64,000 nt of DNA from Marinagarivorans sp. (GTDB lineage: Bacteria; Pseudomonadota; Gammaproteobacteria; Pseudomonadales; Cellvibrionaceae), in assembly GCA_028281865.1 (NCBI GenBank), contig JANQJB010000052.1:1-64000 (forward strand). Direction: 5' to 3'. A program made the position numbers and the translations under genes. The notes under the pieces are model-generated. The model worked only from the letters and a program-made list of their open reading frames with translations. It did not search any database and was not told where the DNA came from. This document shows, in pieces, positions 1-64,000 of the stretch (its first letter is position 1; each line of letters starts with the position of its first letter).

Positions 1-174
1 CGTCCCAAATATCATTGGGTAAAAGTGGGTCTAAATGGTGTTACACAAGAAGGGAAAGAATCGATGCTAAGTACAGCTTTAGCCGCTGGTTTTACAGGAC
101 GACCTGTTAGTATAAATTTTGATAAAGATGATTCAACACATTGCTCCATTCGAAAATTAAGTGTTGAATTTTAG
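1..174 (+). CDS. C-terminal fragment of a small exported protein (family of the genes at 1130-2386)
   Basis: The first frame is open from the left edge to a TAG at 172-174 and gives the last 57 residues of a protein whose start lies outside the window. The fragment contains a Leu/Ala-rich stretch followed by a glycine (STALAAGFTGRPVSINF), then a cysteine and a short beta-like tail ending in SVEF. The same layout ('xxALxAxxxGKxIxxx...C...', about 30 residues from the C-terminus) is seen in the proteins at 1130, 1580 and 2009, so I read it as a fourth family member. Function is unknown; the others have Sec signal peptides, so it is probably periplasmic or secreted. Length and start cannot be judged. 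Confidence 0.6.
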   Translation, partial: RPKYHWVKVGLNGVTQEGKESMLSTALAAGFTGRPVSINFDKDDSTHCSIRKLSVEF

Positions 175-232
175 TCTGTATGTAACAAGTACCTAAATAA
201 TATAGCAGTGCAATAATTCTCAGGGTTATAGT

Positions 233-658
233 TTGGAAAAGTGGTACGACAGTAATCAAGATATATCAGACAGATGTCTTAAATGCGGGTCACCAGACAT
301 ACAAGCAAAAAAAACTATTTGCGTAGAGTGGGCTCCTGCTTGGGCTACTTACTTAGCTTCAGTTGGTGTAAGAACTCCATACAAAAATTTGGTTCAACGC
401 ATGCCACTTCAAGTCGGTTATTGCAAAAAGCACAAACCTAAACCGTGGTTACGAAAAATCGTAGGTTATAGTGTGTTATTGTTAGGATGCATTCTAATAG
501 GGGTAGGAGCACTCGAGGATAGTGCTGCTGTTCAATTTACGGGTGTGTGCTTACTATTTATGTTTTTAATCGTGGTTAGTGGCGCTACCGCCGTGCGTGC
601 TAAGGAAATAAGACAAGGTAAAGTATTACTTCTAAAACCGATACCAGAAAAAACCTAA
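233..658 (+). CDS. Hypothetical membrane protein with N-terminal Cys cluster
   Basis: A 141-residue protein I do not recognise. The frame begins with TTG at 233; no convincing Shine-Dalgarno is visible and no good ATG lies nearby, so the start is uncertain. The N-terminal part has a CLKCG pair (about residues 16-19) and further Cys/His (TICVEW, YCKKHKP near 61-66), which could form a zinc-ribbon-like site. Two hydrophobic segments follow (about 76-92 and 99-117), ending in a short basic tail, so it is probably an inner-membrane protein with a cytoplasmic metal-binding head. It lies among small exported-protein genes in an AT-rich region, which suggests accessory DNA. No role is assigned. Confidence 0.5.
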   Translation: MEKWYDSNQDISDRCLKCGSPDIQAKKTICVEWAPAWATYLASVGVRTPYKNLVQRMPLQVGYCKKHKPKPWLRKIVGYSVLLLGCILIGVGALEDSAAVQFTGVCLLFMFLIVVSGATAVRAKEIRQGKVLLLKPIPEKT

Positions 659-1129
659 CATACCGAACTAGCGTTACACAAATTGCTTTGTGACTTTCCC
701 AGGACAGGCTAGTGCAAATTTTAGCTTTCCGCAGTGTTGAGCATTAAATTTACTGAGCGTACCGTTAAATATGTCAGTTCCTTTAAAAAATAAATATGTA
801 GAGCAAGGTGAACATCTGGTTTTGCCTACAGACACTAACTATTAAGAAGTAGAGGCACTAAATCAGTAAATAAATTGAGGGAGTTGGACTGGTTGAAGTT
901 GGTGGTTTCGGCGGTCGTTTTGTAAAAACGTAGCCTATTGAGTAAGTTGATAACGCTTTGATATCTATTTTCTTCCTTTAATTTCTCTGATTGAATAATA
1001 TATTTTTACGGTTAATCCTCGTTTGTTTGTCTTAATAATGTGGGTTGAATCGAAGCCAATTAACAGGCGATTCATGATTTGTTGAGGAATTGAACACAGA
1101 AATGATTTAAGAATTAGGAAACTAAAGTT
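659..1129 (+). other. Gap with no recognisable gene
   Basis: About 470 bp of AT-rich sequence without a credible ORF on either strand. A short imperfect hairpin (CACAAA / TTTGTG) lies near 676-692, just after the preceding gene, and may be a weak terminator. The stretch around 897-940 is GT-rich (GGTGGTTTCGGCGGTCG) and locally resembles part of an integron attC/VCR site, but the flanking core sites are missing. It is best described as degraded accessory DNA. Confidence 0.4.
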
Positions 1130-1492
1130 ATGTCTAAACTAAAATTAGCAATTTTACTATCGGTCTTTATTTTTACAATAAGCGCTAATGCGTCAGCTCC
1201 AAATAATTCTTTTGGGCCGGTAAAAATAGTAAAAGTGTCTGTTTCTGATTTTAAGATATTAGTTGTCGATATAGAACCTAATGCGCCGAATCAACATGTG
1301 GCGGACTGTGATGATAGCAGGAAAAATCAACTCGTTATTGATCCTGCCTCCCCATATGAAAAAGAAATGTTTTCAATAGCGTTAGTAGCTATGGCCTCTG
1401 GTAAGAAAATTTCTGGATGGGTTAATGGTTGTCACATATATGGGAATAATTATAGGTCTCCGAAGATGACAGTTATAGGAATGGAAAAATAA
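1130..1492 (+). CDS. Small exported protein, member of a local four-gene family
   Basis: A 120-residue protein with a clear Sec signal peptide (MSKLKLAILLSVFIFTISANA, cleavage after about residue 22). The mature part has two cysteines, at VADCDDS and GCHIYG, separated by a segment SIALVAMASGKKIS; the spacing suggests a disulfide bond in a small beta-rich domain. The same pattern recurs in the proteins at 1580 and 2009 and in the fragment at the left edge, so these are likely diverged paralogues. The start is supported by the signal peptide; the Shine-Dalgarno is weak (AGGAAA about 10 nt upstream). No function is known to me. Periplasmic or secreted location is inferred. Confidence 0.7.
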   Translation: MSKLKLAILLSVFIFTISANASAPNNSFGPVKIVKVSVSDFKILVVDIEPNAPNQHVADCDDSRKNQLVIDPASPYEKEMFSIALVAMASGKKISGWVNGCHIYGNNYRSPKMTVIGMEK

Positions 1493-1579
1493 TTTGCATC
1501 GATGCAAGTTTGTAATCAATGGGTCAACGTGGACACTCTTATTTTTGTTTTATAAAAGCTGATTTTTAAAGACATAAAA

Positions 1580-1936
1580 ATGAAAAAAAGTATTTTTGTT
1601 TTAGTAACAGTTCTACTCTCGAAAACTGCAATAGCCGCACAACAAGAAAGAACAGTACAATACATTGAGTCTACTGCTTCGAATGGAGCAATATTCTTTC
1701 ATATGCATTCTTCCGAAGGTTGGGTTGGGAATCACGAGTGTAACTCGGGAGGAACAGGAGTTCACTGGGTAATTCAAAACCCAGATACTAATATTGGCAA
1801 AAATCAGATTGCGTTGCTAATGGTGGCTTCAGCTACGGGTAAAACTATTACGGTAGCTTCAAGTGATAATAATTGTGTTGCGGGCATTGCCGGCGGCAAA
1901 GGATTTAAAGTTGAAATTTTAAAAATAAAAATGTGA
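1580..1936 (+). CDS. Small exported protein, member of the same local family
   Basis: A 118-residue protein with a Sec signal peptide (MKKSIFVLVTVLLSKTAIAA, cleavage near residue 20). The mature protein has a cysteine in NHECNS, then ALLMVASATGKTI, then a second cysteine in DNNCVAG and a basic beta-like tail. This repeats the order Cys, hydrophobic helix with ASxTGK, Cys, tail seen in its neighbours at 1130 and 2009. Spacing to the gene before is 87 bp, containing a 14-bp palindrome TTGCATCGATGCAA at the start of the gap; no strong ribosome site is visible. Function unknown. Tandem position, same strand and similar size argue for duplication and divergence. Confidence 0.7.
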   Translation: MKKSIFVLVTVLLSKTAIAAQQERTVQYIESTASNGAIFFHMHSSEGWVGNHECNSGGTGVHWVIQNPDTNIGKNQIALLMVASATGKTITVASSDNNCVAGIAGGKGFKVEILKIKM

Positions 1937-2008
1937 AGGAAAATGATATAGATAGTGTATAAATTTTTCCTCGATCTTTCGTTTCCCCTTAGTTTTTGAA
2001 GTTAAAAA

Positions 2009-2386
2009 ATGGTAAGAAATATGCTTAGAGTGATACAAATATCTACAATTGTACTTAGTTTATTTGGCGGCACTGTTTTTGCGCATGCTGGGTCAGCAAA
2101 AGGTAAAATTGAATTAATAAGGACCCACTATCCTGGCAACGCTGCTTGGACCCCACCGAAATTTTGGTTTACATTAAAAGGTGTGAAAAGTAGTGATGCT
2201 GGAGGTTGTAGGGAATGGGACACGGGTACCGTACTTTTTGCCGGTGAAACGAGTGAAATGTATAGTACCGTTATGGCTAACTATTTGGCCAAGCAGGAGA
2301 TTGCTGTTGCGTATGACATGACTGAGCAGGGAGAAGGAGAATTTTGTCGTGCTATACACATAACAATGGGGAACCCTCCGGTTTAG
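2009..2386 (+). CDS. Small exported protein, member of the same local family
   Basis: A 125-residue protein with an N-terminal signal peptide (hydrophobic core around residues 8-25, ending FAHAGS). It could also begin at the ATG at 2021 (MLRVIQIS), which leaves the signal intact. The mature part has a Cys in GGCREWD, a segment STVMANYLAKQEIAVAY and a second Cys in GEFCRAI, matching the architecture of the two genes before it but with low identity. Unlike them it has Trp/Pro-rich early strands (AWTPPKFWF). It is the last family member before the tRNA-fragment region at 2395. Function unknown; periplasmic or secreted by inference. Confidence 0.65.
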   Translation: MVRNMLRVIQISTIVLSLFGGTVFAHAGSAKGKIELIRTHYPGNAAWTPPKFWFTLKGVKSSDAGGCREWDTGTVLFAGETSEMYSTVMANYLAKQEIAVAYDMTEQGEGEFCRAIHITMGNPPV

Positions 2387-2394
2387 TTTTTATT

Positions 2395-2506
2395 ATGGCG
2401 CGCCCGGAGAGATGACTCGGCATATTGTGTCCCTCGTCCTTCGGGTTCGCTTCGCTCATGTAAAATTAGGTGGTTCGATGTGATGCGGGTTTTAGCTCAG
2501 TAATTT
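2395..2506 (-). repeat. Duplicated 3' end of tRNA-Arg followed by tRNA-like relics
   Basis: Bases 2395-2413 are identical to 3387-3405, the last 18 bases of the intact tRNA-Arg gene (including CCA) plus one flanking base, in the same orientation. Such a copy is the usual trace of integrase-mediated insertion at a tRNA 3' end. The copy is followed by a non-homologous GC-rich stretch (CCTTCGGGTTCGCTTCGC), and near 2484-2500 by a plus-strand piece resembling a tRNA 5' end (GCGGGTTTTAGCTCAG). No integrase gene is seen here. The copy bounds a roughly 1-kb segment that carries the toxin-antitoxin pair; alternatively it is the inner edge of an island extending to the left. Confidence 0.6.
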
Positions 2507-2508
2507 TA

Positions 2509-2552
2509 TTGAACTTCATGCTTGTATTAGCTAATATAGCTAAACTAGCTAA
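2509..2552 (+). promoter_or_regulatory. Promoter and triple operator of the toxin-antitoxin operon
   Basis: A good sigma-70 promoter is visible: TTGAAC at 2509-2514, a 17-bp spacer, TAATAT at 2532-2537. Overlapping and following it are three copies of TAGCTAA at 2528-2534, 2537-2543 and 2546-2552, spaced exactly 9 bp; each contains the palindrome TAGCTA. Phd/YefM antitoxins repress their own promoters through short palindromes, so this is the likely autoregulatory operator. The array covers the -10 box and the expected transcription start. Confidence 0.7.
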
Positions 2553-2575
2553 TGGCAAGCATTGAGGTAAAAATA

Positions 2576-2836
2576 GTGAAAAGAGTCACCGCAACTGAGG
2601 CACAGAACAACTTTGGTGATCTATTGATGAGCGCGCAGAGTGAGCCAATTTCTATAACCCGAAATGGTAAAGAAAAAGGCGTTTTATTATCGTCAAAAGA
2701 GTATCAGGAAATTAAACGGCAGGCTTTGCAGCAAGCCATTACTGAGGGTATAGAAAGCGGCGAAGCTACTCCCTTGGATATGTCGGATATAAAAAGTAAA
2801 GCCAGGGAAAGATTAGGGCTAAATGCTAAGAGTTGA
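2576..2836 (+). CDS. Type II antitoxin, Phd/YefM family
   Basis: The 86-residue product begins MKRVTATEAQNNFGDLLM, typical of the DNA-binding N-terminus of Phd/YefM antitoxins, continues with EPISITRNGKEKGVLLS and ends in a charged helix that would wrap the toxin. I choose the GTG at 2576 because GAGG (2564-2567) lies 8 nt upstream and the protein then has the family's usual N-terminus; the in-frame ATG at 2552 would fall almost at the transcription start. The gene overlaps the toxin by 14 bp, the standard arrangement for coupled translation. It should neutralise the ParE-like toxin and repress the operon through the TAGCTAA array. Confidence 0.88.
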   Translation: MKRVTATEAQNNFGDLLMSAQSEPISITRNGKEKGVLLSSKEYQEIKRQALQQAITEGIESGEATPLDMSDIKSKARERLGLNAKS

Positions 2837-3113
2837 TAAGCTCCCTCTCGCGGAGGAGGACTTAATTGATATTTGGGCTTACGGTTATGATACTTGGGGT
2901 GAAACTCAAGCAGACAAATATGCCGACAGCCTTGAGGATATGATTAAATCTATAGCAAGCTCGCCTAAAAAACACCGGTTAAGAACTGAGTTTCGTCCGT
3001 CTGTTCGTATTTGCCCTCACATTAGCCACATCATTATTTATAAGATAAAAGAAGATTCCATTGTGATTATTCGTGTTCTTCATAAGTCGATGGATGTGCC
3101 TTTGCATATCTAG
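2823..3113 (+). CDS. Type II toxin, ParE/RelE superfamily
   Basis: A 96-residue protein beginning LRVDKLPLAEEDLIDIWAY, with WGETQADKYADSLEDMI and a C-terminal strand VRICPHISHIIIYKIKEDS...IRVLH, the helix-helix-beta order of ParE/RelE toxins. The early AEEDLIDIWxY motif and the WG-x2-QA-x3-Y segment point to the ParE branch, whose members inhibit DNA gyrase, rather than the mRNA-cleaving RelE branch; this is inference from motif. The arginine in PSVRIC and the final HKSMD are in the usual positions of conserved residues. It overlaps the antitoxin gene by 14 bp and is cotranscribed with it. It appears intact. Confidence 0.88.
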   Translation: MLRVDKLPLAEEDLIDIWAYGYDTWGETQADKYADSLEDMIKSIASSPKKHRLRTEFRPSVRICPHISHIIIYKIKEDSIVIIRVLHKSMDVPLHI

Positions 3114-3132
3114 AAGCAATTAAGTCATTTTT

Positions 3133-3176
3133 TCGAACTGGGGAGTTCTCATTCACCGGACCCACCATATAAAAAG
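3133..3176 (+). repeat. 44-bp direct repeat, copy 1 (tRNA-3'-end-like)
   Basis: This segment recurs at 3311-3354 with two mismatches. It contains GGGGAGTTCTC and ends CCACCATATAAAAAG, reading like the T-arm and CCA end of a plus-strand tRNA followed by the first arm of a terminator. No complete tRNA can be folded from it, so it is treated as a relic. Confidence 0.55.
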
Positions 3177-3236
3177 CCTCGCTTGATAAGCTGGAAAGTT
3201 TTTGATTTTTAGATTGTCTGGAGAGATAGACTCGCA

Positions 3237-3309
3237 CCTTCCGTGGTGCTCGGGCCGTTGGCCCGCCTTCGCGAAGCGGCGGCGTCCAAAATTGCTTTCC
3301 TGCAATTTT
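3237..3309 (+). repeat. Palindromic insert, copy C
   Basis: It begins with CCTTCCGTGGTGCTCGG, a 17-bp block shared with the elements at 3491 and 3624 (13-15 of 17 matches). Three hairpins follow: GGGCC/GGCCC at 3252-3264, a TTCGCGAA palindrome near 3268-3275, and AAAATTGC/GCAATTTT at 3288-3309. It is preceded by GGAGAGATAGACTCG, a tRNA T-arm-like piece, and followed by the 44-bp tRNA-like repeat, so like the other copies it sits between tRNA fragments. Confidence 0.55.
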
Positions 3310-3310
3310 G

Positions 3311-3354
3311 TCGAACTGGGGAGTTCTCATTCGCCGGACTCACCATATAAAAAG
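3311..3354 (+). repeat. 44-bp direct repeat, copy 2 (tRNA-3'-end-like)
   Basis: Second copy of the segment at 3133-3176. Its CCA (3343-3345) is the outer end of a perfect inverted repeat whose other end is the CCA of the tRNA-Arg gene on the opposite strand. This suggests that a plus-strand tRNA once converged on tRNA-Arg across a shared terminator. Confidence 0.55.
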
Positions 3355-3390
3355 GGGCCTCACCAAACGGTGAGGCCCCTTTTTATATGG
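3343..3390. terminator. Perfect bidirectional terminator after tRNA-Arg
   Basis: Two 22-bp arms (3343-3364 and 3369-3390) are exactly complementary around an AAAC loop. The core is GGGGCCTCACC/GGTGAGGCCCC flanked by A5 and T5, so it can terminate in both directions. The outermost three bases of the right arm are the encoded CCA of the minus-strand tRNA-Arg. Confidence 0.85.
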
Positions 3391-3464
3391 CGCGCCCGGA
3401 GAGATTCGAACTCCCGACCAAGTGGTTCGAAGCCACCTACTCTATCCAGCTGAGCTACGGGCGC
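3388..3464 (-). tRNA. tRNA-Arg (anticodon TCG)
   Basis: On the minus strand the 77 bases fold as a complete tRNA. The acceptor stem is GCGCCCG/CGGGCGC, with discriminator G and an encoded CCA. The D-arm is GCTCAGCTGGATAGAGT. The anticodon loop CTTCGAA carries TCG, which reads CGA and other CGN arginine codons. The T-arm contains GTTCGAATC. It is followed directly by the strong terminator at 3343-3390. Upstream (higher coordinates) lie two truncated 5' copies of the same gene, and a copy of its 3' end lies at 2395, so the gene is both an insertion site and the source of local duplications. Confidence 0.95.
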
Positions 3465-3490
3465 GTGATCGTAAATTTGTTTTCTAAACC

Positions 3491-3578
3491 GTCCGTGGTG
3501 GTTGGTTCCGGCCTCGCCATCCCTGGCGAGTCGCAATTCTTGCGCGAAGCAGTGCTTCGCAAAAAGCGCCCGAATTGC
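3491..3578 (-). repeat. Palindromic insert, copy A, between tRNA-Arg 5' fragments
   Basis: This 88-bp unit starts (plus strand) with GTCCGTGGTGGTTGG and contains hairpin CTCGCCA/TGGCGAG (3513-3530) and a nested hairpin with outer arms GCAATTC/GAATTGC (3533-3539, 3572-3578) and inner arms GCGAAGC/GCTTCGC (3544-3560). Copy B at 3624 has the same plan, but the first stem and the outer stem have different sequences that still pair. It lies between the tRNA-Arg leader (3465-3490) and a truncated 5' tRNA copy. Confidence 0.7.
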
Positions 3579-3597
3579 CCAGCTGAGCTACGGGCGC
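3579..3597 (-). pseudogene. Truncated tRNA-Arg 5' fragment 1
   Basis: These 19 bases equal 3446-3464, the first 19 bases of tRNA-Arg (acceptor 5' strand and start of the D-arm). The next 26 bases (3598-3623) repeat the tRNA's upstream flank (3465-3490) with one mismatch. The gene is cut in the D-loop by palindromic insert A; no 3' half follows. Confidence 0.75.
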
Positions 3598-3623
3598 GTG
3601 ATTGTAAATTTGTTTTCTAAACC

Positions 3624-3710
3624 TTCCATGGTGCTTGGTTCCGGTCCGGCCTTCCCTGGCCGGCCGCTGTTTGAGTGCGAAGCTTGCTTCGCAAAAAACA
3701 CTCAAACAGC
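3624..3710 (-). repeat. Palindromic insert, copy B, between tRNA-Arg 5' fragments
   Basis: This 87-bp unit starts with TTCCATGGTGCTTGG and folds into hairpin CCGGCC/GGCCGG (3646-3663) and a nested hairpin with 11-bp outer arms CTGTTTGAGTG/CACTCAAACAG (3667-3677, 3699-3709) around GCGAAGC/GCTTCGC (3677-3692). The inner stem and the following A-run are conserved with copy A, whereas the outer stems differ and keep pairing. Confidence 0.7.
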
Positions 3711-3729
3711 CCAGCTGGGCTACGGGTGC
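3711..3729 (-). pseudogene. Truncated tRNA-Arg 5' fragment 2
   Basis: These 19 bases match the first 19 bases of tRNA-Arg with two differences (GGGC for GAGC, GGTGC for GGCGC), so the acceptor strand and D-arm begin the same way but have drifted. It is cut at the same point as fragment 1, directly abutting palindromic insert B. Confidence 0.65.
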
Positions 3730-3799
3730 TTAAAAAAGAACGCGGGATTTTACTCTTGACGGTTGGAAAGGTCCAGTTTGTTTGATGTGCACTTTTGTA

Positions 3800-4903
3800 T
3801 TAGTGCGCCATGCCTGCAGGCAGATCGAAAGCGAAGCTGTCGCGGCCTTGGTTTTTGACTTGGTAGAGTGTCCTATCAGCCTTTTCCATCAGAAGTTCGG
3901 CGGATTCTTGCCCGTTACTTACGGCGACGCCGATGCTTGCAGTTGGTTGCCAGTTGGTACCATCGCCAAGATCCATCGGCTGTCTCAACGAATGGTGGAG
4001 GCGGTCGATAAACATGCGCATTTCCTCGTGCCGAGGAATATCTGTAAGGATTATCGTAAATTCGTCACCGCCTAGGCGCGCGACGGTATCGGTTTCGCGA
4101 ACAAGGTCGCTTAAGCGCTGCGCCGTTTCGACGAGTACAGCATCGCCGGCTTGGTGACCGTGACTGTCGTTTATTTCTTTAAAGTAGTCTAAATCGATGT
4201 AAACGAGTGCGAGGTTTGAATGGTTGCGGCGCGCACTGCGCATGCTTTGAGCGAGCCGTTCTAGGAATAGCCTGCGATTGGCGAGGCCTGTCAATTCGTC
4301 GTGAAAGGCTAGTGCCGTCAAGCGCGAGCGCTCTTCGTGGAGTTCTTCGAGCAACTGATTAAGTGCGGCGTTCATTTCCAGTTCTATCTCGCTCTGCGAT
4401 CGCAAGTTGAGATTCTTTTCGTTAACAATGCGTTTTGCTACTTCCGCTATATGCTGCACTTGGCGGCTATAAATGTCGCCTTCAGTAATGTCGGTTTCGC
4501 CGGAGAAGCTGTCAACCATGGACTCGGGAACGTACATGCCGCCGGCCATAATATGATGTATGGCTTTTACTAAGTCATCTGGTTCGATGTGTTTGAAGAT
4601 AAAGCCACTTGCGCCGCTGCCGAGTGCGCTGAAGATGATTTCCGGGTCATCGCGACCGGATACCATGGCAATTGGAAGGGCGGGATCAATTTTTTTAAGT
4701 TTGGTGAGGACGTCGAGGCCGAGGTCTTTGCCGAGGTTGTAATCCAGCAAAACTAAGTCTAAATCAGGGTTATCTGCCTGCTGTTTCAGGGCTTCATCGC
4801 TGTTGCAAGCGTGCAGCGTTTGGTCGAAATTAAGCCGTGAGGATAGGAGAAGCTCCATCCCGTGACGAAATAGACCATGGTCATCGACTAAAAGCGCTTT
4901 CAT
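3800..4903 (-). CDS. Response regulator with diguanylate cyclase output (REC-GGDEF)
   Basis: A 367-residue cytoplasmic protein. Residues 1-120 form a receiver domain with acidic pair DD7-8, phosphoacceptor D54 (LVLLDYNL) and K104. A probable coiled-coil linker (about 145-195) leads to a GGDEF domain (200-360) with intact GGDEF at 278-282, so it should make cyclic-di-GMP from GTP. RETD at 269-272, five residues before, is a complete RxxD inhibitory site for product feedback. Phosphorylation probably controls dimerisation. The start is fixed by the receiver's first strand (MKALLVDDH); AAGGA lies immediately upstream. No kinase gene is adjacent on this strand. It is divergent from the TPS operon that ends with a hybrid kinase, a possible partner by context. 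Confidence 0.93.
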   Translation of the reverse strand: MKALLVDDHGLFRHGMELLLSSRLNFDQTLHACNSDEALKQQADNPDLDLVLLDYNLGKDLGLDVLTKLKKIDPALPIAMVSGRDDPEIIFSALGSGASGFIFKHIEPDDLVKAIHHIMAGGMYVPESMVDSFSGETDITEGDIYSRQVQHIAEVAKRIVNEKNLNLRSQSEIELEMNAALNQLLEELHEERSRLTALAFHDELTGLANRRLFLERLAQSMRSARRNHSNLALVYIDLDYFKEINDSHGHQAGDAVLVETAQRLSDLVRETDTVARLGGDEFTIILTDIPRHEEMRMFIDRLHHSLRQPMDLGDGTNWQPTASIGVAVSNGQESAELLMEKADRTLYQVKNQGRDSFAFDLPAGMAH

Positions 4904-5560
4904 TCCTTAGTACGACCTAACTCGCGATTCATTTGATTATTTGTTACGACCTCGATAAACGAATGTGCGTTCCCTTTCGTAAACTATGGCTGATTTTAGC
5001 GTGTCTCGCAAGCGTTAAAGCTTGTTAAAACTCAATAAAATCAAGCGTTCTAGGGCTTTGCGGGCCTATCGATACTCGTCAGCTGATGAGTGGCCAGCAA
5101 GCTCAGTCCATCATTAAATTGCGACGGAATGATAACAGGTCGACAGTTTGGCTGTAAGCGCTAAAGTGTTAACCTACGCGCAACATTCGTTAAAAATTTG
5201 GCACGATTTTTAGTACCTACCTAAGAAAAAAATATCAGAAATTATTCTTAAAGTATGTGACGAAATACTTTACAGTTCAATATTATTTAGGACTTATGTC
5301 AAAAAATTGACATAAGCTCGTCTCTGCGTGCTCGGCTGCGTGTTACACCGGTTGTGCGAGGTTCGCGTCGTCTATAGTTAATAGAATGGGGGAGCTACCG
5401 CTAAGCGTTAGTCCCGGCATCCTAAAAGTGGTGTTCGCCCTGAGTTAGCGCGCGGCGCCCAAAAGCAAAACGGGGGTTTCCTTGAGAGCGATGGAGTTCA
5501 GATTTGGACTTGGTGAGTAGGAAGCGATTAAGCCTGGCTATTTCAGATTGGGAAGACTAA
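4904..5560. other. Long intergenic region between REC-GGDEF and the TPS operon
   Basis: About 650 bp without a credible ORF, holding the divergent control region. The only strong symmetrical element is the palindrome at 5293-5316. A TATAGT at about 5375 is a possible -10 box for the TPS operon, but no good -35 stands at the right distance. I looked for a GEMM-type cyclic-di-GMP riboswitch because of the neighbours and could not find its conserved core. The long untranslated stretch before tpsB could still carry RNA control. Confidence 0.4.
5293..5316. promoter_or_regulatory. 24-bp palindrome upstream of the TPS operon
   Basis: CTTATGTCAA and TTGACATAAG are perfectly complementary around AAAA. 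There is no U-run after it, so it looks more like a regulator binding site than a terminator. It lies about 245 bp before tpsB and about 390 bp before the divergent GGDEF gene. Confidence 0.5.
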
Positions 5561-7201
5561 ATGGAATGGGCTAGGTCGTTTAAAACTGACGTTAAATTAA
5601 ACCTTTTAAGGGTGCCAATGGCGCTCGCACTTATGCTCGTGTGTGTAAAACTGTCCGCGCAATCGCTAAACCCCGTGCAAGACGCCTTTAGTTTTGAAGT
5701 CAAAAGCGTCTACTTGCAGGGCTTTTCTGACTTGGATAAGTACCACTTAGACTTAAAAAAACTGCAAACACTCTTACAAAAGGAAAGAGCAAAGTATGAA
5801 GCTCAGATGACGGTTGACGAGATTCATCAAATTGCCGATACGCTGACACTGTGGGTACGCAACCAAGGGTTCTCGTTTCACACGGTTTATCTGCCTCCGC
5901 AAGAGGTCGTAAACGGCCGCGTCAACTTAATATTGCAGGAAGGGAAACTGACCAATGTGAATGTGCTCAACAAAACGAACTGGCCGAGCAAACGTTTTTC
6001 TGCGCCTTTTAAGTCCCTTGTAGGCAAACTTCTGTACGCTCCGGAAATTGAAAGTAAAGTTTTTGATCTGAAGGCACAGCCCGGTACACGAGTTTTCGCG
6101 TTTTACTCGCGCGGTCAGAAACCGGGAGAAGCCACGTTGAATATTCGTGTTGATAAAGCCGATAAACGCAATTTTGTAGTAAAAGCGGAAAACTATGGCA
6201 GCGAAATAGTCGGTGAAAATAGAATGATCTTGCAGTATTCCGAATACCAGTTAACGGGTCATTTTGACCAGCTTTCAATGTCTGTGTTACATACCTTGGA
6301 CGGTGAGGGCAGCTTATACGGTAGTTTAAATTACGCTATCAGTGTGCAGCCTTTGAATTGGTCGGTCGATTTTTCTGCAAGTAACAATCAATTTAATTTA
6401 GGCAACGAATTTGCGGCACTTGATTACCAAGGAGAGGTTCAGTCCTTGCGTATGGGTATTAATCGATATTTTAATCAGGCACCGGGCAAGCGAAACCGCT
6501 TGCGATTGAGCTATTACGATCTGAGTAGTGATGTCGAGACAAACTTGGACCAGCCGGGTAGTTCGGTTACCGATGACGAATTGAGTAAAGCGATCGCACT
6601 TTCCTGGGAAAAACAGTACAGCCTAAAGCATTGGCGATTTAGCACAAGCGTCGGATTAAATTCTGGAAGCTTTTCGATAACGGGCAATGAAAGTAACGAG
6701 ATTATTGACGAGTCGTTTAAAAAATACAGTGTTGGTTTGGCTGCTGTAACCCAGCTTTCCAACGTGAACCGTTGGTCTAGTCAACTGCATTTTTCGCTGC
6801 AAGCTCAACATTCCAATCAAATGCTACCCGGCATCGAGCGCCTTTCAGCAACCGGTGCTTATGCGAATCGAGCCTTTGAATCGGGATTGTACTCTGCTGA
6901 TAAAGGAGCGATTGCATCGGTTGAATGGTCTTTCCCAGGTTTGCAAGGCAAGAAAAAAGACAAAAAATTTCATTTCATTCCCTATTTCTTTTACGACTGG
7001 AGTCAAGGGGAAAAGTTAGATAGTGAAGGCGAGTCACTACAGGATATTGACTTCAGCGGTGCCGGTTTAGGTATACATTTTCAAATCGGTAGAAACATAA
7101 GCGGAGGCTTGGTCGCGGCCAAACCGGTCGGTGACAATCCGTTTAACACGGCAGAGGAAGAAGAAACGCAATTTCTGTTCGAAATGCGGTATCACCCGTA
7201 A
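5561..7201 (+). CDS. TpsB outer-membrane transporter (ShlB/FhaC/HecB family)
   Basis: A 546-residue Omp85-superfamily protein that would export the TpsA partner encoded next. It has an N-terminal signal peptide (hydrophobic core about residues 18-33, ending LSAQS), a POTRA region (about 45-200) with PPQEVVNGRVNLILQEGKL typical of FhaC-type POTRA domains, and a 16-strand barrel to the C-terminus (final strand FLFEMRYHP). The lid-loop motif usually written VRGY/F is degenerate here (AYANRAF, about residue 440). The length matches the family (550-580). The ATG at 5561 precedes the signal peptide; an in-frame ATG at 5618 (MALALMLV) would give a shorter signal. The 67-bp gap to tpsA indicates one operon. 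Confidence 0.92.
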   Translation: MEWARSFKTDVKLNLLRVPMALALMLVCVKLSAQSLNPVQDAFSFEVKSVYLQGFSDLDKYHLDLKKLQTLLQKERAKYEAQMTVDEIHQIADTLTLWVRNQGFSFHTVYLPPQEVVNGRVNLILQEGKLTNVNVLNKTNWPSKRFSAPFKSLVGKLLYAPEIESKVFDLKAQPGTRVFAFYSRGQKPGEATLNIRVDKADKRNFVVKAENYGSEIVGENRMILQYSEYQLTGHFDQLSMSVLHTLDGEGSLYGSLNYAISVQPLNWSVDFSASNNQFNLGNEFAALDYQGEVQSLRMGINRYFNQAPGKRNRLRLSYYDLSSDVETNLDQPGSSVTDDELSKAIALSWEKQYSLKHWRFSTSVGLNSGSFSITGNESNEIIDESFKKYSVGLAAVTQLSNVNRWSSQLHFSLQAQHSNQMLPGIERLSATGAYANRAFESGLYSADKGAIASVEWSFPGLQGKKKDKKFHFIPYFFYDWSQGEKLDSEGESLQDIDFSGAGLGIHFQIGRNISGGLVAAKPVGDNPFNTAEEEETQFLFEMRYHP

Positions 7202-7268
7202 AAACTTCAATTGCCGATGGAGTGATTAATTTAATGGGGTAATAGCGATAAACACGTGAGTTTTTATT

Positions 7269-10200
7269 ATGCAGTACCGAGCCAATCACCAAACAAAGTT
7301 GAAAAAAAATACGCTTAGTTTAGCTGTTGCGTTTGCCAGTTGTGTCTTGTCTAGCGGACTGGTGATGGCACTGCCAAAAGGTGGGACGGTTGTAGGCGGT
7401 GATGCGTCTATTGAACCTTCGAATAACACATTAAATATAAATCAAAATAGTTCTCGCGCCATTATCGAATACCAGGATTTCTCTATTGCAGCGGGAGAAA
7501 ATGTTAATTTTTATCAGCCAGGCGCTAATTCCATAGCATTAAACCGCGTGATAGGTGAAAACCTGTCAGAGATCTACGGCAATATCAATGCTAACGGGAC
7601 CGTGTTTTTGGTCAACCCGAATGGTTTATTGTTTGGTGCCGGTAGCCAGATTGATGTCGGTGGCTTGGTTGCAACAACGCTCGATGTTAGCAACGAAAAT
7701 TTTATGTCGGGTGAATTCCATTTCGCGAGTGATCGTTCCAGTAGCATTGTTAATAATGGGTCGATAAAAAGCGCAGGGAACGTTGCGCTGATTTCCTCTG
7801 ATATTGTTAACAATGGCGATATCAATGCCAATTCTGTTCAATTGCAATCGGCGCGCGCCGCATTGATCCAAACCCAGGGTTCCGGAATTCCCATTTTGGT
7901 CGAAGCTGAAGCTGTCTCCGGCTTTATTCAAAATAACGGTAGTGTGCAGGCAGAAAATATTCATATTGATGCTGCCGTTGAAAATGCCATGTTAAATAAT
8001 GTGGTGGAAAACAATGGTTTAATACGCGCTGTTTCGGCGAGCGGAGAAGGCGGAAAAATTATTATTTCTGGTGGCGCGGGAGATGTTACAAATATCGGCG
8101 TGATATCCGTGCATGGCGACGATGCCAACGCCGGAGAAATAGAAATAGTGAGTGGGCGCATCAGTCAAGCGGGTCGACTCGATGCTGCTGTTACCGGTGA
8201 AGGAGATGGCGGTAAAATTTTATTAAACGCAGAAAATAAAATTGCATTACAAAATGAAAGTGAAGCAACGGTGGATGCGGATAAAAACGGTGACGCTGGT
8301 TCCATCATCGCGTTTTCACCCGATACGACTTTGTTTCGACACGACGCAAAATTAAGCGCTCGCGGCGGTGAGCAGGCGGGTGACGGCGGATTTATCGAGG
8401 TTTCGGGGATTCAGTTAGTTGAAGCACTGGGCGAGGTCGATTTAACCAGTCCCATGGGACAGCCCGGCTTATGGTATATCGATCCAATCGATATCAATAT
8501 AGAAGTTGCAGGGAGCGACAATACTTTTTCGGGCGGAAATTGGGACCCCAACGGTACGACTGGCACAGCGACGATTGATCGCGATAGCCTGGAGACCGCG
8601 TTGCAAAGTGGTGATGTGACAATTAATACCAATACGGGTACCGGTGGAACAGGCAACATCAATATTAATGCTGGCATTGATTTGAACGGGACGCCCAGTA
8701 ATGTCGTGTTGTCGCTAATTGCCGATAACGACATCAATGTTGCGAGTGGTGTGCAGTTCACCGATAGTGCTCCTGGAAGCAACGAGCAAGTCGATATAAA
8801 TTTTAATGCCGGAAACGATATTAATTTTGCTGCGAATTCAGGTGCGGATACCAGCGGTGGAGTAATCGATATTTCACTTGTTGCAGGTAACGATATCAAT
8901 CTTGCTGATTCGGTAAGCATTGATGCGTTCAACGGCCAGATTGCGTTAAACGCGGGCAATAATGCCAATATTACTGGATTGATTGCCGATTTTAATGATT
9001 CGCAAGCAAACCCTGCGGTATCGATTATAGCGGGAAACAAAATTACCGATTCTGGAGATACTGCAACTTATGATATTGATTTGGGTAGTGCCGACGCAAA
9101 ATATATTCGCTTGCAGGCAGCGAATGGAATAGAGGGATTAGAGACGGATGGTATTAGATTTTTAATTAAAAATACAAATTCTGGTATTGTTGAAATTAAT
9201 GAAGAAGATGGTGTAAGGATCTTTGAACTTGATGTTGTAGGTACAGCAATTATTAATGCCGGAAATCTTGTCACTTCGAATATCAATATTGAACCCGATG
9301 CAGTCGCCACTTTTAATGCTGATAATTTGACTCTCAATACACCGAATGCTCCTGTGAATATAGCCGATGGTTTTACGCTTAATGTCAGTGGCACTGTAAA
9401 TATAACAGCCGACAGCATTAATTATGATACTGACCCAAGTAACACCTTTAATATAAATGCCACAACTTTATCGGTGACCGGTGCTTTTACCAATGGCAAT
9501 ACAACATTCAATACAACGGTTGATAATTTTAATTTAGTTAATACCGGTACAAACAATATTATTGTCAATGAGGCGGATGCACTCAATTTAACTGGCATCG
9601 ATACCAATGGCGGCGATGTCAATTTTTCCACAAGCGCAGGCAATAATTTAACGGTTTCGGGTGATATCGATTTAGCAGGTGTTGCTAACGCGACGTTAAA
9701 TTCAGGAAATGATTTAATAATTAATGCGAATATTCGCGACGTGGGTGGAGCTAATTCAACGAATCTAGATTTAATTGCTTCAAATGATGTGACTATTGGA
9801 GATGGCTATATCATTGATGCCGGGACAGGCGATATTGAAGTAACGGCGACCAGTGGAAGCGCGACGATTACCGGTTTAGTGGCTAGTGGTGCAGGGACTC
9901 TAGCAACTATTGTTGCAGGTGATCAAATTATTGATGGAGGCGATAGCGCTAGAGACATTGATTTTGGTAGTACTGGCACATTGGTGTTATCTGCTGCAAA
10001 CGGTATCCTTGGTCTCGAAACAGTAATTAACGTACTTGATATTACTAATACGACAAGTGGAAATGTCGAGATAAATGAGCAGGGTTTTACTGTCGTACAG
10101 ACGCTCAATGTTGCGGGTGATGCTACCATTACTTCAGATTCTGCCCGAATTCGGATACTGGAAACAGCTCCAACAGTCAATAATCTCACGCTAAGTACGC

Positions 10201-13200
10201 CGACTTCCGGAATTGAATTACCGGATGCAGGATTAACCATTCCAGGTAATTTATCGCTTACAGCGGATTGGATTCACAATATTTCTTTAGCCAATACAAT
10301 TACAGTCAATGCGAATCGCCTAACGCTCGATAGCCCATTTTCCATGGGCGACCTGACCGTCACGTCGCAAATAAATGAACTGGATGCAACTAACAGCGGT
10401 ACGAATACGTTAATTTTAAACGATGCGGATTCATTTAATATTGTTAATTTTCAAAATACCAATATGGGAGGAATGACTTTTGGCACGGCCGCAGGGCAAG
10501 ACTTGACAATTAGTTCTGCAGTTGAACTTGATGGGCAGCTAGGCAATATACAATTTAATTCCGGCAACGATTTATTTGTCAATGCAAATATTAGCGATAC
10601 TGTGGGTGGGAACGACGCAGATGCGATAATTACGTTAACTGCGGCAAACAATTTTACCATTGCCGATGGCGTAACGGTTGATGCTGGCATCGGCGAGTTA
10701 AATATTGTCGCGACGTCGGGTGACGCAACTATTACCGGAATTCGCGCCAATGACGCTGGCTCAGTGGTTAACGTTACAGCGGGTGACCAAATTCTCGATG
10801 GTGGGGATTCAAACCTTGATGTGGATTACGAGGGTTTACTCACCTTAATAGCACAAAATGGTGTGCTGGCAATTGAGACAGATGTCAGTGATCTTTCAAT
10901 TACTAATGGTACGAGTGGAAATGTCGAAGTTGTAGACGATAACGATATTAGCCTTCAGACGCTTAACGTTGTCGGTGACGCCACCATTAGTTCAACTGGA
11001 GGTCGTATTCGAGTTTTAGAATCTGCGCCGATGGTTAACAACCTAACATTAAACTCGCTGCAAAGGACGCAAATTCCCGCCGCCGGTTTAACCATTGCAA
11101 ATAATTTAACAATTAATTCGGGGTCGCTTGTTGATTTAACTGGCGCGGGCAATGTAAACATCACCGCAAATCAATTTGATTTAAATACAGCGCAAGCGGC
11201 AAATGATGTTGTTATTAATGCGAGTGTTAATTCGCTAAATTTAACCAATAGTGGCGATAATCGCATTGATTTTATTGACACTGACTTTTTTACCTTGCTG
11301 GGTGTACAAAATACCGGTAACGGTACAAGCTCTCTTCAATCTGTAGGTGCTAACGACATTACCATTAGTTCGGCTATCGATTTAGACGGCCAAAGTGGAA
11401 CCGTCGAAATTATTTCTGGCAACGACTTAAATATAAATGCAGCTATTCAGGATGCAACAGGTGCGCGAGATAGTACGGCCAATCTTGTATTAACTGCTGG
11501 GGCTAATTTGACCATTGCCGATAATACGGTTGTCGATGCCAATACCGGCAGCATAACGGTTACTGCAACAACTGGCTCAGCGCGTGTCACTGGCTTGCGT
11601 TCCTCTGGAAACTCCGCTGCTATATCAATTACTGCGGCAAATCAAATTTTAGGCAACGGAAATAGTTTGGTTGATATTCAGACGGATAATGCTTCAGGTA
11701 TGGGTGTACTGACACTCAATGCGCAAAATGGCATTAGTGATTTGCAAACCGACGTCGATATTTTAAATTTAACCAACGCCACTAGTAGTGACGTGACGCT
11801 TTCCAATAATAAAGCGCTCGAACTGGCAACATTTAGTGTCCCAAATCTTGCGACTTTAAATGTGAATGGTGATTTAACGGTTACCGCCGCCAATTTGACA
11901 GGTAATGATATTGATTTGATTAGTACTGGCGATTTTATTGCGCTGGATGCTGGCATCGTGGCATCGAATAATTTATCGATTACTGCAAATGATTTTAATA
12001 ATCAGTCCGCAACCGGTGCGCTCAGCATTGGTGCAAACCAGCTCACTTTAAATAGTGGCGCGTCCAATGGCGACCGAACGATTACCGCTCCGATTGCGAG
12101 CATTGATGTGACTCACAGCGGTACAAGTCGCTTGGCTATTTTAGACAGTGATTTTTATAGTTTACTTAATTATCAAAATACCGGAACTGGAATTCTTGCG
12201 TTGGGCACGACCGCTGGCAATAACTTAACCATAAGCCAGGCTGTCGATCTCGATTCACAAACAGGGACAATTGAATTTGTTGCAGGCGCAGATTTGACTC
12301 TTGATAACAGTATTGCCGATACAACCGGTGCGGATGATACAACGGCGAGTGTAATCCTGCGCGGTGCTAACAATACGCGCATTACTGATGGTCGATTTGT
12401 CAGAACACCAACGGGAACTATTAGCGTTATTGCGGGCACTGGTGATGCTACGATCACCGGTTTGCAGTCTGGAGCCAATGCTAATGCGGTGAGTGTTACT
12501 GCCGGAGGATCAATACTTGATAGCGGTGATGCTGCAACCGATATCGTTGCAGGTGACGGCGTTAGCACGGGCGAGGTTATTCTCAGTGCTGCGACTGGGA
12601 TGAATGGCTTAGAAATTTCGGCGGCTGCCTATTCAATAACAAATACAACCAGCGGAGATGTGAGCTTTACTGACAATTCCGATATAACTATTACCGGGTT
12701 AAACGTTGCCGAGGGCGCTACATTTGATGCTGCGGGTAACTTGAGTATGCTTGCCTCACCTGTTGCCGTTGATGACTTAACATTAATTAGCGTCGGCACC
12801 ATGACATTACCGGATAGTGGTGTGAGTGCGACGGGAGAATTAAATTTAACAGCCGCTTCGATCATTGATCAAGCAGCCACGGGTGTTTTAGCGCTTGGGG
12901 CAGATCAATTAACCTTAAATACAGCGCAAACGGGTGGTGATCTGCTAATTAATTCTACGATTAATACTTTGCTTGTTAATCATTCGGGTGCTAATGAATT
13001 ATCCATTTTAGATGCCGATCAATTTAATATTATGGATATTCAAAATTCTGGTAACGGAACATTAGTACTGGGTTCTCAAGCTAATCAGAATTTTGTCTTG
13101 GGTGCAGATTTAGATTTGGACGCGTTGACTGGAATTATAGAAATACGCGGTGGCGGTGATTTGACTGTAAATGCAAATATCGCTGATCTAACTGGGGCGG

Positions 13201-16133
13201 CTGATAGCTCAGCAAATTTAATTTTGTCGGCCAGGGATAACTTGCTTATTAACGGTCTTCAAACGGTAGACGTCGGTGCTGGAACTTTGCATGTTGTAAC
13301 CACTAATGGCGACGCCACGATCGCCGGCCTTACATCGACCGCGGATGCCAACGCAATTTCCGTTATTTCTGGAGGCTCGATACTGGATGGTGGTAACCAA
13401 GTTGCGGATATCCGCGCTGGTAGTGGTGCGGGCACAGGTCAAGTAACACTGAACGCACAAACGGGTATTAATCAAATTAATGTGGCTGCTTCGAGCTTGG
13501 ATATTACCAACGCAGTGAGTGGCAATGTTGTTGTTATTGCTGATAATGACTCAACCGTGCAAACTCTTGATGCTGCGAGTAACGTTGAAATTCAAGGGGC
13601 AGGAAATTTAACGCTTGCTAATTTACCCGTTAACGTGGCGGACTTAAATCTTAATAGCGCGGGAACCTTAACTTTGCCGGATGCCACATTAACTGTGGGA
13701 GCTAATGATCTGACGTTAATCGCCGATCATATTACCAACCAATCAGCCTCAGGTAGTATTTCTGTTAGCGCAAATCAACTTAATATTAATACTGCGCAAT
13801 CGGGCGGCGATTTAACCGTTAATACAAGTATTGCCAATCTTGACGCAGTTCATAATGGTAGTAATACGCTTACAATTCTCGATGCTGATTTCTTTACACT
13901 GGCAAACTTTCAAAATACGAATACCGGTACGTTGCGCTTAGGTACAAGTGCCGGTCAAGACTTAACGCTTGCAAGTAATGTTGATTTGGATGGGCAACAA
14001 GGCTCGATTGAATTTCAAGCAGGGCGCGATTTAATTGTAAATGCGAGCATTCAGGACTCCGTTGGTGCAAACGATAGTACAGCGAATCTAATACTGCGTG
14101 GCACGAACAATGTAACCATTGCAAATGGTGAGCAAGTTGTTAGTGGTGATGGAAGTTTGGAGATTGTTGCTACTAACGGAAATGCGACGATAAGCGGCTT
14201 GCAATCCAATAGCAATGCAATTCGTATTACTGCAGGCGGCCAAGTTTTGGGATACGGTAGTGGCGACTATCTAACGTCTGCGGGTTTAGATATTTCGGCC
14301 CAGACGGGCATCGTTAATTTATCAGGTAGCGCGGGTCGCTATTCAATCATCAACAGTGTCAGTGGCGATATTGCAATTACCGATAGCGGTTCGATGATTG
14401 TAGATGCGCTAACGAGTGCCGGACTTGCGCAGTTAACGGCGGTTTCAGATATTCAATTTAATTTTGCCAACTATAGCGCAAATAGTTTGGATCTTGTTGC
14501 CGGCAATTTAATTAATATTGGTGATTTAAATCTTCAGGTTGACCAAGACCTTACGATTGACGCTGTTAATATTCAATCTAATAACGCGTCAATTGGCCTT
14601 ATCGCAAATAATGCTGATATTACTTTGAGCGATGCGATAAACAACCTATCTTTGGCAACAACAGTCAACCAGATTGATCTCGATGTTCAGGCACCTTCGA
14701 CAGTAGTCAATGCCACCGCAGGTTTAAGTGTGGGCACTTTGAACAGTGCTGGTGCTATCGAGTTAACATCAAACGGCGATATTCAATTTATGCAAAATGC
14801 AGTCAACACAATGGGCTTGTTGACGTTAAATACTAACGGTGCTGATATCGTCGTTCCCGAAGTCGGCGGGTTGGTTTCGCTAAGTGCTCTGAATATTACT
14901 GCGGCGGAGATTCGTGATTCTGACGGAGCGGTTGCGTTGAGTGCTCCGGTCGCAACGCTCAATTTAACTGGTAGCAGCCAACAGGTAGATTTGAATGTTT
15001 CGTTCGATCAGTTGGCGTTAAATTATGGCGGGACACACAATATTAATATTGTTAACGATAAGTCCTTGGCTATTACCGCGTTTGCTGCGCCTAACACCAC
15101 TTCGATTGGAATCGATGCCTCTGGGTTACTGGACTTTGTTGGCACTGCTGTGACGACCACAGGGCGATTAAATGTCACTGCAGAATCGTTGCAACACAAC
15201 TTGGTTGGTAGTTTGTTTACCGCCGATCAATTAAATTTATCATTAACTAATGCAACTAACGCCGCTGGCTTTGATACGACTGTAAACGAATTAGATGCTT
15301 CCATTGTTGGGCATGACTTATCTATTGATAATCAGGGGCAATTACAGATTGTCGATTTAAATAACGACGGCAACGGCGCAAGTGTTACTGATGGCAATTT
15401 AAGTCTATCTAATACAAGTGGGAATATTGTCGTTAATAGCGATATTACGGGAACTGATTCTACAAACAATCAAATACAAACGGGGCGCTTGAGTTTAATC
15501 GCAGATGCGGGTGATATACTCATCGGTTCGCAAGGTAACACCGTAAATGTGAATTCGACGAGCAGTGATTCGCTCGCACCGAATATCGAGATTCGACTAA
15601 ACGATAATTCGCAAACATCTCGCCAAATCATTGTGGCTGATGGTTCATCAGTCAACGCGATCGGCGGTGATATTTTAATTGATACACTTGCGGGCTTGTC
15701 GAGTGATCCAGATTCCGGGGATTTTGAACGTACGATAGAGCTGCTCGGAACCGCAAAAATCAATGCCTATAACAGTCTTAATGATGGAATTACAGGCACG
15801 GTATTTTTAAATGGCGAGCCCGTTACTGATTTTAGCGGCGTTGATGCTTTTGCTGGCCGGACTATTTCGCTACTGGCGACTAACCCCCCGGAAGAAATTA
15901 TTACAGTTCCAAATGATGCGATTCACGATAATACTGACCTTTCATTGGTGCAACCTGTAGAAACTGCATCCCCCGGTGAAGATGCTAGTACGCAATTTGA
16001 TTTGGCATTTGGAAAATGTGTTGCGGCTGGAGATGAAGATGATCAAAGCTGCCGCATTCACAGTGCAGTGAAAAAGTTTTTATCGCGATGGCTGATCGGA
16101 GGTGAAATGCCACCCAAAATAGAGAGACCGTAA
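7269..16133 (+). CDS. Giant TpsA exoprotein/adhesin with haemagglutination activity domain
   Basis: A 2954-residue secreted protein. Signal peptide about 1-35 (hydrophobic stretch to VMALPKG). The TPS recognition domain follows (36-200) with NRVIGENLSEIYGNINANG and VFLVNPNGLLFG, the NPNG hallmark of this family. Most of the rest is beta-helix-like repeats rich in Asn, Thr, Ile and Gly, including about seven copies of a 288-residue unit. The C-terminus has two cysteines (KCVAAGDEDDQSC) followed by AVKKFLSRWLIGG; a similar terminal Cys pair anchors HMW1-type adhesins to the cell, so this protein may stay surface-bound. No toxin domain is seen at the C-terminus, so it is not a CDI/CdiA-type effector. 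Cotranscription with tpsB and the downstream YfiR-like gene is likely. Confidence 0.93.
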   Translation: MQYRANHQTKLKKNTLSLAVAFASCVLSSGLVMALPKGGTVVGGDASIEPSNNTLNINQNSSRAIIEYQDFSIAAGENVNFYQPGANSIALNRVIGENLSEIYGNINANGTVFLVNPNGLLFGAGSQIDVGGLVATTLDVSNENFMSGEFHFASDRSSSIVNNGSIKSAGNVALISSDIVNNGDINANSVQLQSARAALIQTQGSGIPILVEAEAVSGFIQNNGSVQAENIHIDAAVENAMLNNVVENNGLIRAVSASGEGGKIIISGGAGDVTNIGVISVHGDDANAGEIEIVSGRISQAGRLDAAVTGEGDGGKILLNAENKIALQNESEATVDADKNGDAGSIIAFSPDTTLFRHDAKLSARGGEQAGDGGFIEVSGIQLVEALGEVDLTSPMGQPGLWYIDPIDINIEVAGSDNTFSGGNWDPNGTTGTATIDRDSLETALQSGDVTINTNTGTGGTGNININAGIDLNGTPSNVVLSLIADNDINVASGVQFTDSAPGSNEQVDINFNAGNDINFAANSGADTSGGVIDISLVAGNDINLADSVSIDAFNGQIALNAGNNANITGLIADFNDSQANPAVSIIAGNKITDSGDTATYDIDLGSADAKYIRLQAANGIEGLETDGIRFLIKNTNSGIVEINEEDGVRIFELDVVGTAIINAGNLVTSNINIEPDAVATFNADNLTLNTPNAPVNIADGFTLNVSGTVNITADSINYDTDPSNTFNINATTLSVTGAFTNGNTTFNTTVDNFNLVNTGTNNIIVNEADALNLTGIDTNGGDVNFSTSAGNNLTVSGDIDLAGVANATLNSGNDLIINANIRDVGGANSTNLDLIASNDVTIGDGYIIDAGTGDIEVTATSGSATITGLVASGAGTLATIVAGDQIIDGGDSARDIDFGSTGTLVLSAANGILGLETVINVLDITNTTSGNVEINEQGFTVVQTLNVAGDATITSDSARIRILETAPTVNNLTLSTPTSGIELPDAGLTIPGNLSLTADWIHNISLANTITVNANRLTLDSPFSMGDLTVTSQINELDATNSGTNTLILNDADSFNIVNFQNTNMGGMTFGTAAGQDLTISSAVELDGQLGNIQFNSGNDLFVNANISDTVGGNDADAIITLTAANNFTIADGVTVDAGIGELNIVATSGDATITGIRANDAGSVVNVTAGDQILDGGDSNLDVDYEGLLTLIAQNGVLAIETDVSDLSITNGTSGNVEVVDDNDISLQTLNVVGDATISSTGGRIRVLESAPMVNNLTLNSLQRTQIPAAGLTIANNLTINSGSLVDLTGAGNVNITANQFDLNTAQAANDVVINASVNSLNLTNSGDNRIDFIDTDFFTLLGVQNTGNGTSSLQSVGANDITISSAIDLDGQSGTVEIISGNDLNINAAIQDATGARDSTANLVLTAGANLTIADNTVVDANTGSITVTATTGSARVTGLRSSGNSAAISITAANQILGNGNSLVDIQTDNASGMGVLTLNAQNGISDLQTDVDILNLTNATSSDVTLSNNKALELATFSVPNLATLNVNGDLTVTAANLTGNDIDLISTGDFIALDAGIVASNNLSITANDFNNQSATGALSIGANQLTLNSGASNGDRTITAPIASIDVTHSGTSRLAILDSDFYSLLNYQNTGTGILALGTTAGNNLTISQAVDLDSQTGTIEFVAGADLTLDNSIADTTGADDTTASVILRGANNTRITDGRFVRTPTGTISVIAGTGDATITGLQSGANANAVSVTAGGSILDSGDAATDIVAGDGVSTGEVILSAATGMNGLEISAAAYSITNTTSGDVSFTDNSDITITGLNVAEGATFDAAGNLSMLASPVAVDDLTLISVGTMTLPDSGVSATGELNLTAASIIDQAATGVLALGADQLTLNTAQTGGDLLINSTINTLLVNHSGANELSILDADQFNIMDIQNSGNGTLVLGSQANQNFVLGADLDLDALTGIIEIRGGGDLTVNANIADLTGAADSSANLILSARDNLLINGLQTVDVGAGTLHVVTTNGDATIAGLTSTADANAISVISGGSILDGGNQVADIRAGSGAGTGQVTLNAQTGINQINVAASSLDITNAVSGNVVVIADNDSTVQTLDAASNVEIQGAGNLTLANLPVNVADLNLNSAGTLTLPDATLTVGANDLTLIADHITNQSASGSISVSANQLNINTAQSGGDLTVNTSIANLDAVHNGSNTLTILDADFFTLANFQNTNTGTLRLGTSAGQDLTLASNVDLDGQQGSIEFQAGRDLIVNASIQDSVGANDSTANLILRGTNNVTIANGEQVVSGDGSLEIVATNGNATISGLQSNSNAIRITAGGQVLGYGSGDYLTSAGLDISAQTGIVNLSGSAGRYSIINSVSGDIAITDSGSMIVDALTSAGLAQLTAVSDIQFNFANYSANSLDLVAGNLINIGDLNLQVDQDLTIDAVNIQSNNASIGLIANNADITLSDAINNLSLATTVNQIDLDVQAPSTVVNATAGLSVGTLNSAGAIELTSNGDIQFMQNAVNTMGLLTLNTNGADIVVPEVGGLVSLSALNITAAEIRDSDGAVALSAPVATLNLTGSSQQVDLNVSFDQLALNYGGTHNINIVNDKSLAITAFAAPNTTSIGIDASGLLDFVGTAVTTTGRLNVTAESLQHNLVGSLFTADQLNLSLTNATNAAGFDTTVNELDASIVGHDLSIDNQGQLQIVDLNNDGNGASVTDGNLSLSNTSGNIVVNSDITGTDSTNNQIQTGRLSLIADAGDILIGSQGNTVNVNSTSSDSLAPNIEIRLNDNSQTSRQIIVADGSSVNAIGGDILIDTLAGLSSDPDSGDFERTIELLGTAKINAYNSLNDGITGTVFLNGEPVTDFSGVDAFAGRTISLLATNPPEEIITVPNDAIHDNTDLSLVQPVETASPGEDASTQFDLAFGKCVAAGDEDDQSCRIHSAVKKFLSRWLIGGEMPPKIERP
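9031..14300 (+). repeat. Seven diverged ~865-bp internal repeats of tpsA
   Basis: The phrase encoding A-G-[DN]-x-I-x-D-x-G-D recurs near 9031, 9915, 10780, 11632, 12501, 13369 and 14231, giving periods of 884, 865, 852, 869, 868 and 862 bp (about 288 residues). Each unit also contains LDITNxTSGNV-, ADxFNIxxxQNT- and DLDGQxGxIEFxxGxDL-like segments in the same order. Copies have diverged strongly, so frequent recombination between them is unlikely. Confidence 0.75.
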
Positions 16134-16715
16134 ATGCACGCATTAAAAAAAATTACATGCATATTGTTTGTCTTGGTGTCGACAGTTTTTTTGGCTGTTG
16201 TTGCTAATGCTAATCAGCAAGATGCAGAACGAGCTGTTCGTGCTCAATTCGTTTACAATTTTGCCAACTTTGTTGAATGGCCGCAAAATGCATTTGCTTC
16301 GGAAAGCGATCCAATTAAAGTTTGTTTGTTCGGCAAAGTTTTTTTTGCGCCATTTTTATATGCTTACGAGGGTACCTTAATTGGTTCTCGCAAACTTCAG
16401 GTAATGCAAACAGATACTTTTCAGGAAATTCGGTCTGGCTGCCATATCTTATATGTTGGCGAAGATCAGCGTGTTCGTCTGCCAACGTTCTGGAAGCAAA
16501 TTAAATATATTTATGTTTTGAGTATAGGTGAGCGTCAGGGTTTTGCTGATAAGGGTGGAATTATCAATATTATGCGCACGAGCGATCGCTTGCAATTTGA
16601 TGTCAATATCGAAAATGCTATTTCAAACGGTCTATTTTTAGATTCCGATTTGTTAGCTATTGCACGTGTAATTAAGCGCAATACACAAGAATCAAAACAA
16701 AATGAAGCACCTTAA
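16134..16715 (+). CDS. YfiR-like periplasmic protein (DUF4154)
   Basis: A 193-residue protein with signal peptide 1-26 and the YfiR/DUF4154 signature: RAQFVYNFANFVEWP near the start of the mature protein, VCLFGK, GCHILYVG, and GGIINIMRTSDRLQFDVN-IENA near the end. YfiR of Pseudomonas binds and represses the CHASE8 sensor of the diguanylate cyclase YfiN in the periplasm and responds to redox. C64 and C103 here are 39 residues apart, matching the C71-C110 disulfide of YfiR as I recall it; a second Cys pair is absent. The ATG follows the tpsA stop with no gap, so translation is probably coupled. The next gene has a CHASE8-like domain, the natural target. Confidence 0.88.
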   Translation: MHALKKITCILFVLVSTVFLAVVANANQQDAERAVRAQFVYNFANFVEWPQNAFASESDPIKVCLFGKVFFAPFLYAYEGTLIGSRKLQVMQTDTFQEIRSGCHILYVGEDQRVRLPTFWKQIKYIYVLSIGERQGFADKGGIINIMRTSDRLQFDVNIENAISNGLFLDSDLLAIARVIKRNTQESKQNEAP

Positions 16716-16759
16716 TATTTTTAGAGTTTGCAACCTCTCGCGCCTGAAGAGGTAGGTTC

Positions 16760-18742
16760 GTGCAAATTCAGTTTCGTGATCTGCCGATCCAGAAAAAAAT
16801 ATCGCTTGTCATTATAGTGGGAATGACAAGCGCAACAATTATTGCTCTGGCAAACTTTATTACTCTCGATCGCATGAGTGTTAAACGCAATTTGTCGGAG
16901 GAAATGCGCGTACTAGCACAAATTACAGCGGCGCGCAGCGCCGTTGCAGTTTCATTTGACGATGTTTCCAATGCTACAGAAAATTTAGCGACTTTGTCTC
17001 TTCGTTCTACTATACAATATGCCTGCATTTACGCGGATAACCGAAAACTATTTGCTCATTATCAACGCGAAGAAAATATAGGTGTCAACTGCGAAAAGGA
17101 ATTCAAAGAACCAGCGCAACCTTATGTTTTTAGTAAAAAATATCTTCATGTTTACGAGCCGATAACCCGGCGAGGTTCGGTGCTGGGTTTTTTGACTGTG
17201 ACTTCTGACCTTTCGCCAATTGTTAAACGCATGCAGCAATGGGTGTATACCGGGATAATTGTTGTTATTGCTGCAGTATTAGTGGCGTTTTTATTTACAC
17301 GCCGCATGCAGAAAGCTATCGTAACGCCAATCGTTAATTTGGCAGAACTGATGGACAGGGTAAAGCGAGAAAACGATTTAACCTTGAAAGCGACACTTAT
17401 TGGAAAAGATGAGGTCGGTCATTTAGTTGAAACGTTTAATGAAATGCTTGCAATTATTTATAACAATAATAAGGATCTTCAAATTCTCTATCGTGAACTG
17501 GTCGAAAAAAGTGCCGAAGCAGAAAAAACTGCAGCTTCACTTGAGGTTAGTAATAAACACATAAAAGATCTTTTTGGTAGTGCCGCCCATGATTTACGTC
17601 AGCCGTTGCAGGCCATTTCCATTTTTGCCGATACTTTATTACGACAAGTTGATAGCGAAAGTCAGCGTGATGTCATTCATAAACTGAAACAATCGCTACA
17701 GAATTTGGGTGATTTGTTTAACGAGATACTCGATGTATCGCGCTACGATTTTGATTTAAGTGTTGTTGGTACCAAACCTATGCCAATTAAGCCGCTTATT
17801 TTGAAAGTCTCGACGGAATTTGAAGCTATGGCGCAAGACAAAGGTTTGCGACTTAAATTTCATACCGTGGACTATACCGTTGTTGCTCACGCTGCTTTAT
17901 TAGAGAGAATTATTCGCAATTTGCTAAGTAATGCTATCCGTTATACTGACAGTGGCGGAATACTTTTAGGGTGTCGTCGGCGCGGTGAAGAATTAGCGAT
18001 CGAAGTGTGGGATACAGGTTGCGGCATCCCTGATCAAAAAATCGATACGATATTTAGTAAATTCGTACAAGCGAATGATCGAGAAATAGGGCATAGAGGC
18101 GGATATGGCCTTGGGCTGGCAATTGTCAAACAGTTTGTTGATTCGTTAGGTTATAAGATATCTGTGATATCTCGCGTTGGACATGGTACCGTTTTTCGTC
18201 TGCTGGTGCCTTTGGTTGATGTTAGCGAAGATCAGCGCAGCGATACACAATCATTTAAGGCTATCGAGGAAGGCCAAGCGCCTAAAGGAATTAACAAAGA
18301 AATAGATCAAAGCGACCCCGGTTCTAGCTTGCCGACGATGACAGGTGATTCGCTAATTGGAACGCTTAAGACACAGCGCTCGGCGATATTGCTTGACGAT
18401 GACCAGGAAGTTACTGATGCACTTAGTTTATTACTGCAAAACATTGGTATGGAAACTCATGCCTTCGTTTCTTTTGATGAGTTAAAAACCTATGTAGATA
18501 GCGAGGATTTCGACCCTCCTGACATCGTTATTTGTGATTATCAACTGGGCGACCAATTTAATGGCGGAGAAGTCATTGAACAAATACGTCAGGTTGTCAA
18601 CGAAGATTTAGCGGCCTTTATTATTTCTGGTGCGTCCGACGACGAAGTTTGGAAAGAAATCCAAGACACGGGAATTCCTTATTTGCGCAAGCCTGTAAAG
18701 CCCGCCCGTCTAAGAGCAATGATTAATCATGTGCTGGGTTAA
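16760..18742 (+). CDS. Hybrid histidine kinase with CHASE8-like periplasmic sensor
   Basis: A 660-residue membrane protein. TM1 about 15-35; periplasmic domain 36-160 with LAQITAARSAVAVSFDD, close to the CHASE8 sensor of YfiN/TpbB; TM2 162-180; HAMP about 181-235; coiled coil; HisKA with H277 (SAAHDLRQPLQ); ATPase domain with N-box NLLSNAIRY, DTGCGIP and GYGLGLAIV; and a C-terminal receiver with acidic DDD (545-547) and D593 (VICDYQL). The last module lets it act as a phosphorelay or self-quenching kinase. The start is GTG at 16760 with GAGG upstream. It lies 44 bp after the YfiR-like gene, so YfiR probably controls this kinase instead of a diguanylate cyclase. The cytoplasmic partner is not encoded next to it. 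Confidence 0.9.
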   Translation: MQIQFRDLPIQKKISLVIIVGMTSATIIALANFITLDRMSVKRNLSEEMRVLAQITAARSAVAVSFDDVSNATENLATLSLRSTIQYACIYADNRKLFAHYQREENIGVNCEKEFKEPAQPYVFSKKYLHVYEPITRRGSVLGFLTVTSDLSPIVKRMQQWVYTGIIVVIAAVLVAFLFTRRMQKAIVTPIVNLAELMDRVKRENDLTLKATLIGKDEVGHLVETFNEMLAIIYNNNKDLQILYRELVEKSAEAEKTAASLEVSNKHIKDLFGSAAHDLRQPLQAISIFADTLLRQVDSESQRDVIHKLKQSLQNLGDLFNEILDVSRYDFDLSVVGTKPMPIKPLILKVSTEFEAMAQDKGLRLKFHTVDYTVVAHAALLERIIRNLLSNAIRYTDSGGILLGCRRRGEELAIEVWDTGCGIPDQKIDTIFSKFVQANDREIGHRGGYGLGLAIVKQFVDSLGYKISVISRVGHGTVFRLLVPLVDVSEDQRSDTQSFKAIEEGQAPKGINKEIDQSDPGSSLPTMTGDSLIGTLKTQRSAILLDDDQEVTDALSLLLQNIGMETHAFVSFDELKTYVDSEDFDPPDIVICDYQLGDQFNGGEVIEQIRQVVNEDLAAFIISGASDDEVWKEIQDTGIPYLRKPVKPARLRAMINHVLG

Positions 18743-18825
18743 TAAAGGAATACAAATTTTGGCGGCGATCTAGAGTAGAAGTTTTCGCAAATAAGTAGAT
18801 AATTTATTGGGTGCGCGTTCTTAGG

Positions 18826-20382
18826 TTACCAAAATATTACGTATAAAATAGCGACGATTAGCGATAAGCCGAGAGCTATCAGATTAAATGCGGGGAAGGT
18901 GGTCGTGTGTTTCCCTGGAGCGGAAAATAAAAGTTTAGATCTCAATTGAGTTAAAAGTATCGTTGTGGCTATTGCAAAAACGTATGCAATGGCGATTCGA
19001 TTTAAAAAAGGAACTTCAGGGAAAGCAAAGTAAAGCAATATTGAAACAACTGTAGCAAGAATAAATATGTAGAGCGCGTGCTTTGTATAAGTGTTTTTTG
19101 TCAGCAAGCCCAGAGTAAAAACTGCACAGATACCTGGAATAAAAAAGCTGGCAAAATCCCAAATATAGCTTAGCGCTATATTATTTTTATTTATTGCAAA
19201 AGTTGCCGTCAGGGCGACTATTAATATAAAGGCGTTTATGACTCTGCCGAGCTTCAATAGATGATGTTCGTTATTATGTTGAGATATTGTAGAATACAAA
19301 TCAATAATGCTGAGCGTTGTTGTGGATAAACAAATTCCTGCAATTGTCGAGATGACGCTAACAAATAGAGCGAGTATCATCAGTGCTTGAGCGGCAATAG
19401 GTAGAGAAAAGAAGAGCGCTGTAAAATATCCGTGCTGTTCTATATCAGACCCTAAATACAAATGCGACAAAACGCCTGGGAGAATAAATAAAATGGGGAT
19501 AAAAAATTTGAGACATGCCGCAAACACTATTCCTTTTTGACCCTCCGCAATGCTTTTGGCGGATAACGCACGCTGAATAATTGCTTGATTGAAGCCCCAA
19601 TACCAAATATTGATTATCCAGATTCCGCCCAGTAGAGTAAATATTCCGGGTAAGCGATCGTAGTGCGGATTGTCAGGTTCCAATATAAGATGCAGCTTAG
19701 ATTTTACAATCGTAAGTCTGTTGTCAAGAGTTTGCTCAGGGATATTGCCTGCGAGGCTTAAGTAGATTACGCATGCTAATAAAGCTAATCCAGCAGTATA
19801 AATAATAGTGACATTTATCTTATCTATTTTCGCGATGCTCGATAATCCGCCTTGAAAAGAATAAACATAGGTAAATAGCAGCAGTGCTAAACAGCTAAAA
19901 ATTTTTTCGATACCCAGCAGAGTTTCTAGGATATCCGTTGAAATCCATAATAAATAGGGTAATGTGAAAAGTAACGAATAAATGATTGAAAATGACGAGA
20001 AAAACCATCGAAACCGAATATCAAAGCGCTGTTGCAAGTACTGCCCTAAGGTGTAATTACCCCGAGTATAAAATACCGGAAAAATATACTTCGCAATTAT
20101 TAGCATTGCAGGAATAGCAAGCCATTCAAATGCGGCAATAGCAAGACCAATGCGATAACCGTCTGTCGACATGAAAACGATGTGTTCTAACGAAATATTG
20201 ATTGCAACGAGAGACAATCCAACACTCCACCAGGACTGGTTACGCCCGGCGATGAAAAACTGCTTAAATGCTTTTGTCTCTTCTATCGCAGCAGGTTTAC
20301 TGTCAGTTTTGTTAATTGACAGTACAAGGTAGCCTATAAATAAGCAGTAGAAAACGATTAACAGAATGGCAAAAGTTAACAA
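18826..20382 (-). CDS. Sodium:solute symporter (SSS family), second of a tandem pair
   Basis: A 518-residue integral membrane protein with about 13-14 hydrophobic segments. Family marks include NISLEHIVF in an early helix, WWSVGLSLVAIN, the loop YWGFNQAIIQRALSAKS and AEGQKGIVFAA. It resembles the protein encoded just upstream (20459-22051), including the QxIIQRALxAKS motif, so the two are paralogues. It would take up a small organic solute, perhaps a sugar, with Na+; the substrate cannot be deduced. It lies 76 bp after the first symporter on the same strand, probably in the same transcript, and close to a LytS/LytTR two-component system. Confidence 0.85.
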   Translation of the reverse strand: MLTFAILLIVFYCLFIGYLVLSINKTDSKPAAIEETKAFKQFFIAGRNQSWWSVGLSLVAINISLEHIVFMSTDGYRIGLAIAAFEWLAIPAMLIIAKYIFPVFYTRGNYTLGQYLQQRFDIRFRWFFSSFSIIYSLLFTLPYLLWISTDILETLLGIEKIFSCLALLLFTYVYSFQGGLSSIAKIDKINVTIIYTAGLALLACVIYLSLAGNIPEQTLDNRLTIVKSKLHLILEPDNPHYDRLPGIFTLLGGIWIINIWYWGFNQAIIQRALSAKSIAEGQKGIVFAACLKFFIPILFILPGVLSHLYLGSDIEQHGYFTALFFSLPIAAQALMILALFVSVISTIAGICLSTTTLSIIDLYSTISQHNNEHHLLKLGRVINAFILIVALTATFAINKNNIALSYIWDFASFFIPGICAVFTLGLLTKNTYTKHALYIFILATVVSILLYFAFPEVPFLNRIAIAYVFAIATTILLTQLRSKLLFSAPGKHTTTFPAFNLIALGLSLIVAILYVIFW

Positions 20383-20458
20383 GATGGTAAAGTGTGGCCA
20401 AGCAAGATATCATCGGAGACTTATTATAGTCTTTCTATCGCAAGAAGAAACTAGCCTC

Positions 20459-22051
20459 TTACCACCACGTCCAATAGATTGCTGCGAGTAAACTACTTAA
20501 TACAAGCGCACCAAAATTGAAGATATAGGAGGTCGAATAAGAGATAGCACCGAGCGTAATGGTTGGAGTTGGTGGAGAATCAATAACGGATTGCCTGTTA
20601 TCCCACATGCTTTTCAATATCGCAAAAGCCAAACAACTTATAAATACTACAACCATTCTATCCATAAATGGGAATTCGGGAAAAATGACGGTAAGACAAA
20701 GGGACAAGGCCAGTGAGCAGACTGTCGCACCAAAAGCGGCCTTTTCTGTTGTTTTTTTCCAAAACATTCCAAGCAAAAAGATCACTGTTATTCCGGGGCT
20801 AAAAAAGCCAACTGCGTCCTGAATATATTGAAATGCCTGGTCGAAATTACCAACGAGTGGCTGAGCGATGACAGCAGCGACAGTTATCGATATTGTGCTG
20901 ACAATACGCCCGACCTTTACCAGGTGCGTTGACGAAACATTCTTATTTTTTATCCATGATGCATACAAGTCCATCGTGAATATCGTTGAAAGGCTATTCA
21001 TCATCGATGCGATGGTTGAGACAACAGCAGCGAGCAAAGCGGCAAAGACAAGTCCTTTAAACCCGATAGGTAAAAGTTTCATCATTTCTGGGTAAGCTTG
21101 GTCGGCGACTTGGCCAGAGACTGTCAGATTCGGAACCAAATAGGCGGCGCAAATACCGGGGAGAACGCAGATTACTGGCATCAACAATTTCAGCGCGCCA
21201 GCGAATAGCATGCCCTTTTGTGCTTCATCAAGACTTTTGGCTGCGAGTGCACGTTGGATAATGTATTGGTTTAAACCCCAATAGAAAAGGTTGACGATCC
21301 ACATGCCTCCAACCAGAACTGAAATTCCGGGGACATAACGATAAAATTCATTATCCTTGCTTAAAATCAAATCAAACTTCTCTGGCATTGTTTCTGCCAT
21401 TATTTTTAAACCGGCATACACGCCTGAATTGTCGCTGATTTGGTTTAATGCGATATAGAGTGTAACGAAACCGCCGGCAATAAGTAGCACTACCTGGATA
21501 ATGTCTGTAAACGCCACTGCCTTAAGCCCGCCATACAGCGAATATGCGGTAGCGAAGCCTGCAAGCAGTACAATTGCAGTCGTGTTGCTAATGCCGGTCA
21601 TAGTGGTTATCGCAAGCGACCCAAGCCATAAAATGGATGTCAGATAAATGAAAACATAAGCGCACACCCAAAAACCTGCGACGAGGTTTTTAACGGATGT
21701 TCCGTAGCGCATCTCCAAGAATTGCGGCATTGAGTAAATTCCATTTTTCAGAAAAATAGGTAAGAAATATTTGCCAACAATCAAAATGGCAATGGCAGAC
21801 ATCCACTCGTAGGAGGCAATGGCAATTCCAATTGCGTAGGCTGATCCTGCAGTGCCGATAATTTGTTCTGTCGAAATATTTGCAGCAATTAAAGAACCGC
21901 CGACAGCCCACCAGGGCAGCGCTTTGCTTGCGAGGAAATAGTCTTTTGTATCTTTAGCGTGGTTTTTCTCGCGCGAAACCCACTGCGCAAGAATGAAGAT
22001 TGCAAACGCGTACAAACCAATAATAAGTAAATCGACGCCAGCAAGATGCAT
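20459..22051 (-). CDS. Sodium/sugar cotransporter, SGLT-type SSS family
   Basis: A 530-residue protein with about 14 transmembrane segments. Signature stretches are NISTEQIIGTAGSAYAIGIA, GGLKAVAFTDIIQ, YWGLNQYIIQRALAAKSLDEA and GMLFAGALKLLMP, all typical of the vSGLT/SGLT branch that couples sugar uptake to Na+. The start codon has GGGG well placed upstream (minus strand AAGGGGATTGCTATG). A 14-bp palindrome at 22086-22099 lies in the leader. The gene follows the LytTR regulator at 122 bp, so it is a likely target of that system, as with LytTR-controlled uptake proteins in enteric bacteria. Sugar specificity is unknown. Confidence 0.9.
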   Translation of the reverse strand: MHLAGVDLLIIGLYAFAIFILAQWVSREKNHAKDTKDYFLASKALPWWAVGGSLIAANISTEQIIGTAGSAYAIGIAIASYEWMSAIAILIVGKYFLPIFLKNGIYSMPQFLEMRYGTSVKNLVAGFWVCAYVFIYLTSILWLGSLAITTMTGISNTTAIVLLAGFATAYSLYGGLKAVAFTDIIQVVLLIAGGFVTLYIALNQISDNSGVYAGLKIMAETMPEKFDLILSKDNEFYRYVPGISVLVGGMWIVNLFYWGLNQYIIQRALAAKSLDEAQKGMLFAGALKLLMPVICVLPGICAAYLVPNLTVSGQVADQAYPEMMKLLPIGFKGLVFAALLAAVVSTIASMMNSLSTIFTMDLYASWIKNKNVSSTHLVKVGRIVSTISITVAAVIAQPLVGNFDQAFQYIQDAVGFFSPGITVIFLLGMFWKKTTEKAAFGATVCSLALSLCLTVIFPEFPFMDRMVVVFISCLAFAILKSMWDNRQSVIDSPPTPTITLGAISYSTSYIFNFGALVLSSLLAAIYWTWW

Positions 22052-22085
22052 AGCAATCCCCTTGGGTTGAAAGATTAGTTTGTGT

Positions 22086-22099
22086 ATTTTCTAGAAAAT
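22086..22099. promoter_or_regulatory. 14-bp palindrome in the symporter leader
   Basis: ATTTTCTAGAAAAT is a perfect palindrome, about 35 bp upstream of the SGLT-type gene's start and 75 bp past the stop of the LytTR gene. It could be a regulator site. LytTR proteins usually bind direct repeats, so the binding protein is uncertain. Confidence 0.35.
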
Positions 22100-22173
22100 T
22101 TGCTGGCTTATGTAATAAAGTGCTGGAAGGTAAATAGACGTGCTGAATGCATTGTGTGCTTGGCTGAGTGGCG

Positions 22174-22902
22174 TTATAGGCTTAGAAGCTTTTTTAGTAA
22201 TATTGATTGGCGCCGCGAAACCTCGACGTGTAGTCCTGGCGACAAGGTCAAAATAAAACCACTTGTGTGACTGCCACTAATCCTTTGAATGTGCGATAAG
22301 TTCACAATATGGTTCCGGCTCGCGCGAAAAAATAGCTCTTCAGGTAAACGTGCTTCGACATGTGAGAGTGCTCGATGTACAAAGGGCTTGCAGCCGTTGA
22401 AATAAAGGCGAGTATGGTTTTTACAACTTTCAAATAATTGAATTTCTTTTAAGCTAATCATGTGATGAGCTTCGCCGTCTTTTATATATATTTTACTTTC
22501 AGGAAGTAGCTTTGTTTTGAGTTCTGTATCAGTATCGCTTGAGCTTTCCGCTACGGACTGGCTGTTGAGTTTGCTAATCGCAACACGCAAGCGTTCATCC
22601 GTTATCGGTTTTAGCAAATAGTCAATTGTATTGTGGTCAAAAGCTTGCAATGCATATTCTGAATAAGCTGTCGTGAAAATTAATTTTGGTGCGTAAGTTA
22701 ATTTCTTTAGTAAATCAAATGCGGATTCACCAGGAAGGTGAATATCAAGAAAAATAAGCTCAGGTTGATGCAGTTGAATGAGCTTATGCGCCTCGTCAAC
22801 AGTAGCTGCTTGACCGATAAGTTTAATGTCTTGGTAGCTCGATAGCATGCTGACAAGACCTTCGCGCGCAATTTCAATATCTTCAACAACAAGCGTTTTC
22901 AT
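22174..22902 (-). CDS. LytTR-family response regulator
   Basis: A 242-residue protein. The receiver domain (1-120) has E7/D8, phosphoacceptor D53 (LIFLDIHLPG), T78 (FTTAYS) and K98 (LLKPI). A linker leads to a LytTR DNA-binding domain (about 138-240) with IQLFESCKNHTRLYF, RALSHVEARLP and FFRASRNHIVNLSHI, the conserved LytTR core. It overlaps the upstream pseudokinase gene by 4 bp (ATGA), so it is translationally coupled to it. Its phosphodonor is most likely the intact LytS-type kinase encoded two genes upstream. Likely targets are the two symporter genes immediately downstream; this is inference from position. Confidence 0.93.
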   Translation of the reverse strand: MKTLVVEDIEIAREGLVSMLSSYQDIKLIGQAATVDEAHKLIQLHQPELIFLDIHLPGESAFDLLKKLTYAPKLIFTTAYSEYALQAFDHNTIDYLLKPITDERLRVAISKLNSQSVAESSSDTDTELKTKLLPESKIYIKDGEAHHMISLKEIQLFESCKNHTRLYFNGCKPFVHRALSHVEARLPEELFFRASRNHIVNLSHIQRISGSHTSGFILTLSPGLHVEVSRRQSILLKKLLSL

Positions 22903-24014
22903 TTTGGGTTCTGATCAATAGGAAGAAAGAGGCGAATTATAATAACTGTGGAATCAAAAAAATCAATATAAGCACCAGAGTTGTAAGCCTTTTCTAAGCG
23001 AACGCGAAAGTTGAATAAACGTTCGCTATTTATTCTTTTTTCTAGGTTTTCTAAGAGGTTTGTTGTTTGTTTGTCGCTCTCGTTGCCGCTTATACAGAAT
23101 GTCGTCGTAAATTGATTCTCTTCTGCTTCACACCGGATTGCCAGTTTGACAGCAGGGCACATTGGTTGATCGGTTGAGGTGATGCCATCGAGTACAAGAG
23201 ATACGAGGGAAAATATCGACATTGGCAATAAAGATACGCTATCCATTTTATTCTGCGCATCTATTTCAATAGTGAGATTTTTTAGCGTGTTTATTTCGCA
23301 GTAAAGCTGAGTGTAGGCAGCTACTATTCTAATTTCGTCTGTTATTGCGATACGTTTGAGTTGACTTGTTTCGACCGCGTAACGCATGAGTGTTGCAAGT
23401 TGTTCAACGATGCTTTTCGCTAACAATTTGTTTGTAACGGCTTCTTTGGCAATTTTATTCAAGCACTGATCAATAAAGTTACTGCCGATAAAGCCCGCTT
23501 GAATACGAAACAACGCATTATCGAGCTCTTGCGAAAGCCCCAGTGTTTTCAAATAGTTGTTGTAGGTGGCTTGGACTTTTTCCAAACTAAAAAAAATGCC
23601 TATCCATGCAATTTGAATGAGGATGATTTGAGCTGTGTGCCATGCGGCAAATGAATTTGAAATTTGATTAGGTTTTAATAAAACTAAAGCATGTTCTAGA
23701 TTAAGTAGATGGCCAAGTTGAGTTGTAATCCATACGTTTAATACTGTGAATGCCGGTGATAAACCAACAATTAATACTGCTATTATTAGCTTAAGACTTT
23801 TTAAATGATTCCTAGATGAAAATAAATAATAAAAATATGTGAATAAACATGTGACCAAAATACCGTCTACGCTGAGGCTAGCCAAACTTAATATGTAGGT
23901 GCTTGCCATTGAAGATTGGGGATTGGCGAACGCCAGGATGATAGCACACCAACCTCCGAGCCACAGTGCGGCATAGATTTTAAGCTTTGTGTTAGTGAAG
24001 GAAATGTTCGCCAT
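22899..24014 (-). CDS. Kinase-dead LytS-like membrane protein
   Basis: A 371-residue protein with about four transmembrane helices (12-145), then a region aligning with His_kinase (LytS) domains but without any catalytic motif. Where the active kinase next door has SPHFLFNALNNL, this one has GSNFIDQCLNKI, so the phosphoacceptor His is Asn179. The N-box (LCENSIKHN in the neighbour) reads SLVLDGITSTDQ, and the glycine-rich G-box is missing. It is therefore probably a non-enzymatic partner that senses a ligand or modulates the active kinase. I take the ATG at 24014, which overlaps the upstream gene by 23 bp; the longer reading from 24092 would overlap by 101 bp. The gene is intact, so the loss is old and tolerated. 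Confidence 0.8.
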   Translation of the reverse strand: MANISFTNTKLKIYAALWLGGWCAIILAFANPQSSMASTYILSLASLSVDGILVTCLFTYFYYLFSSRNHLKSLKLIIAVLIVGLSPAFTVLNVWITTQLGHLLNLEHALVLLKPNQISNSFAAWHTAQIILIQIAWIGIFFSLEKVQATYNNYLKTLGLSQELDNALFRIQAGFIGSNFIDQCLNKIAKEAVTNKLLAKSIVEQLATLMRYAVETSQLKRIAITDEIRIVAAYTQLYCEINTLKNLTIEIDAQNKMDSVSLLPMSIFSLVSLVLDGITSTDQPMCPAVKLAIRCEAEENQFTTTFCISGNESDKQTTNLLENLEKRINSERLFNFRVRLEKAYNSGAYIDFFDSTVIIIRLFLPIDQNPK

Positions 24015-25035
24015 TGGTTTTTTTCGGGAAAATAATGAGTGTTGAAACTGTTTTAAAATGCTCTTTAAAACGGAAGCGAGCTTCGTTGCCATAGGCGAGA
24101 GTCAGCCGTTCTTCGATATTACGCATACCGAATTTTAGCGATTGCGCATCATCGGATGTAAAATTTAGTCTTGATGATGTAACGCGATAAACGATCTTAT
24201 TTTTTTTGTCTGCTATATGCACGCATAACTTTCCTGATGTTAAATGTTGCAAATTGTGCTTGATACTATTTTCACAGAGTAATTGAAGTAGCATGGGCAG
24301 CACATAGGTTTTTTTTGCGTGTGAAGAATCTAGAATGTTGATATTAAACTTGTTTCCCAGGTGCAATTGAATAAGGCGCAAGTAACGCGCTAAAAATTCG
24401 ACTTCGGTTTTTAAATTGATGAAGTTTTTATCGCTGAACGAATTTAATTCAGAAAATATTCCTGCAATGTCCCTGGCCATAACAGAGGCTTTTTGTGCGT
24501 CCATGTCTAACATAAAGCGTAAATTATTCAACGCATTAAATAAAAAGTGGGGGCTTAGCTGCTGCGACAAGACACGTATCTGAGCGTTGGCCGTCAACTG
24601 GCTAAGTTGATGTTGTTCTTTTTGCACTTTATTGGAGGAGTATAACAACAGTGCAACGATCGTAACGAGAAACCATGCGACTGTGATAATCAGAGCCTGG
24701 GTGGTGGTGTCGCTTGCAAGGTCAACCCCGTGATCGGCTAACGCAAATACACTAAAGGTTATTAGACTTGCTGTGATAAACAAACGAAGTATGGAGCTGC
24801 CCCGATGGTAGTCGACCCATAAATATGTCCCCATTAGCGCGACGCAAGTAAAGCTCAGAAGTGTTGATGCTAAGGTCTTATCTAGTGAGGTTGAGACCTT
24901 AGACGAGGATAAAATGTGAGAAAAAACGATTGTTGCAGCCAAGACCAGGAAATAAACCAGAATCGCCGTTATTAAGGAATAAGCCAACGGCAGTTTCCGT
25001 GGGCGCGATAGTGGGTGGGGGGTATTCTTGGTCAT
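23992..25035 (-). CDS. LytS/YehU-type sensor histidine kinase
   Basis: A 347-residue protein with about four membrane helices (residues 18-135), then a His_kinase domain with H163 in LSPHFLFNALNNL, and a HATPase region with N-box LLQLLCENSIKHNL (about 245-258) and G-box FGMRNIEERLTLAYG. All motifs needed for autophosphorylation in the LytS/YehU/YpdA class are present. It is the first gene of a minus-strand cluster: kinase, dead kinase-like protein, LytTR regulator, two sodium symporters. There is no large extracytoplasmic domain, so the signal is probably sensed within or near the membrane, possibly by a heterodimer with the dead partner. It is divergent from rpsF. Confidence 0.92.
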   Translation of the reverse strand: MTKNTPHPLSRPRKLPLAYSLITAILVYFLVLAATIVFSHILSSSKVSTSLDKTLASTLLSFTCVALMGTYLWVDYHRGSSILRLFITASLITFSVFALADHGVDLASDTTTQALIITVAWFLVTIVALLLYSSNKVQKEQHQLSQLTANAQIRVLSQQLSPHFLFNALNNLRFMLDMDAQKASVMARDIAGIFSELNSFSDKNFINLKTEVEFLARYLRLIQLHLGNKFNINILDSSHAKKTYVLPMLLQLLCENSIKHNLQHLTSGKLCVHIADKKNKIVYRVTSSRLNFTSDDAQSLKFGMRNIEERLTLAYGNEARFRFKEHFKTVSTLIIFPKKTNGEHFLH

Positions 25036-25232
25036 TTATTTCGCTGGTGTGGCCTCTAAGGCATTGATTGTTGAGCTTGGTTCAAGTAGAATCGCGCGCC
25101 CTTGTGTCTGCCAGGTTGCTCGAATTCGTCTATACTCGGGGTCGTCTGTCTCCTGAGTTCGTCAGTCTATCGCAGGCATATTCTCCTTGTTTCACCGCTC
25201 GGCGGGAAACTATTAACCCATAAGGAGCTACA

Positions 25233-25703
25233 ATGCGTCATTATGAAATCGTGTTTTTGGTCCACCCTGACCAAAGCGAACAAGTGTCCGGCATGGTCGA
25301 ACGCTATTCCAATACTATCACTGGCAACGGTGGTACTGTTCATCGTTTGGAAGATTGGGGTCGACGCCAGCTGGCCTACCCGATCAACAAAATCCACAAA
25401 GCCCACTATATCTTGATGAATATTGAGTGCGGTGATGAGACTCTAGAAGAAATTACCACAAACTTTCGCTACAACGATGCGGTGTTGCGTAATATGGTGA
25501 TTCGCTGTGACGAGGCCGTCACAGAAGAGTCTCCAATCATGAAAGCGGAAAAAGAGAGCCGCGAGCGCAAACAACGCAGTGAGTCTCGCCCCGAGCAAGA
25601 CGACGAGGCAGTGGTTGAAGCCAGCGATGATGTTGTCGATGTCGAGGAAGATTTACCTGAAGACATTGACGAAGAAGTAGAAGCAGAAGGTGAGGAGGAC
25701 TAG
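25233..25703 (+). CDS. rpsF: 30S ribosomal protein S6
   Basis: A 156-residue protein starting [18 protein letters not shown], with the S6 core [20 protein letters not shown]. It binds 16S rRNA with S18 in the platform of the small subunit. The C-terminal 45 residues are a long, highly acidic tail ([20 protein letters not shown]), about 25 residues longer overall than in E. coli; E. coli S6 is modified by glutamate addition at its C-terminus, so an acidic tail is in keeping. AAGGAG lies 7 nt before the ATG. It is first in rpsF-rpsR-rplI; priB, present between rpsF and rpsR in enterics, is absent. A small CCGC/GCGG hairpin at 25195-25205 lies in the leader. Confidence 0.98.
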
Positions 25704-25706
25704 ATC

Positions 25707-25934
25707 ATGGCCCGTTTTTTTAGACGTCGTAAATTTTGTCGTTTTTCCGCAGAAGGTGTTAAGCAGATCGATTACAAAGATCTCGACACATTAAAAGCTT
25801 ATATCTCCGAGACCGGCAAAATTGTGCCGAGTCGGATTACTGGTACGAAAGCGAAATACCAGCGCCAATTGTCCTCGGCAATTAAACGCGCACGTTATCT
25901 TGCCTTACTACCCTACACCGATGCGCATAAGTAA
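25707..25934 (+). CDS. rpsR: 30S ribosomal protein S18
   Basis: A 75-residue basic protein, [17 protein letters not shown], with the conserved [20 protein letters not shown] segment. It pairs with S6 on 16S rRNA. Its length equals that of E. coli S18. It starts three bases after the rpsF stop, with GGAGGA inside the rpsF end, so it is translationally coupled. Confidence 0.98.
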
Positions 25935-25944
25935 GGAGTGAATG

Positions 25945-26391
25945 ATGGAAGTTATTCTACTTGAAAAAGTTGGTCGTCTTGGCACTGTCGGCGATAAAGT
26001 CACAGTAAAAGCTGGTTTTGGACGCAACTACTTATTACCGCAGGGTAAGGCCGTAACGGCTACTGCTGAAAATATTGCCGAGTTTGAGGCGCGTCGTGCT
26101 GAGCTTGAAAAAGCGGCGAATGAAAAGCGTTTATTCGCCGAGTCGCGTGCCAAACAGCTCGACGAGTTGATTGTTACGATAAAAGCGAATGCGGGTGACG
26201 AAGGAAAGTTATTTGGCTCTGTTGGCGCACGTGATATTGCAGCGGCAGTGACCGATGCGGGCGTTGAAGTGTCGAAAGCGGAAGTTAAATTGCCAGAGGG
26301 CACTCTGCGCGAGGTCGGTGAATACGATGTGGACTTGCAGTTGCATGTCGATGTTACCCAGTCTGTGAAAGTTGTCATTGAGGCCGAATAA
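25945..26391 (+). CDS. rplI: 50S ribosomal protein L9
   Basis: A 148-residue protein, [19 protein letters not shown], with the N-terminal globular domain ([15 protein letters not shown]), a long connecting helix and a C-terminal domain ([14 protein letters not shown]). It binds 23S rRNA at the base of the L1 stalk. Of two adjacent ATGs I choose 25945, because GGAG (25935-25938) is then 6 nt away and the protein begins MEV as in other L9 proteins. It lies 10 bp after rpsR and is followed by a strong terminator. Confidence 0.98.
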
Positions 26392-26427
26392 GCCAGCATC
26401 CGACACACGTCAGGCTTATACACTTTT

Positions 26428-26469
26428 AAAAAAAAGCGCGAGGGATATAATTCCTTGTGCTTTTTTTTT
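26428..26469 (+). terminator. Terminator of the rpsF-rpsR-rplI operon
   Basis: A run of A8 followed by GCGCGAGGGA pairs with TCCTTGTGC and T9 around a short loop, giving a long stem with an uninterrupted T-tract. The loop is TATAAT (26446-26451), a consensus -10 box that may serve the dnaB gene starting at 26487, although no clear -35 is seen. Confidence 0.85.
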
Positions 26470-26486
26470 CATATCTCTAAACCATT

Positions 26487-27965
26487 ATGAGTGATTATTC
26501 GGACGAAGTTCCCGAAGAAGTATCGGCTGCCACGCCCCTAGAAGGCCCGCGTGAAAACCTCCGTGAAGATCAACCTCACTTGCGGGGTGAGCCCTATGTC
26601 GAGCCTCCGGTCTCACTTAGTCAAACAGAACAAACACCGCCCCATTCAATCGAAGCTGAGCAATCGGTTATCGGTGGTCTGATGCTCGACGCAGGTCGCT
26701 TCGACGGTGTAAGCGAAGTTATTACCAGCGAAGATTTTTACAGCGCCGCTCACGCACTTGTCTTTCAGGTGATGGTGGATTTGGTCGAGCATGAGCAGCC
26801 CTTGGATATTATTACCGTGGCCGAGGAGCTACATAGGCGGGAGCAGCTTGACGATGTTGGAGGGCATGCCTACCTAAGTGAAATGGCTGAGGGAGTGGCA
26901 AGTAGTGCAAACCTGGTTGCCTACGCGAAAATCGTGCGTGAGCGCTCGACATTGCGACAGCTGATTCGCGCCACTGCCGAGATCAGTCGCGCAAGCTACA
27001 GCCCTGGTGAGCTAAGCTCCGATGAGCTGCTGCAGTTGGCCGAGCAGCGAGTACTTAAAATCTCTGAGGAAAGGCCCAAAACCGGCGGTTTTGAAGGCGT
27101 CAATTCACTGCTGAAAAAAACCGTTGCTAAAATTGATGAGCTTTTTCGTTCGGATAGCGACATTACCGGGCTCGCTTCTGGGCTGACAGATTTGGATGCG
27201 AAAACCTCTGGCTGGCAAAATGGTGAGCTTATTGTGCTCGCCGCACGCCCCTCAATGGGCAAGACTGCGCTGGCGCTTAATTTTGTCGAGGCGGGGCTAA
27301 TGACGCAGGACAAACCGGTTTTGGTTTTCAGTCTTGAGATGCCGTCAGACTCGCTGATAATGAGAATGCTCTCGTCAATTGGTCGTATCGATCAGACGCG
27401 CTTGCGCAACGGCCAGTTAACGGAAGAAGACTGGCCCAAATTGGAAGCAGCGGCAAGACGCATGAAGGATAAACTACTCTTTATCGATGATACGCCAGGG
27501 CTTTCGCCTGCCGATGTTCGGGCGCGCGTGCGTCGCATTGCGCGCGAACACGGCGATCCGGCACTGATTATGGTGGACTACCTGCAGCTAATGCAGATTG
27601 CCGGTCACAAAGAGGGCCGCACACAGGAAATATCTGAAATTTCGCGTTCGATGAAGGCGCTGGCGAAGGAATACAATTGCCCGGTCATTGCGCTATCCCA
27701 GCTCAACCGAGGTGTAGAGGCGCGCCCCAACAAACGCCCTATGAATTCTGATTTGCGTGAGTCCGGCGCGATTGAGCAGGATGCGGATGTGATTTTGTTT
27801 ATTTATCGCGATGAATACTACAACGAAGAGAGCCCAGATAAAGGCATTGCCGAGCTTATTCTGGGTAAGCAGCGCAACGGTGAGATTGGCACTGTGAGAG
27901 CGGCGTTTGTCGGCAAACATACACGCTTTGAAAACCTCGCTCCGGAATATATGCAGGAGCATTAG
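26487..27965 (+). CDS. dnaB: Replicative DNA helicase DnaB
   Basis: A 492-residue hexameric helicase. A divergent acidic N-terminal tail (1-50) precedes PPHSIEAEQSVIGGLMLD, the start of the conserved N-terminal domain. The RecA-like domain has Walker A ARPSMGKTALALNF (about 255-268), Walker B LIMVDYLQLMQ, and the DnaB motifs FSLEMP and SQLNRGVEARPNKRP-MNSDLRESG. It unwinds DNA at the fork with DnaG and DnaC or a loader. No intein is present. The start has no obvious Shine-Dalgarno, but no alternative ATG lies before the conserved domain. It follows rplI as in many gammaproteobacteria. Confidence 0.98.
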   Translation: MSDYSDEVPEEVSAATPLEGPRENLREDQPHLRGEPYVEPPVSLSQTEQTPPHSIEAEQSVIGGLMLDAGRFDGVSEVITSEDFYSAAHALVFQVMVDLVEHEQPLDIITVAEELHRREQLDDVGGHAYLSEMAEGVASSANLVAYAKIVRERSTLRQLIRATAEISRASYSPGELSSDELLQLAEQRVLKISEERPKTGGFEGVNSLLKKTVAKIDELFRSDSDITGLASGLTDLDAKTSGWQNGELIVLAARPSMGKTALALNFVEAGLMTQDKPVLVFSLEMPSDSLIMRMLSSIGRIDQTRLRNGQLTEEDWPKLEAAARRMKDKLLFIDDTPGLSPADVRARVRRIAREHGDPALIMVDYLQLMQIAGHKEGRTQEISEISRSMKALAKEYNCPVIALSQLNRGVEARPNKRPMNSDLRESGAIEQDADVILFIYRDEYYNEESPDKGIAELILGKQRNGEIGTVRAAFVGKHTRFENLAPEYMQEH

Positions 27966-27968
27966 CCT

Positions 27969-28811
27969 ATGCAGTCCTTTTGCCACTCCTCCAATTTAAA
28001 AAGCGCACTTGCACAGGTTCGTGTAGAGGGCAAAACAGTAGGCTTTGTGCCGACAATGGGAAATTTGCACGATGCGCATCTGGCGTTGGTTCAACTTGCA
28101 CAAACGCATTGCGATGTCGTGGTTACCAGTATTTTTGTCAACCGTCTGCAATTTGGCCTAAATGAAGACTGGGACAAATACCCGCGCACGTTGCAACAAG
28201 ATAGCGAAAAATTGCGCAGCATTGGCTGCGATTATTTATTTTGCCCCGAAGATCAAGAGATGTACCCCAATGGTATGGACGAGCAAACGCGCGTTATCGT
28301 GCCCTCGATGTCGGATATATTGTGCGGTGCGAGTAGGCCTGGGCATTTTGAGGGCGTTACTACCGTTGTGACCAAATTGTTTGGCCTGGTGCAACCCGAT
28401 GCCGCGGTATTTGGGACCAAGGACTATCAGCAATTAGCTATTATTACCCGTATGGTTGAGGACCTCTGTATGCCGGTAAAGATTATTCGCGGTGACATAG
28501 TGCGCGAAAATGACGGCTTAGCTATGAGTTCGCGCAATACATTTATTACCGCGGAAGAGCGGCCGCGTGCTAACCAGCTCAATCGCAGTTTGAATTGGGC
28601 CGCAGAACAAATAAGGGAAGGTAAGCGCGAATACAGCGAAGTTGAAGCCACGGCTAAAATGCAAATAGAAAAGGCAGGTTTCAAGCCAGATTATTTTGTT
28701 GTCTGTGATGGCCAGAGCTTGGCACCGGCCGTGCACGATACCGAAAATGTAGTTGTGTTAGGCGCCATGTACACACAGGGGGCGAGGTTGATTGATAATG
28801 TGGTTGTGTAG
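27969..28811 (+). CDS. panC: Pantothenate synthetase
   Basis: A 280-residue enzyme joining pantoate and beta-alanine with ATP to give pantothenate. Motifs: [15 protein letters not shown] (residues 27-41, nucleotide-binding HxxH), [45 protein letters not shown] and [11 protein letters not shown]. Two substitutions stand out: the usual HxGH has Ala36, and FVNPxQF has Arg59 in place of Pro. Other active-site residues (H34, H37, K in GTKD, SSR) are kept, so it is probably active. It starts 3 bp after dnaB, so it is cotranscribed with it, an unusual partner: panB, the usual neighbour, is not in the window. Confidence 0.95.
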
Positions 28812-28835
28812 ATTTTTCTTTGTAGGTAGGCCGCT

Positions 28836-28942
28836 CTTTGGGGTGGGAGGTAAGTGTTTGCAGTGAATAGCGCCAGGATAGGCGAGGGACCGTGCCATGG
28901 GTGGCACATTTGAACGTAAAACACTTACCTCCCACCCCAAAG
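28836..28942. repeat. Palindromic element in the panC-panD spacer
   Basis: Perfect 24-bp arms at 28836-28859 and 28919-28942 (starting CTTTGGGGTGGGAGG) enclose a 59-base loop with two more hairpins, CGCC-AGGATA-GGCG (28871-28884) and GTGCCA-TGGG-TGGCAC (28892-28907). The whole would fold like a three-way junction. The size, complete symmetry and lack of coding content suggest a MITE-like or REP-like dispersed element. Its first inner hairpin is reminiscent of the GCCAGGGATGGC-type stems in the tRNA-linked inserts at 3491 and 3624. Confidence 0.75.
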
Positions 28943-29053
28943 GGCTTCGTACCACATTCTCTATAGTTTCTTCGTTGCCAGCTTGAGCTATTCGGCATAG
29001 CTAAGCTGGCTTTTGTGGCATAATAGCCAGGATTTTTTGTTAGGTAGATTTTG

Positions 29054-29434
29054 ATGATCAGAACACTGTTAAAAGGTAAATTGCATATGGCGCGGGTTAC
29101 CCAAGCAGAGCTTTGGTACGACGGCTCGTGTGCGATTGACGGTGAACTTGTGCGCCTTGCCGGTTTGCGCGAATTCGAACAAATTGATATCTACAACGTC
29201 GACAATGGCGAGCGTTTTTCGACTTATGTGATTTTAGCTGAGGCGGGTTCGCGGACTATTTCAATGAACGGTGCCGCCGCGCGAAAAGTGCAAGTTGGTG
29301 ATCGCGTGATTATTGCTGCTTACGGACAATTTGACGAAGCTGAAGCCGATAAACATAAACCGAAATTGGTTTATTTAGGCGAAGGCAACCAAATTGAACG
29401 GACAACAAATACGATACCGGTGCAGGTGGCGTAA
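29054..29434 (+). CDS. panD: Aspartate 1-decarboxylase precursor
   Basis: A 126-residue proenzyme, the same length as E. coli PanD. It starts [20 protein letters not shown] and has the self-cleavage site G24-S25 in WYDGSCAID; cleavage makes the pyruvoyl group on S25. [10 protein letters not shown] and [21 protein letters not shown] are family segments. The product beta-alanine is the substrate of PanC encoded upstream, so both genes serve coenzyme A synthesis. I prefer the ATG at 29054 to the TTG at 29051, since MIRT is the conserved N-terminus. The palindromic element separates it from panC. Confidence 0.96.
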
Positions 29435-29457
29435 TTCAAATACGGTATTGAACGATA

Positions 29458-30171
29458 ATGCCGTACACTGTTTCCCACGCGATTATTTCTCTCCCGGTTT
29501 GTTCTTTTACTCGCAATAAAATTCCGCTGTTTTCCGTTATTGTCGGGAGCATATCGCCTGACTTTCCCTATTTGCTCGTACTCTCACCAACGCACGCTCC
29601 CGGTCATTCTGTTCTCGGAGTATTAATTTATTGCCTCGTTCCCTCACTTATAGTTTTATTTTTTTGGTATCGTTGGTTTGAAATACCCACACTAAATTTA
29701 TTTCATTTGCCCAAGCGACAGAGACGTTTTACCGCTAACTCGTATTTTTTAATCATTATCGGCGTATTGATTGGTGCTTACTCTCACGTGCTTTGGGATG
29801 CTACTAGTCATTCTTACGGTGCAATTGTTGTAGCCAATGATTTTATGCATAGAGAGATATTTTCTTTGCCTTTGTATAAATGGAATCAATATGCTAGTGG
29901 AGTATTAGGCTTAATTTTATTAGCGCTGTGGTACGTTTATTCAGTATTTAAAAATAGACAAAATGCCTATCAGGGGCATTTTGTTATAGGTGCAGGCATT
30001 TATGCCGTTAGTATTTTATCGTTTGTTGTCTTGGCAAATGTTATTCATGGGTCGCAAGCGCTTTCCGAATATGCAGTGCACTCGGCAGTAGGTGTGCTAA
30101 GTGGCGGTATGGTGGGTGCGATTATTTATTCATTAATCGCACACTTGCCATTCATATTAAGGGCAAATTAA
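29458..30171 (+). CDS. DUF4184 family integral membrane protein
   Basis: A 237-residue protein with about six to seven transmembrane helices. The N-terminal signature MPYTVSHAIISLPVCSF and GSISPDFPYLL, followed by H-rich APGHSVLG and SHVLWDATSHS, matches DUF4184; these conserved His and Asp residues resemble metal ligands of membrane hydrolases, but no activity is established to my knowledge. The ATG at 29458 is 24 bp after panD, so it may ride on the same transcript. The local base composition is more AT-rich than panD. Confidence 0.8.
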   Translation: MPYTVSHAIISLPVCSFTRNKIPLFSVIVGSISPDFPYLLVLSPTHAPGHSVLGVLIYCLVPSLIVLFFWYRWFEIPTLNLFHLPKRQRRFTANSYFLIIIGVLIGAYSHVLWDATSHSYGAIVVANDFMHREIFSLPLYKWNQYASGVLGLILLALWYVYSVFKNRQNAYQGHFVIGAGIYAVSILSFVVLANVIHGSQALSEYAVHSAVGVLSGGMVGAIIYSLIAHLPFILRAN

Positions 30172-30285
30172 ATTACATTGCATAGCACAATAGAAATAGA
30201 AAAATGCTACTAGCAAAAACTAACTAACTGTCTTCAATCTCTCATATTTTAGTAATATTTCTTTATTAACTTAGATTTATCATCA

Positions 30286-30987
30286 ATGAAATTTGCGACA
30301 CGATGCGACGTCGATATTAAATCTGAACCGATGCTAAATCCAAACCAATGCCAAGAAGCTGACAATAGTCAACGCGAAAACCAACAATTCAAAATACTTG
30401 TGGTCTTATGCTTGATCAACGCGACGATGTTTTTTGTCGAGGTGTTTGCTGCTTTTGCTGCACAATCGACAGCCTTGTTAGCGGACTCGTTAGATATGCT
30501 GGGCGATGCGTTGGCTTTCGCATTTAGTTTATTTGTTGTCTATCGTGGTCAGCATTGGAAATCGCTGGCGGCTTTAGTAAAAGCCTGTTTAATGCTAGTT
30601 TTAGGTTTAGCCGTACTTATCCAGGCGATCACTCGAATCAATAACCCGGTTTTACCGGAATATGATCTTGTCGGCCTGATCGCGCTACTCGCTTTAGTTG
30701 CCAATACGATCTGTTTCACCTTGCTGCTTAAACACCGCAGTGACGACATCAATATGCGCTCGGTGTGGCTCTGCGCACGCAATGATGTGCTGGTTAACAT
30801 ATCGGTAATACTCAGTGCGCTGTTAGTTTGGTTTAGTCAATCTCATTGGCCTGACGTCATCATTGGCGCAGCAATAGCGTTACTAGTGCTTAGTTCAGCG
30901 ACAAAAATAATGCGCGAGGCCTTGCCGAGTATTTCTTCATGGCGCAATCGCAACAAAACGCTGGCGAGTGAGTCGCAGGTCCTATAA
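30286..30987 (+). CDS. Short cation diffusion facilitator (CDF) family transporter
   Basis: A 233-residue protein with six predicted membrane helices. TM2 has ALLADSLDMLGDALAFAF and TM5 has CARNDVLVNISVILSALLVW, the positions of the metal-binding D/H residues of CDF exporters (usually HxxxD in TM5; here RNDVLVN). It ends after TM6, without the C-terminal cytoplasmic dimerisation domain of YiiP/CzcD. It probably exports a divalent cation such as Zn2+, Co2+ or Fe2+ in exchange for protons; the altered ligands make specificity uncertain. Alternative start at ATG 30331. It stands alone, with a 114-bp gap before it. Confidence 0.75.
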   Translation: MKFATRCDVDIKSEPMLNPNQCQEADNSQRENQQFKILVVLCLINATMFFVEVFAAFAAQSTALLADSLDMLGDALAFAFSLFVVYRGQHWKSLAALVKACLMLVLGLAVLIQAITRINNPVLPEYDLVGLIALLALVANTICFTLLLKHRSDDINMRSVWLCARNDVLVNISVILSALLVWFSQSHWPDVIIGAAIALLVLSSATKIMREALPSISSWRNRNKTLASESQVL

Positions 30988-31073
30988 GTTCCGCTTCTGG
31001 TTTTCACTGTCACTGATCAGTAACAAAGGCTGATTAGCATCCAGTTTGTTTAATAAAAGCAGCGGAATTTAGT

Positions 31074-32807
31074 ATGTGTAAATCAAACTTAACTCAAAAA
31101 TTGGCTTGCGCTGTGCTCGCATGCGCTTTAGCTAGTTTGATGTCCTGTAGCAGTCAACAATCGAATCCCAAGGCGAGTGCAGAGAACTCCGAAAAGGAAA
31201 AAACACCGTTACACGAAAAATTAGTAAGCAAATTGCGGCGCTACGACGGTGTTAAGGGTAACCTGATTGAAGGCGTTCATCCCGTTCATACTGTAGCAAA
31301 TCAAGAAGCGATCATCCCGCCGATGTGTTACACACGCATAGAGGGAAAATTTAATCCCTGTTATGTCTGCCATCAGAATCACGACGAAGGTCGCGAAAAC
31401 ACGATGAATGATGCGGAGTTGCAAACGGCCTATAGCTTCAGTGATTTGGGTATGACGAACCACTGGTCCAATCTTTTCAAAGATCGCAGTGCCGAAGTCG
31501 CAGCAATTAGTGACGAGGAAATACGCACGTGGGTCGATACAGATAACTACAGTAATTTGGCTCCTCGCTTAAAAGAAAGTGGCTTTAAGGGCTGGATTCC
31601 TGACCTTGAAAATTTGCAGCTCGCCGCCGGCGCATTTGACGCCAATGGTTTTGCCCGCGATGGTAGCGGTTGGGTAGCCTTCAATTACAAACCGCTGCCC
31701 AGCACATTTTGGCCCACTAATGGCTCGACCGATGACGTGATGATTCGTTTACCCATAATTTTTCGCACGAACTTGCAAGGCGAAGCGTCCGATGATTTTT
31801 ATCGTGCAAATTTAGCTATCGTTGAAGCGAACCTGAAAGGCTACAGTGAAATCAGCAGTCTACCGATCAATGAAAAAATAATTGGAAAAGATTTAAATAA
31901 AGATGGAAGGCTCAGCATTATTGAAAAAATATCTAACGTAGATCGTTATGTAGGGCCTGCAGAAAAGGAGTATATCGATACTTTTTTATATCCGGAAGGC
32001 ACGGAATTTTTGCATACAGTGCGCTATTTAGGTTTTACACCTAAAGGAGAAGTAACCCTTTCAAAACGCATGAAAGAAGTGCGCTACATGCGTAAATGGG
32101 CGGCCTATCGCAAAGAAGTATATGAACGAAATTACGAATTGGAAGGCTTTGAAAAAGAAGCCGGTAATTTGCCGAGTTATCAGTTTTTGAAGGATTATGG
32201 TCTCGATAATGGTTTTGGCTGGTCAGTGCAAGGGTTTATTGAAAACGTGCAGGGAGATTTGAGGGTCGCGACTTATGAAGAAAATTTGTTTTGCATGGGC
32301 TGCCATACTTCCATCGGTGCAACGATAGACAAGACTATCAGCTTTCCACGTAAAGTCGATGGCGCTGCGGGTTGGGGTTACATTAACTTGAAAACTATGC
32401 TCGACGCGCCCAACCGAGGTGAAAGTAAAGGTGAGTACGCCACTTATTTACAACGCGTTGGTGGTGGCGGAGAATTTCGAAGTAACCCCGAGATGCAAGA
32501 GCGCTGGTTTAACAAGGATGGTTCACTCAAAGAAAATAAAATTGAGGCTATCAATAGTATCTATGAGCTTATCGTACCATCGACTGAACGTGCACTAGAA
32601 TTAAATAAAGCCTATCGCGTTATCGTCGCTGAACAAAGTTTTATCCATGGTCGCGATGCAACTGTTACGCCGCCGGTTAACGTCCATGATTTTATTGATA
32701 ACGAGACGGCAACGACTTTACCGGATCATTTGATGTTCGATTGGGATATTCGTCTTGACTGGAATTACAAAAAGAATGATTCAGCAAACGCTGTTACATT
32801 AAAATAA
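31074..32807 (+). CDS. Diheme cytochrome-like lipoprotein
   Basis: A 577-residue exported protein. The signal peptide ends in lipobox LMSC with C25, so it is a lipoprotein. Two c-type heme sites are visible: CYVCH (96-100) and CMGCH (407-411). Between them, DLNKDGRLSIIE (273-284) is an EF-hand-like calcium loop. The rest is rich in Trp/Tyr and shows no domain I recognise. It may be an electron carrier or an oxidase component at the periplasmic or outer face of a membrane. It is a single gene, followed by an AT-rich leader with repeats. The similar pairing of heme sites with a catalytic region in the protein at 40711 suggests periplasmic oxidation chemistry in this block. Confidence 0.75.
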   Translation: MCKSNLTQKLACAVLACALASLMSCSSQQSNPKASAENSEKEKTPLHEKLVSKLRRYDGVKGNLIEGVHPVHTVANQEAIIPPMCYTRIEGKFNPCYVCHQNHDEGRENTMNDAELQTAYSFSDLGMTNHWSNLFKDRSAEVAAISDEEIRTWVDTDNYSNLAPRLKESGFKGWIPDLENLQLAAGAFDANGFARDGSGWVAFNYKPLPSTFWPTNGSTDDVMIRLPIIFRTNLQGEASDDFYRANLAIVEANLKGYSEISSLPINEKIIGKDLNKDGRLSIIEKISNVDRYVGPAEKEYIDTFLYPEGTEFLHTVRYLGFTPKGEVTLSKRMKEVRYMRKWAAYRKEVYERNYELEGFEKEAGNLPSYQFLKDYGLDNGFGWSVQGFIENVQGDLRVATYEENLFCMGCHTSIGATIDKTISFPRKVDGAAGWGYINLKTMLDAPNRGESKGEYATYLQRVGGGGEFRSNPEMQERWFNKDGSLKENKIEAINSIYELIVPSTERALELNKAYRVIVAEQSFIHGRDATVTPPVNVHDFIDNETATTLPDHLMFDWDIRLDWNYKKNDSANAVTLK

Positions 32808-32873
32808 AAAACAATTGTCATGCATTTTTATCGCAAAAAAAATTAAATAAATAAAAAATAAAAATAAATGTAT

Positions 32874-32930
32874 AGAAGTGACTTTTGGTTTATTTAGAAG
32901 TCACTTCTTCGTCATATATAAGTCACTTCT
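32874..32930 (+). promoter_or_regulatory. Three copies of an 11-bp word before the PhoX-like gene
   Basis: AGAAGTGACTT at 32874-32884 is the exact reverse complement of AAGTCACTTCT at 32898-32908, and the latter is repeated at 32920-32930, exactly 22 bp downstream. The inverted copy could pair with either direct copy in RNA, or the two direct copies could be a same-face protein site. It is about 110 bp upstream of the start at 33041. Confidence 0.6.
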
Positions 32931-33040
32931 CCTTCACATTTCTCTGTAACTATAGTGCCGTTCCAAAACTAAACTTGGTTCAGTTTTCTTTTAGTTACAT
33001 ATTTTATTTTAAAATATTTATCTCGGTGGAGAATGTTACA

Positions 33041-34636
33041 ATGAAAAAAGCTAAATTAGTGGTCGCTCTTGTTGCGGCTGTTACAGCAGCCCCGGCGGCC
33101 CTTGCCGGCACAGCGCCTTATTTCAACCCTTTGACTCAATCTAGTGCGGTGGCCTCACCCAACCACATCAACGAATTGAATTCACCTTGGCAAGCACCTG
33201 CTGGCATCAGCCAAGTTAATTTGATGAGCATGAATGAAGTTGAAGCTGATGTTAATCAATCTATTCAACGCGTTGCAGCTGGTCGAAACTCTTCAATGTT
33301 TGACATGCTCGCCTACGATCCGACTGGTCGTTACATTTTTATTCCTCACGAAACTCCTATCGGTGCCGGTGTTTCCCGTTACGATACTCAAAACGACTTC
33401 AACGAATTGCTTTTCGCAGGTGACCAGGGCGGCGCCAACGGTGATTGGGATGATGACTTCGCGGCATTTGACCCTGCGCGTTACACTCCAAACGGTACTG
33501 TAATTGCTGCTGAAGAGTGGTCTGGTTTAGGTCGAGTTGTTGAGATACTTGATCCCTTAGGCCCAGCGCCAGTAGATCCGACTGCGACTGCTTTGGTTGA
33601 AGGAACTGACTACCGCGTATTAAATAGCATCGCTAAAGTTGCTCACGAAGGTATCAACTTTTCTGAGAAGCACCCTAACGAAGTTATTTATTTCATCGAC
33701 GAATGGCGTTCAGGTTCTATCTACAAATTAGTTTTAGCAACTCCTGGCGACTACGTTGCAGGTGGAACTACTTACGTTCTCTCGGTAGATGCTTTTGCTA
33801 ACGCCGCAGAAGGCAATAATCCTGCTGATTACTACAACGAAGTGACTGCGCCTCGATTTGGCCCTGCGACTTGGGTGCCTATCACTGACGCTAACGGCAA
33901 TGCACTACCTGGCATTACCGATCCGTTCCTTGATGGACCAACCAACGATCCTCGCACTAACACTAATACGCGTGGAGGCCGTGTTGCTGCTGATGATGTA
34001 GGTGGCACTCCTTATGGTCGCCCAGAAGATATGGAAGTTGCAATTTTGCCAAACGGTAACGAGATGCTTTATATAACCACCACTTCCGAGAATGCTGTAA
34101 TTTCAGTCGAAAACACCGGCGCTAACACTGCAATCGTTCGCCAATTTGCATCTCAAGCGACGCCTAAAAATGCTGGTTTCCCTGGAACTACTGGAGTGTT
34201 TAACTCTCCCGACAACCTCGCTCAAGACGCATTAGGAAACATCTACATTATCGAAGATAGCCCTAACAGCGGTGACGTGGGTGGCGACATTTGGTTCGCA
34301 CGTGACACTGACGCTGACGGAGTTGCTGAATCACTCGATCACTTCATGAGCTTGCAAGTCAATGGTTCTGAATCAACAGGTATGATCTTCCACCCAACTG
34401 ATCCAACTAAGTTTGTTGTTGCTGTTCAGCATCCTGAGAGCACAAACTTGGCTAACGTTCCCGGCGGGTTCGGAGATGCTGTTTGGGAATTTGATGTTAG
34501 CGAAGTTAACCCTCCTGCATGCCAAAGCAATGGTGGCTCACGCATTTGGAACTGGATTGCTAATCGCTTTGTTAAATCTTGCTCACGCAAAAACGACTTT
34601 ACTTTCGTTCGTTTGTTAGAGCGCCAAGCGAACTGA
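33041..34636 (+). CDS. PhoX/DUF839-like secreted beta-propeller protein
   Basis: A 531-residue protein with Sec signal peptide (MKKAKLVVALVAAVTAAPAALA, cleavage after about residue 23). VIAAEEWSGLGRVVEI, GRPEDMEVAILPNG, NSPDNLAQDALGNIYIIED and STGMIFHPTD follow the order of motifs in PhoX/DUF839 proteins, whose members include Ca/Fe-dependent alkaline phosphatases. The twin-arginine signal typical of true PhoX is missing (Sec type here), so phosphatase activity is uncertain. The frame is open from 32885, but GGTGGAG before ATG 33041 and the signal peptide fix the start there. The three-copy repeat in its leader suggests dedicated regulation. It probably works in the periplasm or outside the cell. 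Confidence 0.78.
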   Translation: MKKAKLVVALVAAVTAAPAALAGTAPYFNPLTQSSAVASPNHINELNSPWQAPAGISQVNLMSMNEVEADVNQSIQRVAAGRNSSMFDMLAYDPTGRYIFIPHETPIGAGVSRYDTQNDFNELLFAGDQGGANGDWDDDFAAFDPARYTPNGTVIAAEEWSGLGRVVEILDPLGPAPVDPTATALVEGTDYRVLNSIAKVAHEGINFSEKHPNEVIYFIDEWRSGSIYKLVLATPGDYVAGGTTYVLSVDAFANAAEGNNPADYYNEVTAPRFGPATWVPITDANGNALPGITDPFLDGPTNDPRTNTNTRGGRVAADDVGGTPYGRPEDMEVAILPNGNEMLYITTTSENAVISVENTGANTAIVRQFASQATPKNAGFPGTTGVFNSPDNLAQDALGNIYIIEDSPNSGDVGGDIWFARDTDADGVAESLDHFMSLQVNGSESTGMIFHPTDPTKFVVAVQHPESTNLANVPGGFGDAVWEFDVSEVNPPACQSNGGSRIWNWIANRFVKSCSRKNDFTFVRLLERQAN

Positions 34637-34650
34637 GTTCGCAGTAGTGC

Positions 34651-34726
34651 TTGAGTCGCTTGACGTAAAGTCTGGCGACTCAATTTGCAACCACGGTGAA
34701 GTGTAAGAAATAGGGAAGCGACTCAA
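34651..34726 (+). promoter_or_regulatory. Three copies of a 9-bp word between PhoX-like and VPLPA-CTERM genes
   Basis: TTGAGTCGC (34651-34659) is the reverse complement of GCGACTCAA at 34675-34683 and 34718-34726. The first pair makes a 9-bp hairpin just after the PhoX-like stop; the third copy could compete for the inverted copy. The hairpin lacks a T-run. A second hairpin, ACTCTTT/AAAGAGT (34763-34784), lies just before the next start and would cover its weak ribosome site. Confidence 0.5.
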
Positions 34727-34794
34727 GGATGTACCTCGTGGCCAAGGGAAGGACACCGGCTTACTCTTTACCCTAAAAAAGAGTGTAATAAATC

Positions 34795-35535
34795 ATGAAA
34801 AAAAGAGTTTTATTAAGTGCAGCAAGTGCTGTTCTTTTTTCCTTTCAGGCCCATGCCGCCATTGTTGATGCCGATGCGAAAATGACCGGTTTTAGTGTTA
34901 GCACCACTGGTTCAGCGACTTTTGATTTTACCTTTGGCGTTAGTGATTGGTTTACTGCTGAAGCACTTGCCAACGACTTTACAGTTTGGTCTGTTGCAGA
35001 CTCCGATGCAGGATCATCCTATGCGGAAGCGGCTGCCCTATCTTTACCTGCGGATGGTACTACGGCTGAATCGTTAGCTGTTTCAGATGCTTTGGATATC
35101 GGGGCATCTTCAGCAGCCTCTGCTTTGGATGCCGGAGACGCTGCGGCTACCACTACCGGTGAAATGGGTTATGAAGTTAGCGGCACTGGACTTGTCACAC
35201 TAACTTTTGATGTTGAATTGTTTAACAGCATCACCGGAGCGACTGGAAGCGAATTTGCCTCTTCAGCCGTAACGGTTTCCGACTCCTTCAGTGGCGAGTT
35301 CTCTGAGTTGGCAATCGATAGCGATGGCTTTGGCGGTGATATATTCGACGACTTGTTTGACTCCATCAGCTTCAGCTTTGATGTCGACGGTTTTGATGAA
35401 GGTTTCCTCTATGTTGAAACTTTTGCACTTGCAGACACAGGTGTTGCGCCCGTACCAGTACCAGCTGCTGCTTGGTTATTCGGCACAGGCTTAATGGCCC
35501 TCGGTGCCATTGCGCGACGACGTCGTAAAAGTTAA
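34795..35535 (+). CDS. VPLPA-CTERM (PEP-CTERM-like) sorted exported protein
   Basis: A 246-residue protein with signal peptide (MKKRVLLSAASAVLFSFQAHA) and a C-terminal tripartite sorting signal: VPVPAAAWLFGTGLMALG (motif plus membrane helix, about 222-239) and a final Arg-rich AIARRRRKS. This is the VPLPA-CTERM form recognised by an exosortase, which would cut and attach the protein at the surface or release it into a matrix. The body is very rich in Ala, Ser, Asp and Gly, acidic, with no cysteine, like other exopolymer-associated PEP-CTERM proteins. No exosortase gene is in the window. The ribosome site is weak (AAGAG) and lies in a hairpin. A terminator-like stem follows. Confidence 0.88.
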   Translation: MKKRVLLSAASAVLFSFQAHAAIVDADAKMTGFSVSTTGSATFDFTFGVSDWFTAEALANDFTVWSVADSDAGSSYAEAAALSLPADGTTAESLAVSDALDIGASSAASALDAGDAAATTTGEMGYEVSGTGLVTLTFDVELFNSITGATGSEFASSAVTVSDSFSGEFSELAIDSDGFGGDIFDDLFDSISFSFDVDGFDEGFLYVETFALADTGVAPVPVPAAAWLFGTGLMALGAIARRRRKS

Positions 35536-35546
35536 GCGCCTCGAAG

Positions 35547-35577
35547 AACTGGTGTGGGATTGTTTCCCGCTCCAGTT
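35547..35577 (+). terminator. Probable terminator after the VPLPA-CTERM gene
   Basis: AACTGG...GGGA pairs with TCCC...CCAGTT (35547-35559 and 35565-35577) with three central mismatches. Only a short T-run follows, so termination may be modest. Confidence 0.5.
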
Positions 35578-35919
35578 TATTGAAAACTTAAAATTGTATT
35601 TCCTTTTATTCAAGTTTCTTGCAGTACAGGTGTGCTCTACCAATTCTTTTCTGGAAACTGCGGTTCCGTTGTTCCTGCATTGTTTAGCTCAGCAAATACT
35701 CAGTTTGTTCTTGTGGGTGTGTCTTTTATCTGGCGACTTTTTAACAATTTTTAAGTGAGCCTTATTAATTTTTGAGAGATGATTCTACCCAAAACGACTG
35801 ATTTTTGATCTAATAGTCATCCTTTGCGCCTGTGCATTTATGAGCTTTTAGTTACCATCGGAAGGGCTTAATACCCATATAAATGCGCGGTGAATTATTT
35901 TCGATTTTAGGAGTTATGT
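35578..35919 (+). other. Gap before the poly-Ser lipoprotein gene
   Basis: About 340 bp with no convincing gene. The plus-strand frame running through 35504-35758 has no start signal of its own and overlaps the VPLPA-CTERM gene, so it is not taken as real. The last 20 bases carry AGGAG, the ribosome site of the next gene. Confidence 0.4.
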
Positions 35920-37242
35920 ATGTGTATAAAGGGGCAATTCTTGTTTTATAGTACGTACGGCGCAGCTATTCGATATTTTGTCGTTGCGTGTCTGCTTAGC
36001 TTGTGCGCATGTGTTGCGGAAGATGGTGAGGGAAGTAACTCGCCTTCATCGACAAGTTCTTCGTCGTCCAGCTCTTCCTCTACAAGTAGTTCGTCATCGA
36101 GTACGTCTTCCTCAAGTTCTTCTTCCTCTAGCTCCTCTTCATCAAGTTCGACTTCGAGCTCTTCTTCCTCGAGTTCTTCTTCGTCTAGCTCCTCATCCTC
36201 GACTAGCGCTTCTTCGAGTTCGTCCAGTTCATCTTCCAGTTCGGGCGTTGTTGAATTAGATCCGGTGATTAAACTATTAATTGCCGGTGACGGAGTATTC
36301 ACAACAGAATTCGATACTCGCACCATGAGCTTTGGTAACAATAAAAAACACAATGATGACAGATCCAGTTATGCGCTTGTGAGCGATAAAGACTTTGTCT
36401 ACACGTCCTGGAAAACAGAGCTTAAAGCTTATAACTGGGAAAGCGGAAACTTGAGTTTATTAAATTCGCGTATGACCGGTGGAGATGTAGCGACGCACAT
36501 GTCCTTTGACCCTGATCAATCGCACTTAGCGGTAGCAAACTTTGGCACGGGGGATTTTGTTGTTTATAGCCTAGACCCGGAGACAGGTGAAATTAATAAC
36601 GATGCTCAACGGCGGACGCGCAACGCCAATGCTAATGCACACTGGGTCGGTTGGGATAAAACTGGAGATAAGGTTTATGTCGTTTATCGCGGTGGAAACG
36701 ATGTAAGACGTTACGATTTTGATAAGCAAAGTGGCACACTTGCAGAAAACTTTACCGTTGCGTTTTCGGGTCAAAATGGCGATGGTTTACGTCATATGGC
36801 TTTTCACCCAACTTCTGACAAAGCTTATATACTGACCGAAACTTCGAGCGCTTTGATTGCAACGCGAGTCTTGCCAAATGGAAATTTGGAACAAATACAA
36901 CGCTTTTCCACTTTGCCGAATAATTTCAATAGAGAAAATAAAGCTGCGCATATTCTCATTAATAAAGAAGGTACTGTACTTTATATTTCGAATCGTGGTC
37001 ATGACAGCATCGTAGCTTATAGTATTGATGACGAAGGAAAATTAACGCTTATCGAAAGGGAAACACAAAATGTAGCAACACCGCGTGTGATTTATTTAAT
37101 GAACGGACATGGTATTTTATTTTCGGCCAATCAAACCGCGAATAGCGTTAGCGCTTTTGGTGTTGGACTTGCCGGGGAATTAGATTTTAAAGCGAGAAGC
37201 AAATCGATAACAAATGCAAAATTTGTGATGCCGCTTCCTTGA
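35920..37242 (+). CDS. Poly-serine-linker lipoprotein with lactonase-like beta-propeller
   Basis: A 440-residue protein. Hydrophobic segment 17-29 leads to lipobox LCAC with C31. Residues 41-110 are an almost pure serine linker, the type found in secreted carbohydrate-active and surface proteins of Cellvibrio and Saccharophagus. The C-terminal 330 residues are a seven-bladed propeller of the lactonase (6-phosphogluconolactonase-like, PF10282) or YVTN kind, with repeats such as HMSFDPDQSHLAVANFGTGD and HMAFHPTSDKAYILTE. The enzyme class is not certain; many such propellers are binding proteins. GGAG (35910-35913) is 6 nt before the ATG. The codon mix in the Ser tract (TCT, TCG, TCA, AGT, AGC) argues against simple slippage expansion. 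Confidence 0.85.
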   Translation: MCIKGQFLFYSTYGAAIRYFVVACLLSLCACVAEDGEGSNSPSSTSSSSSSSSSTSSSSSSTSSSSSSSSSSSSSSSTSSSSSSSSSSSSSSSSTSASSSSSSSSSSSGVVELDPVIKLLIAGDGVFTTEFDTRTMSFGNNKKHNDDRSSYALVSDKDFVYTSWKTELKAYNWESGNLSLLNSRMTGGDVATHMSFDPDQSHLAVANFGTGDFVVYSLDPETGEINNDAQRRTRNANANAHWVGWDKTGDKVYVVYRGGNDVRRYDFDKQSGTLAENFTVAFSGQNGDGLRHMAFHPTSDKAYILTETSSALIATRVLPNGNLEQIQRFSTLPNNFNRENKAAHILINKEGTVLYISNRGHDSIVAYSIDDEGKLTLIERETQNVATPRVIYLMNGHGILFSANQTANSVSAFGVGLAGELDFKARSKSITNAKFVMPLP

Positions 37243-37263
37243 GGGATAAAAAAGCGGGCAGAG

Positions 37264-37324
37264 CACCCATTTACAAGTTTATAACTTAAGTATTTTTCGT
37301 TTTAGCTTTTATAACGTGGGTGTC
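37264..37324. repeat. Imperfect inverted-repeat element, copy 1
   Basis: About 60 bp beginning CACCCATT and ending GTGGGTGTC, with an internal TTTTTCGTTTT-[AG]-GCTTTT block. A related copy lies at 40303-40369. The ends are inverted (CACCCA/TGGGTG). Both copies sit just downstream of a lipoprotein gene and may act as terminators. Confidence 0.55.
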
Positions 37325-37615
37325 TTGTTACTCATGTTGTTACTCGTCGCATGGCCAACGGGCGTGCCATTCTTAAAAGGAAATTTCGAGAACCTATAAG
37401 CGCTCCTTTTTTGACGTACTTATCAAAGTCAAGTCTGTAGGCTGGATTGATGCAGACTTTGTCTCACTTCATGAAATCAAAAATACATTTTTACCTACAT
37501 TTAGTGATAGTTTGATCGGATGTGTGCTTGCGCCCTTGCCGTTGGTGTCTCGACTCTGGGCTTCGTTTTAGCTTTGTTTCTTCCATTTTAGCTTCGGTGC
37601 TACAGGTAAAACGGC
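37325..37615 (+). other. Gap before the metalloprotease gene
   Basis: About 290 bp with no ORF worth reporting on either strand. I see no strong palindrome and no clear sigma-70 promoter. Confidence 0.35.
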
Positions 37616-40225
37616 ATGTCTATATTAAGACGCTGTATAATAATAACAGTCTATTTTTTTATATCTTATTCACTTATCGCTTGCGTTGCTGATTCGGGGA
37701 GCAATGCAACCAAGTCGCTCGAAATTACCATTGTCGGTGCCGGCGCCATAGACACAGACGGCGGGCCTCGCTGTGCTGCTTCTTGTAAGCAAAATATCAC
37801 TCATGAAATGTCCTCGTTAAAATTGACTGCAATACCCGATGACGGTTCTGTTTTCAAAGAGTGGCGCGGAGCGTGTTCTGGTGTGTCAACGACCTGTGAG
37901 CTTAGCGCAGAAGTAGATATAAAGGTTGAAGCAATATTTGAAGAAAAACCGAGTGTGCTGACGCTTAATAAACTTGTTGTTTATAACACGGAGACAAATA
38001 AACCAATAGCTGAGCTGCAAGAGTTATTTGATGGTGCAATTATCAATCTTGATGAATTGGGGCAAAATTTAACACTTGTCGCTGAAGCTTCTGATGATGT
38101 TGGCAGTGTTGTTTTTTCTGTAGATGGCGAACCGGTCATAACCGAAAGTTCAGTGCCCTTTGCGCTTGCTAGTGATAACGCAGGCGACCTGAATACCTGG
38201 GACTTGAGCCGGGGCAATTACACGGTCAGTGCACAAACATATAGTGAAGACGGTGGGCGGGGAGAAGCGGGTGAAAGCCTGACATTTACAATATCGCTAG
38301 TCTCTTTAGAGTGGGCGCTTGATCAAAACGAATTGCTTTTTAATGCGGAAGTGGGCAGTCAAGCTGAAACGCATTCTTTGGTTTTGTCGAATCGAGGTAA
38401 TATCGAAGGGGAATTTTCTTTTTCAGAAATCCCTGACTGGCTATCGATAATGCCAGAGGCGGGAACGCTACAAGCCGGTGAATCGATCACGCTTAATTTG
38501 TCCACTGAAAAATGCTCGGAGACAATCCGGCAGACTCACACTTTAACACCCTCAAATCGCAGCCAAATAAAGGTTGAAACTGCGTTAGTCCGCAATTGTA
38601 TTTCGCAAGCAAAAGGTGATATCGATTTTGCGATAGATCGGTTTTACATTAACCAAAGTGTACCTGCGCTGGATTCGAAGCAAGACCTTAATGACCAGGT
38701 TGAATTAGTACTCAATCGACCGGGTATGGCTCGAGCTTTTGTTAGTATCGATAAAAACGATCAGCAAGTAGAAATTCCCGAGGTGAGAATTTATTGGCAG
38801 GATGGTGATGGAAGCTCGGGCTTTGTCAGTTTGGAAAAGGCAAAAGAAAATAAAATGCAACTGAATGAAGGTATTTTAAACGATACTCATAACTATTTAT
38901 TGCCGCGTTCTTTCTTTAAAGCTGGTAGGCGTTTTTATGTTGAAGTTGATCCAGAAAATCGCATTGCTGAAAGCAACGAAGATAATAATATTTACCCGCC
39001 ACTTAACTCATCAAAGGCCGATAAAGAGGGGTTTTTACGCTATTCGATCAGAGATGTTCCGGTACTTAAATTGACAATTATCCCGCTCGTGATAAAAGGA
39101 GAGGCCCCGAACTTAACCCAGGAAAGGTTGGATGGTTTGTTAGACTACACTTTTGTTCGTCATCCTCTGAACCAATTAGATGTAGAAGTTAGGGAACCTT
39201 TTACCTATGTCAGAAATAAAAACGCAAAAGGGGATGCTTGGGATGACATTATGGATCAAATGGAGCTGATTGCGAAAGAAGGTGATCGTTCAAGACACTA
39301 TGCGGCATTACTTGATCAAGCTCCAGATAAAGGCAGTACTATTGGCATTGCCAACACCCCCGGTAGGGTGCTTGCTTCACGCATTATAAAAACATCTTTT
39401 TCACACGAGCTAGGGCATAATTTTGGTTTAGATCATTCACCCTGCGGCAAACCCTCTGGTATAGATAAAAATTATCCTTATGCAAAAGCCGCTATCGGTA
39501 TTTGGGGCTACGATGTTATTGCCGAGCGATTGCGCAATAAAGATCTTCCGGATTTTATGAGTTACTGTGACCCGGAGTGGGTCAGTGACTATACGTTTAA
39601 GAAAACCTTGAGGCGACGCGGCGGTAAACTATTAAACGACAACTCTCGCAGATTGCAGAAATCCTCGCCAATTAAACTGGCTAAAAATCAAAACGTTATA
39701 ATTGTCAGTGGACAGGTTGAAAACGAAATACTGTCTTTGACTCGAATAACCAATACACGAGCAGCTCTAGAAAATACGCCAGGCAGCACGTATTTACTTG
39801 AGGGTAAGGATAAGTCTGGCAATACTATATTTTCAATACCGTTCGACACTATAAATCTTGATCATTCCCGTATCGATCAATTTAGTATCGTTGCTCCCCT
39901 TCCTCAAGGGGTGGTGTTGAAGCGATTGCTTATTAGTAAGGCCGGTAAGGTTCTGTTAGAAAAAAAGAGCCCGGATATGGCAGTGATGCTGCGTAAACCT
40001 GAGGCCGGCGAAATTAATGCGACTCGATTAAACCTGTCCACCGTTGAGTTAAAGATTACTAAACCTCACGAAACAGCCATCGTGCGTAATTCTGATACTG
40101 AAGCGATAATTGCGATTCTGGATAGTGATACGACCACAGTGAATTTGTATACTGAAGCGAATAATTTAACAGTTGAAATTGTTAATGGGTTTAGTGCTTT
40201 TAAGCATGATGTCGCGATCGAATAG
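37616..40225 (+). CDS. Zinc metalloprotease lipoprotein (HExxHxxGxxH)
   Basis: An 869-residue exported protein. Lipobox LIAC gives a lipidated C23. Residues 34-110 contain GSVFKEWRGACSG and paired cysteines (PRCAASC, TTCEL), a bacterial surface repeat of the InlB-B/Listeria-Bacteroides type. Ig-like segments follow (115-330 and about 335-480). The catalytic zinc motif HELGHNFGLDH is at 597-607, and FMSYCDP about 40 residues later is a plausible Met-turn, so it belongs to the metzincin-like proteases. The region after it (665-869) is beta-rich. It probably degrades extracellular proteins at the cell surface. A repeat element like that after the preceding gene follows its stop. Confidence 0.85.
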   Translation: MSILRRCIIITVYFFISYSLIACVADSGSNATKSLEITIVGAGAIDTDGGPRCAASCKQNITHEMSSLKLTAIPDDGSVFKEWRGACSGVSTTCELSAEVDIKVEAIFEEKPSVLTLNKLVVYNTETNKPIAELQELFDGAIINLDELGQNLTLVAEASDDVGSVVFSVDGEPVITESSVPFALASDNAGDLNTWDLSRGNYTVSAQTYSEDGGRGEAGESLTFTISLVSLEWALDQNELLFNAEVGSQAETHSLVLSNRGNIEGEFSFSEIPDWLSIMPEAGTLQAGESITLNLSTEKCSETIRQTHTLTPSNRSQIKVETALVRNCISQAKGDIDFAIDRFYINQSVPALDSKQDLNDQVELVLNRPGMARAFVSIDKNDQQVEIPEVRIYWQDGDGSSGFVSLEKAKENKMQLNEGILNDTHNYLLPRSFFKAGRRFYVEVDPENRIAESNEDNNIYPPLNSSKADKEGFLRYSIRDVPVLKLTIIPLVIKGEAPNLTQERLDGLLDYTFVRHPLNQLDVEVREPFTYVRNKNAKGDAWDDIMDQMELIAKEGDRSRHYAALLDQAPDKGSTIGIANTPGRVLASRIIKTSFSHELGHNFGLDHSPCGKPSGIDKNYPYAKAAIGIWGYDVIAERLRNKDLPDFMSYCDPEWVSDYTFKKTLRRRGGKLLNDNSRRLQKSSPIKLAKNQNVIIVSGQVENEILSLTRITNTRAALENTPGSTYLLEGKDKSGNTIFSIPFDTINLDHSRIDQFSIVAPLPQGVVLKRLLISKAGKVLLEKKSPDMAVMLRKPEAGEINATRLNLSTVELKITKPHETAIVRNSDTEAIIAILDSDTTTVNLYTEANNLTVEIVNGFSAFKHDVAIE

Positions 40226-40302
40226 TGGGTTTTAACTCCATTATTTTTTAACTGCAAATGCAAAGTTAAAAAGTTAAAAAGTTAAAAAACAGTTAAAAAA
40301 GA

Positions 40303-40369
40303 CACCCATTATAAAGTTTTATAGCGTTGGCTTTTTTTCGTTTTGGCTTTTTTAAAGTGGGTAGGTGTC
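40303..40369. repeat. Imperfect inverted-repeat element, copy 2
   Basis: Starts CACCCATTATAAAG and ends AAAGTGGGTAGGTGTC, sharing the TTTTTCGTTTT-[AG]-GCTTTT core with copy 1 at 37264. It is preceded at 40261-40300 by four AAGTTAAAAA-like tandem units. It separates the metalloprotease gene from the small convergent gene at 40423. Confidence 0.55.
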
Positions 40370-40422
40370 GTATTAATCTTTTTTAATCTTATGATTGTTT
40401 GTGCTATTTTTGGGTTAATACG

Positions 40423-40602
40423 CTACTTCTTTGGTCCCATAAACCACCACAGAATAACTCCGATAAGTGGTAAAAGTAGAATAAGTACGACCCAAAGCAC
40501 TTTTATCCCAGTTGTTGAGCTGCTTTGGACTATTTTAATAATCGCCCATACGTTGATGATTAACAGTATTAGGCCAAAAATGCCGTTGATCTCAATGCCC
40601 AT
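40423..40602 (-). CDS. Tiny membrane protein, PLDc_N-like
   Basis: A 59-residue ORF on the minus strand. It begins MGIEINGIFGLILLIINVWA (first membrane helix), continues IIKIVQSSSTTGIKVLW and a second helix LILLLPLIGVILWWFMG, and ends PKK. This helix-loop-helix with the PLIG-x3-W-x2-MGP ending is typical of the phospholipase D-nuclease N-terminal (PLDc_N) family of small membrane proteins; no catalytic domain is attached. A good ribosome site (CGGGAG, 8 nt from ATG) supports it. The 92-residue plus-strand frame over the same bases is its shadow. Function unknown. Confidence 0.8.
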   Translation of the reverse strand: MGIEINGIFGLILLIINVWAIIKIVQSSSTTGIKVLWVVLILLLPLIGVILWWFMGPKK

Positions 40603-40710
40603 AGTTATATCTCCCGAATAAAATTGATTTTGGCGTTGCCCATGTTACTCCAATTTTAGGGCTTTTGTTAACAACAGCCAAAGTTAGGCACTCACTCCAA
40701 AAGAAGACAA

Positions 40711-43248
40711 TTAATTGCAAGAAGAAATACTTTTCACCCAATCCTCAATTAATTTCACTCCATCGTCATCAATTTTAAAGCTTCCCATCGGTGGCATAGC
40801 GTTCGCGTCATCGCGCAGTTTCATGCGCTGCACAATAACGGATTGTTCCGGTTTGCCCGGTAATAGTCGCTTGGCATTGGCAATATTTAAATCGCCACTT
40901 TTCGGGTCCTCGTTACAAATATTCATTTCGCTCAGCGCGAGTTCATAGCGAAAATCAATATTCACGTTTGCAGGACCATTTTCGCGGTGACACTGTGAGC
41001 AATTAGTTTGCAGATAAGCGCGAGCGCGTTTGTCGAGTGTTTCATTTGCATCGAAGGGGTCGACGAGTGTCGCGGAATTTGGCATATCTTTTACAACGCC
41101 GATATGGATTAAGGTATTTAATTGCGCGGCGGTGCGATCGGTGCTTGGGTAAAGCGTCGATTTATTAAGTTGTGCAGTGGTTAGCCCTAGCGCGCGTCCG
41201 CCCGCTTCAGTATGGCACTGTAAGCATTGTGCTTCACGCGGATAAATCCAAGACGGTTCGTTAAATGCGCCGATAGCACCACCGTTAACTAAGTCAGCAT
41301 CACTTTGATTTTCTCGCCAGGCGTAGGTGTAACCCGCCCAGTTGCCATCGCTATGGCGTTTCATTAAGCGTGTTTCAATTAACTTGTTATCAATTTTAAA
41401 GTCTTTAACCAGTACGCTGCCAACTGGGAATACCCATTGGCCTTCGTTATTGACGCTGATTTGTTTGTCGTTAGGCAGGGCAAAGTAGCGCGATTTAACC
41501 GCGTCGTCTGACCAGAAAGGCGCAGAAATAGAATAGGGAATTAAACCGCTTGCGGGCTCGGTGGGTTTTTCGCCGTTAACGCAGCCGGTTTGTGAGAGCA
41601 AGGTTGGGACCGCTTGCGCGGCATCGTTATTATCCGGGTCAATACGATAAATTCTGCCGGCACTGTAATTTAAAAAATATACTTCGTTATCTTGGTCTTC
41701 AGCAAAATGCGCAACGTTCATTCCCGAATTAGCAATTTCAACTGTGTCCAGCTCACCGTCTTCCCCGTCAAATAAAGCCCAAAATACACCGGTGCGATAA
41801 TCGGCAAAAATATAGCGGCCAATTAACGACGCAATTTTGCTGCCGCGATATACAACACCGCCGGTAACCGATTCCCCGTTGGGATGGCGAATTTCTGCAA
41901 CCGGATCAATTAAACCAACAGTTTGGCAACTATTGCCCGTGCGGCAATTAGCACCTTCGCGGATTTTCCAGCCGTAGTTTCCGCCCTTTTCGATAATATC
42001 AATTTCTTCCCATCTATCTTGACCGACATCGCCCAGCCACAAGGTGTCGGTTTCGCGGTCAAACGAAAAACGCCAACCGTTGCGTAGACCCCAGGCGTAA
42101 ATTTCAGGGCAATCGCTTGTTCTGCCGTCGCCTGCTTGCGCGTTGTTGTTACAGAGCGGGTTATTGGCAAACGGGTTATCTGCCGGAATATCGTAGTAAG
42201 GCGCGGTGTTAACGTTAATATTGAGGCGCAATATCGTGCCGTAAATATTTTTGGTATTTTGCGCGCGGTTACCCGGATCATTGCCGCTTCCGCCGTCGCC
42301 AATCGTCAGAAATAAGTACCCGTCCTTGTCGAAAGCTAGTTCTCCGCCGTAGTGGTTGCGATAAGGAGGGTCAAAGCGCAGCAGTACCGTCTTCGAATTT
42401 TTATCGAGGGTTTTGCCTCCGTCGCTGCTGGTATAGCGGGTTAATATGCTTTCTTGGGGACCGTTGTCACGGGTTTGATAAAACAAAAAAACATGGCCGT
42501 TCTGGTCGAACTCTGGGTGAAACGCCATGGCCAGCAAGCCCGATTCATTTGCGGATGCATCCACGTCGTCGCGAATATCCAAAAAGTTATCGAATGTGTC
42601 TGCATTGGCGGTGTTCTCAAAAGATCGAATCCGTCCCGCTTTCTCCACCAAATACCAGCGCGAATTGTCATCGGGTGCTTGCTTTAAAGAGACGGGGTCG
42701 GTGATGCGAGGCAGGCTAGTAAAAACGCGTGTGAGCTTAATATTGGCTCTGTTGGGCGGAGGGTCACCCGCGAGGCAGGTGGTGTTGCTTGGCCGCGCGT
42801 CTAGACCAAACTCGGGCTGGCTAACCGCCGGGTTTACCGTTACCGCAACAGTATCTTGTGCTTGCCCACCATCGTTATCTGTAACTGTAACGGTAAAGCT
42901 CAATGTGGTGACACTTTCGACATCTGGAGCAGTAAACGATGGCGACGATGAGTCGCTAGCGCTCAGTGTTACGTCGGGGCCCTCGGTTTGTGTCCAAGCG
43001 TAGCTCGAAATACTGCCATCGCTATCGGAGCTGGCCCCTGCGTCCAATGTAACTTCGGTCAATTCTGTCACTTCAGCGTCGCCGCCCGCATTCGCAACGG
43101 GGAGCACATTTGGTGGTTCATTTTGCCCGTTGCCATTTTTGTCGCCGCCTCCGCCGCCGCAGGCGAGCAGAATAAGCGGAAGTAAGGCAATAATGCAGAT
43201 TGCACGGAACGCGGAAGAGCTTGGATAAGATCTTAGAAGAGTTGCCAC
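40711..43248 (-). CDS. Lipoprotein fusion: PKD, glucose/sorbosone dehydrogenase propeller, diheme cytochrome
   Basis: An 845-residue protein. Lipobox LLAC gives C30, followed by a Gly/Asn linker. A PKD-type domain spans about 48-140 (ANAGGDAEV...SSYAWTQTEGP). Residues 165-540 form a PQQ-dependent sugar dehydrogenase-like propeller (LLAMAFHPEFDQNGHVFLFY, NHYGGELAFDKDGYLFLTIGDGG, GGNYGWKIREG). The C-terminal 300 residues have two heme c sites, CLQCH (675-679) and CSQCH (750-754), in a layout I associate with the TIGR03806/HNE_0200 family. It may oxidise a sugar or alcohol at the outer face of the periplasm and pass electrons to its own hemes. The poly-Gly after the lipid anchor is a flexible tether. 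It is divergent from acs. Confidence 0.85.
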   Translation of the reverse strand: MATLLRSYPSSSAFRAICIIALLPLILLACGGGGGDKNGNGQNEPPNVLPVANAGGDAEVTELTEVTLDAGASSDSDGSISSYAWTQTEGPDVTLSASDSSSPSFTAPDVESVTTLSFTVTVTDNDGGQAQDTVAVTVNPAVSQPEFGLDARPSNTTCLAGDPPPNRANIKLTRVFTSLPRITDPVSLKQAPDDNSRWYLVEKAGRIRSFENTANADTFDNFLDIRDDVDASANESGLLAMAFHPEFDQNGHVFLFYQTRDNGPQESILTRYTSSDGGKTLDKNSKTVLLRFDPPYRNHYGGELAFDKDGYLFLTIGDGGSGNDPGNRAQNTKNIYGTILRLNINVNTAPYYDIPADNPFANNPLCNNNAQAGDGRTSDCPEIYAWGLRNGWRFSFDRETDTLWLGDVGQDRWEEIDIIEKGGNYGWKIREGANCRTGNSCQTVGLIDPVAEIRHPNGESVTGGVVYRGSKIASLIGRYIFADYRTGVFWALFDGEDGELDTVEIANSGMNVAHFAEDQDNEVYFLNYSAGRIYRIDPDNNDAAQAVPTLLSQTGCVNGEKPTEPASGLIPYSISAPFWSDDAVKSRYFALPNDKQISVNNEGQWVFPVGSVLVKDFKIDNKLIETRLMKRHSDGNWAGYTYAWRENQSDADLVNGGAIGAFNEPSWIYPREAQCLQCHTEAGGRALGLTTAQLNKSTLYPSTDRTAAQLNTLIHIGVVKDMPNSATLVDPFDANETLDKRARAYLQTNCSQCHRENGPANVNIDFRYELALSEMNICNEDPKSGDLNIANAKRLLPGKPEQSVIVQRMKLRDDANAMPPMGSFKIDDDGVKLIEDWVKSISSCN

Positions 43249-43464
43249 GGCACAGGCACCTCCGTGAAAGTTGGAGAAGAACGGACCATTCTATTCGCAA
43301 TAATGACTCTAAGGCGTTGCTTAGTTAACAAATTTACAAGGGCGTTGCGTTTGGTGTATGTCCGTTGGTGTTTCAGGGATGAAAGGTTATGATGCCCGCA
43401 AACAAATGTGCGGCAAACCAATACGCAGCAAACCAAAGCTACACGAATCTGAAAAGAGGTGTCT

Positions 43465-45405
43465 ATGTCTGAGAGCAAAGTCTACGAAGTACCCGCAGCA
43501 TTCGCCGATTCGGCCCATATTGACAAGGCCGAGTACGATAGGCTCTACCAACAATCAATACAAGACCCAGAGGGTTTTTGGGCTGAGCAGGCAGAGAAAT
43601 TTCTGAGCTGGTCCAAGCCGTGGCAGAAAGTGCGTGAATTCGACTTCGATACAGGCCGCGCCAGCTGGTTTAGTGGTGGTACGCTGAATGTCACGGTCAA
43701 TTGCATCGACCGACATTTGCCGGAACGCGCGGACCAAGTCGCCATCATTTGGGAAGGTGACGATCCCACGCAGGATCAAAAAGTGACGTACCAGCAGCTT
43801 TCGGACGCGGTTAATCGCTTTGCCAATGTACTTAAACACCACGGCGTTAAAAAGGGCGATCGTGTATGCATCTATATGCCGATGATTTTGGAAGCTGCCT
43901 ACGCGATGCTGGCTTGCGCCCGAATTGGCGCTGTGCACTCGGTTGTCTTTGGCGGTTTTTCGCCTGAGAGCCTGAAAGACCGTATTCTCGATTCCGATTG
44001 CCGCACGGTGATCACCGCTGACGAGGGGGTTCGCGGTGGCAAGACCATACCTTTAAAAGCCAATACCGATAAGGCTGTGGCGCAGTGTCCTAACGTCTCG
44101 ACAGTGATTGTGGTGGAGCGCACCGGCGGGGATGTCGACTGGGACGACGAGCGCGATGTTTGGTATCACTACGAACTTGATATCGTTGACTCAAACTGTG
44201 AGCCGGAAGAGATGGATGCGGAAGATCCTCTCTTTATTCTCTATACATCTGGCTCGACCGGGAAACCCAAGGGTGTGTTGCACACAACCGGCGGCTATTT
44301 ATTAATGGCGGCAATGACACATAAATACGTGTTCGATTATCGCGATGATGAGGTTTATTGGTGTACCGCCGATGTCGGCTGGATAACGGGACATACCTAT
44401 ATTGTTTATGGTCCGCTGGCCAACGGAGCCACCACGCTTATGTTCGAAGGGGTTCCGACTTATCCGAGTGCAGCGCGATGTTGGGAAATCTGCGACAAAC
44501 ACAATGTCACGATTTTTTATACGGCTCCCACAGCAATTCGTGCGCTGATGAGCCAGGGCGATGATCCGGTCCTGTCTACTTCTCGTTCAAGCCTGCGCTT
44601 GCTAGGCACCGTCGGTGAGCCGATCAACCCCGAGGCGTGGGAGTGGTACTACAAAGTCGTGGGCGACGAGCGTTGTCCCATTGTTGATACCTGGTGGCAG
44701 ACTGAAACCGGCGCGCATTTGATAACGCCGTTACCCGGTGCGACACCGCTAAAACCGGGTTCTGCCACCTTGCCTTTTTTTGGTGTAGAGCCGGTTCTGA
44801 TGGATACGGAAGGCAACGAAATTGAAGGCCCGGGCGAAGGAAGCCTGGCGATTCGCTCTTCTTGGCCGAGCCAAATTCGCACCGTTTTTGGTGATCATGA
44901 GCGCATGGTTCAAACGTATTTTTCCACTTATCAGGGTTACTACTTCACCGGTGACGGTGCGCGGCGGGATGATGATGGTTACTACTGGATTACCGGTCGT
45001 GTGGATGATGTGTTGAATGTGAGTGGTCACAGACTTGGCACTGCCGAAATTGAGAGTGCTATGGTGTTGCACGAATCTGTAGCCGAAGCCGCTGTCGTTG
45101 GTTATCCCCACGCGATAAAGGGGCAGGGCATTTACGTTTATGTGACGGTAATGAAAGGTGTTGAGCCGTCGGAAGAGCTGAGAAAAGCCTTGGTGGATTT
45201 GTGTGCTTCGGAAATTGGCCCAATTGCCAAGCCCGATGTTATCCAGTGGGCACCGGGACTACCGAAAACGCGTTCAGGAAAAATTATGCGCCGTATTTTG
45301 CGTAAGATAGCCGCGGATGAAATTGACAGTCTGGGTGATACATCGACGCTTGCCGACCCTTCAGTCGTTGAAAGCCTTATTGAAAATCGTCAAAACCGCT
45401 CGTAG
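43465..45405 (+). CDS. acs: Acetyl-CoA synthetase
   Basis: A 646-residue cytoplasmic ligase turning acetate, ATP and CoA into acetyl-CoA through acetyl-AMP. Motifs: [19 protein letters not shown] (P-loop), [58 protein letters not shown], and C-terminal [16 protein letters not shown] with the lysine that is acetylated to switch the enzyme off. The length is normal for the family. I choose ATG 43465, because GAGG (43456-43459) lies 5 nt upstream; a GTG two codons earlier is also in frame. It is divergent from the diheme dehydrogenase gene, with 216 bp between them. Confidence 0.97.
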
Positions 45406-45503
45406 ACCTTATCGTGCAGAGTTCGGTCCAAATGGCTGTGGCTCTGCGTATGATCGAGCAGCTCACGTCATAATTTAGCGCAATAATGCGAATTAAATCA
45501 GCT

Positions 45504-45526
45504 GCCCTAACCCAACTCGTTAGGGC
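45504..45526 (+). terminator. Hairpin just before the FKBP gene
   Basis: GCCCTAAC and GTTAGGGC form a perfect 8-bp stem around CCAACTC. There is no T-run, and the stem ends only a few bases before the GAGG ribosome site (45530-45533) of the next gene, so it could be an attenuator or a processing signal rather than a terminator for acs. Confidence 0.35.
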
Positions 45527-45541
45527 CAACGAGGTACTATT

Positions 45542-46006
45542 TTGAAAATTGCAGATAACTGTGTGGTTTCCATTCACTATACTTTAGTCGATAGCGATGG
45601 AAACCAGATTGATTCATCCATTGGTGCTGCACCGCTAAATTATATACACGGTGCGTCAAATATAATTCCAGGTTTGGAAAATGCATTGGAGGGCTTAGAG
45701 ATAGGTGCGAAATTAAATGTCACCGTTCAGCCGGAAGAAGGCTATGGAAAAGTTGAGCCCGGATTAATTCAAAAATTACCACTTGATGCGTTTGATGGTT
45801 TTGATGACATTGAAGTAGGCACACGTTTTCAAGTTCAGGGTGAATATGGAAATGTTATCGAGGCCACCGTTGTAAAAATTGAAGACGACGGCATTACAAT
45901 TGATGGAAATAACGAACTTGCAGGAAAAGTATTACATTTCGCTGTAAGTATTGAGGCGGTTCGCGAAGCGACTGCGGATGAAATTGCTCACGGACTAGTG
46001 CATTGA
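45542..46006 (+). CDS. SlyD-like FKBP-type peptidyl-prolyl isomerase
   Basis: A 154-residue protein beginning MKIADNCVVSIHYTLVD. It has the FKBP core (APLNYIHGASNIIPGLENAL), the IF chaperone insert (about 75-130) and the SlyD-specific IDGNNELAGKVLHF and EAVREATADEIAHG. It helps protein folding in the cytoplasm and may act as a chaperone. Unlike E. coli SlyD it stops at GLVH, without the His/Cys-rich metal-binding tail, and the His of the DGNHxLAG motif is Asn; nickel delivery is therefore unlikely. The start is TTG at 45542 with GAGG 8 nt upstream; there is no nearby ATG. Confidence 0.9.
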   Translation: MKIADNCVVSIHYTLVDSDGNQIDSSIGAAPLNYIHGASNIIPGLENALEGLEIGAKLNVTVQPEEGYGKVEPGLIQKLPLDAFDGFDDIEVGTRFQVQGEYGNVIEATVVKIEDDGITIDGNNELAGKVLHFAVSIEAVREATADEIAHGLVH

Positions 46007-46148
46007 TAGTTCGACAAGGTGCTCGTTAGCTTTTTTTGCATCGAGTTTTGCTCATGTTCTTCGAAGATTGTTTTCGATTTATTGAGACGGGAGCAAAGTT
46101 TTAGTTTATTTCACAGTAATAAAAATTTTTAGGGGATTAAGAGTAAGA

Positions 46149-47519
46149 ATGGACGTTATAAAAACGGCAAAAATAACACCAGAAAATAGTTTAAATGTTC
46201 TATCACAGTTGGAGGCGAGCCGCTTAGCAGGTACGCGAGATATAGAAAATTACGAAACTTTCCGTCGCTGTGCGCTCGCTGTTCTAAACACGGGTGAGGA
46301 TTCGGATGATACACAGGCAATTCTCGATGCTTATCGCGACTTCGCGATAAAAGTTATCGAGCAAGAGCGCGGTATAAAACTAGAAATAAAAAATGCGCCT
46401 GCGGCTGCGTTTGTCGACGGTGAAATGCTCAATGGAATTAAAGAGCATGTTTTTTCCGTGTTGAGAGATTTGGTTTATATCAACAATGAGTTAGCCGAAA
46501 ATCGTGACATACAATTTGATAATGGCGCCGGTATTACCAATGGTGTGTTTCATATTCTGCGCAACGCAGGGTTATTTAGATCCGACGACATAGCCAAGAT
46601 TAATTTAGTTGTGTGTTGGGGCGGCCACTCCATTGAAGAGCCCGAGTACCAATACACTAAGAACGTCGGTTACCAAATGGGCTTAAGGGGCTTGGATATT
46701 GCAACTGGTTGTGGTCCTGGTGCAATGAAAGGGCCGATGAAAGGAGCGGCAATTGCCCATGCTAAACAACGTTTTGATGGGCGTTATATCGGAATTTCTG
46801 AGCCTGGAATTATCGCCGCCGAATCGCCCAATCCAATTGTTAACAAGCTAATTATATTGCCGGATATTGAAAAACGTTTAGAAGCTTTTGTGCGCAGCTG
46901 CCATGGTATTGTGGTATTTCCAGGTGGTGTCGGTACGGCGGAAGAAATATTGTATATCCTCGGACTGTTGATGGACCCTGTAAATCACGATATGCCGTTT
47001 CCTTTGGTTTTTACAGGGCCAAAATCATCAGAGGAATACTTTAAACAAATTAATGACTTTATCGGCGTCACGCTGGGAAAAAAAGCTCAGTCGCTTTATA
47101 AAATTATTATTGACGATCCCGTCGAAGTTGCACGTAGCATGCGAGCGGGGATGGATACTGTGCAGAGCTATCGCCGCAGTACTCAAGATGCTTACTACTT
47201 TAATTGGCGTTTAAAAGTTGATTTTGACTTTCAACAGCCGTTTAAACCAACGCATGATAATATGCGTGCATTAAATCTTAGTTCTACGCAAAAAGATCAT
47301 GAAATGGCGGTAAATTTACGCAAGGCTTTTTCTGGCATTGTCGATGGCAACGTGAAAGCTGACGGAATTAAAGCGGTAAAAGAAAAGGGGCCGTATGAGA
47401 TATGCGGTGACCCGGCGATAATTGCACCGCTGGAAAAGCTTCTGCGCGCTTTTGTTGAACAAAAGCGGATGAAGATTCCGACCCAAGACTACGTCCCCTG
47501 TTATCGGATTGTAAGTTAA
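46149..47519 (+). CDS. ppnN: Nucleotide 5'-monophosphate nucleosidase, LOG family
   Basis: A 456-residue protein, near the length of E. coli PpnN/YgdH (454). The lysine-decarboxylase-like (LOG) fold is marked by CWGGHSIEEPEYQYT, ATGCGPGAMKGPMKGA and VVFPGGVGTAEEILYI, the PGGxGTxxE motif that holds the ribose monophosphate. PpnN splits purine and pyrimidine nucleoside monophosphates into base and ribose 5-phosphate and is controlled by (p)ppGpp in E. coli. The N-terminal (1-145) and C-terminal (345-456) extensions of the long PpnN form are both present. It stands alone between the FKBP and SmrA genes. Confidence 0.93.
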   Translation: MDVIKTAKITPENSLNVLSQLEASRLAGTRDIENYETFRRCALAVLNTGEDSDDTQAILDAYRDFAIKVIEQERGIKLEIKNAPAAAFVDGEMLNGIKEHVFSVLRDLVYINNELAENRDIQFDNGAGITNGVFHILRNAGLFRSDDIAKINLVVCWGGHSIEEPEYQYTKNVGYQMGLRGLDIATGCGPGAMKGPMKGAAIAHAKQRFDGRYIGISEPGIIAAESPNPIVNKLIILPDIEKRLEAFVRSCHGIVVFPGGVGTAEEILYILGLLMDPVNHDMPFPLVFTGPKSSEEYFKQINDFIGVTLGKKAQSLYKIIIDDPVEVARSMRAGMDTVQSYRRSTQDAYYFNWRLKVDFDFQQPFKPTHDNMRALNLSSTQKDHEMAVNLRKAFSGIVDGNVKADGIKAVKEKGPYEICGDPAIIAPLEKLLRAFVEQKRMKIPTQDYVPCYRIVS

Positions 47520-47655
47520 GCAGAAATTATTGCATGCGCCGGTCTCGAAACGTGGGTATCAATTTGGCACTTGAGCCTTAACTATTTTTAATATAATCAT
47601 TCCCTATTTAACGCGTTATAACCGCCGGCAAACAATATAGTTTTCGAGTATCACT

Positions 47656-48240
47656 GTGACTAGCAACGATGAAAAGAGCAATTTTGGCGATTTGTTTGGC
47701 GAGGAAGTCGAACCGTTAAAAGCATCTGCTAAGGTGAAACTTGCCAAAGATAAAGACGATAGCGCTAGCCTTGAAGCGCGGCGTGAGGCGGCTTCTGACT
47801 TCGCAGAAAAAAACACTGAGCCAGAAGTCAGCGACCCGATGGAGATGCTTGACCCCCTTGATATTCTGAGTTTTCAGCGGCCCGGTGTACAACATGGCGT
47901 TTTTCGCAATCTGCGGTTGGGTAAGTACGCGCTTGATGCACGCTTGGATTTACACCGCATGAAGGTTGAGCAAGCCCGCCGTGAAGTGCAGCAATTTGTT
48001 AAGGATTGCCTTGCAAACGACGTGCGATGTGCGTTGATAACGCATGGCAAGGGTGAGGGTAGGGAGCGCCAAGCCGTATTAAAAAGTTGTATTGCACATT
48101 GGTTGCCACAACTGGAACCCATCCTAGCGTTCCATACTGCGCAAAAACAGCATGGCGGATACGGTGCAACTTACATTCTCGTTAAAAAAAGCGAAACAAA
48201 AAAAGAAGAAACTCGACGGAATATTCTAAATAAGGTTTAG
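47656..48240 (+). CDS. smrA: Smr-domain protein SmrA
   Basis: A 194-residue protein. The N-terminal half is charged (FGDLFGEEVEPLKASAKVK), and then the Smr domain starts at about 100 with YALDARLDLHRMKVEQARREV and contains CALITHGKGEGRERQAVLKS and HGGYGATYILVKK, the (H/T)GKG and GGxGxxYVxL motifs of this family. Stand-alone Smr proteins of this type are DNA-nicking or RNA-binding nucleases; the layout matches E. coli YdaL/SmrA. It starts with GTG at 47656. No operon partner is evident. Confidence 0.88.
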   Translation: MTSNDEKSNFGDLFGEEVEPLKASAKVKLAKDKDDSASLEARREAASDFAEKNTEPEVSDPMEMLDPLDILSFQRPGVQHGVFRNLRLGKYALDARLDLHRMKVEQARREVQQFVKDCLANDVRCALITHGKGEGRERQAVLKSCIAHWLPQLEPILAFHTAQKQHGGYGATYILVKKSETKKEETRRNILNKV

Positions 48241-48384
48241 TGCCGCTTCAAATTACAAATGGATTGAAAATTGCACAGGGATTATAATCCAATTCTCCTT
48301 GATTTGGTTCTTGTTAGCCCGGCATTGATTATTGTCGAGTAACGGGTGGTGTATGGATAAGTCACCATTGTCAGGATGGCAACG
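48241..48384 (+). other. Short spacer before the minisatellite
   Basis: Noncoding spacer after smrA. The minus-strand frame that crosses it (48282-48527) and the plus-strand frame from 48376 owe their openness to the 15-bp repeat and have no convincing ribosome sites. Confidence 0.35.
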
Positions 48385-48519
48385 CGATTCATAGTTATAG
48401 GATTCATAGCTATAGGATTCATAGTTATAGGATTGATGGTTATAGGATTGATGGTTATAGGATTCACAACTATAGAGTTCATAGCTATTGGACTCAAAGC
48501 GATAGGATTCGTTGTTGTA
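48385..48519. repeat. 15-bp minisatellite, nine units
   Basis: Nine consecutive 15-bp units with consensus GGATTCATAGTTATA run from 48385 to 48519. The first five are nearly identical and the last four degenerate. Because 15 is divisible by three, both strands stay open: pentapeptides like IVIGF on the plus strand and NPITI on the minus strand. It lies about 110 bp upstream of the mscS start. Confidence 0.9.
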
Positions 48520-48632
48520 GAAAGCATCTTGGGGGTGTTACTGCGAGACCTAAATATCTATTAATAGAATATGAGTGATAGCAGTAAAATAATTTTATTA
48601 GACAGTCATTAGTGAGTTATAGAGAGTTAAAA

Positions 48633-49472
48633 ATGTTTGAAGAAGAAACGTCAACACTAAACACTTATATCAATCAGGCGCCCGATTTAATCGTTACTTA
48701 TGGAACAAAAATATTACTGGCACTCTTAGTATTTATTATTGGTAAATATCTGGTCAAGGTTATGACCAATTTGATGGCGAGTGCACTAGAAAAGAACAAA
48801 GTGGATGTCACCATTTGCCGCTTTGTGAAAAATATTAGTTATTACGCACTACTGACATTGGTCGTAATCGCGGCATTAGGGCAACTAGGTGTGCAAACAG
48901 CCTCGTTTGTAGCCGTTATCGGTGCTGCAGGTTTGGCAGTGGGTTTCGCTCTGCAAGGTTCGTTGAGTAACTTTGCTTCCGGCGTGCTACTGATTTTGTT
49001 TCGGCCCTTCAAAGCAGGGGACTATATCGAAGCGGGAGGTGCATCGGGCTCGGTAGAGGAAATCTCGATTTTTAATACCGTGCTAAAAACACCTGACAAC
49101 AAAATTGTCATTATTGCCAACTCAGCTGTTATGGGCGGCAATATTGTCAATTATTCTGCTGAGGAGACGCGTCGCGTGGATTTGTTGGTAGGTGTTAGCT
49201 ATGATGCCGATATAAAACAGACTAGGGCAGCTCTAGAAGAAATTGCCAATAATGAACCGCTAATTCTGAAAGATAAAGAAATCACAATAGCTGTTTCTGA
49301 GCTGGCAGATTCTTCGGTAAATTTTGTGTTTCGTGTTTGGGTTAATACGCCGGATTATTGGACAGTTTATTTTAACCTGCATGAAGCTGTTAAATTGCGC
49401 TTAGATGATTTGGGAATTGGTATTCCTTATCCGCAAATGGATTTACATGTTGTCAATATGCCTGGAAATTAA
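48633..49472 (+). CDS. mscS: Small-conductance mechanosensitive channel MscS
   Basis: A 279-residue inner-membrane channel releasing osmolytes on hypo-osmotic shock. There are three N-terminal helices; the pore-lining TM3 is VIGAAGLAVGFALQGSLSNF with the Gly/Ala pattern, and FASGVLLILFRPFKAGDYIE follows. The beta domain (IFNTVLKTPDNKIVIIANS) and C-terminal alpha-beta domain complete the vestibule. The length agrees with E. coli MscS (286). I choose ATG 48633, which has AGAGAG 6 nt before it; an in-frame GTG at 48612 would add seven residues. The minisatellite just upstream could affect its expression. Confidence 0.95.
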   Translation: MFEEETSTLNTYINQAPDLIVTYGTKILLALLVFIIGKYLVKVMTNLMASALEKNKVDVTICRFVKNISYYALLTLVVIAALGQLGVQTASFVAVIGAAGLAVGFALQGSLSNFASGVLLILFRPFKAGDYIEAGGASGSVEEISIFNTVLKTPDNKIVIIANSAVMGGNIVNYSAEETRRVDLLVGVSYDADIKQTRAALEEIANNEPLILKDKEITIAVSELADSSVNFVFRVWVNTPDYWTVYFNLHEAVKLRLDDLGIGIPYPQMDLHVVNMPGN

Positions 49473-49582
49473 AGATTTATTTGTTCGGCGGTGAGAGGCT
49501 AACACGGCTTGACTAGATCGTCGGATAGATAAATCAAAGATATTAACGTTTAAAGGTATAAAGAATAAAGTTTGGAATAGGA

Positions 49583-49707
49583 CCTGTCTCAAGTTATGGA
49601 TAAGTGCTTTGCAATGAAGATTAAGTGCTTTGGAATTATAAGTACTTTGGAATTAATAAGTACTTTGGAATTTTAGAATAAGTGATCAACGTTGGTTTTG
49701 AGACAGG
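49583..49707. repeat. MITE-like 125-bp element with internal tandem repeats
   Basis: Terminal inverted repeats CCTGTCTCAA (49583-49592) and TTGAGACAGG (49698-49707) enclose four copies of an AAGT-[AG]-CTTTGGAATT-like unit with a 17-21 bp period. No coding content. It lies 24 bp upstream of the Sel1 gene start. Confidence 0.6.
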
Positions 49708-49730
49708 CTCAATTTAAATTGGATTAATAT

Positions 49731-51179
49731 ATGCTGATATCAATACGAAGGAACTTACTGAGTTTAGCTTTTTCAGTTTTTACACTCCCTTTTTCCACAT
49801 TATTAACCGTTACTATATTGGCGGTTCTTTTCTCGACGTCCGTAGTTGCGGCACCACAACCGGAAAGCTTAAAAGATACAGTTAGCGCTTGCTTAAAAAA
49901 GTCAGTTGATTATTGCACGGACTTAGGGGTTGCTTATCGTGATGGAGAAGGGAATTTCGAGCAAGACTTTCCCACAGCACTACAATATTTTGAATTAAGC
50001 TGTAAACGCGAAGATGTACTAGGCTGCAATGCCTTGGGCAGAATGTTGCAGTTTGGGCAAGGGACAGAGAAGAATTATACAAGAGCCGAAGAAGCGTTTA
50101 AAAAGTCCTGTGCAAAAAAGGATGCTCAAAGTTGTACTTATCTTGCCTACTTATATTTGGATTTTAAGGTCAACATAGATCTGGCAATTAATTTATTTAA
50201 AGAATCTTGCGAGGCCGATATCGGCTGGGCTTGTTCAAATGCTGGATATATTTACGATGAAGCTTTGCTTGATGGTGAGAAGCGTGATACCGCACCCGCT
50301 TATGCGTTTTATGAGCGTGCCTGTGAATTAGGTCGCTGGGTTGCATGCGATAATTTAGCTTATGCTTATGAATATAGTGATGGCGTTGAACTCGATTACA
50401 CAAAAGCACGCCACTATTATAAATTGGCGTGTGAACTAGAGTACGGCGAAGCGTGTAACGATTTGGGTGTGCTAGTTGCGACAGGCAAAGGTGGCGAACC
50501 TGATTACTCGCTTGCTCGAAGTTTATATGAAAAAGCCTGTGACTATGGAAACAACAGAGCTTGCGTTAATTTTGCACTTTATTTACAAGATGGTACCGGC
50601 GGAGAAAAAAATCTTGCGAAAGCTATACAGTATTTTGAGTCTCTGTGCGAAGTCGATTATTTTCCAGCGTGTCGCAACTTGGGCGAATCCTATGAAGAAG
50701 GACTTGGTGTAAAAAAAGATTTAAAAAAGGCCGCGTCGTTATTTGAGTATGGTTGCAAAAATGACCATGGAATATCCTGTAATAGCTTGGGAATTTTGTA
50801 CTATGAAGGAATGGGTGTGAAAAAAAATATTGAGCAAGCGTTTGCGTACTATGAAAAAGCATGCGACAACGGCAGTTCATATGGTTGTGTTAATTTAGGT
50901 AGTCTCTACCACGACGGCGAGGGTACAAAGGTGAATTACCGCAAGGCTTTTAGCCTTTATGCCCAAGAATGTAAAAGAGATAACCCATCCGGTTGCAATA
51001 ATCTCGGTATCTTGTACGAAGAAGGCCTGGGTGTGCGCAAAAACATTGACAAGGCGAAGGAGCATTACAGGAGAAGTTGTGAGCTAGGTAATGACATTGC
51101 GTGTGACAATTTGCAACTTGTTTCAAAAACCGATTCATTCGATGCGGTAAAACAATTTATCAAGTCGCTGTTTGAATAA
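49731..51179 (+). CDS. Cysteine-rich Sel1-repeat protein, exported
   Basis: A 482-residue protein. A long hydrophobic N-terminus (about 8-41, ending SVVAAPQ) is probably a signal peptide. About twelve Sel1-like repeats of some 36 residues follow, each with the pattern A-x2-Y-[FY]-x3-C-[ED]-...-C-x2-LG-x-[LM]-Y-x2-G, for example YYEKACDNGSSYGCVNLGSL. Each repeat carries two cysteines, which in the Helicobacter Hcp family form one disulfide per repeat, in keeping with a periplasmic place. Such proteins act as adaptors; the partner is unknown. The MITE-like element is directly upstream. Alternative starts are possible within the leader, but the signal peptide begins here. Confidence 0.88.
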   Translation: MLISIRRNLLSLAFSVFTLPFSTLLTVTILAVLFSTSVVAAPQPESLKDTVSACLKKSVDYCTDLGVAYRDGEGNFEQDFPTALQYFELSCKREDVLGCNALGRMLQFGQGTEKNYTRAEEAFKKSCAKKDAQSCTYLAYLYLDFKVNIDLAINLFKESCEADIGWACSNAGYIYDEALLDGEKRDTAPAYAFYERACELGRWVACDNLAYAYEYSDGVELDYTKARHYYKLACELEYGEACNDLGVLVATGKGGEPDYSLARSLYEKACDYGNNRACVNFALYLQDGTGGEKNLAKAIQYFESLCEVDYFPACRNLGESYEEGLGVKKDLKKAASLFEYGCKNDHGISCNSLGILYYEGMGVKKNIEQAFAYYEKACDNGSSYGCVNLGSLYHDGEGTKVNYRKAFSLYAQECKRDNPSGCNNLGILYEEGLGVRKNIDKAKEHYRRSCELGNDIACDNLQLVSKTDSFDAVKQFIKSLFE

Positions 51180-51541
51180 GGGGGCAACCTGCCGGCGCTG
51201 TTTGCCGCATATGTTAGTGCCTAGGCATAAATGATTTTCGATGCCAAACAGGGGCACATCTGGTCGAATTTTGTCTTTGCCGTTTATTTAGTGTGGTTTA
51301 TAGGCTTGCGAGCAAAAAGGGTGCAGCGACGGGCGTTTGGGGCCATTGTGATCCACCTCTTGTCGGTGGTTTTTACGTCTTAATGCCCGGGGTGTCGTCT
51401 AATACATCCTATGCCTTTGAATACTCATGGTTTTTTGTTGCTGGAACAGCAATTGCTTAAAAAGTGTTCGGGTTGATCGAATAACAACCCGCGTTGTTAA
51501 CAATAATGAACGAACCAAAGCACAGATGAAAAGGTATTGTG
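51180..51541 (+). other. Gap with a weak small ORF
   Basis: About 360 bp. A 50-codon frame from ATG 51231 to TAA 51383 encodes a partly hydrophobic peptide (VFAVYLVWFIGLRAKR) and could be a remnant of a membrane protein gene, but it has no good ribosome site and I do not call it. The rest shows no structure. Confidence 0.3.
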
Positions 51542-51712
51542 ATGTTGCCAGAAGCTAAAGACAAAAGCGGTAAGACCTTAGCACGCGATAATCTGCCCGT
51601 TATCGACGTTCAAGAGGGGTCAGTAATTGAATGGGAATCGGCGCTTAAGTCCCAGCGCAGAGAAATGCCTGAAGATAGAGCGCAAACAAAACCGGCGCGC
51701 GTGAGCGCATAG
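51542..51712 (+). CDS. Small hypothetical protein convergent with serB
   Basis: A 56-residue ORF, MLPEAKDKSGKTLARDNLPV, continuing IDVQEGSVIEWESALKS and ending in a basic tail. AAGG lies about 9 nt before the ATG. The frame is hydrophilic, with charged residues and no low-complexity, so it looks coding rather than random, but I do not recognise it. It stops 16 bp before the serB stop on the other strand. Confidence 0.45.
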   Translation: MLPEAKDKSGKTLARDNLPVIDVQEGSVIEWESALKSQRREMPEDRAQTKPARVSA

Positions 51713-51728
51713 CTCGAGATAGTAGCTA

Positions 51729-52964
51729 TTACGCCTCTTTTACATCGCGATCACGAAAGCCCATCAGATAAAGAATCGCATCCAAACCCAGTGTAGAGAT
51801 GGACTGCTTGGCGGATGCTTTTACTAAGGGCTTTGCCCTAAAAGCTATGCCCAGGCCGGCAATTTTGAGCATTGGTAAGTCATTAGCACCGTCTCCGACA
51901 GCGATAACCTGTTCAAGCGATATATTCTCTTTTTCCGCGAGTTCGCGCAGCAGCTCTGCTTTGCGCACGCCGTCGACAATGGTTCCAACGACGTTCCCGG
52001 TAACGCGCCCGTCAATGATTTCCAATTCGTTGGCGTAGACATAGTCGATGTTGAGTTTATTTTGCAAATATCGACCAAAATAATTAAAGCCACCCGATAA
52101 AATGGCTGTCTTGTAACCGAGTTTACGCAGAGTGGAAATCAGATGCTCGGCGCCTTCAGTAATCGCCAGGTTTTCCGCAATTCCACTGAGCACATCTTCG
52201 CTTAGCCCCTTTAACAAGCTAAGGCGCTTGGCAAAGCTCTCATTGAAATTGAGCTCCCCATTCATAGCGGCTTCCGTGACTGCGGCAACGGCTTCACCTA
52301 CCCCAGCAGCCTTTGCCAGTTCATCAATCACTTCTGCTTCAATTAAGGTTGAATCCATATCAAAACAAACGAGGCGGCGGGTGCGGCGGTACATGTTGTC
52401 TTCTTGGAAAGCGATATCGACGTCTAATTCTGCTGAAATTGCGGTAAATGTCTCTCGCAGTGCAGTCAAATCTCGCGGTTTCCCGCGGGCGGAAAACTCT
52501 ACGCAGGCCTTGCTTTGTGCTTGATCCTCGGCCGGTCGGTGCGCTAAATCGATAGGCACTCTTCCTGACAAACGGCCGATATTGTCAATATTTAGGGATT
52601 GTTCGGCCAAGGTTGTCGTAACGCGTGCAATTTGCTCTGCGGTGATTTGCCGAGCTAGCAGTGTGATGATATGGCGCTCCTTACCTTGGTGTCCGACCCA
52701 AGTTGAATAGCTTTCGTGCGTGATGGGCTGAAACTTTACCCGCATACCGAGTTCGTCCATGCAATAAAGAATTTCTTTAACGGCGTGTGAGGATTGATCG
52801 GCGTTGGCAAACTCAACCAAAAGACCGAGCGAGAGCGAATCGTGGATAACAGCCTGCCCGATATCGAGGACATTGGCTTGGTGTTTGGCAAGTATCTCGC
52901 TAATTGCTGATGTTACGGCGGGGCGGTCGTGGCCCGATACCGTTGCTAATATGAGCTCGCGCAC
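51729..52964 (-). CDS. serB: Phosphoserine phosphatase
   Basis: A 411-residue HAD-family enzyme making L-serine from phosphoserine, the last step of serine synthesis. The catalytic domain (about 200-411) has LVCFDMDSTLIEAEVIDELA (nucleophile Asp in DMDST), the SGGF motif in AILSGGFNYFG, and GDGANDLPMLKIAGLG. The N-terminal 190 residues hold two ACT-like domains (MRELILATVSGHDRPAVTSA), as in other long gammaproteobacterial and mycobacterial SerB forms; these probably bind serine for feedback. It is divergent from an SMP_2 membrane protein gene, as in E. coli. Confidence 0.96.
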   Translation of the reverse strand: MRELILATVSGHDRPAVTSAISEILAKHQANVLDIGQAVIHDSLSLGLLVEFANADQSSHAVKEILYCMDELGMRVKFQPITHESYSTWVGHQGKERHIITLLARQITAEQIARVTTTLAEQSLNIDNIGRLSGRVPIDLAHRPAEDQAQSKACVEFSARGKPRDLTALRETFTAISAELDVDIAFQEDNMYRRTRRLVCFDMDSTLIEAEVIDELAKAAGVGEAVAAVTEAAMNGELNFNESFAKRLSLLKGLSEDVLSGIAENLAITEGAEHLISTLRKLGYKTAILSGGFNYFGRYLQNKLNIDYVYANELEIIDGRVTGNVVGTIVDGVRKAELLRELAEKENISLEQVIAVGDGANDLPMLKIAGLGIAFRAKPLVKASAKQSISTLGLDAILYLMGFRDRDVKEA

Positions 52965-53141
52965 AAATACATTTTCTCCTCAATGGTTTGCGCGCATTAT
53001 CCTTGATTAAGTGTTGAGGCGCAAAATCTGCACATAGAAGCGCGTTATTAAAATTCCCCAACGAGATCGCTTTTGACTACAATAACTTATTTTACTGCCG
53101 CAATTCGTATCAGACCGGGAAATAATTTTAGCACTTTCAAT

Positions 53142-54260
53142 ATGTCAAAAAATGTAGTCGCGATCTTGGGGATAACTCTTGGAATCGTTTTTGGTGCGGT
53201 CGCAAGTTCTGCTGTTTGGCAAGCGCGAGTTGCCAAACAGGAAAAATATTGGATGGAAATTCACAGCAACACCTTAGCTTCGCTTTCGGCTCAGCGTGCG
53301 GTGGATGCGATGTTAAATCATGATCGTGTCGCGTTACACGTTATCTTGCAGGATTTGACAGCACCGTCGCATATATTGGCCGCCTCGATATTCGATGGGG
53401 AAGGCGAGTTAGCCGTTCGCTCTGGATTGACAAATTCGCAGCTTACCTCCTATGAGACAAAGCGTTACCGAACGCCCATTGCGATCAGTGAGACCATAGC
53501 GGGCTCGCTTGAAATTATCGTGCTCGATACAGAGCGGTCTGAACGCAGCGCACTTATTTTTTTGACTTTGGTCGCTGCGATATCAGCAACGTTGATTTTT
53601 TACTTTATTTTTGTCTCTTTAGAGCTCGGTAAAGCGCTGAAAAATAAACTACCAGATCCAAGACCCGAAAATAACGATGAAGCTAATAGCAAAACAATAG
53701 ACGATGAAAGTGAGCTTGCACCCGAGAGCATCGACGCGAAAGCTGCAGTCGAGTTGGAACTAAATTTCCTTAATTGCCACGAGCTGAAACACCAACTGAC
53801 GAATCAAATCTATGTTCAAACCTTTTTCCGGCTAGAGGAATTAATAAAAAAACTGAGTCACTTTTATCGCGGGCAATGCTTGGCTTTTCCCCGAGATCAA
53901 AATGACGGCAGAGTTTGTTATCGCGTGCGCTTCCCTTCATGCGACAGTGTGGACGAGGCTAGATTTCGCGCTATCTGCTTTTTGACCTTGCTGCGGAGAT
54001 TAAAGAGACCAGAAAAATTTCCCCTTGTGTTTAATGGACTGATTTTTTGCGAAGAAGATAGGAAAATAAACCAGCTAAACAGTAGTGTAGAAATTGCTAT
54101 TGTCGAGGGTGAAAACGAGATAGGAGCGCAGCTAACTTCGCGTATTCGATATCGGGTTGACTCCGAAGGTTTGGCTGAAATCACTGAGTTATTGCCACCT
54201 GCTTTGGAATTGCTTGAGCTGCATCAGCAGCAGTTGCTCGAAGAAGAAGCCTGCGTGTAA
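53142..54260 (+). CDS. SMP_2/YtjB-like membrane protein divergent from serB
   Basis: A 372-residue protein with TM1 at about 5-25, an extracytoplasmic domain (26-142) with SAQRAVDAMLNHDRVALHVI, TM2 at about 145-165, and a large cytoplasmic C-terminal part (EAAVELELNFLNCHELK-type segments, ending EEEACV). Size, topology and divergent position beside serB match the SMP_2 family (E. coli Smp/YtjB, Pseudomonas AhpA-like); the function is not settled. I take ATG 53142, which puts the first helix at the N-terminus. The frame is also open upstream from a TTG at 53073, and neither has a strong ribosome site. Confidence 0.75.
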   Translation: MSKNVVAILGITLGIVFGAVASSAVWQARVAKQEKYWMEIHSNTLASLSAQRAVDAMLNHDRVALHVILQDLTAPSHILAASIFDGEGELAVRSGLTNSQLTSYETKRYRTPIAISETIAGSLEIIVLDTERSERSALIFLTLVAAISATLIFYFIFVSLELGKALKNKLPDPRPENNDEANSKTIDDESELAPESIDAKAAVELELNFLNCHELKHQLTNQIYVQTFFRLEELIKKLSHFYRGQCLAFPRDQNDGRVCYRVRFPSCDSVDEARFRAICFLTLLRRLKRPEKFPLVFNGLIFCEEDRKINQLNSSVEIAIVEGENEIGAQLTSRIRYRVDSEGLAEITELLPPALELLELHQQQLLEEEACV

Positions 54261-54448
54261 ATTATTGGCTACCTTTCACCTCACATCTGTTCTGATTCAT
54301 TGCATTGTAAGCTAATCAATCGATCCGACGCGGCTTTGCGCCGGGCTTCGATAGTGCAATACTTTTGCCGCAAAAATGTCACAGAAGCTTCAAATTACAA
54401 TCGTATTCTAGCGAGAACTTGGGAAATTCCTCAAATTGGATACTGAAT

Positions 54449-56155
54449 ATGATTGATATTGAAGAGGTAGTGACCAGTAAATTCCCTGGCTTTTCAAATC
54501 AACCGGCGCTGATCAGAAAACCAACAATCAGTTTGTTGCGCAAACTCACTAATGAAGCGCAAGTTAACGATTTTCTCAACTCCAGTCGTGGCACGGATGG
54601 CTTTGATTTCATTGACGAAGTGTTCGATTACTTCAATTTCACTTATACCGTTTCCGCACGTGACCGAGCCAACATTCCCGCGCAGGGCCGTGTAGTTATT
54701 GTCGCAAATCAGCCCATCGGTTCACTCGATGGCTTGGCGGTACTTAAGCTTGTCGGAGAAGTGCGCAGGGATGTAAAAATCTTAGCGAACAAACTGTTGC
54801 AGATGATGAGCGGCGTAGACTCGCTATTTTTCCCGGTAGAAACCGATTCGGATGTCGATATGGAAACGCGGGTCAAGCAGGCGCTTGAGAATGAACAGGC
54901 TGTGATAATTTTTCCCTCTGAATATGTTTCTCGTGCTGGCCCCACCGGAGTGAAGGATGGGCGTTGGCGGCCGAGCTTTCTTAAATTTGCGCGCAACACG
55001 CAAAGTCCATTGCTGCCAATTCATGTTGGTGCGAAAAACTCTCTTCTATTTTACGGAGCATCGCTTCTATATAAGCCAATGGGAACTGCATTGTTAGCGC
55101 GCGAGATGATGAATAAACGCTCGCATACGATTCGGTTCCGCATTGGCGAAGCGATACCACCAAAATCCCTCGTTTCGCAGGAAATTCGCGATAAAACCTT
55201 GGTTAAGCGCCTTCGCAAACACCTGTATAAGGTTGGCAAGAAGCGAAACCCCATATTTGAAACTGAAAAAACCGTTGCGCACCCTGAAGATCGCAGAGCG
55301 TTACAAACCGAGTTAAAAAATGCGGAGTTACTTGGTCAAACCCGCGACGGTAATAGAATTTATTTAGTCGATTATGTGCCCGATTCAGCCGTTATGCGCG
55401 AGCTAGGTCGCTTGCGGGAGGTGGCCTTTCGCAAAGTGGGTGAAGGAACGGGTTCTAAACGTGATTTGGATGTTTATGATCAGCATTACCGACATTTGAT
55501 CCTTTGGGACAGCGAAAATCTAGTCATTGCAGGTGCATATCGCATTGGTGAAGGTAAGCGGATTTTGGATAAATATGGCATTGAAGGACTCTATACGCGA
55601 TCGTTATATCAGTTCGAACCTGCATTCGAAGAGTATTTACGCAATGGCATAGAGCTGGGTCGCAGTTTTGTTAACCCAGATTACTGGGGTAAAGCAAGCT
55701 TGGATTATTTGTGGCAAGGTTTAGGCGCTTACCTATCGAAGCACCCTGCGCGCTACGTGTTTGGTCCCGTCAGCATGAGCGCTGACTACCCAAAAGTGCT
55801 GATGGATAATTTGGTGTATTTCTATTCTCGCTATTATGCTTGCGCCGAACAGCTCGCTTTGGCGATTGAACCCTATAACTTGGATTCTGAGGTAAAAGCA
55901 CAGCTCGATTGTGAATACGGCGAGCTTGATGCCGAAAGGGCTTTCGAATACATGCAGAAAGCTTTTCAAGAAATGGGTTACAAATTACCTGTACTGTTCA
56001 AGCAGTATATGGCGCTCTATGAGCCAGGCGGTTTTCACTCCATTGTCTTTAGCGTCGATCCGGATTTTGGTGATTGTCTTGACGGTATGTGTATGGGAGA
56101 TATCACAAAACTCAAAGCGAGTAAGCGTCGACGCTATATTCCGACTGACTGTTAA
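54449..56155 (+). CDS. OlsF-like bifunctional acyltransferase (LPLAT plus GNAT-type)
   Basis: A 568-residue protein with two halves. Residues about 60-270 form a lysophospholipid acyltransferase-like domain (VVIVANQPIGSLDGLAVL, VDSLFFPV, VIIFPSEYVSR). Residues about 290-520 resemble the hemolysin/OlsB N-acyltransferase (REVAFRKVGEGTGS, DVYDQHYRHLILWD, ELGRSFVNPDYWG). This pairing is that of OlsF, which makes ornithine lipids. The catalytic His of the acyltransferase motif (usually NHPxGxxDG) is Gln88, while Asp94 is kept, so the O-acyltransferase half may be altered or inactive. The start at ATG 54449 is preferred to the frame's first codon at 54365, since the conserved part begins soon after. 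Confidence 0.82.
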   Translation: MIDIEEVVTSKFPGFSNQPALIRKPTISLLRKLTNEAQVNDFLNSSRGTDGFDFIDEVFDYFNFTYTVSARDRANIPAQGRVVIVANQPIGSLDGLAVLKLVGEVRRDVKILANKLLQMMSGVDSLFFPVETDSDVDMETRVKQALENEQAVIIFPSEYVSRAGPTGVKDGRWRPSFLKFARNTQSPLLPIHVGAKNSLLFYGASLLYKPMGTALLAREMMNKRSHTIRFRIGEAIPPKSLVSQEIRDKTLVKRLRKHLYKVGKKRNPIFETEKTVAHPEDRRALQTELKNAELLGQTRDGNRIYLVDYVPDSAVMRELGRLREVAFRKVGEGTGSKRDLDVYDQHYRHLILWDSENLVIAGAYRIGEGKRILDKYGIEGLYTRSLYQFEPAFEEYLRNGIELGRSFVNPDYWGKASLDYLWQGLGAYLSKHPARYVFGPVSMSADYPKVLMDNLVYFYSRYYACAEQLALAIEPYNLDSEVKAQLDCEYGELDAERAFEYMQKAFQEMGYKLPVLFKQYMALYEPGGFHSIVFSVDPDFGDCLDGMCMGDITKLKASKRRRYIPTDC

Positions 56156-56159
56156 CCCG

Positions 56160-56322
56160 GCGACTCAATAGATCTCGCTATCCATTGAGTCGCGCGCCGC
56201 TGAAATACGGGCAAAAATGTGCGAATTTTCTTGTATTTCAGCGGCTTGCATTGCCATTTTGGCAATGACGTCGCGTCCATATGTCGTCTAATAACCCGGC
56301 AATAATTATTGCCGGGTTATTA
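56160..56322. terminator. Cluster of four hairpins after the OlsF-like gene
   Basis: Four perfect inverted repeats follow one another: GCGACTCAAT/ATTGAGTCGC (56160-56193), 13-bp arms GCCGCTGAAATAC/GTATTTCAGCGGC (56196-56245), CATTGCC/GGCAATG (56249-56267), and a 34-bp uninterrupted palindrome centred at 56305 (arms with AACCCGGCAATAA). The last one resembles a bidirectional terminator; the set as a whole exceeds what a terminator needs. Confidence 0.7.
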
Positions 56323-56631
56323 TTAGGAAAGTCTAGTTTTCGCTGAGAACTGCAACAGTCTCTAATTCTTCTTCGTTTTCCACAGTGCACCTATTTCGCA
56401 AAATTGGGTTTATTACTCTGTCAGGTCCTGGTTAAAGTGGCTTCAACAAAGAGTGCAAAGTCGCGCACAACTCCATGTTATCGCACAGTATAGACCCGCC
56501 AAGCTGAATGATCCGTGAATATATTCAAGTGGGCTTGCTGTAAGCCGTCTTTCATCTGGTCAGCGGTAATGACGTAGTCTATCTTTATGGCTTGACGAAA
56601 TAGATTTGCCCGCCTAATAACAGAGAGAAAT
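56323..56631 (+). other. Gap before the GSCFA gene
   Basis: About 310 bp without a credible gene. The minus-strand frame at 56478-56708 overlaps the start of the GSCFA gene and has no supporting signals. The last bases hold AGAGAG, the ribosome site of the next gene. Confidence 0.35.
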
Positions 56632-57945
56632 ATGATTACCGAAGACTTTGCTAGCAGCTTGTCTGATGAGCATTCTAGTATCGAGGATTTGCGCGACGAT
56701 AATGTCATTGTTTCAACTGCAGACTGGAAAATAACTTCTCCCGCCGCATTTAAATATAATTTACGTCAAATGTTTACGGATAAAACATTTGCAGACAAGC
56801 TCTTTGTGCAAATTATGGCCGGTGGAGCTAATTTCGATACGATGACGGTATCTGAACTCATAATTGAGCTCAAAAAAATCTTTCGTAATAGTATTAATTG
56901 GGATGAGCATTTTACTCAGGCAACCTTAAACAACCTCAACGACATTATCGCATTCGAACAAAATATCATTAAAACTGCCAGTGCTTATACTAAAGAAGGA
57001 AAGCCCAGGCCAGACGGAATCTGGTGGCCGATTCCAACACACGAAAAATATCCCCGCACAAAATATGATACGCAACCCTACGTCAAAAAATTCCCGATAT
57101 TAAATCGTCAGACGCCGGTTGGCTCCGCGGGATCGTGTTTTGCTTCGGAGATTGCTAAGTATTTACAGCAGCGCAACTACAACTATGTCGTCACTGAGTT
57201 TGCGGATAAGCCTGAGAGCGAAGCCTTGGTAGAAGGCTATGAGGTGGGCAGTGGTAAGGCGCTGTTTTCTGCAAATTTTGGCATTTTATTTAATACGCCT
57301 AGCTTGCGCCAATTGGCCGAAAAAGCGTTTGGGTTGCGCCAGTTTACTCAGCACCTGTTGTTGGCTGAAGAGGGGTTCTATGTTGATCCTTATCGTGAAA
57401 ACGTTTGTTTTAAATCGAAACAAGCTTACCTACGTGATTACCCAAAGCATATTACTGCAATTAAACGCGTATTATTGGAAAGTGAAGTTTTTATTTTTAC
57501 TGCCGGTTTAAATGAATGCTGGGAGCTGCGGGATGGAACAGTTATTTCACGCAATCCCCGTCCTGGGTTTCATCACTTTCTCCAGCATAAAACGCTTAGT
57601 GTGCAGGAAAATATTGACAACATCGTCGAATTTTATCGGCAGGTTAAGCAGCGCAACCCCAAGTTTAAATTGATTTTGACCTTGTCGCCGGTGCCATTTC
57701 TAGCAACTGCCAGGGCTAACACGCATCATGTAGTTGAGGCTAACACCCATTCAAAAGCTGTACTACGCGTTGCGCTTGATGAGGTTGTTCAGCGTTATGA
57801 AGATATTTATTATTTGCCTAGCTATGAAATTGTGACGGAATGTATTGAGCAACCCTGGCAGGCAGATCACCGTCATGTTACAGAGGAAACCGTAATGAAA
57901 GTGATGGACCTTTTTGAGGAGATGTTTGTAAAAAACGATTGTTAG
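56632..57945 (+). CDS. GSCFA-domain protein
   Basis: A 437-residue protein with the family signature AGSCFASEIAKYLQ (GSCFA at 167-171), then NFGILFNTPSLRQL, FIFTAGLNECWELRDG and LTLSPVPFLATAR. The GSCFA family is SGNH-hydrolase-like: the Ser/Gly of GSCFA, the GLNE block and a later His-containing block (QADHRHVTEET) sit where catalytic residues would be, so esterase or acyl-hydrolase activity on a surface glycan is plausible but unproven. The N-terminal 130 residues have no recognisable domain. There is no signal peptide, so it is cytoplasmic. Isolated gene, start supported by AGAGAGAA just upstream. Confidence 0.85.
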   Translation: MITEDFASSLSDEHSSIEDLRDDNVIVSTADWKITSPAAFKYNLRQMFTDKTFADKLFVQIMAGGANFDTMTVSELIIELKKIFRNSINWDEHFTQATLNNLNDIIAFEQNIIKTASAYTKEGKPRPDGIWWPIPTHEKYPRTKYDTQPYVKKFPILNRQTPVGSAGSCFASEIAKYLQQRNYNYVVTEFADKPESEALVEGYEVGSGKALFSANFGILFNTPSLRQLAEKAFGLRQFTQHLLLAEEGFYVDPYRENVCFKSKQAYLRDYPKHITAIKRVLLESEVFIFTAGLNECWELRDGTVISRNPRPGFHHFLQHKTLSVQENIDNIVEFYRQVKQRNPKFKLILTLSPVPFLATARANTHHVVEANTHSKAVLRVALDEVVQRYEDIYYLPSYEIVTECIEQPWQADHRHVTEETVMKVMDLFEEMFVKNDC

Positions 57946-58433
57946 TCAAACTTTGTCTCACATTGGTAACAATAAGTAACGTTAAAATAAGTAACATGCA
58001 AATAAATTGTTACACCTAAAAATTTCACGTAATTCCATTCAACAGGATAGTTTCTAAACGCTGTTTTCTGAGACAACGTTCTCAAAAACAATTTGGGAAA
58101 ATGCCCAGTCGCACAGATCTTCGCTAACGCATGCTTTAAACGATAAAATGATGAGAACCAGTTTGCTTAACGGATATTTAGCCTCGATTTGCCCTTTTGA
58201 TTCTTGACCAACCCAGTATGATTTTGGATGACTGTAGCCAGTGTAGCCATCGTTTGCGGTGAATGGCTGTCGCATCTTTGCTGTAGAAAACAAGAAAAAT
58301 GAGAAAACAAGTTACTATCGGTTCACTTCGATTAAATTGTTATCGATTATAAGGTTTGATGGAGCAGTTTGCGCGAAGAATATAAATCCTAAAGATTAAC
58401 CGCTGTACTGCGACAATATTTAAAACGCGTGAG
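57946..58433 (+). other. Gap before the hybrid two-component gene
   Basis: About 490 bp. The beginning has AATAAGTAAC repeated at a 16-bp period near 57968-57994, flanked by GTAACAA and TTGTTAC, which may pair. A 79-codon minus-strand frame (58054-58293) starts with TTG and has no ribosome site; I do not call it. The remainder should contain the promoter of the next gene, but no clear boxes are visible. Confidence 0.35.
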
Positions 58434-61400
58434 ATGAAAAACTTGGCCAAGAAGCACCTGAATACGCTAGGTGCTTTGTTAATTAACTTAATTTTTTGTG
58501 CTAATTTTGCGCTTGCTCAGCCGCATGTGATCGAATATACGCCAAAAATACTCGAACCTGCATCTAAGTCTTGGTATTGGACGGAAATAGAGGAGTTAAA
58601 CGACAAGGGTTTTCGGGCTATGGCGAATGGCCCGGATGGAACCATGTTATTTGGAACGGAAAAAGGAATCTATTTTTATGACGGATATTCTCTCGCACAC
58701 CATGGACAAGATCGCGGTCTTGATGACTCCACGATCGCCTCATTATATCGCACTAAATCTGGCCGTACCTACGCGACAACTCGTAAAGCGATGTACATAC
58801 TGGAGAATGATTATTGGAATAAGATATACGACGGAAGTTATCTTGACTCGTATTATGCGAGCTTTGCTGAAGATGCCGCTGGGATAGTATGGGCACGGAG
58901 TGACAATGGCGTTCTAAGGATTGATAAAAAAGATGTAGAGCTTATATTTCCCAGTGAAGCTGATGTGACTGGAGTAACTATTGACCGTCGAGAAAGAATA
59001 TGGGTTACGTTACGTGATCATAACTACATCTACGAATGTAAACCTACTGCGCAAAAAACAAGGCTTAAATCCCATTGTATTTTTCACAGCCCGATGTCAG
59101 AGGGGCAGCAGGAGTATCAAAAGTTTATTCCACTAGCGTCTTTCGATGATGAGCTGTGGCTCGTTGAAAAAGGACCTGACACTGGAGTTTTTCGATTTAA
59201 TTTTTTAACGCGTGAGTGGAAATATGAAAATGTTATTGGTTTTCATTCGTCTCTATATCAAACACGAGATGGTTCTATATTTTTTAATGGAGGAAATAAA
59301 ATTGATATTTATAAAGATGAAAAGTGGAGTAGCATTCAGGTCGATCAATTAGGCCTCACAGTCAAAAATTCCATGGCGCTTGAATCGCCGGATGGAAAAT
59401 TGTGGTTTGGTAGCTTCTCGGGTAAGGTATATTTTATTGATCGTTCGCGTAATGTAACTACAGAATATTTACAGCTGACCTATCAAGACGAAGGCGAAAA
59501 TGGACTGAAATGGTTTCTCGGTGCAGATGATAATGGCGATGTGATCGTGTCGTTTGATGAGTTAAACCATCGTTGGAGTCAATATCGTGATAACGAAAAT
59601 ATTATTGATACGCCTATTTCGCTTTTAGTTACTAGGAAGCAGTATATTTTGCTTGTTGGCAGTGATGGCGAAGATACTGCGATATCGATTTACGATGGTA
59701 AAACTTGGGCAAAAAAAATCTTTCCCGACTTTTCCCCGACCTCACATTTTCGCGGTCCCTTCCAATCAAACGACGGTACCATTTACATTACACCAGGTCC
59801 AGTTGTAAGAAATTCACAGGGTTACAAAGGTGGACTCATTCGGTTTAAGTTGGAGGGTTCGGAGATTGTAGATTTCCAGCATCTCGCGCCGCCACATGTT
59901 CCACGTTATATTCAAGATGTGCAACAATTGGCAGATGGGTCTATCTGGCTAAGCAGTAAAACTTTATATCGCTTGGTAGATAATGAAGCGATTCAAATAG
60001 ATGAGCACCCTCGATTTAAGTCGGGCCGTTCGCTGCATTTAAATTCGGACGGTAAAAACCAACTTTGGCTCTCAAGATTTAGCTACGGTTTATTTTCCTA
60101 CAGTGGAAATAGTTGGACACATTATCCTACAGATGAAACTGTTGGTGTAAATTCAATAAGTTATATCTTTCCTTCCGATGAAGGTAAGGTTTACGCTTCA
60201 ACTTATAATGGAATTGCCTATTTTGATGGAGAGTCGTGGCATCGCAATTTCTTACCTCCGGAATTTACAATATTACGCAGTGGCGGAACGATAAAACACG
60301 ATCGCGAGAAATCACTGTGGCTTAATTATTCTATAAGCTTTTGGTATAAGAGGGCCGCGCACGTCTTAAATAGAAAGAATGTCAATATGGGTGAGTTGAG
60401 AAGTGTGCGTTATCGGCCTGATTCCTTTGGTCCAAAAGTTGAAATTCTCCGATATGCCGATAGGCTTGCCCACGACGGTCGTCAGAATATTATGTGGAAG
60501 GGTAATGACCGATGGAATCGTACTCCAGCTCGAAATTTATTGTATTCGTATCGATTAAATGGAGGCGCTTGGTCGCCTTACCTGAACGAGTCTGATGTTA
60601 GTCTATGGGACCTCCGAGATGGGAAACATACTTTTGAACTGCGGGCAAAAGATTCCGATGGAAATATTAGCCAAGAAAATTCTCAATTATCTTTTTATGT
60701 ACAGCCGCCCATTTGGAAACAGTTTTGGTTTTTGTTATTAATCGGTTTTTTGGTTGCATCGATATTTGGTTTGATTATCTTGATTGTTCGCGAGCGTGAA
60801 AAACATATTCATGCAATGGAACAGCTTCGTTTAAATTATTATACCAATATTACCCATGAACTCAGAACGCCACTGACAGTAATATTGGGGCCACTCGAAA
60901 AGTTGCGCAGCCAAACCTTTTTGCCGGAGCAGTCAAAATTAATTCAGCTGGCGTATAAAAGTAGTAAACGTCTCTTGCAGTTAGTCGATCAGGTGCTTGA
61001 AATACGCCGCATGGAAACGGGTAATGAACGTTTAAAACTTGAACAGGGAGATCCCATTGCATTTATTCGTGAGTCGCTTGCTTATTATCTGCCTTTGATT
61101 GATGAAAATATGTTGACTTTAAAGCAGGAACTTGATCGGGGAACGCATTTTTATTCGTTTGATAAAGACAAAATTCGAAAAATTGTTGATAACTTGATTG
61201 GTAACGCAATTAAATATACTCCTGCAGGCGGTACCGTCACCGTAAAAGCATTTATTAAATTTGCTGCAGGTGATGAACTTGAATCAGCTGATTTAATGCT
61301 CAGTTTTGAGGACACAGGATGTGGTATAACACCCGATAAACAGCAAGCAATATATCAGCAGTTCAGTCGCGGTGAACATTACGGTGACTTAAATGGCTTT

Positions 61401-62372
61401 GGTATTGGTTTGGCTTACGTGAACCAGCTCGTCAATATATTGGGTGCAGAAATTTCTCTAACTAGCCCCACAGATGAAATTCTAAAGTCGGGCACGCGTT
61501 TTGATATTTTTATTCCTATGAAGGAAGTTCTTGGCCTTGCGCCAAAAGTCGAAGCTGAGAATTTAAGCTCGGAGTTGGATGTTGTTGAGTGTGTGAATTT
61601 GCATGAAGATAAACCAATACTACTTATCGTTGATGACAATAAGGATATCCGTGAGTTTTTGAGTATGGAGCTGCAAAATGAATTTACTATTGTGCAAGCG
61701 GGTGATGGATTACAGGGTTTGGATATGGCAAAAGCAATGGTGCCAGATATTGTGCTATCAGATGTGATAATGCCAGAGTTGGATGGCTTAGAGTTTTGTC
61801 GCCTTTTAAAAGATAATATTGTAACAAGTCATATCCCGGTTCTATTGTTGACGGCTCGCCGCTCAAATGAACAAGAAATAAAAGGTTTGCAAGTAGGGGC
61901 TGATGATTACGTATCCAAACCTGTTGATGTGGGTTTGTTGCGTATGCGTTTACATAATTTGCTGCAGCAGCGTGTAAAAATGCGCGAACATTTTGAGTCT
62001 GGGCCTTCGAAACTCCAGCTAGAAAAAATAGCTGAGAATAATGCTGATAAAGAATTTCTTACAAAAATTACAAGCTATTTGGACGATAAACTATCGAATG
62101 CGGAATTGGATATTAATGATTTTGCGCGTGAACTTGCGTTTTCTCGTACTACATTGTATCGGAAAATAAAAGCTGTTACCGGACAGTCTCCCAGCGCTTT
62201 TATTCGCACGTATCGCTTGCATAAAGCGGCTACTTTATTGCATCAAGAGAGTTGCTCAGTTACCCAAGCAATGCACGCAGTAGGTTTTCGAGACTCGAGT
62301 TATTTCAGTCGCAGCTTTAAACAGCTTTTCGGTGTGTCGCCCTCAAAATTTACGGAAGAAGCTGTAGATTAA
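58434..62372 (+). CDS. Hybrid two-component system protein (propeller sensor, kinase, receiver, AraC)
   Basis: A 1312-residue one-protein signalling chain. Signal peptide 1-28; extracytoplasmic two-component propeller repeats (about 45-670; LFGTEKGIYFYDGYSLAH, KLWFGSFSGKVYFI); a Y_Y_Y domain (about 690-750; YSYRLNGGAWSPY, HTFELRAKDSDGN); one membrane helix (762-785); HisKA with H808 (NITHELRTPLTVILGPLE); ATPase domain with NLIGNAIKY and FGIGLAYV; receiver with D1110 (DIVLSDVIMPE) and SKP; and an AraC helix-turn-helix end (about 1210-1312; FARELAFSRTTLYRKI, GFRDSSYFSRSFKQLFG). Proteins of this build sense oligosaccharides in Bacteroidetes and switch on glycan-use genes; they are uncommon in gammaproteobacteria. 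No glycan-use genes lie next to it here. Confidence 0.95.
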   Translation: MKNLAKKHLNTLGALLINLIFCANFALAQPHVIEYTPKILEPASKSWYWTEIEELNDKGFRAMANGPDGTMLFGTEKGIYFYDGYSLAHHGQDRGLDDSTIASLYRTKSGRTYATTRKAMYILENDYWNKIYDGSYLDSYYASFAEDAAGIVWARSDNGVLRIDKKDVELIFPSEADVTGVTIDRRERIWVTLRDHNYIYECKPTAQKTRLKSHCIFHSPMSEGQQEYQKFIPLASFDDELWLVEKGPDTGVFRFNFLTREWKYENVIGFHSSLYQTRDGSIFFNGGNKIDIYKDEKWSSIQVDQLGLTVKNSMALESPDGKLWFGSFSGKVYFIDRSRNVTTEYLQLTYQDEGENGLKWFLGADDNGDVIVSFDELNHRWSQYRDNENIIDTPISLLVTRKQYILLVGSDGEDTAISIYDGKTWAKKIFPDFSPTSHFRGPFQSNDGTIYITPGPVVRNSQGYKGGLIRFKLEGSEIVDFQHLAPPHVPRYIQDVQQLADGSIWLSSKTLYRLVDNEAIQIDEHPRFKSGRSLHLNSDGKNQLWLSRFSYGLFSYSGNSWTHYPTDETVGVNSISYIFPSDEGKVYASTYNGIAYFDGESWHRNFLPPEFTILRSGGTIKHDREKSLWLNYSISFWYKRAAHVLNRKNVNMGELRSVRYRPDSFGPKVEILRYADRLAHDGRQNIMWKGNDRWNRTPARNLLYSYRLNGGAWSPYLNESDVSLWDLRDGKHTFELRAKDSDGNISQENSQLSFYVQPPIWKQFWFLLLIGFLVASIFGLIILIVREREKHIHAMEQLRLNYYTNITHELRTPLTVILGPLEKLRSQTFLPEQSKLIQLAYKSSKRLLQLVDQVLEIRRMETGNERLKLEQGDPIAFIRESLAYYLPLIDENMLTLKQELDRGTHFYSFDKDKIRKIVDNLIGNAIKYTPAGGTVTVKAFIKFAAGDELESADLMLSFEDTGCGITPDKQQAIYQQFSRGEHYGDLNGFGIGLAYVNQLVNILGAEISLTSPTDEILKSGTRFDIFIPMKEVLGLAPKVEAENLSSELDVVECVNLHEDKPILLIVDDNKDIREFLSMELQNEFTIVQAGDGLQGLDMAKAMVPDIVLSDVIMPELDGLEFCRLLKDNIVTSHIPVLLLTARRSNEQEIKGLQVGADDYVSKPVDVGLLRMRLHNLLQQRVKMREHFESGPSKLQLEKIAENNADKEFLTKITSYLDDKLSNAELDINDFARELAFSRTTLYRKIKAVTGQSPSAFIRTYRLHKAATLLHQESCSVTQAMHAVGFRDSSYFSRSFKQLFGVSPSKFTEEAVD

Positions 62373-62428
62373 GACACCACTGAATAATGCCAAGGCACCT
62401 CACGTATTATTTAGAGACGCCTGAGATT

Positions 62429-64000
62429 TTATCCCTCGCTTTCAAAGTCATAATCCATCGCATCAGTAGGTGCTTGTAAATAATGACCTTGTATATAGTG
62501 AACACCGGATTGCCAAAGCTTTGACAGGACACTGGCGCTTTCAACGAATGGCACGATGGTAATTTTTTCTAATTCGTGGAGCTGTTTTACGATATCGCTT
62601 AACGAAGAAGGTTCTCCACTGTTCATTTGTAATTCTTGGGTAAATGAACCATCAATTTTTATATAGTTGGCTGCGACATGTTGCAGCGCTTTAAATGGGT
62701 CGAGATGGCATCCAAATCGGTTGATGCAACACCCTGCACCGAGCTCGCGAAGATTCTTAGTAAATTCTTTTGCGATATTTAAATGATCGTTTACATGATT
62801 TTCTTGGATTTGGAAAATGACTGAATCGGGCGGTAACTTCGCGGCCTTGAAAGCCACGTTGAGCCAGGCGCACAGCGATGTATCAACAAGAGAATCTTTC
62901 GTTAAGTTGATAACTAAAGTTGTATTGTGCCCAGAGGTTCGGTGTTTGGCTAACATCTTAAGCGATTCGAGTATAACCCAACGATCAATTTTTGTAGAAA
63001 GACCATATTGTTGCGCTACAGATAGAAAATTATCGGGAGCGATGTTGCCAATTTTTTTATCCGACAAGCGCATAAACACTTCGTAGTGCTCTTTTTCCGA
63101 GCCGCGCAAGCTCAGGATTGGCTGAAATAATAAATGGAATTTACCCTGGTCTATCGTCTTTTGTAGTAATTTTGCAAGCTCATCCTGAGTCATACCGGTG
63201 GGGTTTTCAGCGGATACATCTGGCTCCGGTTCATAAACTAAGGTGTGTTTTTCGGCTTGATCCGGTTGGTTTAATATTTCCAATGCCTTCAGCGCGTGGG
63301 AGATGGGTGTGTCTGATTTGGTGGTCATTTCACTGAACAAGCCCACTCCTATCTTGTAGCTAAACTGCAGCGTTGCTCCGTCAACGTCCACAATGTGTTC
63401 AGCTAAATGCCGGGCAAACTCATCTGCTCGAGTTTCCGCATCATCTGGGCTGATTTGGGGAACGATCAACATAAAGCTTTCTTCGCCAAAACGACACAAG
63501 ACTTCTTTTTCGTTAACTTGATCTTTTGCATACCGGGCAATAACTGCCAGCACTTTCTCGACAGACGATAAGCCGAGTTTGCTCTGTACACGTTCGAGGT
63601 AATTTTGAATGCTAATGTACATGACTGCCCCAGTATGATCGTGAGTCATTGCGGCATCTACGGCTTTTTCTAGGGCACGGATAAAATAAGCTTTGGAGTA
63701 TAAATCAGTAACTGGGTCGATATTGGTGTCGACGGCCGGAGCGACTTTGGGCGTATTGGTCGCTGGGATGTTGCGCGAGGAAAAGCTTGTGCCGGGGACT
63801 AAAAGTTGCAGGCAGGCTTCATCGTCATAATTTGCTTTAGTAACCTCGGCAGATACTTGCTTAATTTCCTCATTCGCAGTTAAAAATTTTACTGACAATT
63901 GGCGCGAATCAATTTCGCTACCTTTAACGACAAAGTCTTTTAAAAAAACTTTCACCTCGTTTTGGTCGGACTCTTCCACAACGTCGATAACGGGCATGCA
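62429..64000 (-). CDS. FimX-like protein with degenerate GGDEF and EAL domains (5' end outside window)
   Basis: The frame runs open off the right edge; 523 residues are seen, and the methionine at 63997 is probably internal. The first 80 residues look like the end of a PAS domain. A GGDEF domain follows (DPVTDLYSKAYFIRALEKAV) whose signature is FGEES in place of GGDEF, so it should not make cyclic-di-GMP. The EAL domain (about 270-510) has EVFMRL instead of EALxR, so hydrolysis is also unlikely, although it may bind cyclic-di-GMP. The C-terminus (IQGHYLQAPTDAMDYDFES) matches FimX of Pseudomonas, which regulates type IV pilus assembly. Role by homology; FimX's N-terminal receiver is beyond the window. 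Confidence 0.85.
   Translation of the reverse strand, partial: CMPVIDVVEESDQNEVKVFLKDFVVKGSEIDSRQLSVKFLTANEEIKQVSAEVTKANYDDEACLQLLVPGTSFSSRNIPATNTPKVAPAVDTNIDPVTDLYSKAYFIRALEKAVDAAMTHDHTGAVMYISIQNYLERVQSKLGLSSVEKVLAVIARYAKDQVNEKEVLCRFGEESFMLIVPQISPDDAETRADEFARHLAEHIVDVDGATLQFSYKIGVGLFSEMTTKSDTPISHALKALEILNQPDQAEKHTLVYEPEPDVSAENPTGMTQDELAKLLQKTIDQGKFHLLFQPILSLRGSEKEHYEVFMRLSDKKIGNIAPDNFLSVAQQYGLSTKIDRWVILESLKMLAKHRTSGHNTTLVINLTKDSLVDTSLCAWLNVAFKAAKLPPDSVIFQIQENHVNDHLNIAKEFTKNLRELGAGCCINRFGCHLDPFKALQHVAANYIKIDGSFTQELQMNSGEPSSLSDIVKQLHELEKITIVPFVESASVLSKLWQSGVHYIQGHYLQAPTDAMDYDFESEG

Follow-up and report, generated by a model that had tools for sequence, protein, structure and literature searches.

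Bacterial histidine kinases are usually regarded as homodimers, and few natural dead partners are known. The stretch of Marinagarivorans sp. DNA analyzed here (the window: 64,000 nucleotides, positions 1 to 64,000 of contig JANQJB010000052.1) encodes a LytS-type kinase, a LytTR response regulator and, between them, a LytS-like protein whose catalytic motifs are gone. A second bacterium, only distantly related, carries the same set of genes, so that the LytS-like protein is probably a functional subunit and not the product of a broken gene.

Organization of the locus

The ORFs of the kinase, the pseudokinase and the LytTR regulator are all intact on the minus strand, and are followed by two symporter genes (Table 1). 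The longest ORF of the pseudokinase starts at position 24092 and encodes 397 aa, which brings its overlap with the kinase gene to 101 bp. When the ATG at position 24014 is taken as the start, the overlaps of 23 bp (kinase and pseudokinase) and 4 bp (pseudokinase and regulator) and the asparagine at residue 179 reported in the first-pass annotation are recovered, and these overlaps suggest that the three genes are co-transcribed. Pfam assigned both a receiver domain (Response_reg, 2.7e-15) and a LytTR domain (6.6e-18) to the product of the third gene, which is thus a LytTR response regulator.

Table 1. Genes of the putative sensory module and of the adjacent symporters in the window
Feature	Position	Strand	Characteristics
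LytS-type kinase	23992-25035	minus	347 aa; His163 in SPHFLFNALN; N-box ENSIKH; PF06580 1.1e-15
LytS-like pseudokinase	22899-24014	minus	371 aa from ATG 24014; PF06580 1.4e-5
LytTR response regulator	22174-22902	minus	242 aa; receiver and LytTR DNA-binding domain (Pfam)
vSGLT-like sodium/sugar symporter 1	20459-22051	minus	PF00474; vSGLT 2xq2 6.4e-146
vSGLT-like sodium/solute symporter 2	18826-20382	minus	PF00474; 2xq2 8.6e-79

Catalytic motifs of the two LytS-like proteins

Comparison with the PF06580 model (cut-off of 25.2 bits) gave 58 bits for the kinase, over model positions 1-81 and including the PHF of the H-box (SPHFLFN), as in a LytS-type kinase, and 25.7 bits for the pseudokinase. The match of the latter began only at model position 13, so its H-box end is missing; a PF06580 match by itself is no proof of a kinase. 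Both proteins were aligned with those of the module of NORP12 (see below) and with 33 other His-bearing LytS homologues, in every one of which both the PHF and the N-box EN are present. The pseudokinase reads GSNFIDQ where the homologues read N/S/R-PHFLFN, and its N, G1 and G2 boxes are absent. The description of this neighbor as a kinase-dead LytS-like protein with an open frame, in which Asn179 takes the place of the histidine, was therefore accurate: neither the phospho-acceptor nor the ATP-binding boxes are left, and it is by homology and fold (PF06580, the profile match and the GanS fold presented below) that the protein belongs to the LytS family.

The kinase had been called active because of its PHFLFN, N-box and G-box. 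The SPHFLFN and ENSIKH motifs are indeed kept, but both G boxes are degenerate, G1 (VTSSRLN) having a serine in place of Asn/Asp and G2 being reduced to SLKFGM, compared with xxGxGL, by loss of the first glycine. The kinase of NORP12 has the same two lid changes, and the N-box is kept in both. Recognizable G1, F and G2 boxes are also missing from AlgZ, a member of the same family (PMC4064291), so the degenerate lid is no proof of inactivity; the example of AlgZ suggests that the LytS family tolerates the loss of ATP-lid boxes. We infer, without being certain, that the kinase of the window is catalytically active with an atypical ATP lid of its own.

A second module in another genus

One orthologue of the pseudokinase was found, in the MAG NORP12 (G021), which belongs to another genus of the Cellvibrionaceae. 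The order and the direction of the genes are the same there: kinase, pseudokinase, LytTR regulator and vSGLT-like symporter. The identity between the window and NORP12 was 38.6% for the kinases, 31-32% for the pseudokinases, 59.7% for the regulators, and 40.9% for symporter 1 and the symporter of the NORP12 module. The kinase and pseudokinase genes overlap in NORP12 as well, by 1 bp (TAATG). At the site of the histidine, the NORP12 orthologue reads GEGFIAD, and it too is devoid of N, G1 and G2 boxes. Homologues keeping the histidine at this position had been named as evidence against a functional subunit; the lone orthologue has a glycine there and an open frame.

Comparison by region, which involves two modules from two genera with one species each, showed that the identity of the pseudokinases was 25% in the TM region, 45% in the DHp-like region and 31% in the CA-like region, while that of the kinases was 29%, 46% and 41% in the TM, DHp and CA regions, respectively. 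The reading of the dead protein as a functional subunit was strengthened in that the pseudokinase is conserved without decay and occurs, in two modules out of two, with a His-bearing LytS, a LytTR regulator and a vSGLT-like symporter; the atypical lid of the kinase weakens it. Upstream of the NORP12 module (L006:4103-6793), a putative AraC-like regulator gene and a putative Gfo/Idh/MocA-like dehydrogenase gene hint at sugar or polyol use.

Distribution of His-less LytS proteins

The PF06580 surveys covered 34 genomes of relatives, 75 of the class and 80 of the phylum, in overlapping draws that each included the window genome. Adjacent PF06580 matches occurred in these surveys only in the window genome (G000:C109) and in NORP12 (G021:C36), and apart from the two pseudokinases no intact LytS gene without the histidine scored above the cut-off, a match below the cut-off in G941 also being without the H-box end. 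Of the 53 loci that carry a LytS-like ORF, those carrying two all came from the places in the window genome and in NORP12. No further orthologue of the pseudokinase was found in 144 genomes of the family at 1e-8, where only ordinary His-bearing LytS appeared, in 390 genomes of the order at 1e-12 or in 369 genomes of the class at 1e-13. None was found among plasmids, and a search of GTDB contigs returned NORP12 only.

Two other candidates were rejected. The weak match in G006:C1 carries QPHFILN, with an ordinary histidine. The match in G542:C81 starts at position 14 of PF06580, but the gene is an ordinary AlgZ-like one with a frame break at the H-box, and it is therefore no further pseudokinase. 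This frame-broken gene (L081, about 3333-5399) lies beside an intact LytTR gene and reflects either decay or an assembly error. Our literature search found no paper joining LytS or LytTR with the term 'pseudokinase'.

Predicted fold and ancestry of the pseudokinase

The AlphaFold model of the pseudokinase, made with 25 sequences, had a mean pLDDT of 79, with values of 84-94 in the block of residues 181-280; since most rows of the alignment were His-bearing LytS, the model is biased towards the fold of the family. It consists of four membrane helices, a long helix leading into a DHp-like hairpin with Asn179, and a GHKL fold. The top fold match in the PDB was GanS (Z 13.7, rmsd 4.2, 168 aligned residues); by sequence, the LytS kinase also matched GanS in the PDB. 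An earlier model from two sequences, of poor quality (pLDDT 52), likewise pointed to GanS (Z 13.8, rmsd 3.2, 141 aligned residues). The pseudokinase is predicted to have kept the GHKL fold and not the catalytic motifs.

The profile of the pseudokinases aligned with ordinary LytS of the family over 303 columns, membrane helices included (E 1e-16), and more weakly with their own partner kinases (E 2.4e-4), while only the cytoplasmic part of the kinase profile aligned with the family LytS. Since each profile contains two sequences, this is no more than a hint that the usual sensor was retained in the dead protein while catalysis was lost. Both pseudokinases grouped together in the tree on a long branch whose placement is unsafe, including with regard to an origin by tandem duplication.

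The adjacent symporters

A vSGLT-like symporter gene directly follows the regulator gene in both genera, after a gap of 122 bp in the window and of 15 bp in NORP12. Both symporters of the window are closest to vSGLT, but symporter 2 deviates at two vSGLT motifs (LEH for A/TEQ and YIW for YIQ). No homologue of the regulator adjoined the other symporter loci compared from the family (about 1.5 kb on each side), no convincing direct or tandem repeats of the LytTR type were seen upstream of the operon and of the symporters, and the promoter and terminator scans performed no better than shuffles. As such repeats are lacking, it is the order of the genes that suggests control of the adjacent vSGLT-like symporters by the LytTR regulator.

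Proposed role of the pseudokinase

We consider it on balance probable that the kinase, the pseudokinase and the LytTR regulator form a sensory module in which the pseudokinase is a conserved subunit of a heteromeric LytS sensor, similar to FasBC-FasA. The pseudokinase would pair with the kinase via its DHp-like region, supply a sensory membrane domain and switch the kinase on or off. In turn, the LytTR regulator would be phosphorylated by the kinase and would then control the adjacent vSGLT-like sugar symporters. More tentatively, the sensor may be an obligate heterodimer in which sensing and catalysis are split between paralogues, the dead one retaining the membrane sensor usual in the family but neither the histidine nor the ATP site, and the live one providing the histidine and the N-box, with a diverged membrane part and lid, and the two jointly gating a sugar-uptake operon.

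The same anatomy equally predicts a negative regulator, which would form unproductive heterodimers or bind the kinase in the style of RetS on GacS, or would favor the phosphatase state, and would be released by the signal. RetS heterodimerizes with GacS and inhibits it, as cited in PMC12675982, and the phosphatase activity of CovS is regulated by RocA (PMC7380576). Overlapping genes in one operon, however, weakly suggest a roughly fixed ratio of subunits and not a separately controlled inhibitor, and we regard such a role as rather unlikely. It is clearly more doubtful that the pseudokinase acts without pairing with the kinase, as a homodimeric scaffold for the regulator or a symporter: DivL, which reads a phosphorylated regulator, is a precedent (PMC4211667), and the best kept part of the pseudokinase is the DHp-like surface, normally the dock of the regulator, but the gene order and the overlap with the gene of a LytS-family kinase favor pairing.

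Loss of all the catalytic motifs and a long branch could also be the marks of a decaying, functionless duplicate. This is very improbable, as the frame is open in two genera at 31-32% identity while the gene order and the DHp-like segment are conserved, and the probability that an unselected frame of 371 codons remains open at 40% GC is about 3e-11. Together with the recurrence of the module in a second genus, this value indicates that the open frame is not due to chance; a pseudogene or an assembly artefact was rejected on account of the open frames in two genera.

Comparison with known systems

The module is a variant of a known arrangement, dead or dead-like kinases that modulate live ones being already known. 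Judged by arrangement only, the nearest is FasBC-FasA of group A Streptococcus, a 'three-component system' in which one operon encodes a response regulator and two kinase-like proteins of the membrane; the window likewise encodes two kinase-like membrane proteins, one of them with a dead kinase domain, and a regulator. FasB and FasC heterodimerize in two-hybrid assays, the kinase domain of FasC is dispensable, FasC has been proposed to be a pseudokinase, and the regulator is FasA (PMC12675982). FasB and FasC have six TM helices, whereas four are predicted for the pseudokinase studied here. FasC keeps the phospho-acceptor histidine (H246) and the other partner gives the kinase domain, while our pseudokinase has lost the histidine too and, unlike in FasBC, the histidine and the catalytic domain sit in one protein.

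The gamma-proteobacterial BtsS/BtsR and YpdA/YpdB systems also consist of a LytS-type kinase and a LytTR regulator controlling a transporter, but they have one kinase per regulator, and a word search of PMC5552118 turned up no degenerate partner. In AlgZ/AlgR (PMC4064291), an unorthodox kinase of the LytS family whose G boxes are degenerate is paired with a LytTR-type regulator; unlike the pseudokinase, AlgZ keeps the H-box and part of the N-box and is a single sensor. DivL, RetS, RocA and the ChrS CA-frameshift pseudokinase are kinase-like proteins that act without catalysis of their own or via contact with an active kinase, but they are not encoded in an overlapping LytS-LytS-LytTR operon. 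To our knowledge, none of the four is LytS-type. An operon found in two genera, with a dead subunit that misses every catalytic box, offers a clean case of how much of a kinase serves sensing or dimerization alone.

Other genes of the window

A putative rpsF-rpsR-rplI-dnaB-like run (25233-27965, plus strand) lies on the opposite strand from the kinase gene and starts some 200 bp upstream of it. Beyond the symporters, a YfiR/HmsC-like protein adjoins a hybrid histidine kinase that has CHASE8 and HAMP domains and a C-terminal receiver (16134-18742, plus strand). The region 5561-16133 of the window encodes a ShlB-type two-partner secretion transporter (5561-7201, plus strand), followed by an ORF of 2954 aa (7269-16133, plus strand) whose product is probably the secreted substrate of that transporter.
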